A stretch of DNA of 33,639 nucleotides from Bacillota bacterium (lineage in GTDB: Bacteria; Bacillota; Sulfobacillia; JAJZIM01). How positions within the stretch are numbered: position 1 is the stretch's first letter; every line of letters begins with the position of its first letter. Under the pieces are notes generated by a model. The model was not told where the DNA came from. It did not search any database and saw only the letters and a program-made list of their open reading frames with translations. Where the stretch lies: NCBI GenBank assembly GCA_021810565.1, contig JAJZIM010000033.1, positions 1 through 33,639 of the forward strand. The letters run 5' to 3'. The position numbers and the translations under genes were made by a program. Shown piece by piece: positions 1 through 33,639 of this stretch.

Positions 1-430
1 GGACGGCTACGGCGGCGGCAGGGGTAAAGTGCCCGCCCGGTTCCTATCCAACGGGTTCCCCGCCGCTTTAGGATCTTTTCCTGGTTGGCTTATCGTTGGG
101 ACCGCCAGGTCTGCGGCAACCGGAGGGCGCACAGCCGCCGGTTTCCCTTTCATCAGTAGCCAATTGTCAGGCCATGTCAAGTGGAAAAGTCACCTCGTCC
201 ATCCCGGTCGCGGGCCCTTTGGACAACCTGACCAGCATGCAGGCGTCCAGCGATCAGCTCGGGCATCGGCCCGAGCGGCGTGCGGGTCCCGGAGGGGATC
301 GCACCGGTCTCGCTCCGGCTCGGTGCCCGCCGCGTCGCCTGGCCAGCCGTCTGAAGGCCGGACTGTTCCCCCGGCGGTCGGCGGAACCGGCCGCGCTGAC
401 CGGCCCGACTTTTTATTTGTTCCGAGGGTA
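1..430. other. GC-rich gene-poor stretch with several hairpins
   Basis: I see no convincing gene here. The open frame running into the first RRM gene has low-complexity Arg/Gly/Ser/Pro content and no family resemblance. The first bases read as a Gly/Tyr-rich DGYGGGRG in one frame, like the tail of another RRM protein, but that frame has no stop there, so I do not call it. Inverted repeats are visible at 118-123/138-143, 257-264/269-276 (8 bp, 4-nt loop), 280-290/294-304 and 375-383/394-402. The last is followed within eight bases by five T (410-414), so it may be a terminator for something transcribed from upstream. The stretch could be a long 3' region or a structured RNA; sequence alone does not decide. 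Confidence 0.4.
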
Positions 431-459
431 TTGCTTTTTCCCGAGGTGGGTAGTATACT
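431..459 (+). promoter_or_regulatory. sigma-A promoter of first RRM gene
   Basis: TTGCTT at 431-436 and TATACT at 454-459 are separated by exactly 17 bases. The expected transcript start is about 466, where the conserved leader sequence shared with the second RRM gene begins (GATTGCGTTTGG). Confidence 0.8.
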
Positions 460-465
460 TAACGA

Positions 466-571
466 GATTGCGTTTGGAAGTGCGATGAGCCGTGAGGGAC
501 CTTTCTGGGGTGTCTTGGGTTTGCGCCGCCGACCGCGAATCGAAATCCCTCAGAAAGGAGTGCGCACACCC
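466..571 (+). promoter_or_regulatory. conserved 5' leader masking the RBS (copy 1)
   Basis: This leader is alignable along its whole length with 961-1065 upstream of the second RRM gene. Bases 500-510 can pair with 548-558 to make an 11-bp helix with one G-U pair. The 3' arm overlaps the Shine-Dalgarno AAAGGAG (554-560), which lies 11 bases before the ATG. In copy 2 the same helix forms from a different sequence. Leaders of this kind control cold-shock or self-repressed RNA-binding proteins in other bacteria; that function here is inference. Confidence 0.65.
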
Positions 572-865
572 ATGATCAAGACTCTGTTTGTCGGAAACCT
601 GCCCTGGAGCGTGAACGAAGAGTCCCTGGCCGCGGGCTTCGCACGGGACGCCCAGGTGGAGGTCATCTCCGCTCGGGTGGCTTCCGATCGCGATACCGGA
701 CGGTCCCGGGGCTTCGGCTTCGTGGAGATCCCCGCCGATCAGGCGGATGCGGTCGTCCAGGCCATGAACGGCATCGAGTGGGAAGGCCGTTCCCTGACGG
801 TCAACGAGGCTCAGCCGCGGCCCGCTCGCAACGGCAACGGCAACGGCGGCGGACGCCGCTACTAA
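572..865 (+). CDS. single-RRM RNA-binding protein (copy 1)
   Basis: The 97-aa protein is one RNA recognition motif with a short Gly/Arg tail. RNP2 (LFVGNLPW, residues 4-11) and RNP1 (RGFGFVEI, about 46-53) are both intact, so it should bind single-stranded RNA. Small RRM proteins of this type are common in cyanobacteria, where several are cold-inducible, and occur scattered in other bacteria. I chose the ATG at 572 because it follows AAAGGAG and starts exactly at the RRM fold; the longer open frame upstream is not protein-like. It is nearly identical to the protein at 1066-1353, so the pair is a recent tandem duplication that includes promoter and leader. Confidence 0.9.
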   Translation: MIKTLFVGNLPWSVNEESLAAGFARDAQVEVISARVASDRDTGRSRGFGFVEIPADQADAVVQAMNGIEWEGRSLTVNEAQPRPARNGNGNGGGRRY

Positions 866-880
866 GAACCACGATCCGGA

Positions 881-915
881 CGGGGATCGGGCATTGCCCG
901 GTCCCCGACAATTTT
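881..915 (+). terminator. rho-independent terminator after RRM copy 1
   Basis: Bases 881-892 pair with 896-907 (12 bp with one G-U, 3-nt loop), followed by ACAATTTT. It lies 15 bases after the stop codon and just before the next promoter. Confidence 0.7.
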
Positions 916-925
916 GGCCTCGGTA

Positions 926-954
926 TTGTTTTTGGCCTGCCCCCGGGGTATAAT
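926..954 (+). promoter_or_regulatory. sigma-A promoter of second RRM gene
   Basis: TTGTTT (926-931) and a consensus TATAAT (949-954) are 17 bases apart. The predicted start near 961 has the same position relative to the conserved leader as in copy 1. Confidence 0.85.
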
Positions 955-960
955 ATGGCC

Positions 961-1065
961 GATTGCGTTTGGGTGGGATGAGCCGCGAGGACCCTTCCAG
1001 GGGTGTCTTGGGTTCGCACTGCCGATCGCGAATCAAATACCCCAGAGAAGGGAGAGGACGCGAGG
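961..1065 (+). promoter_or_regulatory. conserved 5' leader masking the RBS (copy 2)
   Basis: This is the homologue of the leader at 466-571. Bases 992-997 pair with 1047-1052 and 1000-1004 pair with 1039-1043 around a small internal loop. The 3' arm covers the start of the Shine-Dalgarno GGGAG (1050-1054). An upper stem, 1013-1017 with 1028-1032, is present here but not clearly in copy 1. The main helix is kept although both arms differ from copy 1, which is covariation between paralogues. Confidence 0.65.
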
Positions 1066-1353
1066 ATGATCAAGACCCTGTTCGTCGGGAACCTGCCCTG
1101 GAGCGTGAACGAGGAGTCCCTGGCTGCCGGTTTTGCTCGGGATGCCCAGGTGGAGGTCATCTCCGCCCGCGTGGCCACCGACCGTGATACCGGGCGGTCC
1201 CGGGGCTTCGGCTTCGTAGAGGTTCCCGCGGACCAAGCGGAGGCGGCCATTCAGGCCATGAACGGCATCGAGTGGGAAGGCCGGCCGCTGACGGTGAACG
1301 AGGCACAGCCGCGGCCCGCCCGGGGCGGCAACGGGGGCGGACGCCGCTACTGA
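1066..1353 (+). CDS. single-RRM RNA-binding protein (copy 2)
   Basis: The 95-aa protein has one RNA recognition motif with RNP2 LFVGNLPW and RNP1 RGFGFVEV, then a short Gly/Arg tail. It differs from copy 1 at only a handful of positions, for example Ser/Thr after the RVA segment and EAAIQ for DAVVQ. The ATG at 1066 is used because it matches copy 1 and follows GGGAG at 11 bases. It is a monocistronic unit with its own promoter, leader and terminator. It probably acts as an RNA chaperone or post-transcriptional regulator; targets cannot be read from sequence. Confidence 0.9.
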   Translation: MIKTLFVGNLPWSVNEESLAAGFARDAQVEVISARVATDRDTGRSRGFGFVEVPADQAEAAIQAMNGIEWEGRPLTVNEAQPRPARGGNGGGRRY

Positions 1354-1368
1354 GTTCGCGGTGCGGAG

Positions 1369-1391
1369 GGGGTCAGGCACAGCCTGGCCCC
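1369..1391. terminator. hairpin between convergent genes
   Basis: Bases 1369-1378 pair with 1382-1391 (10 bp, one G-U, ACA loop). There is no long T-tract on either side, but it lies between the RRM gene and the convergent FmdE-like gene and may serve both. Confidence 0.5.
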
Positions 1392-1399
1392 TTCGCCGT

Positions 1400-1978
1400 T
1401 CAGGGCAGGCGCTGGAAATAGGCGCCGCCGGCGCAGGGCCTGCACAGGGGCCGTCCCTCGACCCGCACCTCCTTGCCGTCGCGCACCACTTGGCCGCAGG
1501 CGGCGCAGACCACCTTGCGCCGGGTGGGACCCGGCAAGTCCCAGGGGCCGAGTTCCACCGAGACCGGCTCGATGGTGAACAGCTGGGCCTCCGGCATGGT
1601 GCGGTAGGCTTGGCGCTGGGCCGTGGTGGGATCGGGAGCGTCGGGGAAATAGGCGAGGGCCGATTCCCGGGCGTCGTCCCGGGTCAGAACCCGCACCGCG
1701 CGGTGTTCCTCCAGGTCGACAAAGGTGGCGGCCATGATCCCGTAGTCCCGGAATTTCAGGGTGCGCCGCCCCAGACGGCAGCCGGTGACCAACTCGATGG
1801 CGTCGGTGGCGCAACGGTCGATCTCCACGAAGGTCACCAACCGTTCGCGACTTTCCTGGGGATCCACACCCAGCTCGCGCAATCCGGCCAAGGACATGCG
1901 GATGCCCAGGATCTGCCCGGCGCAGCGGTGCCCGTAGCGCCGATGCGCCTCCTCCAGCAACTCTTCCAGGTCTTTCAC
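1400..1978 (-). CDS. FmdE-family protein with C-terminal zinc ribbon
   Basis: The protein is about 192 aa. The N-terminal two thirds match the FmdE family, named after the E subunit of formylmethanofuran dehydrogenase. The segment HRRYGHRCAGQILGIRM and the following DRCATDAIELVTGCRLG carry the conserved His/Cys residues. The C-terminus has a zinc-ribbon pattern, CAACGQ and CRPCAG. In bacteria this family is a stand-alone protein of unclear role, sometimes near C1 or molybdenum/tungsten formate enzymes. The GTG at 1978 overlaps the stop of the nitroreductase gene by four bases (GTGA), so the two are translationally coupled. A longer open frame upstream runs through that gene and is rejected. 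Confidence 0.8.
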   Translation of the reverse strand: MKDLEELLEEAHRRYGHRCAGQILGIRMSLAGLRELGVDPQESRERLVTFVEIDRCATDAIELVTGCRLGRRTLKFRDYGIMAATFVDLEEHRAVRVLTRDDARESALAYFPDAPDPTTAQRQAYRTMPEAQLFTIEPVSVELGPWDLPGPTRRKVVCAACGQVVRDGKEVRVEGRPLCRPCAGGAYFQRLP

Positions 1979-2496
1979 GACTGCACCCAGGGCCGGCCGT
2001 AACGCTCGCCGTGCACCTTGGCTACTTCGTACGGGTTGCGACGAGCGGGGCGCGTTTCGGCGGGGTGTCCCACCGCCACCAGGCACAGCACGCGCAGTCG
2101 GTCTGGCACCTGCAGGATCCGACGCACGGCCGCCTCGCGCTCCGGTCGCGGGTGCACGGCTACCCACACGGATCCAAGCCCCTGGGCGGTGGCGGCTAAC
2201 AGCAGGTTCTGGGTGGCGGCGGCGGCGTCCTCCACCCAGTGGTCCGGGTCAGCGTCCGGATCGGCCAGCACGGCCAGGACCACCGGTGCCTGGGCGCACA
2301 TGTAGCTCCAACGATGTATGCCAGCGAGAGCTTGGCGGAGCGGTGCCTCGGTAACCACCACAAACTCCCAGGGGCGCCGGTTGTTGGCGGACGGAGCGGC
2401 CATGGCCGCCTCGAGCAGGGCACCCACGGCCGACTCCTCCACGGGCTCGGCGGTGTAGCGGCGGATGCTGCGTCGCTGCTTGATCAATTCGAGCAA
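1975..2496 (-). CDS. nitroreductase-family flavoprotein
   Basis: The 173-aa protein is of the FMN-dependent nitroreductase fold. It begins with the typical RRSIRRYTAEPVEE and AAPSANNRRPWEFVVV motifs (FMN phosphate and ring contacts) and has the late GLGSVWVAV and VAVGHPAE motifs. Members reduce nitroaromatics, quinones or flavins with NAD(P)H; the substrate cannot be assigned. The start is TTG at 2496, placed seven bases after GGGAGGA on the minus strand; no better start is available. It is the first gene of a two-gene operon with the FmdE-like protein. I saw no clear sigma-54 or sigma-A promoter in the short gap to the divergent gene. Confidence 0.85.
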   Translation of the reverse strand: MLELIKQRRSIRRYTAEPVEESAVGALLEAAMAAPSANNRRPWEFVVVTEAPLRQALAGIHRWSYMCAQAPVVLAVLADPDADPDHWVEDAAAATQNLLLAATAQGLGSVWVAVHPRPEREAAVRRILQVPDRLRVLCLVAVGHPAETRPARRNPYEVAKVHGERYGRPWVQS

Positions 2497-2566
2497 GACG
2501 ATGTCCTCCCTTGGGGATGTGCCCTTAAGTTTCTCCGTCGGCGGCCATTTTTCCTACGCGGGGTGG

Positions 2567-2582
2567 CGGCAGTGGTCTTGCA
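2567..2582 (+). promoter_or_regulatory. possible sigma-54 promoter
   Basis: CGGCAGTGGTCTTGCA keeps the invariant GG-N10-GC spacing and the TTGCA -12 element, but CAGT replaces CACG. The start would be near 2593. This is the weakest of the six sigma-54 sites in the window. Confidence 0.5.
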
Positions 2583-2608
2583 TGGTGGATGCGGGGAGGT
2601 GGCTCCCT

Positions 2609-3301
2609 TTGGAGCGGTGGTTTCGATGGGATCCGTCCTTGGACCAATTGCGCGTGCGTCGCGCCCGCGTGCTGCACTACCTGCAGGCCGGGCCCCGGGT
2701 GCGCCCGGAGGTGGAGGAGGCGGTCGGGGAGGCCGGGGCCGCCGTGCGCCGGTTGTCCCAGCCGCGGGGCGGCCTGGCGCGCTGTGCGCTGCGCACCGTG
2801 GAGGAGGGCTGGGTCAGCCTGGACGGCGGGGATCCTTTTCCTTTGGAGGACGGCTATCGGGAGGGGGCGCGGCAGGCCGTGGTGCTTCTGGCCACCCTGG
2901 GGGAGGGGATCCAGCGGGAGAGCACCCTGCGCTTCAAACGGGGCGAGTACCTGGAGTCGCTGGCCCTGGACGCCGTCGGATCGGCCCTGGTGGATGAGCT
3001 GGCCGCTCATCTCTACCGCCAGGCCGGAGCGTTGGTGGCGGCCGAAGGGCTGGTGCCCGGGTACCTCCTGTCTCCCGGCTGCCCGCAACTGTTGCCGGAG
3101 GTCCAAGCCAATTTGATGCGGGAGGTGCCGGCCCAGGAGCTGGGGGTATACCTGAACGATTCCGGATACCTGGTGCCGACCAAGTCCTTATGCGCCCTGG
3201 TCCCCCTGCTGGAGGGCGGCCGCCGTCGCGGCTCGCGGGCGGCCTGCGGCCGGTGCCCGCAGCGCGAGCGATGTTTTCCGCCCGCCGAAGCCCGGTCCTG
3301 A
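2609..3301 (+). CDS. MetH activation-domain-like protein
   Basis: The protein is about 230 aa and resembles the reactivation (AdoMet-binding) domain of B12-dependent methionine synthase. The segment VPGYLLSPGCPQ followed by LGVYLNDSGYLVPTKSLCALV corresponds to the family's PGY...CP...LTES..M.P.KS pattern. It ends with a cysteine cluster CGRCPQRERC. Free-standing versions occur near corrinoid methyltransferases in anaerobes and are thought to help corrinoid methylation or reactivation. I prefer the TTG at 2609, nine bases after GGAGG, because the ATG at 2582 overlaps the -12 element of the candidate promoter and has no good ribosome site. If that promoter is wrong, the start is 2582 (239 aa). 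Confidence 0.75.
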   Translation: MERWFRWDPSLDQLRVRRARVLHYLQAGPRVRPEVEEAVGEAGAAVRRLSQPRGGLARCALRTVEEGWVSLDGGDPFPLEDGYREGARQAVVLLATLGEGIQRESTLRFKRGEYLESLALDAVGSALVDELAAHLYRQAGALVAAEGLVPGYLLSPGCPQLLPEVQANLMREVPAQELGVYLNDSGYLVPTKSLCALVPLLEGGRRRGSRAACGRCPQRERCFPPAEARS

Positions 3302-3340
3302 CCACCCCTGCGGCGCGCCGCCGCAGGGGTGGTGCTTTTC
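3301..3340 (+). terminator. strong rho-independent terminator
   Basis: A perfect 14-bp stem (3301-3314 with 3320-3333, 5-nt loop) is followed by GCTTTTC. It separates the MetH-like gene from the methyltransferase operon. Confidence 0.9.
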
Positions 3341-3398
3341 GGCACCGCCAATAAGGTGAAGCATGGGCCGGTGCGCGGTACCGGCTCCCGGCGGTGGT

Positions 3399-3414
3399 CG
3401 GCACGGATGTTGCA
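3399..3414 (+). promoter_or_regulatory. sigma-54 promoter of methyltransferase operon
   Basis: CGGCACGGATGTTGCA matches the consensus TGGCACG-N4-TTGCA at every fixed position except the first. The expected start is about 3425, leaving a short leader of about 33 bases before the ATG at 3458. A small inverted repeat CCGGT/ACCGG (3368-3372/3380-3384) lies just upstream. Confidence 0.85.
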
Positions 3415-3457
3415 TTGACCATGGCCGGCGGCAGTACAAGGAGAAGGAGGAGTGACG

Positions 3458-4501
3458 ATGGGCATCAAGGCCAAAGTGGGCTTCTACCCCAGCTGGTGGT
3501 TCCGCAACTACGGCATCTCGTTCGGCCGCGACTTTTTCTGGGATCCCGAGTATCGGGTCGACGCTCAGCTCAAGATGCAGCGCATCCTGCACGAGCGTTT
3601 CGGCGACATCGGTATGGGCAGCGCGGATCCGCAGCCGGAGGGCTACGTCGACTACGGGATGGTATTGTTGCCGGAGATCTTCGGGTGCGAGGTGGTTTTC
3701 GAAGACGAAGCGCAGCCCTGGGCCATCCCGATAAACCTGTCGGAGGACCAAGTGATGGAGTTGGAGGTGCCGGACCTTTTGTCCAGCCCCGTGATGCGGC
3801 GGATGGTGGACCAGATGTCCTATCTGGAGGAGAAATACGGGCGGGTGACGGGCTCCCTGAATCCCACGGGGGTGCAGAACCTGGCCCTCAAGCTGCGCGG
3901 GGAAGAGCTGTACATCGACTACTACACCAACCCCGAGGTAGCCGAGAAGGTGCTGGAAGTCTCCACCGAGGCTATCCTGGAGCTGGGGCGATACCTGCGG
4001 GATCGCCTGGGAATCCTGGCGCCGGCGGTGACTCCCATGGCTCCGGAGGACATGTTCATCGAGCCCAACTGCACCTTGGCGCAGGTTTCGAATGACACCT
4101 TCGAGCGGTTTCTGCTGCGCCACGAGAGTCGGCTGGCCGAGGAGTTGCACCCCTTCGGCATCCACCATTGCGGCAACGGCGACGAACTGGTGCCGGGCTA
4201 CGCCAAGATCCCACACCTGGACTTCTTGGAGGTGGGGCCCAAGACCGACCTGCGCCGCCTGCGGGAGTTCATGCCCCGGGTGCATATAAACGCCCGGGTC
4301 GATCCGGTGCGGATGCTGAACGAGGGGGAAGAGGTCATCCGCGCCGACGTGCGGGAGATCGTCGACACCGGCGGCCCCCTGGAGCTTTTGTCCGTCGACG
4401 CCGTGGGATGCGATTTCGGCACCCCCGACGCCAATGTGCGGGCCATGCTGCAGGAGGCCAAGGCATACTCGGAACAGGTAGCGAAGGAGGGCGTCCGTTG
4501 A
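3458..4501 (+). CDS. UroD-family substrate:corrinoid methyltransferase
   Basis: The 347-aa protein belongs to the uroporphyrinogen decarboxylase superfamily branch used as methyltransferase I (relatives: MtaA/MtbA of methanogens, MtvB of Moorella vanillate O-demethylase). The zinc motif H236-x-C238 (IHHCGNGDE) and a distal C318 (VGCDFG) fit the H-x-C-x(n)-C pattern of methyl-transferring members; true decarboxylases lack it. It should move a methyl group from a substrate to the corrinoid protein encoded next. The ATG at 3458 follows AAGGAGG at seven bases; a GTG six bases earlier is less well placed. It is first in a four-gene operon behind a near-consensus sigma-54 promoter. The substrate (methoxy-aromatic, methylated amine or sulfur compound) cannot be told. 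Confidence 0.85.
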   Translation: MGIKAKVGFYPSWWFRNYGISFGRDFFWDPEYRVDAQLKMQRILHERFGDIGMGSADPQPEGYVDYGMVLLPEIFGCEVVFEDEAQPWAIPINLSEDQVMELEVPDLLSSPVMRRMVDQMSYLEEKYGRVTGSLNPTGVQNLALKLRGEELYIDYYTNPEVAEKVLEVSTEAILELGRYLRDRLGILAPAVTPMAPEDMFIEPNCTLAQVSNDTFERFLLRHESRLAEELHPFGIHHCGNGDELVPGYAKIPHLDFLEVGPKTDLRRLREFMPRVHINARVDPVRMLNEGEEVIRADVREIVDTGGPLELLSVDAVGCDFGTPDANVRAMLQEAKAYSEQVAKEGVR

Positions 4502-5136
4502 GCGTTTTGGAGGACATCCAGCAGGGCATCATCACCTACAAGCCGCCGCTGGTGAAGCAGGCCTGCGAGCAGGCCGTGGCTCAGGGGATGGGACCGCGGG
4601 AGATCGTTCAGGAAGGGCTGATCGCCGGCATGGCGGTGGTGGGGGCCAAGTTCCGCCGCAACGAGGTCTTCGTGCCGGAGGTGATGATCGCCGCCCGGGC
4701 CATGCACGCGGGGCTCGATGTGGTGAAGCCCCTCTTGGCCCACTCGGAGATTGAGCCCGTGGGAACGGTGGTCCTCGGCACGGTGAAGGGTGACCTGCAC
4801 GACATCGGGAAGAACCTGGTGGCCATGATGCTGGAGGGGGCAGGCTTCCGGGTCTTCGATCTGGGCATCGACACTCCTGTGGAGCGGTTCATCCAAGCCA
4901 TCCAGGAGAACAAGCCGCAGATCGTGGGCATGTCCTCCCTCATCACCAACACCCTGCCCCGGGTGGGGGAGACCATCGAGGCGTTGCAGCAGGCGGGATT
5001 GCGGAACCAGGTCAAGGTGATGGTGGGCGGCGCGCCGGTGAGTCAAAGCTTTGCCGACCAGGTGGGGGCCGACGCCTACGCCGCCGATGCGTCCAGCGCC
5101 GTGGAGAAGGCCAAGGAACTGCTGGGGCTGGCCTAG
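4498..5136 (+). CDS. corrinoid protein (MtaC/MtvC family)
   Basis: The 212-aa protein has the two-part corrinoid-protein architecture: an N-terminal helical cap (about 1-85) and a C-terminal Rossmann B12-binding domain. The cobalt-ligand motif is GDLHDIGKN with D99-L100-H101, followed by SSLITNT and GGAPVS, which hold the nucleotide tail. It carries the methyl group on cobalt between the upstream UroD-type methyltransferase and the downstream tetrahydrofolate methyltransferase. Translation starts at a TTG (4498) that overlaps the previous stop (TTGA) and sits seven bases after AAGGAGG, so the two genes are coupled. The long open frame reaching upstream lies inside the previous gene and is not used. 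Confidence 0.93.
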   Translation: MSVLEDIQQGIITYKPPLVKQACEQAVAQGMGPREIVQEGLIAGMAVVGAKFRRNEVFVPEVMIAARAMHAGLDVVKPLLAHSEIEPVGTVVLGTVKGDLHDIGKNLVAMMLEGAGFRVFDLGIDTPVERFIQAIQENKPQIVGMSSLITNTLPRVGETIEALQQAGLRNQVKVMVGGAPVSQSFADQVGADAYAADASSAVEKAKELLGLA

Positions 5137-5153
5137 GAAGGGGAGGAATTAAA

Positions 5154-6005
5154 CTGCAGACCAGAATCACGCGGGGCGACAAGGCCGTCGTTTTCGGTCA
5201 GGGGCTGCCCACGGTGATCATCGCGGAGCGGATCAACCCCACCGGCCGCAAGAAGTTTGCGGAGGCGCTGACGGCCGGGAGGATGGATCTGGTGCGGGAG
5301 GAGGCCCTGCGGCAGGTGGCCGCGGGGGCCGAGATCCTGGACGTGAACGTGGGCGTGGCCGGCATCGACGAGCCGGCAGTGCTGTGCGAGGCGGTCCAGA
5401 CGGTCATGGCGGCGGTGGACGTGCCCTTGTGCCTGGACTCCAGCAATCCCAAGGCCCTGGCCGCCGCCCTGGAGGTCTATGAGGGCAAGCCCCTGGTGAA
5501 CTCGGTCACCGCCGAGGATTCCTCCCTGGAAGAGATCCTGCCACTGGTGGCACGGTACCACGCGGCGGTGGTGGCCCTGCCGCACGACGAGCACGGCATA
5601 TCTCCCGAACCGGCGGAGCGGGTGCGCCTGGCTTCGCGTATCCTGGAGCATGCGGCTTCCCTGGGCGTGCCGGCCGAGGACGTGGTGGTGGACGGGCTGG
5701 CCATGGCGGTGAGCGCCGACGGGACCGCCGGGCGCATCACCCTGGAGACCCTGCGGCGCCTGCGGGACGAGTTGGGGGTCGCCACCACCCTGGGGGCCAG
5801 CAACGTGTCCTTCGGATTGCCGGATCGCCCCATCTTGAATCTGACCTTCATGGCCATGGCCGTCTTCAATGGGCTGACGGCGCCCATCGCCGACCCGCTG
5901 CTGCCGGGGCTGCGCCGGTTGTGCCGCGCGGCCGACCTGTTCCTGGAGCGGGACGAGTGGGCCATGCGCTACCTGGAAGACTACCGCGGCTTTCCGCCCG
6001 CCTAG
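5154..6005 (+). CDS. methyl-corrinoid:THF methyltransferase (MtvA/AcsE/MtrH-like), CTG start
   Basis: The protein is about 283 aa with a pterin-binding TIM-barrel fold. Motifs are IIAERINPTGRKKF near the start, AGAEILDVNVG, LCLDSSNPKAL and GASNVSFGLPDR. It should transfer the methyl group from the corrinoid protein to tetrahydrofolate, or the reverse. The first ATG/GTG would remove the segment RITRGDKAVVFGQGLPT, which relatives have before the IIxERIN motif. In frame with it, CTG at 5154 lies seven bases after GGGAGG (5141-5146), and ATT at 5148 abuts that site. I therefore call a CTG start. It is third gene of the methyltransferase operon, 17 bases after the corrinoid gene. Confidence 0.88.
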   Translation: MQTRITRGDKAVVFGQGLPTVIIAERINPTGRKKFAEALTAGRMDLVREEALRQVAAGAEILDVNVGVAGIDEPAVLCEAVQTVMAAVDVPLCLDSSNPKALAAALEVYEGKPLVNSVTAEDSSLEEILPLVARYHAAVVALPHDEHGISPEPAERVRLASRILEHAASLGVPAEDVVVDGLAMAVSADGTAGRITLETLRRLRDELGVATTLGASNVSFGLPDRPILNLTFMAMAVFNGLTAPIADPLLPGLRRLCRAADLFLERDEWAMRYLEDYRGFPPA

Positions 6006-6009
6006 GTCC

Positions 6010-7839
6010 ATGAAGCAAGCCCGCGTGCGCTTTCTGCCCGGCGGCCAGGAGGTGGCGTGCCCGTCCGGGGCCACGGTGCGGGAGGCCGCCGCCCTGGCGG
6101 GGCTGGAGGTGGAGGGCCCCTGCGCCGGGCAGGGCACGTGCGGCAAGTGCCGGGTGCGGCTCTCGGACCCGGCGGGGGAGCCTACGACGGCGGAGCGGGA
6201 GCATCTGACCGCGGCGGAACTCGCCCACGGCTACCGCCTGGCCTGCCAGGTGGCGCCCCATGATGGGCTGGTGCGGGTGGAGCTCGGCTGGCGGACCTAC
6301 CGCCCCGAGGGGAAAGTGCTGTTGTCCTGCCGGTCGGGGGAGGTGGCGGTGGATTCGGGCGTCCGGCGGCGCACCGTGGAATTGCCGCCGCCCTCCCTGG
6401 CGGACCAGCGGCCCGACGACCTGCGATTGGCGGCGCAACTGGGCGGCGGGACGATGCTGCCCCGGGAGCTTTTAGGCCGGCTGCCGGGGCTGCTGCGCGG
6501 TGCGGGCATGCGCCTGGCGGTGGTGGAGGACGGGCGGCAGGTCCTGGAGCTTGGTCCTCCGCCCGGGGACGGACTTTGGGGCTTGGCGGCGGACCTGGGC
6601 ACCACCAGCCTGGTGGTGGGACTGTTCGATCTGGAGTCCGGCCGCTCCCTGGGAGTGGCGGCCAGGGGCAACCCTCAGGCGCGCCACGGGGCCGACGTGC
6701 TCTCCCGCATCCAGCAAGCCGGGCGTCCGGGAGGTGCAACCGAGCTGCGCCGCCTGGTCCTGGAGGCGGTGAACGAGCTGGCCAGAGAACTCGCCACGGC
6801 GGCAGGCGGCGTCCCCGAGCGCATCTTCCGAGCGGTGCTGGTGGGCAACACGGCCATGGAGCAACTTTTCTTGGAGGTGGATCCGACCCCCTTGGGGGAG
6901 GCTCCCTATGTGGGGGCGCTGGGCGGCGGGTTCTCCGGCGCCGCCGAAGAGGTGGGGCTGGCCGCGCACCGGCGGGCCAGGGTGCGGGTGTTTCCCACGG
7001 TGGCCGGTTACGTGGGCGGCGATACCGTGGCGATGCTCCTGGCCGCCGGCATGCGTCCCGGTTCCCGAGCGCGCCTGGCGGTGGACGTGGGCACCAACGG
7101 AGAGATGGCCTTGGCCTGGGCGGGAGGGATCCTGACCTGCTCCGCCGCGGCGGGGCCGGCCTTCGAAGGGGCCAACCTGCGGGACGGGATGCGGGCCGAG
7201 CCGGGGGCGGTGGCGGCGGTGCGTCTGACGGACGGCGATCTTAGCTTGCGGGTGCTGGGGGATGTCCCGGTCCGCGGCGTCTGCGGCTCGGGGATCATCG
7301 ACCTTTTGGCGGTTCTGCGCCGGGCGGGGGCAGTGGATGAGACGGGGCGGCTGAGGTCGCCGGGGGAGGTCAGGCTGCCGGCGGGGCTGGCGCGGCGGCT
7401 CATGGAGACGGAGGAGGGACGGGCGTTGCGCCTGGCCGACGGCTCGGTGCGGGACGTGTGCCTGACCCAGGCCGACGTGCGCCAAGTGCAGCTGGCCAAG
7501 GGAGCCATCCAGGCCGGCATCGACCTGCTCCTGCGGGAGGCCGGGCTTGCCCCCTCCGACCTGCGGGAGGTGCTATTGGCTGGGACCTTCGGCAACCACT
7601 TGGACCGCAAAAGCGCCCGGGACCTGGGGCTCTTGCCGCAGGTCCCCTTGGGGCGCATCCGCTTCGTGGGCAACGCAGCCTTCGAGGGGGCGCGCCTGGC
7701 CCTCTTGAACCACCGGATGGAGGAGGAAGCCGACCGCTTGGCGCGCTCCTGTCGCCACTTGGAGCTGTCGGGTCATCCGGGGTTTGAGGAGGCCTTTCTG
7801 GCGGGGATGGCTTTTCCGCCGCTGGAGGCCGGAAGGTGA
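6010..7839 (+). CDS. RACo-type reductive activator of corrinoid protein
   Basis: The 609-aa protein has an N-terminal [2Fe-2S] ferredoxin domain (C38, C44, C47 in CAGQGTCGKC, then LACQ near residue 78), a linker, and a large ASKHA-type ATPase domain. The phosphate motifs are LAADLGTTSLVVGLFD (about 195-210) and VDVGTNGEM (about 359-367), followed by GVCGSGIIDLLA. Proteins of this family reduce cob(II)alamin, formed by accidental oxidation of the methyl carrier, to active cob(I)alamin using ATP. It lies four bases after the THF methyltransferase and completes the usual four-part set: methyltransferase I, corrinoid protein, methyltransferase II, activator. Length and cysteines are normal, so it looks functional. 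Confidence 0.93.
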   Translation: MKQARVRFLPGGQEVACPSGATVREAAALAGLEVEGPCAGQGTCGKCRVRLSDPAGEPTTAEREHLTAAELAHGYRLACQVAPHDGLVRVELGWRTYRPEGKVLLSCRSGEVAVDSGVRRRTVELPPPSLADQRPDDLRLAAQLGGGTMLPRELLGRLPGLLRGAGMRLAVVEDGRQVLELGPPPGDGLWGLAADLGTTSLVVGLFDLESGRSLGVAARGNPQARHGADVLSRIQQAGRPGGATELRRLVLEAVNELARELATAAGGVPERIFRAVLVGNTAMEQLFLEVDPTPLGEAPYVGALGGGFSGAAEEVGLAAHRRARVRVFPTVAGYVGGDTVAMLLAAGMRPGSRARLAVDVGTNGEMALAWAGGILTCSAAAGPAFEGANLRDGMRAEPGAVAAVRLTDGDLSLRVLGDVPVRGVCGSGIIDLLAVLRRAGAVDETGRLRSPGEVRLPAGLARRLMETEEGRALRLADGSVRDVCLTQADVRQVQLAKGAIQAGIDLLLREAGLAPSDLREVLLAGTFGNHLDRKSARDLGLLPQVPLGRIRFVGNAAFEGARLALLNHRMEEEADRLARSCRHLELSGHPGFEEAFLAGMAFPPLEAGR

Positions 7840-7882
7840 GGCGGCGGCCGGGTTGCAGGAGGAGTGAGGGCGCCCGTCATGG

Positions 7883-7915
7883 GAAGGGGGCCGGGGAAGA
7901 TCCCCGGCCCCCTTC
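7883..7915. terminator. bidirectional terminator hairpin
   Basis: A perfect 15-bp stem (7883-7897 with 7901-7915, 3-nt AGA loop) lies between the convergent RACo and DsrE-like genes. The flanks are not T-rich, but stem strength and position suggest it ends transcription in both directions. Confidence 0.75.
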
Positions 7916-7927
7916 GGAGTCGTCCCC

Positions 7928-8353
7928 TCAGGACAGGGTCAGCACCACGTCGGCCTCGGAGGCGATCTCCCGCAGGAAGGTGATGGGACCCATGAACTCG
8001 GCCTCCGGGATGATGTTATCGGAGGTCACCCCGAAGAGCTGGGAGGCCAGGGCGCAGGCATACAGGTGGTAGCGTCCCGTGGCGTGGGCCATGCGCACCC
8101 CGGTGTACAGGTCCTGGAAGCGCAGCTTGGCGGCGATGTCCTTCAGCTCCCGTTCCCGATGCCGGTACACGGTTGGGAAGGGAGCCTCATCCAGGGCGCC
8201 TTGCTTGAGCAGCTCCACCGCCCAGGAGGTCATGAGCATGTGCACCTCGCAGGGCTCCGAGGCGTCGCTGGAGGCCAGCAGGGCGAAACCGATGGAGGTC
8301 AGCATATTGTCCCAGGTGCCCATGCGGCAGATGAGGGCCAGTTTGCGCATCAT
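7928..8353 (-). CDS. DsrE-family protein
   Basis: The 141-aa protein has the DsrE/F-like alpha/beta fold seen in small sulfur-carrier and peroxiredoxin-like proteins. The N-terminal KLALICRMGTWDNMLTSIGFALLAS matches the nucleotide-like first strand-helix. A cysteine at about residue 100 (HLYACALASQLFGV) is in the place of the active cysteine of this superfamily. The function is probably sulfur handling or a regulatory partner; the substrate is unknown. Two adjacent ATGs are possible; I use the first. It lies 22 bases downstream of the symporter gene on the same strand, so both are probably one sigma-54 transcript. Confidence 0.78.
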   Translation of the reverse strand: MMRKLALICRMGTWDNMLTSIGFALLASSDASEPCEVHMLMTSWAVELLKQGALDEAPFPTVYRHRERELKDIAAKLRFQDLYTGVRMAHATGRYHLYACALASQLFGVTSDNIIPEAEFMGPITFLREIASEADVVLTLS

Positions 8354-8375
8354 GCGGCGAGATTCTCCCTGGTGG

Positions 8376-9980
8376 TCAATTGGCTGTCTTCGGGGCCGGC
8401 ACGGCGTAGGTGGAGGTGCGGTCTTCCACCATGGCGATGGCGGCCATGAAGATCCCGAATATGGCCAGGAGGATGGTCAGTCCCAAGAGCCCGATGGGCT
8501 GCACCGCGTGCAGGCCGAAGACGGACACCAAGGTGAACAGCACGAAGATGCCGATGCCGGCCCAGCCCACCCCGCTGAAACGGGAGGCCAGGTTAATCCG
8601 CGCGTTGGGGTTGCCCAGCACCGAGATCAGCACGAAGAGCAGGGTGGCCACGGCGGTGCCCATGTACATGGGATTGATGCCGGCGAAGAAGACGGTGGCC
8701 GAGAAACCGGTGAGGGCGTTCCAGAACAGGCCGGTGGCCACCCCCGCGATCATGGAGACCAGGGTGGCCGCAGGCGTGGCGGCCCGCCACAGCAGGATGG
8801 CGATGGTGGGGGCGAAGATGGCGGCGTTGCGCAGGGTCATGCCGAAGACCATCCACCAGGCCACCAGATCGGGGCGGGTCAGGGCGTAGGCCAGGATGGC
8901 TCCGGCTTGGACGAAGAGGCACCAGCGGCACCAGCGGCGCAGGTCAGGCTGGGAGGCGGTGGAACGCGCCAGGATCCCCAGATCCATCCCCAGGCTGGAG
9001 GCGCCGGAGAACATGAGGGGAGCCGACCAGGTGAGGGCGCCCGCCCACACCCCCATGGTGACGATGATCAGCACCGCCGGCGGCGCATGCAGGATCAGCT
9101 CCCCGAAGGCCACCAGGCCCAGCTTGGCGGTGGGGAAGGCCACCCGGGCGGCCATGCCCATGAACACCGGCAAAGCGGTGAAGAGCACCAGCACCGCGGA
9201 GGCCAGGTAGACTCCCTTGCGCCCCTGGGCCGGATCCTTGCAGGAGCACACCGCCTGGTACTCCACCTGGGCGCTCAGAACGTTGATCATGTCCATGATG
9301 ATCCAGACCACGATGATCCCGATCCCCACGCCCAAGGGGCTGTAGAACTTGGCGGGCATGGCCGTGGTCAGGTGGTGCCAGCCCACATGGGAGACGGCGT
9401 ACACCGTGGCCACCACCAACCCGATGAACATCATGAACAGGTTGGGCACTTGGGTGTAGGCCAGGGCCCAGATGCCGCCGGCGAAGACGTAGGCGATGAT
9501 GATGACGGTGGCGGCCACCAGGGTCAGCCAAAGGGGCCAGCCCAGAAAGACATGGAACAGGGAGGCGGCCACCAGGATGTTGACCATGGCGAAGATGGGG
9601 AAGGTGAAGGCGATGACCAGGGCGGAGATGGCCCGGGCCACCTTGCCGAAGCGGTCCCCGATCAGCCCGGAGTTGGTGATGAACCCAAGCTCCCGGAACG
9701 GGGTCAACAGCAGCAGGGCCACCAGGATGGACATGATGATCACGGCCACTCCGAACCAGAAGGCGGACACCCCGGCCAGAAAAGAGGTCTCCAGCTCCGT
9801 GCCGTAGATCCAGGAACCCCACATGGCGGCCACCAGGAAGAAGACGTAGCCCATGCCGAAGCGGCGCCCGCCGTGGATGAAATGCTCGGCGGCCTGGGCG
9901 CGACGGAAGCCGGCGCGGCCCAGGTAGATCAGAAGCAGTGTGTATATGACCAGCGCCAGGATGGCCAATTCGATGACCAC
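8376..9980 (-). CDS. sodium:solute symporter (SSS family)
   Basis: The 534-aa integral membrane protein has about 13 hydrophobic helices, as usual for SSS transporters. The early AAEHFIHGGRRFGMGYVFFLVAAMWGSWIYGTELE region corresponds to the family's first discontinuous helix and sodium-site area, and GGIWALAYTQVPNLFMMFIGLVVATVYAV matches the conserved GG..A..YTD..Q segment. It would import a small organic solute with Na+. Its neighbours suggest a C1-yielding compound, but that is inference. The start is GTG at 9980, after a purine-rich AGAGGGGTGG. A candidate sigma-54 promoter lies about 170 bases upstream. The long open frame on the opposite strand is a GC-driven shadow. Confidence 0.92.
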   Translation of the reverse strand: MVIELAILALVIYTLLLIYLGRAGFRRAQAAEHFIHGGRRFGMGYVFFLVAAMWGSWIYGTELETSFLAGVSAFWFGVAVIIMSILVALLLLTPFRELGFITNSGLIGDRFGKVARAISALVIAFTFPIFAMVNILVAASLFHVFLGWPLWLTLVAATVIIIAYVFAGGIWALAYTQVPNLFMMFIGLVVATVYAVSHVGWHHLTTAMPAKFYSPLGVGIGIIVVWIIMDMINVLSAQVEYQAVCSCKDPAQGRKGVYLASAVLVLFTALPVFMGMAARVAFPTAKLGLVAFGELILHAPPAVLIIVTMGVWAGALTWSAPLMFSGASSLGMDLGILARSTASQPDLRRWCRWCLFVQAGAILAYALTRPDLVAWWMVFGMTLRNAAIFAPTIAILLWRAATPAATLVSMIAGVATGLFWNALTGFSATVFFAGINPMYMGTAVATLLFVLISVLGNPNARINLASRFSGVGWAGIGIFVLFTLVSVFGLHAVQPIGLLGLTILLAIFGIFMAAIAMVEDRTSTYAVPAPKTAN

Positions 9981-10276
9981 AGAACCACCCCTCTGCCATA
10001 TGTGCGGTGCATGCCTGCCGACGTGCGGTGCGCTGGCGCCCCGGGGAAGGAGATGCCGATATGGTCCGGGAGGGGCGCCGGCTACCGCTGGGCCTGGGCC
10101 TCACCTGCCTTTCGACGTCGGCGGTTGGACCGCCGAACCAAAATAGATGCAATATTCATGCCCATACAAAAGATTGTGTCGAAATTTGTCGGCAACTGAA
10201 AAGGAATGGAAGAGCCGACGTAGAACTTATCTAAGGAGGACACCCCAGGGGTGGACCGGGAAGGAGCATGGAGAAG
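9981..10276. promoter_or_regulatory. divergent regulatory region, locally AT-richer
   Basis: This 0.3-kb gap separates the symporter and the first sigma-54 activator. Its middle (about 10130-10240) is clearly less GC-rich than the surroundings. It holds a minus-strand sigma-54 promoter (10148-10163) and, upstream of it, two TGTCG boxes exactly ten bases apart (10177-10181, 10187-10191), a possible activator site. I could not find a convincing sigma-A promoter for the activator gene itself. Confidence 0.5.
10148..10163 (-). promoter_or_regulatory. sigma-54 promoter of symporter-DsrE
   Basis: On the minus strand the sequence reads GGGCATGAATATTGCA: GG-N10-GC spacing is exact, the -12 TTGCA is consensus, and CATG replaces CACG. 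The start would be about 10136, giving a leader of about 155 bases before the GTG at 9980. Confidence 0.75.
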
Positions 10277-12109
10277 ATGTCGCAAGCTGTCGCCAAGCCG
10301 TCCCGCCCTAACCAGGGCCGGGACGCGCGCCGGCTGCGCCTGACGGACCTGGCCGAGCGGACCAGGGTGTTGGATCCCTCATTTCCCTTGCGGGAGGCGG
10401 CCGAACTCCTGCTGCGGGAGGGGGCGCGCACCCTCCTGGTGGGGGAGCCCGCGGGCGAGATCTTGGGAGTGGTGGACGCCCGCGGGTTGCTGGAAGCCCT
10501 GGTGCAGGGCCGGGATCCGGCGACCCCGGTGCGCGCCGTCATGCGCGCTCCCGGCCAGGTGCTGCCCTTGCCGCTGCCGGAGGCCGGCGTGGAGATCCGG
10601 GGAGACCATCTGGTGCTGACCCGGGGCGGCCGGGAGGCCTCCGTCCTGTGCACCTGCCGCAACTTCCAGGCCGTGTGGAGCGAGTGGGCCAAGCGCGGTC
10701 GGGAATTGGCCGATGTGGCGGCGCTGAACCATGAGCTGGAAGGCATCCTGAGCGCCTCCTACGACGGGGTGATCGTCACCGATGCCGAGCGCTTCCTCCG
10801 GGCCAACGAGAGCTGGCGTCGCATCACCGGTCTGTCGCCGAAGGATCTGGAGGGGAAGCGATGGGCCGAGTTGCCCGACGACGGCCACGTCTGCCTGCGG
10901 GCGGTCAAGGAGGTCTTGTCGGCCGCCCTGGAGCAGGGGCAGCCGGCCACCCGGATGCGCCAAGTGCGTTCGGGCAACGAGATCTACTTCACGGCCAATC
11001 CGATCTTGGATCAGGCGGGACACGTGCTGCGGGTGGTCTGCAACGTGCGGGACGTGACGGAGCTGAACCGGTTGCGGGCGGAGCTGGAGCGGGTGCGCAG
11101 CCTCAGTGAGCGCTACCAGAGCGAGCTGGCGGAGCTTAGGGCCCGCCAGCTGCAGCCGACGGACTTCGTGGCGGAGAGCCGGGCCATGCGGCGGGTTTTG
11201 GACCTGGTCTACCGGGCGGCCAAGGTGGACGCCACGGTGCTGATCGCGGGGGAGTCCGGGGTGGGCAAGGAACTGGTGGCCAAGTTCGTGCACCGGATGT
11301 CCCCTCGTGAAGCCGGTCCCTGCATCTTCATCAACTGCGGCGCGATCCCGGAGACGCTGGTGGAGTCCGAGCTGTTCGGGTACGAGAAGGGTGCCTTCAC
11401 CGGGGCCAACCGCGAGGGAAAGCCGGGGCTGTTCGAGTTGGCCAACCATGGCACCCTGGTGTTGGACGAGGTGTCGGAACTGCCGCTGCCCATGCAGGTG
11501 AAGCTGTTGCGCGCCATCCAGGAGGGAGAGATCTTCCGCATCGGCGGGGTGCGCCCCGTCCGGATCGATCTGCGGCTGGTGGCCTGTACCAATCAGCGGC
11601 TGGAGGAGCGGGTGCGGGAGGGCAAATTCCGCGAAGACCTTTACTGGCGGCTAAACGTCATCCCCTTGGAGGTACCGCCCCTGCGGGATCGCCGGGAGGA
11701 CATCCTACCGCTGTTGAACTTCTTCCTGGGCCGCTTCGGGGAGAAATATGGCGCGGTGAAGCGCCTGGAGATGGACGCTTACCAGTTGTTGGAGAGCTAC
11801 GATTGGCCCGGCAACGTGCGGGAGCTGGAGCATGTGGTGGAGCGCCTGGTGGTGCTGACCCCGGGGGAGGTCATCCGGCGGGAGCACCTACCGGAAAACT
11901 TGGCGATCCAGGAGCGCAAGGCCGACGACTTGGTGACGGTGCGGGGCGTGATGCCCCTGGCCGAGGCCCGGGAGCTTTTGGAGCAAAAGCTGTTGGAGCA
12001 GGCCATGGAAGCCTTCGGGAGCGCACGCCGGGCGGCCCAGGCCCTGGGAGTGGACCATTCCACGGTGGTGCGCCGGCTGAAGCGCCGGCGGGAGGCGGTC
12101 GAGGCGTAG
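10277..12109 (+). CDS. sigma-54-dependent activator (CBS-PAS-AAA+-HTH)
   Basis: The 610-aa enhancer-binding protein has, in order: a CBS-like N-terminal region (about 15-85), a cysteine-containing linker (LCTCRNFQ), a PAS domain (about 150-265), a short coiled linker, the AAA+ domain and a C-terminal helix-turn-helix (ARRAAQALGVDHSTVVRRLK). Walker A GESGVGKE is near residue 325, the sigma-54 contact loop GAFTGA near 371, and Walker B LVLDEVSEL follows. All parts needed to open sigma-54 promoters are present. The CBS and PAS parts suggest a nucleotide, AdoMet-like or redox signal. ATG 10277 is ten bases after AAGGAG; ATG 10268 is too close. It is the likely master activator of the sigma-54 promoters in this window. 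Confidence 0.93.
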   Translation: MSQAVAKPSRPNQGRDARRLRLTDLAERTRVLDPSFPLREAAELLLREGARTLLVGEPAGEILGVVDARGLLEALVQGRDPATPVRAVMRAPGQVLPLPLPEAGVEIRGDHLVLTRGGREASVLCTCRNFQAVWSEWAKRGRELADVAALNHELEGILSASYDGVIVTDAERFLRANESWRRITGLSPKDLEGKRWAELPDDGHVCLRAVKEVLSAALEQGQPATRMRQVRSGNEIYFTANPILDQAGHVLRVVCNVRDVTELNRLRAELERVRSLSERYQSELAELRARQLQPTDFVAESRAMRRVLDLVYRAAKVDATVLIAGESGVGKELVAKFVHRMSPREAGPCIFINCGAIPETLVESELFGYEKGAFTGANREGKPGLFELANHGTLVLDEVSELPLPMQVKLLRAIQEGEIFRIGGVRPVRIDLRLVACTNQRLEERVREGKFREDLYWRLNVIPLEVPPLRDRREDILPLLNFFLGRFGEKYGAVKRLEMDAYQLLESYDWPGNVRELEHVVERLVVLTPGEVIRREHLPENLAIQERKADDLVTVRGVMPLAEARELLEQKLLEQAMEAFGSARRAAQALGVDHSTVVRRLKRRREAVEA

Positions 12110-12121
12110 ATCCTTCGGGTA

Positions 12122-12137
12122 CGGCATGCCCCTTGCA
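12122..12137 (+). promoter_or_regulatory. sigma-54 promoter of unknown-CobW-activator operon
   Basis: CGGCATGCCCCTTGCA has exact GG-N10-GC spacing and a consensus -12 TTGCA; CATG replaces CACG. The start is expected near 12148. It begins 12 bases after the stop of the first activator gene. Confidence 0.75.
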
Positions 12138-12221
12138 TGGAATATCGGTAAGCTTGGCGCCGCTAGACGGACGTCGGTTACCGGTGTCCCAAGGCGCTGC
12201 CGACGGTAAGGAGGTCTGCGC

Positions 12222-13514
12222 ATGGGTTTCGACATCCGTCCGCCCCGTAGGGGCGGGTCCCTGCCGTGTCCGGTGCGGTATGATAACCCCGAGCCGCCGC
12301 CCTTCACGCTCCTGCCGCTGCAAGGCCCGCTCTACGTGCCGGGGTTGCCGGGCTTCGTGGCCGGTGAACAGACCGTGGACGACGAGGGGTTGGTCATTCC
12401 CAAGTTCGACGGGGTGGTGCTGCGGGGCACCAGGGTGGTGCAAGGGCAGGTGGAGATCCCCCCCGGCGGTTTGTGCTACATGGCCGACACCATGCGCAGC
12501 ACCTATCCGGCTGTGGGAGGTTACGACTTCCTCCTGGGACGACGCATCTTCTTTGTGGATTACGACCTGCAGTTGGTGGTACGCGAGGAAGTGGCCGTCA
12601 CCCCCGAGGCGCCGGCGGTGGTGGGCGACGTGGTCTACGTTTTAGGCGCGGCGCCGCGGCATCAGGCGGCCCGCAACGTGGTGGTGCACGCCCGCAGCGT
12701 CAGCGGCATCGATTGGGATTTCGCGGGCATGTCCCCCGTTTCCCTGCCCATGGGCGAGGACAATTGGTTTTCACCGCAGTTCGCCCTGGCCTACAACCAA
12801 GGGAAAGCCACCAAGGTGAGCCCCGAGCGGGTGGAGTTCGAGACTTTGACCGGCATGCATTTGGCGGCCCAGCTGGTGGCCTCCGAACGACTCTTCTACG
12901 GGCGGCTCGAGGACGGTGCGCGCCTGGCTGCGGGGGATGGGCAGCTCGTCGTGCGTCGGGAAGGCGAGGGCTGGGAATTGACCTTCCGCTCGGAGGGGGA
13001 GGAAGTGCGCCGACGCTTCGCTCCTCCCTGGCCCACGGAACTCTTGCCCGAGGATCAGGCGGCGCGCCGCTCTTTGCAGCTGCGCTTCAGCGACGGGGTG
13101 GCCGAGTTGGTGCCGCACCCGGAGGGGCCGCTCCTGCGCCTCTACCGCGGTCTGGAGGAGCTGACCTCGGGGCGGGCGTACCCCCGGGATATGGCTTTCC
13201 ACCTGCACAACGTGTCGTGTCCCATTGGGCACAGCTGGTCCGTGTCGGTGTACAACCCGGTCGGCGTGCGTCTGGGGCCGGGGGAGTCTGTGCAGGGTCC
13301 GGAGGGATACTTCCGCTTGACGGTGGACGAGATCGCGGGGGACCGGGTGCGTTGGCATTTGGAGGATCGCGAGGGCCGGTGCAGTTTGCCCTTGGTCAAA
13401 GCCGGCAATCTGGACACGCTAGTGGGAGCCGGACGGGCGGTGCAGCATCTGTTGGCCCAAGGGGGAGCCAGCGCGGTGCAAGCCATGTACCGCTGGGCGC
13501 AGGAACGACCGTAG
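12222..13514 (+). CDS. unrecognised 430-aa protein
   Basis: I do not recognise this family. The protein is soluble, with no signal peptide, membrane helix or cysteine cluster. Repeated short hydrophobic stretches separated by Gly/Pro (for example VEIPPGGLCYMADTM, VRLGPGESVQG) suggest a beta-rich fold. The C-terminal part has HLHNVSCPIGHSWSVSVYNPVG and a final helix. Codon use looks like that of its neighbours. ATG 12222 follows AAGGAGG, behind a candidate sigma-54 promoter. It is followed within three bases by a CobW-type gene and then a second sigma-54 activator. It is thus part of the same regulon as the methyltransferases and may act in substrate handling or corrinoid/metal supply; this is inference only. 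Confidence 0.85.
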   Translation: MGFDIRPPRRGGSLPCPVRYDNPEPPPFTLLPLQGPLYVPGLPGFVAGEQTVDDEGLVIPKFDGVVLRGTRVVQGQVEIPPGGLCYMADTMRSTYPAVGGYDFLLGRRIFFVDYDLQLVVREEVAVTPEAPAVVGDVVYVLGAAPRHQAARNVVVHARSVSGIDWDFAGMSPVSLPMGEDNWFSPQFALAYNQGKATKVSPERVEFETLTGMHLAAQLVASERLFYGRLEDGARLAAGDGQLVVRREGEGWELTFRSEGEEVRRRFAPPWPTELLPEDQAARRSLQLRFSDGVAELVPHPEGPLLRLYRGLEELTSGRAYPRDMAFHLHNVSCPIGHSWSVSVYNPVGVRLGPGESVQGPEGYFRLTVDEIAGDRVRWHLEDREGRCSLPLVKAGNLDTLVGAGRAVQHLLAQGGASAVQAMYRWAQERP

Positions 13515-13517
13515 GGC

Positions 13518-14392
13518 ATGGAGATCCTGGTGGTGGCGGGTTTCCTGGGGGCGGGCAAGACCACCACGGTGGGTGAACTCCTGCGCCTCGCCGCGGTACG
13601 AGGGGAGCGCACGGCCGTCCTGGTAAACGATTTTGGGCGCGTGGGCATCGATCAGCTGACCCTTGCCGCCACCGGGGTGCCGGTGCGGGCGCTGCCCGCC
13701 GGCTGTGTGTGCTGTACCATGCGGGGGGATCTGGGGCGGGCGTTGGAGGAACTGGCCGCGACGGCGCGACCGGATCGGCTGCTGCTGGAGCCCAGCGGAG
13801 TGGCCGGCCCCGCGGCGCTGTTGGAGGTCTTGGTGCAGGTCGGGAAGGACCTGGGGCGGGTGGACCTCCTGACCGTGGTGGACGCGTCCCGCTACGGCAA
13901 GCTGCCCCCTTCCAGGCGCTGGTGGAGGAAGGGGTGAGCGCGGCGGGGGCGGTGGTCCTGAACCAGGCCGATCGGTGCTCGACGGAAGAACTGGAGGGAC
14001 TGCGCGGGGCGGTGCGGCGGCTGAACGCCCGGGCGCCGGTTTTCGCCGCCGTGCGGGGCCGCATACCGTGGCCAAAGTTTGCCCCGGCGGTGAGCGCACC
14101 GCCGACGACAACGCCAGGGGTGGAGGAGTGGACCTGGGAGGGCGCGGGGCTGCAGGACTTGGAGCGGGTGCGTCGCGTGTTCGGCCGGCTGGCGGCGGGA
14201 GAATGGGGAGCGGTGCTGCGGGCCAAGGGCGTGTTCGCCACCCCCCAGGGAGGCCGCCGGCTGGAGTGGGCGGGTGGCGCCTGAGAGGAGCACACCGCTG
14301 CGACGGACGGATCTTGGTTGACGGTACTGGGCCGCGATCTGCGCAAGGAGGAGTTGGCGGCGTGCCTGGCAAGCGTGGGACGGCACGGGTGA
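13518..14392 (+). pseudogene. CobW/COG0523-type GTPase, frameshifted and with in-frame TGA
   Basis: The N-terminal part (13518-13937) has Walker A GFLGAGKTTT (residues 8-17), the metal-binding AGCVCCTM (C63, C65, C66) and LEPSGVAGP. After VDASRYGKL the frame is lost at a run of five C (13905-13909); one more C would join it to FQALVEEGVSAAGAVVLNQAD, which supplies the GTPase NxxD motif. That second frame then meets a TGA at 14282-14284, but the family-like C-terminal tail LTVLGRDLRKEELAACLA continues in the same frame to a stop at 14390-14392, overlapping the next gene's start. Members deliver metals or help B12 enzymes. Two lesions suggest a pseudogene; a sequencing error at the C run or TGA recoding cannot be excluded. 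Confidence 0.8.
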
Positions 14393-15987
14393 AGGAGCCG
14401 ACCCAGACGCAGGACATGGAGCGGTTTCCCGCCTTGAGCGTGCCGGCCGACACGCCGCTTAGGGAGGCCGTGCGCCTGCTTTCCGAGGAGGCGCCGCCCT
14501 GCCTGGTGCTGGCCGAGCGGGGACAGGTGGCCGGCATAGTCACGCCGCAGGGGGTACTGCGGCGGCTCAACCACGGCGCCGGGTGGGACGAGCCGGTGTC
14601 CCTGGCCGCCGAGAGCCCGGCGGCGGTGCTGGCCGAGGGGGAGGAGACGCCGGCCAAGGCGGGGGCCGGCCCGGTGGTGTACCTGGCCGGCAAGGTTCCC
14701 ACGGCGGTGCAGTGTCGCTGCGGGAACTTCACGCAACTTGAGCGGCGCTGGCGCGAGGCCAGCCGGGAGATGGGCACCCTGCGGGAACTGAACGGCGAGC
14801 TGGAAGCCATCCTGCGGGCCTCCTACGACGGCGTGGTGGTGACCGACCGGGAGCGGGTGCTGCGGGTGAGCGACGGCTTCCGGCGCATCACGGGTTTGCC
14901 CGTGGAGGTGCTGGTGGGGCGACCGGTGGGGCAACTGCCCGCGCAGGGACATGCCTGTGTTCGGGCGGTGCGGCAGGTGATCGAGCGGGTGTGGGAGGTC
15001 AAAGAGCCGGTAACCCTGATGGAGAAGATCTCCTCGGGGAACGAGATCTACTTCACCGGCGTGCCGGTGCTGGACCAGGCGGGGCGGGTGGAGCGGGTGG
15101 TGGTGAACGTGCGGGACGTCACCGACCTGAACCTCTTGCGCTCGGAGCTGGCCAAGGTGCGCGACCTGTCGGACCAGTACAAGAGCGAGTTGGAGGAACT
15201 CAGGGCGCGCCAGCTGCAAACCCAGGACCTGGTGGCCGAGAGCTCCGGCATGCGGCGGGTGTTGGATCTGACGGCCCGGGTGGCGCGGACGGACTCCACG
15301 GTGCTGATCACGGGGGAGTCGGGGGTGGGCAAGGAGGTGGTGGCCAAGCTCCTGCACCGCCTGTCGACCCGCCGGGAGGCACCCCTGATCTTCGTCAACT
15401 GCGGCGCCTTGCCCGAGACCCTGGTGGAGTCGGAGCTGTTCGGCTACGCCCGCGGGGCCTTCACCGGGGCGCGGGAAGAGGGCAAGCCGGGCTTGTTCGA
15501 GGTGGCGGATCGGGGCACCCTGGTGTTGGACGAGGTCTCCGAGCTGCCCGCGGGGGCCCAGGCCAAGCTATTGCGGGTGATCCAGGAGCGGGAGATCACC
15601 CGGGTGGGCGGACTCAAGCCGCGGCAACTGGACGTGAGGGTGGTGGCCCTGTCCAACCGGGACCTGGGGCAGATGGTGCAGGAGGGCACCTTTCGGGAGG
15701 ACCTGTACTACCGGCTGAATGTGGTGCCCATCGCGGTGCCGCCGCTCAGGGAGCGGCGGGAGGACATCCTGCCGCTTTTGCGGCGCTTCCTGGAGCGTTG
15801 CGGCCAGCGCTACGGTCTGCGACGTCGGTTCAGCCTGGAGGCCTTCCGGCGCCTGGAGCGCCACCCTTGGCCGGGCAACGTCCGGGAATTGGAGCACGTG
15901 GTGGAGCGGGCGGTGGTGCTGGGAGAAGGGGAGGTGATCGATGAGGCGGCGGTGGAAACCTTTTTGAGCCTCAACGGGTTGGGCTGA
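14362..15987 (+). CDS. sigma-54 activator lacking a DNA-binding domain (CBS-PAS-AAA+)
   Basis: The 541-aa protein is a paralogue of the activator at 10277, with the same order: CBS-like region, cysteine linker (QCRCGNFTQL), PAS, coiled linker and AAA+ domain. Walker A GESGVGKE lies near residue 317 and GAFTGA near 365, and WPGNVRELEHVVERAVVL closes the AAA+ part. It ends about 15 residues later, with no helix-turn-helix. It could work from solution, or as a mixed oligomer with its paralogue. GTG 14362 follows AAGGAGGAG at eight bases and lies inside the end of the CobW gene, so it was coupled to it. It belongs to an operon with its own sigma-54 promoter. Confidence 0.9.
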   Translation: MPGKRGTARVKEPTQTQDMERFPALSVPADTPLREAVRLLSEEAPPCLVLAERGQVAGIVTPQGVLRRLNHGAGWDEPVSLAAESPAAVLAEGEETPAKAGAGPVVYLAGKVPTAVQCRCGNFTQLERRWREASREMGTLRELNGELEAILRASYDGVVVTDRERVLRVSDGFRRITGLPVEVLVGRPVGQLPAQGHACVRAVRQVIERVWEVKEPVTLMEKISSGNEIYFTGVPVLDQAGRVERVVVNVRDVTDLNLLRSELAKVRDLSDQYKSELEELRARQLQTQDLVAESSGMRRVLDLTARVARTDSTVLITGESGVGKEVVAKLLHRLSTRREAPLIFVNCGALPETLVESELFGYARGAFTGAREEGKPGLFEVADRGTLVLDEVSELPAGAQAKLLRVIQEREITRVGGLKPRQLDVRVVALSNRDLGQMVQEGTFREDLYYRLNVVPIAVPPLRERREDILPLLRRFLERCGQRYGLRRRFSLEAFRRLERHPWPGNVRELEHVVERAVVLGEGEVIDEAAVETFLSLNGLG

Positions 15988-15988
15988 A

Positions 15989-16004
15989 AGGCACGGGACT
16001 TGCA
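15989..16004 (+). promoter_or_regulatory. sigma-54 promoter of ABC importer operon
   Basis: AGGCACGGGACTTGCA matches every fixed position of the consensus except the first. It starts two bases after the activator stop codon. The transcript start would be about 16015, 34 bases before the ATG. Confidence 0.85.
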
Positions 16005-16048
16005 GCGGCTTTGGACGGTGAAAAATTAGTTACGAGGAGGTTTGGGGG

Positions 16049-17260
16049 ATGCAAAGTCGGGATGAGTTGGATCGGTTGGCGCAAGACTACCTGGACCGCA
16101 GGATCGATCGGCGCACCTTCATGCGCCAGGGCCTTTTGTGGGGGCTTTCCCTCTCCAGCCTGACGGCCTTTCTGGCCAGCTGTGGCACGGCGGCTCCGGC
16201 GGGCCAGGGAGCGGCGGTGGGCACGGCCGGCGCTCCGGTGCACATCAACGTGGGCTACTTCCCTTCTTGGGAAGGGGGCCTGTCCGGGGTCATCATCAAG
16301 AAGCGCAACCTGTGGCAGAAGTACCTGCCCAAGGGCAGCACGGTGAACTGGCAGGTGCAGATCGTGGGGCCGCCCATCGTGGCCGACCTTTTGGCCAACA
16401 AGGAGCAGATCGGATACATCGGGGACATGCCGGCCTTCGTGGCCACCGCCAAGCGCGAGATCGCGGACTTGCGCCTGGTGGAATGCAACGAGTTCTCCCC
16501 CAACGGGGAGATGTGCTGCGTCCTCCTGGTGCGCTCCGACGCCCCCAAGTTCAAGGACTACCAAGAGGCGGTGCGCTGGCTCACCGGCAAGACCATCGGC
16601 ATCTCCGGCAAGGGCTCCTGCGGCGACCGTTTCGTCACCACCCTGATGCAAAAGGAGCACATCTCCGCCCGCAAGGAGTACCTGGATCCCACCATCATCC
16701 TGACCTCCCTGCGCACCGGCAAGATCGACGCCTGCCAGACCTTCGAGCCGCACGTGGCGCAGATCACCAGCGAGGGCGTCGGTCGGGTGGTGGCCACGGG
16801 CAACGACTTCGGGGATCAGGATGCCGACTTCATCGTGATGCGCAAGGATTTCATCGACCAGCATCGGGACGCGGCCGTGGGCTGGATCAAGGCGGACATC
16901 GAGGCTTTGCAGTTCATCCTGGGTCACCCCTACGAGACGGTGAAGTACCTGGCGGCGGAGTTGCCGGGATACACCACCCGGCAGCTTTGGACGGCCATCT
17001 ACGGCCGGTTGCCCTCTTCCAGCGGTGCCGGCACGGTGCGCACCGTGGCCCAGGCCGTGTTCAGCAAGGAGGTCACCGACTTCATCGACAAGAGCTTCCA
17101 GTTCCTGTACCAGGATAAGATCCTGACCATCGACAAGCCACTGCCGGGCGCCGTCTACACCGCCCTGGTGGACCAGGCGGTCAAGGAGTTGGGCGTCACG
17201 GCGCCCTTGGGCGCCATCCGGGGGGAGCCGGCCTCCTCCTTCAATCCGGCCAAGGCTTAG
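16049..17260 (+). CDS. NitT/TauT-type ABC substrate-binding lipoprotein
   Basis: The 403-aa protein is a periplasmic-type binding protein of the SsuA/TauA/NMT1-like superfamily. The N-terminus has a twin-arginine motif (RRTFMRQG, residues 21-28), a hydrophobic stretch and a lipobox LASC with C45, so it is probably exported by Tat and lipid-anchored. The mature part begins with VHINVGYFPSWEGG and includes AKREIADLRLV and GKTIGISGKGS, typical of this fold. Relatives bind sulfonates, nitrate, bicarbonate, thiamine precursors or aromatic acids; the ligand is not predictable here. It is first gene of a five-gene importer operon behind a near-consensus sigma-54 promoter, which suggests it supplies the methyltransferase pathway. 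Confidence 0.9.
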   Translation: MQSRDELDRLAQDYLDRRIDRRTFMRQGLLWGLSLSSLTAFLASCGTAAPAGQGAAVGTAGAPVHINVGYFPSWEGGLSGVIIKKRNLWQKYLPKGSTVNWQVQIVGPPIVADLLANKEQIGYIGDMPAFVATAKREIADLRLVECNEFSPNGEMCCVLLVRSDAPKFKDYQEAVRWLTGKTIGISGKGSCGDRFVTTLMQKEHISARKEYLDPTIILTSLRTGKIDACQTFEPHVAQITSEGVGRVVATGNDFGDQDADFIVMRKDFIDQHRDAAVGWIKADIEALQFILGHPYETVKYLAAELPGYTTRQLWTAIYGRLPSSSGAGTVRTVAQAVFSKEVTDFIDKSFQFLYQDKILTIDKPLPGAVYTALVDQAVKELGVTAPLGAIRGEPASSFNPAKA

Positions 17261-17273
17261 GGAGGGTAGCCAT

Positions 17274-18095
17274 TTGGGCCTGCACATGAAACGCTGGACG
17301 GTGAACCCGGAGACCTGGGGCGCCGTGGTCAGCATCCTGGGCTTCGTGCTCCTTTGGTACATCCTGACCGCGGTGCTGAAACTGCCGCGCTTCGACAAGC
17401 TGCCCAACCCGGTGGCGGTGTTCAGCGCCTGGCTGAGCCCCCATCCCCAGTTCGGGCTGTCCATCTTCACCCGGGGCTACTACCTGGACATCCTGTACAG
17501 CGTGGGGCGGGTGCTGGCCGCCTTCGTGCTGGCCACAGTGCTGGGCGTGGGGCTGGGTCTCCTGATGGGCTGGAGCCGGGTCTTTTTCGACTACAGCTTT
17601 CCCCTGGTGGAGACCCTGCGGCCCATCCCGCCCATAGCCTGGATCCCCCTGGCGGTGCTGGTGCTGCCCACCGCCGAGCTGGGCGTGATCTTCATCACCT
17701 TCATCGCCGCCTTCTTCGCCACGGTGCTGAACACCCTGCTGGGCGTGCGCTCCATCGACGAGGTGTACTTTCGGGCGGCCAGTTGCCTGGGTTCACGGCC
17801 CCGGGACGTGTTTTGGAACGTGGTGGTGCCGGGGGCGCTGCCGGCCATCTTCACCGGGCTGCAGGTGGCCATGGGCATCGCCTGGATCTCCCTGGTGGCC
17901 GGAGAGATGATCGCGGGGCAGCGGGGACTGGGCTATCTGATCTACGAGGACTACTCGAATCTCCAATTCGTTAACATCGTCATCGGCATGGCCACCCTGG
18001 GCCTTTTGGGCTACGGCTCCTCCGCCCTGGTGCGGATGCTGGGCCGCCGCCTCATGGCCTGGGAAGGCCGGCGCCGTGGGGGGGCTATGGCATGA
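17274..18095 (+). CDS. ABC importer permease 1 (SsuC/TauC-like)
   Basis: The 273-aa membrane protein has about six helices and the cytoplasmic coupling motif RAASCLGSRPRDVFWNVVVPGALP (EAA loop), followed by GLQVAMGIAWISLVAGEM, characteristic of SsuC/TauC permeases. The segment ETLRPIPPIAWIPLAVL is almost identical in permease 2. TTG 17274 is chosen because GGAGGG lies seven bases upstream; an ATG four codons later is possible. It starts 13 bases after the binding-protein gene and overlaps the first ATPase gene by four bases. Confidence 0.92.
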   Translation: MGLHMKRWTVNPETWGAVVSILGFVLLWYILTAVLKLPRFDKLPNPVAVFSAWLSPHPQFGLSIFTRGYYLDILYSVGRVLAAFVLATVLGVGLGLLMGWSRVFFDYSFPLVETLRPIPPIAWIPLAVLVLPTAELGVIFITFIAAFFATVLNTLLGVRSIDEVYFRAASCLGSRPRDVFWNVVVPGALPAIFTGLQVAMGIAWISLVAGEMIAGQRGLGYLIYEDYSNLQFVNIVIGMATLGLLGYGSSALVRMLGRRLMAWEGRRRGGAMA

Positions 18096-18916
18096 GCGCG
18101 GGCGGGGCGCTGAGCATCCGCCAGGTGACCAAGGTGTACGACCCGGAGGGCGTGCACGTGGTGGCGGTGGACAACTGTTCCTTGGAGGTGGCGTCGGGGG
18201 AGTTCTTGGTGGTGGTAGGGCCGTCGGGGTGCGGCAAGACCACCCTCCTGAACGTCATCGCGGGCTTCGAGGAACTGAGCGAGGGCGAGATCCGACTGGA
18301 CGAGGGACCGTTGGCCCTGCCGGGAAAGCAGGTCGGCCCCGGGGCGGAGCGGATCGTGGTCTTCCAAAACGGTGCCCTTTTTCCCTGGAAAACGGTGTTG
18401 GAGAACATTGCCTACGGACCCGTGGTGCAGCGGCGCATGGCCAAGAACGAGGCGCAACGCTCCGCCCGGGAGCTCTTGCGGCAGGTGGGGTTGGAGGGGA
18501 TCGAGGAGAGCTACCCGGCGGAGCTTTCCTCGGGGGTCCAGCGCCGGGTGGAGATCCTGCGCGCCCTGATCAACGAGCCGCGGGTGGTGCTGCTGGACGA
18601 GCCGTTCCGGGGTCTGGACGCGGTGGCCAAGAGCGTGATGCATCAGTTTCTCTTGGACATGTTCGAGCGCACCCGGTGCACCATGTACTTCATCACCCAC
18701 GATCTGGATGAGGCCATCTTCCTGGCGGATCGCGTGGTGGTGATGACCACCCGCCCGGCCAGGGTGAAGCTGGAGCTGTCCATCGACCTGCCGCGTCCCC
18801 GGGACCACCGGGTGCTGGGCACGGAGCGCTTTCTGAAGCTGAAGCAGGCGGCGCTGGAGGCGGTGCATGAGGAGGCCTTGAAGGCCTTCCAGGCCGGCGA
18901 GCGCGAGCTGGCGTGA
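18092..18916 (+). CDS. ABC importer ATPase 1, unusual signature motif
   Basis: The 274-aa ATPase has Walker A GPSGCGKTT (about 46-54), Q-loop VVFQNGALFPWKTV, Walker B VVLLDEPFRGLD and switch histidine ITHD. Its signature reads LSSGVQRR where importers normally have LSGGMxQR. The substituted serine sits in the motif that clamps ATP across the dimer, so one of the two ATP sites may be weaker if it pairs with ATPase 2. The ATG overlaps the permease stop (ATGA), giving coupled translation. It energises uptake of the ligand bound by the lipoprotein at 16049. Confidence 0.92.
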   Translation: MSAGGALSIRQVTKVYDPEGVHVVAVDNCSLEVASGEFLVVVGPSGCGKTTLLNVIAGFEELSEGEIRLDEGPLALPGKQVGPGAERIVVFQNGALFPWKTVLENIAYGPVVQRRMAKNEAQRSARELLRQVGLEGIEESYPAELSSGVQRRVEILRALINEPRVVLLDEPFRGLDAVAKSVMHQFLLDMFERTRCTMYFITHDLDEAIFLADRVVVMTTRPARVKLELSIDLPRPRDHRVLGTERFLKLKQAALEAVHEEALKAFQAGERELA

Positions 18917-18927
18917 GGAGGAGGACA

Positions 18928-19740
18928 ATGGCAGTTGCGACGCTTGGGCCCAGGCGGGGCAGGAGCATGGCCAAGCGATGGCTGAACCGGCACGCGTTGC
19001 GCGGCCTGGTCTCCATAGTGGCCTTCGTGGTGCTGTGGGAGCTGGTGGTGGTGCTGAAGCTGCCCTACCTGAAGTTTCTTCCCTTGCCGGGGCAGGTGGC
19101 GGCGTCTTTGGGACAATCCATCGCCTCGTCGGCCTACTGGCAGGATTGGGAGCTCAGCCTGGGCCGGATTCTGGTCGGCTTCCTGGCCGCCCAGGCTTTG
19201 GGCATCACCTTGGGGTTGGCCATGGGCATCAGCCGCACGGCACGGCGTTTCGTGTTCCCCATCTTCGAGGTGTTGCGGCCCATACCGCCCATCGCCTGGA
19301 TCCCGCTGGCCATCATCTTCTGGCCCACGACCAGCCTCACCATCTACTTCCTGGTGTTCACCGGATCCTTCTTCATCGTGGCCCTGAACGTGCTGGACGG
19401 GGTGAAGAGCGTGGACCAGTCCCTGGTGCGGGCGGCCTACTCCCTGGGGGCGAAACCGCGGGACGTGTTCTGGCGGATCATGCTGCCGGCCACCCTGCCC
19501 TACGTGCTCACCGGGGCCACCGTGGGTATGGGGGTGACCTGGAACGTGCTCATCGCGGCCGAGATGGTCACCTCGGCCGGCCAATCGGGCCTGGGCGGGA
19601 TGACCTGGGCGGCCTACACCAACGGGGTGCTGCCGGTGATCGTGGTGGGAATGCTGAGCATCGGGGTGGCGGGGTACCTCTCCAGCGCCCTGATTCGGTT
19701 CTTGGGAGAGCGGTTCATGCCGTGGCGGCGACGGATTTAA
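18928..19740 (+). CDS. ABC importer permease 2 (SsuC/TauC-like)
   Basis: The 270-aa membrane protein has about six helices and the EAA loop RAAYSLGAKPRDVFWRIMLPATLP. It is homologous to, but clearly diverged from, permease 1. ATG 18928 follows GAGGAGGA; a start 15 bases earlier is less well placed. It lies 11 bases after ATPase 1 and just before ATPase 2, so the operon carries two permease-ATPase pairs for a single binding protein. A heterodimeric channel or two alternative importers sharing the binding protein are both possible. Confidence 0.92.
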   Translation: MAVATLGPRRGRSMAKRWLNRHALRGLVSIVAFVVLWELVVVLKLPYLKFLPLPGQVAASLGQSIASSAYWQDWELSLGRILVGFLAAQALGITLGLAMGISRTARRFVFPIFEVLRPIPPIAWIPLAIIFWPTTSLTIYFLVFTGSFFIVALNVLDGVKSVDQSLVRAAYSLGAKPRDVFWRIMLPATLPYVLTGATVGMGVTWNVLIAAEMVTSAGQSGLGGMTWAAYTNGVLPVIVVGMLSIGVAGYLSSALIRFLGERFMPWRRRI

Positions 19741-19753
19741 GGAGGCGAAGGCC

Positions 19754-20596
19754 TTGAGCACGGTGCGGCGAAATTTCGGCGAGTTCCAGGTGACCGGATT
19801 GACCCATGCCTACGGCGGCGTGCCGGTGTTGGAGGACTGTTCTCTGGAAGTGCCGCGGGGCAAGCTGACGGTCCTGGTTGGTCCCTCGGGCTGCGGCAAG
19901 ACGACGCTGATCAACATCCTGGCCGGTTATGAGGCCCCCGCGGGGGGGCGGGTGCTCCTGGACGGACAGCCCGTGGGGGGGCCCGGTCCCGACCGTCTGG
20001 TGGTGTTCCAGGAGACGGCGCTGTTTCCCTGGATGACCGTGGAGCAGAACGTGGCCTTCGGCTGCCGAGTACGGGGCATGCCGGCGGGGGAGATGCGGGA
20101 GCGGGTGCAGGCGGTCCTGGTCAAGGTGGGCCTTTCCGACTTCCAGGCCAAGTATCCCTCGCAATTGTCCGGAGGCATGCAGCGGCGGGCCGAGTTGGCC
20201 CGGGCCATGGTCAACGACCCCAAGGTGCTGATGCTGGACGAGCCCTTCCGCGGTCTGGACGCCATGACCCGCAGCATCATGCAGGAGTTCTACGTGGGAC
20301 TTTTCGAGGAGGTCGGGCGCACCAACCTCTTCATCACCCACGACCTGGAGGAGGCGGTGTTTCTGGCGGATCGCCTGCTGATCATGACCTATCGCCCGGG
20401 GCGGATCAAGGAGGTCATCGAGGTGGATCTGCCGCGGCCGCGCACTTTTCAGGTGATGGCTACCCAGCGGTACAACGATATACGTCAGCACGCCCTGGAG
20501 CTGCTTTTCGAGGAGGCCAGCAAGGCCTTCGAGGCCGGCAGCAAGGCGGCCTTCGACCTGGTGGACGGGTTGGCCCGGGCTGCCGGCAGACAGTAG
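19754..20596 (+). CDS. ABC importer ATPase 2
   Basis: The 280-aa ATPase has all normal motifs: Walker A GPSGCGKTT, Q-loop VVFQETALFPWMTV, signature LSGGMQRR, Walker B VLMLDEPFRGLD and ITHD. TTG 19754 follows GGAGGCG at short distance. With an intact signature it could supply the fully active ATP site in a mixed dimer with ATPase 1. The C-terminal 40 residues form an amphipathic Ala/Glu/Lys-rich helix, also seen in ATPase 1. Confidence 0.92.
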   Translation: MSTVRRNFGEFQVTGLTHAYGGVPVLEDCSLEVPRGKLTVLVGPSGCGKTTLINILAGYEAPAGGRVLLDGQPVGGPGPDRLVVFQETALFPWMTVEQNVAFGCRVRGMPAGEMRERVQAVLVKVGLSDFQAKYPSQLSGGMQRRAELARAMVNDPKVLMLDEPFRGLDAMTRSIMQEFYVGLFEEVGRTNLFITHDLEEAVFLADRLLIMTYRPGRIKEVIEVDLPRPRTFQVMATQRYNDIRQHALELLFEEASKAFEAGSKAAFDLVDGLARAAGRQ

Positions 20597-20599
20597 CCG

Positions 20600-21502
20600 G
20601 TGGGCGGGGAAAAGGCGGGATGGCGGCGGTTGCCGCCATCCTGCTTCTTGGTGCTGGCCGCGGTGCTTTTCAGCGTCAACTTTCTCCTGGGCAAGGTGCT
20701 GGTGGGACAGGTGCCGCCTTTCACCCTGTCCGTCCTGCGCTGGGGAGTGGTGGCGGCGGTGCTCTACCCCCTGGTGGGCCGGGGGCGGCGTTTGCCCCCA
20801 GCCGGCAAGTGGGCGGTGTTCTGGCTGCTGGGGGCCACGGGGGTGCTGGCCAACAGCGTGATCTACCTGGCCTTGGCGCGCACCAGCGCCGTCAGCGCCG
20901 GGATCGTCAACGCGGCCACTCCTGCTGCGGCCTTCTTCCTGGCCTGGCCCCTGGCCGGCGAGCGGCCCACTGCGCTGCGCTTCGGAGGGATCATGCTATC
21001 CCTGGGGGGCGTGGCGGTGCTGCTTTTGCCCCCGGGGGCTGGCTGGCATCCCAATGCGGGCGACCTTTTGATGCTGATCAACGTGGTGGGCTGGTCGCTG
21101 TACACCATCCTGGGGCGCTGGCTGATGCACCGCACCGGGGTGTCGCCCCAGGGACTTTTGCTGTGGACGGCGACGGCGGGGATCCTGGAGCTCTTGCCCC
21201 TGAGTGCGGGAGAGCTGTATGCCGATCGAGTGCACCTGGGTTTGCTCCAGGGGGTGCAGGTGCTGGCCATCGGCCTTTTCGCCACCGCGGCGGCCTTCTG
21301 GGCCTGGTTTCAGGGGACGGCGGTGGTGGGGGCGTCCCGGGCCACCGCCTACATGAACCTCACGCCGGTGGTGACCGCGGGGGTGGCCGTGCTGTTTTTA
21401 GGTGAGCGAGTGCAGTCGGCGCAGGCGGTGGGAGGCGTCCTGATCCTGGCGGGGGTGTATCTAGCGGCACGATCCAGCGGGGCGAAGCGGGGAGGGCCGT
21501 GA
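20600..21502 (+). CDS. EamA/DMT-family transporter
   Basis: The 300-aa membrane protein has ten predicted helices in two repeated halves, as usual for EamA permeases of the drug/metabolite transporter superfamily. Typical motifs are VNFLLGKVLVGQVPPFTLSVLRWG in the first half and YMNLTPVVTAGVAVLFLGERV near the end. It probably exports a small metabolite; the substrate is unknown. The GTG start lies three bases after the ATPase 2 stop, so it may be read from the importer operon. A decayed copy lies at about 22440-23116. Confidence 0.9.
   Translation: MGGEKAGWRRLPPSCFLVLAAVLFSVNFLLGKVLVGQVPPFTLSVLRWGVVAAVLYPLVGRGRRLPPAGKWAVFWLLGATGVLANSVIYLALARTSAVSAGIVNAATPAAAFFLAWPLAGERPTALRFGGIMLSLGGVAVLLLPPGAGWHPNAGDLLMLINVVGWSLYTILGRWLMHRTGVSPQGLLLWTATAGILELLPLSAGELYADRVHLGLLQGVQVLAIGLFATAAAFWAWFQGTAVVGASRATAYMNLTPVVTAGVAVLFLGERVQSAQAVGGVLILAGVYLAARSSGAKRGGP
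21401..21455 (+). repeat. 55-bp perfect direct repeat (copy A)
   Basis: This stretch, inside the 3' end of the intact EamA gene (GERVQSAQAVGGVLILAG), is identical to 23024-23078. The distance of 1,623 bases measures the duplicated unit. Confidence 0.9.
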
Positions 21503-21628
21503 GGGACGGGGTGTGGACCGCCGGCCAGTGCCGCCCACCCCGGTCCGGTAGGCGCGATGGGCCGGCTCCCTCCCCAGATCGGTTCCAAGGCCATGGGTGG
21601 GCTTTGCGCCTGGGGGCGGCCTTCCTGG

Positions 21629-21664
21629 CGATATTGACATCACCATATCGATGCCATACGATAT
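21629..21664 (+). promoter_or_regulatory. promoter and operator of toxin-antitoxin operon
   Basis: TTGACA (21634-21639) and TACGAT (21657-21662), 17 bases apart, form a sigma-A promoter. Three alternating half-sites overlap it: CGATAT (21629-21634), ATATCG (21645-21650) and CGATAT (21659-21664). This is the arrangement expected for self-repression by a ribbon-helix-helix antitoxin binding as dimers side by side. Confidence 0.8.
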
Positions 21665-21681
21665 ACCGGGAGGTGGAACAG

Positions 21682-21936
21682 ATGGGCAGAGAGACCTTGA
21701 CCCGGAAGTTGGCCTATCTCACGCCGGCCCAGGAGCGGGGAATAAAGCGATTGGCGGCCCACACCCACATATCGGAAGCCGAGGTTATCCGTCGCGCCGT
21801 GGACCTATATCTGCGCCGCACCGGGGAAGAGCTGGAGGATCCCCTGCTGCGCACCGCCGGCATGGTTGCCAGGGAGGGGGGGCACGACTCGTCGACATTC
21901 GAGGAGGACCTTTATGGCGACGAAGCTCTTCATTGA
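21682..21936 (+). CDS. ribbon-helix-helix antitoxin
   Basis: The 84-aa protein has an RHH/CopG-type N-terminal DNA-binding region (TLTRKLAYLTPAQERGIKRLAAHTHISEAEVIRRAVDLYLRR) and an acidic C-terminal tail (STFEEDLYGDE) suited to block the toxin active site. ATG 21682 follows GGGAGGTGG. It overlaps the PIN toxin gene by 23 bases, the usual coupled order, antitoxin first. It should repress its own promoter at the three half-sites upstream. A related sequence occurs at 23141. Confidence 0.85.
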   Translation: MGRETLTRKLAYLTPAQERGIKRLAAHTHISEAEVIRRAVDLYLRRTGEELEDPLLRTAGMVAREGGHDSSTFEEDLYGDEALH

Positions 21937-22330
21937 TACCGGTGCTCTGATCGCCTTGAAGTTGCGGGGGGACCCGCATCACCAAGCGGCGGTGCGTTTC
22001 TTGCAAGAGGCCGGCAGGAGGCCGCGCGTGATCAGTAGCCTGGTGCTGGCGGAGGCGTATACCTGGATCCGCTACCACTATGGTTTTCCGGCGGCGGTGG
22101 CTTCGGTGGAGGAGTTGCTGGAAGGGGAGAGCTTGGGGCTTTATACCGTGGTGCGGCCGGAAAGGCAATTGGAGGAGCGGGCGGTGGGTTTCATCCGCAG
22201 ATATACCGACGTCAAGCTTTCTTGGACGGATGCCGTGAGCTTTGCGATCCTGCAGGAGAGCGGGGAATGGGAGGTCTTCGGGTTCGATGAGCACTTCCGC
22301 CTGATCGGGTGCATTTTGGTGCCGGGATAG
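21914..22330 (+). CDS. PIN-domain toxin (VapC-like)
   Basis: The 138-aa PIN-domain ribonuclease has the acidic metal-binding residues D8 (LFIDTGALIAL), E47 (VLAEAYT), D106 (LSWTDAVSFA) and D125 (FGFDEHF), all in the usual order. VapC-type toxins cut tRNA or rRNA when freed from antitoxin. ATG 21914 follows GAGGAGG. All active residues are intact, so the toxin is probably active. It has slightly more A+T than the metabolic operons, in line with a mobile addiction module. Confidence 0.9.
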   Translation: MATKLFIDTGALIALKLRGDPHHQAAVRFLQEAGRRPRVISSLVLAEAYTWIRYHYGFPAAVASVEELLEGESLGLYTVVRPERQLEERAVGFIRRYTDVKLSWTDAVSFAILQESGEWEVFGFDEHFRLIGCILVPG

Positions 22331-22439
22331 CGACTGAAAAGCCGCTGCCCGGGCGTGGCACCCCGAAAAGACCAGCCGGCGGGGGTCATAGGGGCCGGAA
22401 GGTATGCCTGGCACCTCCTAGTTCGTCCAGTACTCCGTG

Positions 22440-23116
22440 ATCCCGATTTCCAAGCGGCGGGGTGTCGGCCGCCTCGCACCCCGTGGTCGGCAAGGGGCAC
22501 CGGTTCCCCCCTTCGGGCGGATGGGCGGCATTATGGCTGCCCGGAGTCATAGACCTCAAGGGGTGGCTGCCGCCCGCCCGGGGGGCGTGGGAGGGCCATC
22601 CGGTGGTTGCCGGGCGCCACCGGCGTGGTGGCCGACAGCAGGCCCTTGGGCGCACCAGCGCCCTCAGCGTGGGGATGGTCAACGCCGCCACTCCCGTGGC
22701 GGCCTTCTTCCTGGCCTGGCCCCTGGCCGGGCAGCGGCCGACGGCTTGGCGCTTCGGGGGATCTGCTCTTGGTGGGGGATGTCGCGGTCCTGCTCCTGGG
22801 CCAGGGCGCCGGTTGGCGTCCAAACCCGGGCGACCTCCTCATGCTGATCAACGCGGCGAGCTGGTCGCTGTACACCGCCCTGGGACGCCGGCTCATGCAT
22901 CGCACCGGGGTGTCGCCCCAGCCACCAGGGCTATAGCCGTTAACGGCGGCGGGGCGTTCCTGGCCACCACCCACATGAACCTCACCCCAGTGGTGATCGC
23001 GGGAGTGGCGGTGGGGTTTCTTGGGTGAGCGAGTGCAGTCGGCGCAGGCGGTGGGAGGCGTCCTGATCCTGGCGGGGGGGTACCTGGCCGCCCGCGCGGT
23101 CCCGGGAGCAGGGTGA
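22440..23116 (+). pseudogene. decayed copy of EamA transporter
   Basis: Pieces of the EamA protein at 20600 are found in two frames: SHPVVGKGHRFPPSGGWAAL, then TSALSVGMVNAATPVAAFF, then GDLLMLINAASWSLYTALG and MHRTGVSPQ, then THMNLTPVVIAGVAVGFLG. The start is lost, several frameshifts separate the pieces, and about 60 codons are missing after GVSPQ. The 3' end contains the 55-bp perfect repeat, out of frame with the preceding part. No functional protein can be made. The flanking piece 22331-22439 shows nothing I can name. Confidence 0.9.
23024..23078 (+). repeat. 55-bp perfect direct repeat (copy B)
   Basis: Identical to 21401-21455. The identity is higher than in the rest of the pseudogene, so recent duplication alone does not explain it; local gene conversion is possible. 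Confidence 0.9.
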
Positions 23117-23140
23117 AGTCGGCCTGTCGGAGGCGGGTAG

Positions 23141-23440
23141 GTGGCAGGAATGCTCCACGGCGCAATGATCAGGAATCAGGCGTGGGTCACGCCAGCCCAG
23201 GCGCAGGGTACCCGCCGGCTGGCGGCTCGCTTTGGCATCCCGGAAGGCGAGGTTGTCCGCCGGGCCCTGGATGCGCACCTGCGCCGCATGGAGGCGGTGG
23301 AGGCGGTGGGTGGTGCGCCGTCGGATGGGCCCGGCCGGGGCATCTCGGCCGACCTGGCCGGGCCGACCGAGGCAAGGCCAGCGGAGGATCATGGCCTGGG
23401 GCTGCGTAAGATGAAGCTTGGGACTGGAACGGGAAGCTAG
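23141..23440 (+). CDS. solitary antitoxin-like protein, probable relic
   Basis: The 99-aa reading frame contains TPAQAQGTRRLAARFGIPEGEVVRRALDAHLRR, which aligns with the antitoxin at 21682 (TPAQERGIKRLAAHTHISEAEVIRRAVDLYLRR). The C-terminal half is unrelated and low in complexity. No toxin gene follows, and there is no copy of the AT-rich operator upstream. GTG 23141 or ATG 23150 could start it. The position after the decayed EamA copy shows that it came from the same segmental duplication. It may be a relic or may still act as an orphan DNA-binding protein. Confidence 0.5.
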   Translation: MAGMLHGAMIRNQAWVTPAQAQGTRRLAARFGIPEGEVVRRALDAHLRRMEAVEAVGGAPSDGPGRGISADLAGPTEARPAEDHGLGLRKMKLGTGTGS

Positions 23441-23525
23441 GTCGCCATCAAAGCCTGCCCCTTGGCCGTTGGGCCTGTGGTCGCGGTTTACACTGGGCGG
23501 GCCTAGCGCTACAATGCAATCGTAA

Positions 23526-23554
23526 GACAATGTGACAGTGACGTCAACATTATC
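23526..23554. promoter_or_regulatory. imperfect dyad, candidate activator site
   Basis: Arms GACAATGTGAC (23526-23536) and GTCAACATTATC (23543-23554) are near-perfect inverted copies, in an AT-rich patch centred about 73 bases upstream of the predicted folD transcript start. Position and symmetry suit an enhancer-binding protein site; no such match was found at the other sigma-54 promoters. Confidence 0.45.
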
Positions 23555-23586
23555 TTCAATTCGGCCTCCGCCCTCCCCGCCGGTAT

Positions 23587-23602
23587 TGGCACGCGGCTTG
23601 CT
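23587..23602 (+). promoter_or_regulatory. sigma-54 promoter of folD-to-fhs operon
   Basis: TGGCACGCGGCTTGCT matches the consensus TGGCACG-N4-TTGC(A/T) completely. The transcript start is expected near 23613, 41 bases before the folD ATG. Confidence 0.9.
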
Positions 23603-23653
23603 ACCATCGGGGAGGAGGGCAAGATCCACAATCAGCGACGGGAGGATGGGACG

Positions 23654-24523
23654 ATGGCACAGATCCTGGACGGACAGGCGCTGGCGGCGGAGATCTACGG
23701 CGAGCTCCAGCGGGAGGTGCAATCCCTGCGTGGCCGACACGGCCGGGTGCCCGGACTGCGGGTGGTGGCGGTGGGGGAGGAGCCGGCCTCCTACGTCTAC
23801 GCCCGCAACCAGGAGCGGCACTGTCGGGAGTTGGGTATCGATTTCGACACGGTGCGCCTGCCCCGGGAGGTGGAGCAGGGGCGGCTGCTCGAGACCCTGG
23901 AGGAGCTGAACGCCGATCCGGCGGTGGACGGCATCCTGCTGTTCGCGCCGCTGCCGCCGCAGCTGGATCAGCAGGAGGCGGTGCGCACCATCGACCCGGG
24001 CAAGGACGTGGAGGGGCTGCATCCGGTGAACCTGGGGAACCTGCTCTTCGAGCGGTCCCACTTCACCCCCTGCACTCCGGGCGGCGTCATCACCCTGCTG
24101 AAGCGCCACCGCATCCCCCTGGAGGGGCGCCGGGTGGTCATCGTGGGCCACAGTCCCGTGGTAGGGAAGCCGGCGGTGCTTTTGTTCCTGGCGGAGCACG
24201 CCACGGCCACCTGCTGCCACCAGTGGACCACCGATCTGGGCCGGCACACCCGGGAGGCCGACGTGCTGATGGTGGCCGTGGGAAAGCCGGGGCTGATCAC
24301 CGCGGACATGGTTCGGCCGGGAGCCGTGGTGGTGGACGTGGGCATCACCCGGGTGGAGGGCAAGCTGGTGGGGGATGTGGACTTCGCCGGGGTGTCCGAG
24401 GTGGCCGGGTGGATCACGCCCGTGCCGGGTGGGGTGGGTCCCATGACCGTGTGCACGCTTTTGTCCAACACGGTGGAAGCGGCGCGGCGGCACGCCCGGC
24501 AGGCGGCGGCCAGGGCCAGCTAG
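23654..24523 (+). CDS. folD: FolD-type methylene-THF dehydrogenase, atypical active site
   Basis: The 289-aa protein aligns end to end with FolD (methylene-THF dehydrogenase/methenyl-THF cyclohydrolase) and keeps KDVEGLHPVN (D118), CTPGGVITLL and the closing TPVPGGVGPMTV. The invariant catalytic lysine (E. coli FolD K54, in YVASK) is Gln53 here (YVYARNQ). The conserved glutamine of the VQLPLP motif is Phe97 (LLFAPLP). Lysine loss is known to abolish cyclohydrolase activity in the human enzyme. The NADP-contact motifs GRS/ASN and SRT also differ (GHSPVVGKP, CHQWT), so NAD may be the cofactor. It may therefore be a dehydrogenase only, or have changed substrate. It is first gene of a sigma-54-led Wood-Ljungdahl operon. 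Confidence 0.9.
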   Translation: MAQILDGQALAAEIYGELQREVQSLRGRHGRVPGLRVVAVGEEPASYVYARNQERHCRELGIDFDTVRLPREVEQGRLLETLEELNADPAVDGILLFAPLPPQLDQQEAVRTIDPGKDVEGLHPVNLGNLLFERSHFTPCTPGGVITLLKRHRIPLEGRRVVIVGHSPVVGKPAVLLFLAEHATATCCHQWTTDLGRHTREADVLMVAVGKPGLITADMVRPGAVVVDVGITRVEGKLVGDVDFAGVSEVAGWITPVPGGVGPMTVCTLLSNTVEAARRHARQAAARAS

Positions 24524-24539
24524 GAAGGGAGGCGAAGAC

Positions 24540-25037
24540 ATGCGCGCGGCAAGGGCCGGACGGGAACCTGCGCGGCGGGAAGAGTGGGCGCCATGGGCCG
24601 AGGCGTATCGGGGCCGGCGCGAGCTGGTGCTGGACGCGCTGTTGGACCTCCAGACGCGGGAGGGCCACCTGGACGAGGCGGCCTTGCGGGAGCTGGGGCG
24701 CGCGACGGGGCGCAACCTGAGCTTTCTGCGCGGGGTGGCCTCCTTCTACCCGGCCCTGCGCTTCCGCTCGCCGGGACGGCACCGGGTGCAGGTGTGCCGC
24801 GGGCTTGGATGCGGCATGGAGGACGACTTCGTTCGCCGGGAGGTGGCGGGCTTCCTGCGGGTGCGCCCGGGACAGGTGAGCCGCGACGGGCTGTTCACCT
24901 GGGAGGAGGTCTCGTGCCTGGGGGTGTGCGCCCATGCGCCGGCCATGGTGCTGGACGGCCGGATCATCGGGAAGCTTCGTCCGGGGCAGGCGCGCCGGCT
25001 CCTGGAGGAGACCAGGCACAGGGAGCGGGGACGATGA
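24540..25037 (+). CDS. NuoE/HylA-like [2Fe-2S] subunit
   Basis: The 165-aa protein has a helical N-terminus and a thioredoxin-like [2Fe-2S] domain with C86, C91, C126 and C130 (CRGLGC, CLGVC), the normal NuoE pattern. NuoE-type subunits pass electrons between the FMN subunit and other clusters. ATG 24540 follows GAAGGGAGGCG, 16 bases after folD. It overlaps the next gene by four bases (ATGA). With the NuoF-like subunit it forms a NAD(H) module directly ahead of the Hdr genes, where it probably feeds or drains electrons of the methylene-THF reductase complex. Confidence 0.88.
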   Translation: MRAARAGREPARREEWAPWAEAYRGRRELVLDALLDLQTREGHLDEAALRELGRATGRNLSFLRGVASFYPALRFRSPGRHRVQVCRGLGCGMEDDFVRREVAGFLRVRPGQVSRDGLFTWEEVSCLGVCAHAPAMVLDGRIIGKLRPGQARRLLEETRHRERGR

Positions 25038-26590
25038 GCTACGCGGGCCGGGCGCTGGTGGGGATGGGCAGCTGCGGGATGGCCGCCGGGGCCGAGCGGG
25101 TGGACGAGGCCGTGCGCCGGGGAGCGGTCACCCTGGGACTGCAGCTGGAGGTGGAGGCGGTGGGATGCCTGGGGGAGTGCCACCGGGAGGTGGTGCTGGC
25201 CCTGGAGCGGCCCGGCTTTCCCCGCCTGTATTACGGCCCGGTGGACCCGGAGGCGGTGCGCAAGCTCCTGGAGGGATATTTCCTGCACCGGCGGCCCTAC
25301 CTCATGGGGGTCTTCGCCCGGGAAGGGGAGGGGTTGCCCCAGGTGCCGGAGCTGGCCGCGGTCCTGGCGGGGCAGAGCCGGCGGCTTTTGGCCAACGCCG
25401 GGCGGATCGTCCCGGCCTCCCTGGAGGAGTACCAGGCCGTCGGCGGGTACCGCGCCCTGCGCGCGGCCCTGCGCAGCGAGAGCGGCGAGCTGCGCCGGGA
25501 GGTGGCCGCGGCCGGGCTGCGGGGCAGAAGCGGCAGCGCCTTCCCCACGGGCACCAAGTGGGAGGCGGCCATGCTCACGCCGGGCCCGCGGGTGGTGGCG
25601 GTGAACGCCGACGAGGGGAACCCGGGCACCTTCGGCAACCGGCTGCTCTTGGAGGGGGATCCCCATCGGGTGCTGGAGGGCGCGGCGCTGGCCGCCCTGG
25701 CGGTGGAGGCCGACGCGATTCTGATCTACGTGCGCCACGAGTATCCGCTGGGGCGCTCACGCCTGGAGGAGGCCCTGGCGGCGGCGCAGGGGGCCGGCCT
25801 GCTGGGGCCCGACGTCCTGGGTACCGGGCGGCGGCTGGCGGTGCGGGTGACCGGCGGGGCGGGAGCCTTCATCTGCGGCGAGGAGACGGCGCTTTTGTCC
25901 TCGGCGGAGGGGCGGCGGGGACGGCCGCGGCTGCGCCCGCCGTATCCCGCCCAGCGGGGATATCTCGGGCGGCCCACGGTGGTCCACAACGTGGAGACGG
26001 TGGCCAACCTGCCGGAGCTGATCCTGCGGGGCGCGGCCTGGTTCCGGTCCGTGGGCACCGATCAGAGTCCCGGCACCAAGATCTTCAGCTTCGCGGGGCG
26101 GGTGGCGCGGGGCGGCGCGGTGGAGGTGCCCCTGGGCACGCCGTTGCGGCGGATCCTGGCCTTGGCGGGAGCCGAGGGGGCCCGGGCGGTGGCCCTGGGC
26201 AGCCCCCTGGGTCCGGTGCTGGCGGGGGCGGAGTTGGAACTGCCCGCGGCCTTCGAGGTGCGACCGGAGTTGGGGACCACGGTGGGCTCGGGCGGCCTGC
26301 TGGTGGCGGGAGAGGGGGACTCGGTGCGCGAGCTGGTCCTGGAGTCCCTGCGCATGAGCCGCGACGAGTCCTGCGGGCACTGCGTTCCCTGCCGGGAGGG
26401 GCTGGTGCGTCTGGTGGAGCTGGTGGAGCGCCGTCACGGGGAGGCGCGGATCCGCGCCCTGGCGGACTTGGTGCGCGCGGCGTCCATGTGCGGTCTGGGC
26501 CAGGGAGCGCCGCTGCCGCTTCTGACGGCGTGGGAGCGCTTTCCGGAGGAGTTCGCCCCGTTGGCGACGAGGAGGCGGGAGCATGCCTGA
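25034..26590 (+). CDS. NuoF/HylB-like NADH- and FMN-binding subunit
   Basis: The 518-aa protein starts with a degenerate thioredoxin-like domain (MGSCGMAAGA, VGCLGECHREV) and continues with the NuoF core: FMN/NADH motifs GRSGSAFPTGTKWE, NADEGNPGTFGNR, GAGAFICGEETALL and RPTVVHNVETVAN, then the [4Fe-4S] motif ESCGHCVPCREG with a distal MCGLG. Several FMN-loop residues differ from the common GRGGAGFP and NADEGDPGAF. The two C-terminal ferredoxin clusters of HydB/HylB proteins are absent, so it ends like a NuoF. It should oxidise NADH or reduce NAD+. It overlaps the NuoE-like gene before it and hdrC after it. Confidence 0.9.
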   Translation: MSYAGRALVGMGSCGMAAGAERVDEAVRRGAVTLGLQLEVEAVGCLGECHREVVLALERPGFPRLYYGPVDPEAVRKLLEGYFLHRRPYLMGVFAREGEGLPQVPELAAVLAGQSRRLLANAGRIVPASLEEYQAVGGYRALRAALRSESGELRREVAAAGLRGRSGSAFPTGTKWEAAMLTPGPRVVAVNADEGNPGTFGNRLLLEGDPHRVLEGAALAALAVEADAILIYVRHEYPLGRSRLEEALAAAQGAGLLGPDVLGTGRRLAVRVTGGAGAFICGEETALLSSAEGRRGRPRLRPPYPAQRGYLGRPTVVHNVETVANLPELILRGAAWFRSVGTDQSPGTKIFSFAGRVARGGAVEVPLGTPLRRILALAGAEGARAVALGSPLGPVLAGAELELPAAFEVRPELGTTVGSGGLLVAGEGDSVRELVLESLRMSRDESCGHCVPCREGLVRLVELVERRHGEARIRALADLVRAASMCGLGQGAPLPLLTAWERFPEEFAPLATRRREHA

Positions 26591-27098
26591 GGGTCTTGGA
26601 GGGGAAGCGCAGCGGTGGCTGGACGAGCCGGTGAGCCGCTGCTACGGCTGCCGCAAGTGTTCGGGCGGCTGCCCCATGGGCGAGGAGTTCGACTGGGCGC
26701 CGCACCTGGTGGTGCGCCTGGCCCAACTGGGGCGGGAGGAGGCCCTGCGCGGCAGCCGCACCCTGCAGCTTTGCACCGGCTGCGGCACCTGCGGCGAGCG
26801 CTGCCCCAACGGCATCGCGGCGGGAGCGGTGGTGGAGGCGCTGCGCCGGCGCTTCGGGGAGCCCGGAGGCGCCGGTACCCTGCACCGCGGCTTCCTGGCG
26901 CAGGTGCGCCGGCGCGGGCGCATCCACGAGCTGGGGCTGGCCACCCGCTTCGCCTGGGAGACCCGGGCGGGGATGGATCGGGCAGCTTTGGGGATGGCCC
27001 TGTGGCGGCACGGCAAGCTGCCCCTTTGGCCGCCGCGCCTGGGCGGCCCGGCTCGCCGCGAGGTGGCCGCGATGTTCCGGCCCAGAGGAGGTGCATAG
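26583..27098 (+). CDS. hdrC: HdrC-like iron-sulfur subunit
   Basis: The 171-aa protein has two [4Fe-4S] motifs, C20-C23-C26-C30 (CYGCRKCSGGCP) and C64-C67-C70-C74 (CTGCGTCGERCP), as in the C subunit of heterodisulfide reductase-type complexes. It links HdrA to HdrB electronically. The ATG overlaps the NuoF-like gene by eight bases. In Moorella the same order hdrCBA-mvhD-metVF encodes the Hdr-type methylene-THF reductase complex, which is the expected role here. Confidence 0.92.
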   Translation: MPEGLGGEAQRWLDEPVSRCYGCRKCSGGCPMGEEFDWAPHLVVRLAQLGREEALRGSRTLQLCTGCGTCGERCPNGIAAGAVVEALRRRFGEPGGAGTLHRGFLAQVRRRGRIHELGLATRFAWETRAGMDRAALGMALWRHGKLPLWPPRLGGPARREVAAMFRPRGGA

Positions 27099-27100
27099 CG

Positions 27101-27940
27101 TTGAACTGGTATCCGGGCTGCTCCCTGGAGGGGACCGCGCGGGAGTACGGGGCGTCAATGCGGGAGGCCTGCCGGCTTTTGGGTCACGAGTTGACGGAAC
27201 TACCCGATTGGAGCTGCTGCGGGGCGGGGGTGGCTGGGGGCACCGACGCGGTCTTGTCCCGCGCGCTGCCGCTGCGCAACGTGGCGCTGGCCGCCGCCCG
27301 GGGGGAGGAGCTTCTGGTGCCCTGCGCCGCCTGCTACAACCGGCTGCGCCGGGCCCAGGTGGAACTGGCGGAGGGCCAGCCTCAAGCGGCGGCGGCGGGC
27401 CGGCGGGTGGAGCGTTCCACCGGGCGATCCCCCGGTGCCCCGGTGCGCATCCTGCATCCCTTGCAATGGTGGTCCGAGCCCGAGGTTTTGGCCGAGCTCG
27501 GCCGGCGCGCGGTGCGGCCGTGGGGGCGGTTGCCCCTGGCGGCCTACTACGGCTGCCTGCTGCTGCGGCCGGCGGCGGTGGCCCTGGACGATCCGGAGCA
27601 GCCGCGGCGGATGGAGGCCATCCTGACCGCGGTGGGGGCGCGACCGGTGGCCTGGCCGGGCCGGACCGAGTGCTGCGGCGCCGGATTGGGTTTGGCGGCG
27701 CCGGAGGCGGTGAAACGGCGGGTGCGGCAACTGGCCGAGGCGGCCCGGGCGGCGGGGGCCCGGGCCCTGGTGACGGCCTGCCCCATGTGCCAGGGCAACC
27801 TGGACGCATATCAGGAAGCTCCGGGATTGCCGGTGCTGTTTCTGAGCGAGGTGGTGGCGGGAGCCTTGGGGGCGGACCTCAAGCCCTTCCTGCGGCGGCA
27901 TCTGATCGACAGTGCGGAGGTGGCGGACCTTGCAGGCTGA
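27101..27940 (+). CDS. hdrB: HdrB-like subunit with two CCG domains
   Basis: The 279-aa protein has two cysteine-rich CCG domains: C7...C39-C40 (SCCGAG)...C75-x2-C78 in the first, and GCLLL...TECCGAG...CPMC in the second. In methanogen HdrB such domains bind two non-cubane [4Fe-4S] clusters that split the disulfide substrate. In MetFV-Hdr complexes they are electron carriers or an unknown reductive site. The start is TTG 27101, nine bases after AGAGGAGG. It overlaps hdrA by 11 bases. Confidence 0.92.
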   Translation: MNWYPGCSLEGTAREYGASMREACRLLGHELTELPDWSCCGAGVAGGTDAVLSRALPLRNVALAAARGEELLVPCAACYNRLRRAQVELAEGQPQAAAAGRRVERSTGRSPGAPVRILHPLQWWSEPEVLAELGRRAVRPWGRLPLAAYYGCLLLRPAAVALDDPEQPRRMEAILTAVGARPVAWPGRTECCGAGLGLAAPEAVKRRVRQLAEAARAAGARALVTACPMCQGNLDAYQEAPGLPVLFLSEVVAGALGADLKPFLRRHLIDSAEVADLAG

Positions 27941-30900
27941 ACCGGTGGGGGCGGTGCTGGTGGTGGGGGGTGGCATCGCCGGCATGCAGGCGGCTTTGGA
28001 TCTGGCGGAGGAGGGTTTCCGGGTGCATCTGGTGACCCGGGAACCGTCCCTGGGTGGGCGCATGGCCCGATTGGACAAGACCTTTCCCACCAACGACTGC
28101 GCCATGTGCCTCCTGGGACCGCGGATGGGGGCGGTGGAGCGCCACCCCGATATCCAGGTGCACACCTTGAGCGAGCTGGTGGCCCTGGAGGGGGAGGCGG
28201 GGAACTTCACGGCCCGGGTGCGGGAGGAGGCCCGCCGGGTCGACGTCGAAGCGTGCACCAACTGCGGCAGCTGCTGGGAGAAATGCCCGGCGCGCCTGGA
28301 CAACGCCTTCGACCTGGGCCAGGGCAAGCGCAAGGCCGTGGGCCTGTTCTTCCCCCAGGCGGTGCCGGCGGCGCCCCACATCGTGGGGGAGCGCTGCCTC
28401 TACGTGCAAAAAGGCACCTGCCGCCTGTGCGAAGAGGTGTGCGGGCCGGGGGCCCTGCGCCTGGAGGCCAAGGGGCGGGAGACGGTTCTGGAGGTGGGGG
28501 CGGTGATCCTGGCCCCGGGCAGCGAGGCCTTCGACGCCGACCGCCGCGGGGAGTATGGGCACGGGGTGTACCGCAACGTGCTGAGCGCGCCGGAGCTGGA
28601 GCGGCTTTTGTCCCCCTCGGGGCCCACGGCGGGCGAGGTGCGCCGTCCCTCCGACGGCCGGGTGCCCCGGCGGGTGGCCTTCATCTCCTGCGTGGGCTCG
28701 CGGGACGCGGCCCGCGGTCGGGCATACTGCTCGGCGGTGTGCTGCATGTACACCGCCAAGGAGGCCCGCCTCCTGCTGGAGCACCACCCTGCCACGGAGT
28801 GCACCGTCTTCTACCAGGACCTGCGGGCCGTGGGGAAGGGTTTCGACGCCTATGTGGAGGGGGTACGCCGGATGGGGGCGCGCTACGTGCGCAGCCTGCC
28901 CTCGGCGCTGGCGGAGGATCCCGCCACCCGCAACCTCTCGGTGCGCTACCGGGACGACGCGGGGTTTAACCGGGAGGAGTTCGACCTGGTGGTCTTGGCG
29001 GTGGGCCTGGAGCCGCCGGCCCGGGCGGGAGAGCTGGCCCGGGCGGCCCGGATCGAGCTGGACGCCCGGGGCTTTTGCCGCACCGATCCGGTGTGGCCGG
29101 GACGGACCACCCGGGAGGGGGTGCTGGCGGCGGGCGCCTTTCTGGGGCCGCGGGACATCCCGGACACCGTGGCCTCGGCCTCGGCGGCGGCGTCCCAGGT
29201 GGCCCGAGCGCTGGCGCCGGCCCGGGGTCGGCTAAGCGTCACCCGGGTGTACCCGCCCGAGCGGGCGGACCAGGGTCCGGCGCGCATCGGGGTGGCGGTG
29301 TGCCGCTGCGGCACCAACATCGCCTCGGTGGTGGACGTGCCCCGGGTGGCCGGGTTCGCCGCCCGTCTGCCGGGAGTGGCCTGGGCCGGGGAGGTGACCT
29401 ATGCCTGCTCCCAGGGAAGCCTGGCGGAGCTGGCGGCGGTGGTGGAGCGGGAGAGCCTCAACCGGCTGGTGGTGGCCTCCTGCAGCATCCGCACCCACCT
29501 GCCCCTGTTCCGGGAGGCCATGCGGGAGGCGGGCCTCAATCCCTTCCTGGTGGAGATGGCCAACATCCGGGACCAGTGCTCCTGGGTGCATCGGGACGAG
29601 CCGGAGGCGGCCACGGAGAAGGCCGAGGACCTGGTGGCCATGGCGGCGTACAAGGCGGCCCGGCTGACGCCGTTGGCCACCGGGAAGGTTCCGGTGGTGA
29701 AGACCGTGCTGGTGGTGGGCGCCGGTCCGGCGGGGTTGGCCGCGGCGATGGAACTGGCCGGTCAGGGGTTCGAGGTGGAGCTGGTGGAGCGGGAGGAGCA
29801 CCTGGGGGGCAACCTGCGCCGGCTGTCGCGCACCGCGGAGGGGGTGGACGCGGCCGCGCTGCTGGCCCAGCTGGAGGCCCAGGTGGCCGCGGAGCCCGGC
29901 ATCCGGGTGCACACCCTCACCCAACTGGTGGCGGTCGGGGGCAGTCCGGGCCGCTTCCACAGCACCCTGGAGCGGCAGGGCGCGCGGTGGGAGGTGGCGC
30001 ACGGCGCGGTGGTCCTGGCGCCGGGCACCCGGGAACTGGACCAGGTGGGCTACGACCACGGGAGCGACCCGCGGGTGCTGACCGCCTTGGAGCTGGACCA
30101 GCGGCTGCGGCGGGAGGACTTCGCCGCGGGGGAAGGCAAGACCACGGTGCTCCTGGCCTGCGTGGGTTCGCGGCAGGACGATCGGCCCTATTGCTCACGC
30201 ACCTGCTGCATCCAGGGAGTGCGCCAGGCGCGCGAGCTTGCGCGGCGGGATCCCACCGGTCGGGTTTACCTGCTGTATCGGGACCTGCGCAGCTATGGCT
30301 TCTGGGAGGAGGAGTACCTGGCGGCGCGGGAGGAGGGGGTCGTCTTCCTGCGCTTCGATCCGGCGGCCCCGCCGCGGGTGGAGCCGGGGGAGACCCTGAC
30401 GGTGCGGGTGCGCGACGAGATCGCGGAGCTGGAGCTGGAGCTCGCGGCGGACCGGCTGGTGCTCCTGGCGGCGGCGGTGCCCGCTCCCGGTCTGGCCCAG
30501 CTCACGGGACTGTTCCGCGCGCCGCTGAACGCGGAGGGGTTCCTCCTGGAGACCCACGCCAAGCTGGCGCCCCTGGAGAGCCCGGCGGCGGGAGTGTTTC
30601 TGGCGGGATCCGGCCTCTATCCCCGCACGGCGGGGGAGGCCATGGTCCAGGGCCGGGGAGCGGCCGCCCGGGCGGCGGCGCTTTTGGCCCGGGGGGAACT
30701 GCCCGCCGGCGGCGCGGTGGCGACGGTGGATCCCGAGCGGTGCGCGGGCTGCCTCACCTGCGTGCGGGTGTGTCCCTACGGGATCCCGCGGATGAACGCG
30801 CTCGGCAAGGCCGAGATAGACCCGGCGGTGTGCCACGGTTGCGGCACCTGCGTGGGGGATTGTCCCGCCGACGCCATCGAGCTCGGCTTCTACGACAACC

Positions 30901-30953
30901 GGGAGTTGCGCGGCAAGCTGGCGGGACTGACGGTGAGGAGGCGGTCGGCATGA
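27930..30953 (+). CDS. hdrA: HdrA-like flavoprotein with two FAD domains
   Basis: The 1007-aa protein is a long, doubled HdrA. The first half has an FAD-binding motif GGGIAGMQAALDL (13-25), NDCAMC (C57, C60), an inserted [4Fe-4S] motif CTNCGSCWEKCP (C109-C112-C115-C119) and SCVGSRD. The second half repeats the FAD motif (GAGPAGLAAAMEL, about 595) and ACVGSRQ, and ends with two [4Fe-4S] motifs CAGCLTCVRVCP and CHGCGTCVGDCP. HdrA holds the FAD for flavin-based electron bifurcation in related complexes. TTG 27930, nine bases after GGAGG, is preferred to a GTG six codons earlier. Its stop overlaps mvhD (ATGA). Confidence 0.93.
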   Translation: MQAEPVGAVLVVGGGIAGMQAALDLAEEGFRVHLVTREPSLGGRMARLDKTFPTNDCAMCLLGPRMGAVERHPDIQVHTLSELVALEGEAGNFTARVREEARRVDVEACTNCGSCWEKCPARLDNAFDLGQGKRKAVGLFFPQAVPAAPHIVGERCLYVQKGTCRLCEEVCGPGALRLEAKGRETVLEVGAVILAPGSEAFDADRRGEYGHGVYRNVLSAPELERLLSPSGPTAGEVRRPSDGRVPRRVAFISCVGSRDAARGRAYCSAVCCMYTAKEARLLLEHHPATECTVFYQDLRAVGKGFDAYVEGVRRMGARYVRSLPSALAEDPATRNLSVRYRDDAGFNREEFDLVVLAVGLEPPARAGELARAARIELDARGFCRTDPVWPGRTTREGVLAAGAFLGPRDIPDTVASASAAASQVARALAPARGRLSVTRVYPPERADQGPARIGVAVCRCGTNIASVVDVPRVAGFAARLPGVAWAGEVTYACSQGSLAELAAVVERESLNRLVVASCSIRTHLPLFREAMREAGLNPFLVEMANIRDQCSWVHRDEPEAATEKAEDLVAMAAYKAARLTPLATGKVPVVKTVLVVGAGPAGLAAAMELAGQGFEVELVEREEHLGGNLRRLSRTAEGVDAAALLAQLEAQVAAEPGIRVHTLTQLVAVGGSPGRFHSTLERQGARWEVAHGAVVLAPGTRELDQVGYDHGSDPRVLTALELDQRLRREDFAAGEGKTTVLLACVGSRQDDRPYCSRTCCIQGVRQARELARRDPTGRVYLLYRDLRSYGFWEEEYLAAREEGVVFLRFDPAAPPRVEPGETLTVRVRDEIAELELELAADRLVLLAAAVPAPGLAQLTGLFRAPLNAEGFLLETHAKLAPLESPAAGVFLAGSGLYPRTAGEAMVQGRGAAARAAALLARGELPAGGAVATVDPERCAGCLTCVRVCPYGIPRMNALGKAEIDPAVCHGCGTCVGDCPADAIELGFYDNRELRGKLAGLTVRRRSA

Positions 30954-31378
30954 CGCGGTCCGAGCCGCTCCTGGTGGCCTTCTGCTGCTACTGGTGCGCC
31001 TATGCGGCGGCGGATCTGGCCGGGGGCATGCGCCTGTCCTACCCCCCCAACGTGCGGGTGGTGGAGGTGCCCTGCAGCGGTCGGGTGGAGCCGGAGCTCA
31101 TCCTCAGGGCCTTGAACGAGGGTGCCGACGGGGTGATGGTGGCGGGCTGCCTGGAGGGCGACTGCCACTACCAGCGGGGCAACCTGCGGGCGCGCCGCCG
31201 GGTGGAGCGGCTGCGCCGCCTGCTGGAGGAGCTGGGAGTGGAGCCCGAACGGGTGGAGATGTTCAATTTGTCGGCGGCCATGGGGCCGCGCTTCGCGCAG
31301 ATCGTGGCCGAAATGACCGAGCGGCTGCGCGGGCTGCCCCCGAGGAAATTCCAGGCGGTGGAGGAGGCGGGAGCATGA
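30950..31378 (+). CDS. mvhD: MvhD-like [2Fe-2S] electron-transfer subunit
   Basis: The 142-aa protein matches MvhD/FrhD-type proteins: cysteines FCCYWCAYAAAD near the start, PCSGRVEPELILRAL and GCLEGDCHY in the middle. MvhD binds one [2Fe-2S] cluster and connects HdrA to its electron donor. Between hdrA and metV it should connect HdrABC to the methylene-THF reductase. Its start and stop both overlap neighbours by four bases. Confidence 0.93.
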   Translation: MTRSEPLLVAFCCYWCAYAAADLAGGMRLSYPPNVRVVEVPCSGRVEPELILRALNEGADGVMVAGCLEGDCHYQRGNLRARRRVERLRRLLEELGVEPERVEMFNLSAAMGPRFAQIVAEMTERLRGLPPRKFQAVEEAGA

Positions 31379-32043
31379 TCGTGGCACAGGCCAAACCCTT
31401 CCCGGAACTCGCCCAGATGCTGCAGGACGCCCGGCGGGTGCTGGTGGCGGGCTGCGGCGGCTGCGTGGCGGTGTGCCAGGCGGGGGGGGAGCAGGAGGCA
31501 CGGATCCTGGCCGAGGCGATCCGGCTGTGGGCCGGAGAGCAGGGGCGACCGATGGAGGCGCGCGCCGTGGTGGTGCCGCGCCAATGCGAGCCGGAGTGGG
31601 CCCAGTCCCTGGGGCCGGCGATGGATGAGGCGGACGTGGTGGTGTCCTTGGGCTGCGGGGTGGGGGTGGGTTTCCTGGCGGAGGTACGGCCCGGGATGCG
31701 GGTGCTGCCGGGTCTCAACACCAGCTTTGGAGGCGGCACGGTCTCGCCGGGCGTGTTCGAGGAGCGCTGTCGCATGTGCGGCGACTGCGTGCTGGGCCGG
31801 ACGGGTGGCATCTGCCCCGTGGCGCGGTGCGCCAAGAACCTATGGAACGGGCCATGCGGCGGCTCGGCCGACGGCCGGTGCGAGGTGGACCCCCAGGTGA
31901 GCTGCGCCTGGCACCAGATCGCCCAGCGCCTGACGGCGCGGGGGGAGACCGGCTTTCTGGAGGAGATCGCCCCGCCCAAGGACTGGTCCACCGCGGGGGA
32001 CGGCGGACCGCGCCGCATCGTGCGGGAGGATCTCGCGTCATGA
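31375..32043 (+). CDS. metV: MetV, zinc/iron-sulfur partner of methylene-THF reductase
   Basis: The 222-aa protein resembles MetV and the MetF-associated C-terminal domain. It has an N-terminal CGGCVAVCQAGG and a C-terminal CRMCGDCVLGRTGGICPVARCAKNLWNGPCGG cluster, which hold a [4Fe-4S] cluster and zinc in known MetFV structures. It delivers electrons to MetF flavin. Coupled to mvhD and metF by ATGA overlaps. Confidence 0.93.
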   Translation: MIVAQAKPFPELAQMLQDARRVLVAGCGGCVAVCQAGGEQEARILAEAIRLWAGEQGRPMEARAVVVPRQCEPEWAQSLGPAMDEADVVVSLGCGVGVGFLAEVRPGMRVLPGLNTSFGGGTVSPGVFEERCRMCGDCVLGRTGGICPVARCAKNLWNGPCGGSADGRCEVDPQVSCAWHQIAQRLTARGETGFLEEIAPPKDWSTAGDGGPRRIVREDLAS

Positions 32044-32969
32044 GCCGGCTAAGTGAGGTCCTGGCGGCGGGGCGCTTCGCGGTGACGGCGGAGATCGGGC
32101 CGCCCAAGCACGCGGACGCGCGCAAGGTGCGGGAGCTGGCGAGGCTCTTGGCCCCCTGCACCGATGCCCAGAACCTGACGGACAACCAGACGGCGGTGGT
32201 GCGGCTTTGCTCCCTGGCGGCGGCGGTGCACGTGCGGGAGGCGGGGGGGGAGCCGGTGCTGCAGCTGACCTGCCGGGACCGCAACCGCATCGCCCTGCAG
32301 TCGGACCTCCTGGGGGCGGCCTCCCTGGGGATCGAGAACGTGCTGTGCCTGACCGGGGACCACCAGAAGTTCGGCAACCATCCCCAGGCCAAGGGGGTCT
32401 TCGACCTGGACTCGGTGCAGCTTTTGGCCATGGCGCGGGGGATGGGGGAGGGGCGCTTTCTGAACGGGGAGGAGATCAAGGCGCCGCCGCGGCTGTTCCC
32501 GGGGGCGGCGGAGAACCCCTTCGCGGGCCCCTCGGCGGCCTTCCGGGCGGCGCGGCTGGCCAAGAAGGCCCGGGCGGGGGCGCGCTTCATCCAGACCCAG
32601 GTGGTGTATGACCTGGCGGGGTTCCAAGCGTTCATGGCGGCGGTGCGGCAGCTGGGGAACCCGGTGCCGGTGCTGGCGGGGGTCACCCCGCCCAAGTCGG
32701 CGCGGGCCCTCAAGTACATGCAGGGGATCCCGGGGTTTCGGGTGAGCGAGGAGGCCCTCCGGCGGATGGAGGGGGCCTCCGATCCCAAGGAGGAGGGCAT
32801 CCGGCTGGCGGTGGAGCTGATCCGTCAACTGCGGGAGGTGCCCGGGGTGGCGGGAGTGCACATCATGGCCATCGGCTGGGAGGAGGCGGTGCCCCGGATC
32901 GTGGAGGAGTCCGGACTCATGCCCCGGCCCGAGATACAGGAAACAGACGGGATAGGAGGAGCGGCATGA
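32040..32969 (+). CDS. metF: methylene-tetrahydrofolate reductase MetF
   Basis: The 309-aa TIM-barrel flavoprotein catalyses methylene-THF to methyl-THF in the methyl branch, or the reverse when methyl groups are oxidised. Motifs are [11 protein letters not shown] near the start (catalytic glutamate), [14 protein letters not shown] and NVLCLTGDH in the middle, and QTQVVYD late. The length is right for the short acetogen MetF that needs MetV. It starts inside the metV stop and ends inside the fhs start, so stoichiometric synthesis is likely. Confidence 0.95.
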
Positions 32970-33639
32970 AGAGCGACATCGAGATCGCGCAGGAGGCGAA
33001 GCTGAAGCCCGTCGGAGAGGTGGCCTCCTCCATCGGGATTCCGGAGGAGGACCTGGAGTATTACGGGCGGTACAAGGCCAAGGTGTCCCCGGCGCTTTTT
33101 AAGCGGCTGGGCGACCGGCCGAACGGCAAGCTGATCTACACCACGGCCATCACCCCCACCCCGGCGGGGGAGGGGAAGACCTGCACCTCGGTGGGGATGA
33201 CCCAGGCCCTGGGGAAGCTGGGCAAGCGGGCGATGCTGTGCATCCGGGAGCCGTCCTTGGGCCCGGTGTTCGGGATCAAGGGGGGCGCGGCCGGCGGGGG
33301 CTACTCCCAGGTGCTGCCCATGGACGACATCAACCTGCACTTCACGGGGGACTTCCACGCGGTGAGCGCGGCGCACAATCTTTTGGCGGCGCTGATCGAC
33401 AACCACATCTACTCCGGGAACGCCCTGGGGATCGACCCGAAGCGGGTGCTGTGGCGGCGGGTGATGGACATGAACGAGCGGCAGCTGCGCAACGTGGTGA
33501 CGGGGCTGGGCGGCAAGGGCGACGGGGTGGTGCGGGAGTCGGGGTTCGACATCACGGTGGCCTCGGAGATCATGGCCATCCTGTGCCTGTCCCGGGACCT
33601 GATGGACCTGAAGGAGCGGCTGGGGCGGATCCTGGTGGC
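32966..33639 (+). CDS. fhs: formate-THF ligase (5' part)
   Basis: The gene is cut by the window end after about 224 codons. The start [20 protein letters not shown], the phosphate loop PTPAGEGKT (about 65-72), [26 protein letters not shown] and [10 protein letters not shown] are classic formyltetrahydrofolate synthetase sequence. It joins formate to THF with ATP, or makes ATP when the branch runs backwards. The ATG overlaps the metF stop. It completes folD-Hdr/MetVF-fhs as one C1 operon; a cyclohydrolase gene (fchA), needed if FolD lacks that activity, is not in the window. Confidence 0.97.

Follow-up and report, generated by a model that had tools for sequence, protein, structure and literature searches.

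The window analysed here is the whole 33,639-nt contig, and it contains a methyltransferase system with transporters and two sigma-54 activators, followed by an operon of THF methyl-branch and redox genes (Table 1). It was compared with G001, the only genome of the same order in our collection, which belongs to a different (sister) family and is 84% complete. The operon has the gene order folD-nuoE-nuoF-hdrC-hdrB-hdrA-mvhD-metV-metF-fhs, with gaps of at most 16 nt and overlaps at most junctions, and it continues uninterrupted until the contig is cut off within fhs, just as the initial annotation, which had described an unbroken coupled operon from folD to fhs, had read it. The same annotation's term "methyl-branch operon" is correct for the THF methyl-branch genes but too bare, since the operon also has genes for a predicted methylene-THF reductase module of the Hdr type, with NuoEF added. 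Specifically, six contiguous HdrCBA-MvhD-MetVF genes are present, of which hdrC, hdrA, metV, and metF were assigned by family or structure and hdrB and mvhD by translation. This subunit set is the same as that of the hdrCBA-mvhD-metVF cluster of Moorella thermoacetica and Sporomusa ovata, including the duplicated flavin unit of HdrA (PMC9430772). Unlike in that cluster, nuoE and nuoF are inserted here, folD and fhs flank the genes, and the set is a second copy besides an acs-linked metF-fhs.

Table 1. Genes and promoter elements of the window, in order of position.
Feature	Position	Strand	Remarks
Sigma-54 site CGGCACGGATGTTGCA	3399..3414	+	Before methyltransferase operon; position conserved in G001
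UroD/MtaA-CmuA-superfamily methyltransferase, MTI candidate	3452..4501	+	PF01208; weak MtbA/MtaA matches below cut-off
Corrinoid protein, start codon uncertain	4504..5136	+	PF02310/PF02607; nearest solved 1y80, 4jgi among others
Methyl-THF:corrinoid methyltransferase (MTII)	5214..6005	+	NF005719 above cut-off; solved relatives 2yci, 4o0q
RACo-type corrinoid activation protein	6010..7839	+	PF14574/PF17651
Sodium:solute symporter	8376..9980	-	PF00474
Sigma-54 site GGGCATGAATATTGCA	10148..10163	-	Before sodium:solute symporter
Sigma-54 activator bEBP1	10268..12109	+	PAS, AAA+ with GAFTGA, HTH
Sigma-54 site CGGCATGCCCCTTGCA	12122..12137	+	Before gene X; conserved in G001
Conserved protein X	12222..13514	+	71% identical in G001
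Sigma-54 activator bEBP2	14389..15987	+	CBS, PAS, AAA+ with GAFTGA; HTH not found
Sigma-54 site AGGCACGGGACTTGCA	15989..16004	+	Before ABC transporter
NMT1/SsuA-type ABC transporter: binding protein, two permeases, two ATPases	16049..20596	+	
Sigma-A-type promoter TTTACA-17-TACAAT	23487..23515	+	10/12 matches; only such match in window
Palindromic operator-like element TGACAGTGACGTCAACATTA	23533..23552	+	Shortly downstream of sigma-A -10
-24/-12 (sigma-54-type) promoter element TGGCACGCGGCTTGCT	23587-23602	+	Upstream of folD
folD, methylene-THF dehydrogenase/cyclohydrolase	23654..24523	+	PF00763/PF02882 (Pfam)
nuoE-like [2Fe-2S] subunit	24540..25037	+	PF01257
nuoF-like NADH-binding subunit	25034..26590	+	Named from translation; 4-nt overlap with nuoE
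hdrC-like 4Fe-4S protein	26583..27098	+	Fer4 families
hdrB-like subunit, start codon uncertain	27101..27940	+	Named from translation
hdrA-like subunit, two flavin units and C-terminal ferredoxin domain	27912..30953	+	HdrA of 5odc, E 7e-173
mvhD-like subunit	30950..31378	+	Named from translation
metV-like subunit	31375..32043	+	PF12225
metF, methylene-THF reductase	32040..32969	+	PF02219
fhs, formyl-THF synthetase, cut by contig end	32966..33639	+	80% identity to full-length Fhs of G001 over 224 residues

The suggestion that this copy of the methyl branch belongs to a substrate-specific methyl system gained support from the genes that adjoin the operon. The gene set of a four-component O-demethylase is complete, with methyltransferase I (UroD-type), the corrinoid protein, methyltransferase II (acting on methyl-THF and corrinoid), and the activating enzyme (RACo-type), and the four-component O-demethylases of acetogens and Desulfitobacterium likewise have these genes together. 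Two of the solved relatives, 4jgi and 4o0q, belong to a Desulfitobacterium O-demethylase. The first-step methyltransferase of the window has no close solved relative, and in this it departs from a plain O-demethylase likeness. The ABC transporter, with a binding protein identified by family match and permeases and ATPases read from translations, resembles aliphatic-sulfonate/taurine importers. Protein X has no match in Pfam, NCBIfam, or the PDB and is possibly a substrate-handling protein; a single-sequence structure prediction (pLDDT 36) was set aside. In G001 the gene occurs as tandem copies (67-71% identity; L142:3075-4412 and 4409-5615) behind a conserved sigma-54 site.

The genome has a single rpoN gene and only two strong sigma-54 activators (PF00158), both of which are in the window, with the GAFTGA motif read from their sequences. 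The degenerate -24/-12 pattern GGYAYGNNNNTTGCW has 14 matches genome-wide, with about 15 expected, and five of these fall in the 33.6-kb contig, where 0.16 would be expected (P about 8e-7, a value that is somewhat optimistic because the pattern was drawn up after the sites had been seen). All five are on the correct strand and 37-167 nt upstream of a gene. The window is a genuine sigma-54 locus, and the initial annotation was right to expect control by an ATP-driven activator in this region. Only 1 nt separates the end of the bEBP2 gene from the sigma-54 site that follows it. An activator-binding sequence common to the sigma-54 promoters was not found, and the idea of a common activator palindrome upstream of all the sites was dropped because no shared dyad rose above shuffled sequences.

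Much of this arrangement recurs in G001. The methyltransferase (72% identity) is preceded there by TGGCATGGCCATTGCA, gene X by TGGTACGGGCCTTGCA, the binding-protein gene, which is divergent from bEBP1, by TGGCATAATTATTGCA, and rpoN by an exact TGGCACGCATATTGCA; the C-terminus of RpoN is encoded directly upstream of the methyltransferase gene. The bEBP1 of G001 (58% identity over the N-terminal part that was compared) is the only strong activator of that genome and lies in the orthologous locus, and bEBP2 was not found in the 84% complete assembly. The recurrence of sigma-54 sites at rpoN, the methyltransferase, X, and the binding protein argues that the circuit is conserved, apparently including self-activation of rpoN.

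The initial annotation had also guessed that further copies of the methyl-branch genes might exist, and a search of the genome found them. There is a second folD on contig C33 (56% identity). A second metF, with 84% DNA identity over 1020 bp, stands at the end of an acs-like cluster on contig C4, a third metF-like gene is on contig C52 (53%), and the C-terminus of Fhs is present at two contig ends. The second metF-fhs stands in the acetyl-CoA-synthase cluster. The genome has CODH/ACS genes in the form of cooS copies and of acs-like genes read from translations on C4, where the C-terminus of acsB is followed by acsC-acsV-acsD-acsE. A PF03598 search did not find the CdhC domain in the assembly; given the cooS-acsB of G001 and the acs genes on C4, this domain is probably in an assembly gap, and the same genes led us to reject the idea that the organism has no acetyl-CoA synthase and so is not an acetogen. 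With up to two mismatches allowed, no sigma-54 site was found on the 10-kb C4 contig, which lacks the start of its own acs-like operon. It should be noted that the assembly is fragmented, with gaps inside fhs and both of the similar cooS copies. A join of contigs C32 and C52, which would place rpoN downstream of fhs, is no more than possible, given that two contig ends carry an Fhs C-terminus, and it was not adopted.

Three elements lie in series upstream of folD. The one nearest the gene had been claimed as a full-consensus sigma-54 promoter, and TGGCACGCGGCTTGCT is indeed an exact match to TGGCACGNNNNTTGCW with the GG-N10-GC signature, and the only one in the window (expected, 0.02 from dinucleotide shuffles and 0.014 from a Markov estimate). 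It is separated from the folD ATG by 51 nt, and the 41 bases given earlier fit the distance from the predicted transcription start to the ATG. The 3.18-Mb assembly contains two exact matches to TGGCACGNNNNTTGCW, at folD and directly upstream of rpoN, while about 1.3 would be expected by chance in a genome of such size and composition. For this reason the exact match at folD taken alone is poor evidence, and its location counts more. The other two elements are the sigma-A-type promoter and the palindrome. The G001 folD gene is preceded by TTTACA-17-TAAAAT, so that the form common to both genomes is TTTACA-17-TAnAAT, and in both the sigma-A-type promoter is followed by a palindrome whose shared form is ACAGTGACGTCAnnATTA. 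The G001 palindrome, TAACAGTGACGTCACTATTA, is also shortly downstream of the -10, and a second copy, TAACAGTGACGTCATTATTA, lies nearer the gene (L161:7417-7436 and 7708-7727). When 154 genomes of the class were searched with the core ACAGTGACGTCANNATTA, allowing one mismatch, exact matches were found only upstream of folD (one in the present genome and two in G001), and the single further match, with one mismatch, was elsewhere, in G135. The palindrome is a candidate for a conserved, locus-specific operator.

Based on these data, we lean towards dual control of the folD operon, in which a conserved sigma-A promoter with its operator would be combined with a lineage-specific sigma-54 promoter in a dedicated circuit. 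The sequence itself shows the sites, genes, copies, and conservation, while promoter use, inducing signal, substrate, and flux direction are inferred. In this reading, the window would be at the centre of a small and apparently dedicated sigma-54 circuit. The substrate or its transport may be sensed through the CBS and PAS domains of one or both local activators, which would then turn on the -24/-12 promoters of the O-demethylase-like methyltransferase system, of its transporters, and of rpoN itself. The folD-nuoEF-hdrCBA-mvhD-metVF-fhs genes would form a second THF methyl branch, with an Hdr-type methylene-THF reductase at its core and an NADH module added. The older, conserved sigma-A promoter with the palindromic operator may give basal or separately regulated expression, and the newer, downstream sigma-54 promoter of this lineage would couple the operon to induction by the methyl substrate. 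Since the methyltransferase system adjoins the operon and a separate acs-linked copy exists, the likely flux would be oxidation of substrate methyl groups by this copy, with the ACS-linked metF-fhs copy serving acetyl-CoA synthesis. A more far-reaching version is somewhat less likely than not: a complete sigma-54 system, with a self-activated rpoN and activators only here, would be devoted to one methyl-substrate pathway and would have captured a duplicate Wood-Ljungdahl methyl branch, including its Hdr/NuoEF-type methylene-THF reductase, by way of the sigma-A/palindrome/sigma-54 arrangement.

Dual control has to be weighed against a reading that we consider rather unlikely, namely that the folD site is a chance or decayed sequence and that the sigma-A promoter and a palindrome-binding regulator are all that control the operon, with the neighbours being truly sigma-54 dependent. 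This would fit the background rate of consensus matches given above, with one of the two found being at rpoN, and it would fit the conserved sigma-A promoter and the palindrome, which is exact nowhere else in the 154 genomes. It would also fit the last base of the site, as the 3' end is TTGCT at folD and TTGCA at the other four sites of the window, the rpoN sites, and the G001 sites, and the folD site scores 11.6 versus at least 18.8 for the others when the matrix is built from those others and the folD site is excluded. Moreover, the region upstream of G001 folD (protein 72% identical) has no sigma-54 site while the other sites are conserved, an absence that, in the one relative compared, agrees with lineage-specific gain and with chance alike. 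Against a chance origin, the 0.014 exact matches expected in the window become far fewer when the match must lie within 60 nt of one particular start codon in a sigma-54 locus.

The opposite reading, that of the initial annotation, was that sigma-54 is the sole promoter, so that the second methyl branch would be entirely off when the inducing substrate is absent. In its favour, the site matches the full consensus and is spaced normally from the gene, and the locus has two activators and other sigma-54 sites. It is nevertheless improbable, because about 100 nt farther upstream there is a good sigma-A promoter, together with the palindrome, and this promoter is conserved in G001 where the sigma-54 site is not. 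Less probable still is a two-promoter switch, in which the palindrome would be the enhancer of one of the sigma-54 activators, blocking the sigma-A promoter and activating the sigma-54 promoter. The palindrome's position just downstream of the sigma-A -10 and some 60-80 nt before the predicted start of sigma-54 transcription is plausible for both roles, but the loci scanned contain no palindrome copy, with up to six mismatches, close to the other sigma-54 sites, and G001 has the palindrome without the sigma-54 site.

The core Wood-Ljungdahl genes are commonly viewed as one set with one role. In the present genome there are two THF branches: one accompanies the acetyl-CoA synthase genes, and the other adjoins a methyltransferase system with sigma-54 control. 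This suggests that regulation could let cells keep methyl oxidation apart from CO2 reduction. Having only two activators, both in one locus, together with apparent self-activation of rpoN, it would also be a very small example of an alternative sigma factor dedicated to one pathway.

Sigma-54 control of methyltransferase clusters is already known. From the accessible text on Sporomusa sphaeroides KIAC, its betaine/trimethylamine methyltransferase cluster has several sigma-54 promoters and local activators and is induced by the methyl substrate, and in this it is likewise a corrinoid methyltransferase cluster with sigma-54 promoters and activators at hand; the first-step methyltransferase is MttB-type there and UroD-type here (PMC12456013). 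The same text describes the Wood-Ljungdahl genes of that organism as highly expressed across the growth conditions tested and does not report them under sigma-54, unlike the present genome, where a second THF-branch operon bears a sigma-54 site (PMC12456013). The sigma-54 regulons described for Clostridiales are mainly concerned with Stickland reactions, fermentation, and amino acid catabolism (PMC6615313), and sigma-54 control extends to MttB in Clostridia (PMC12316311); there, too, sigma-54 activators control catabolic operons via -24/-12 promoters, and a term search of the two main texts brought up no core methyl-branch genes under sigma-54. Nor did the open-access literature that was searched yield any description of a folD-metVF-fhs operon with a sigma-54 promoter.

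Several minor observations concern the surroundings of these genes. More distant relatives of the activators (about 50% identical, from Desulfosporosinus) were of no help for function; the one neighbourhood examined (L025) carries redox genes, among them hdrA- and nuoEF-like ones, and no methyltransferases. The two cooS copies are about 95% identical in DNA and are both cut at contig ends (the ends of L118 and L181), and one of them sits after formate-dehydrogenase-like and NuoEF-like genes. A sigma-54 promoter 305 nt upstream of cooS (C26:35464; L118:17965-17980) is not claimed, as matches to the degenerate pattern are at chance level (about 15 per genome), and the 328 nt available upstream of G001 cooS-acsB contain no such site. 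The divergent neighbour of rpoN has a -24/-12-like site of its own, CGGTACGCATCTTGCA (L119:13570-13650), which leads to a truncated NuoE-like ORF and a TauE-like permease. Between the ABC transporter and folD, an EamA-type transporter gene and a small ribbon-helix-helix-like gene (named by eye) seem to be tandemly duplicated (20600-21936 and about 22400-23440), with 82-89% DNA identity in blocks, and the second copy of the transporter looks degenerate.
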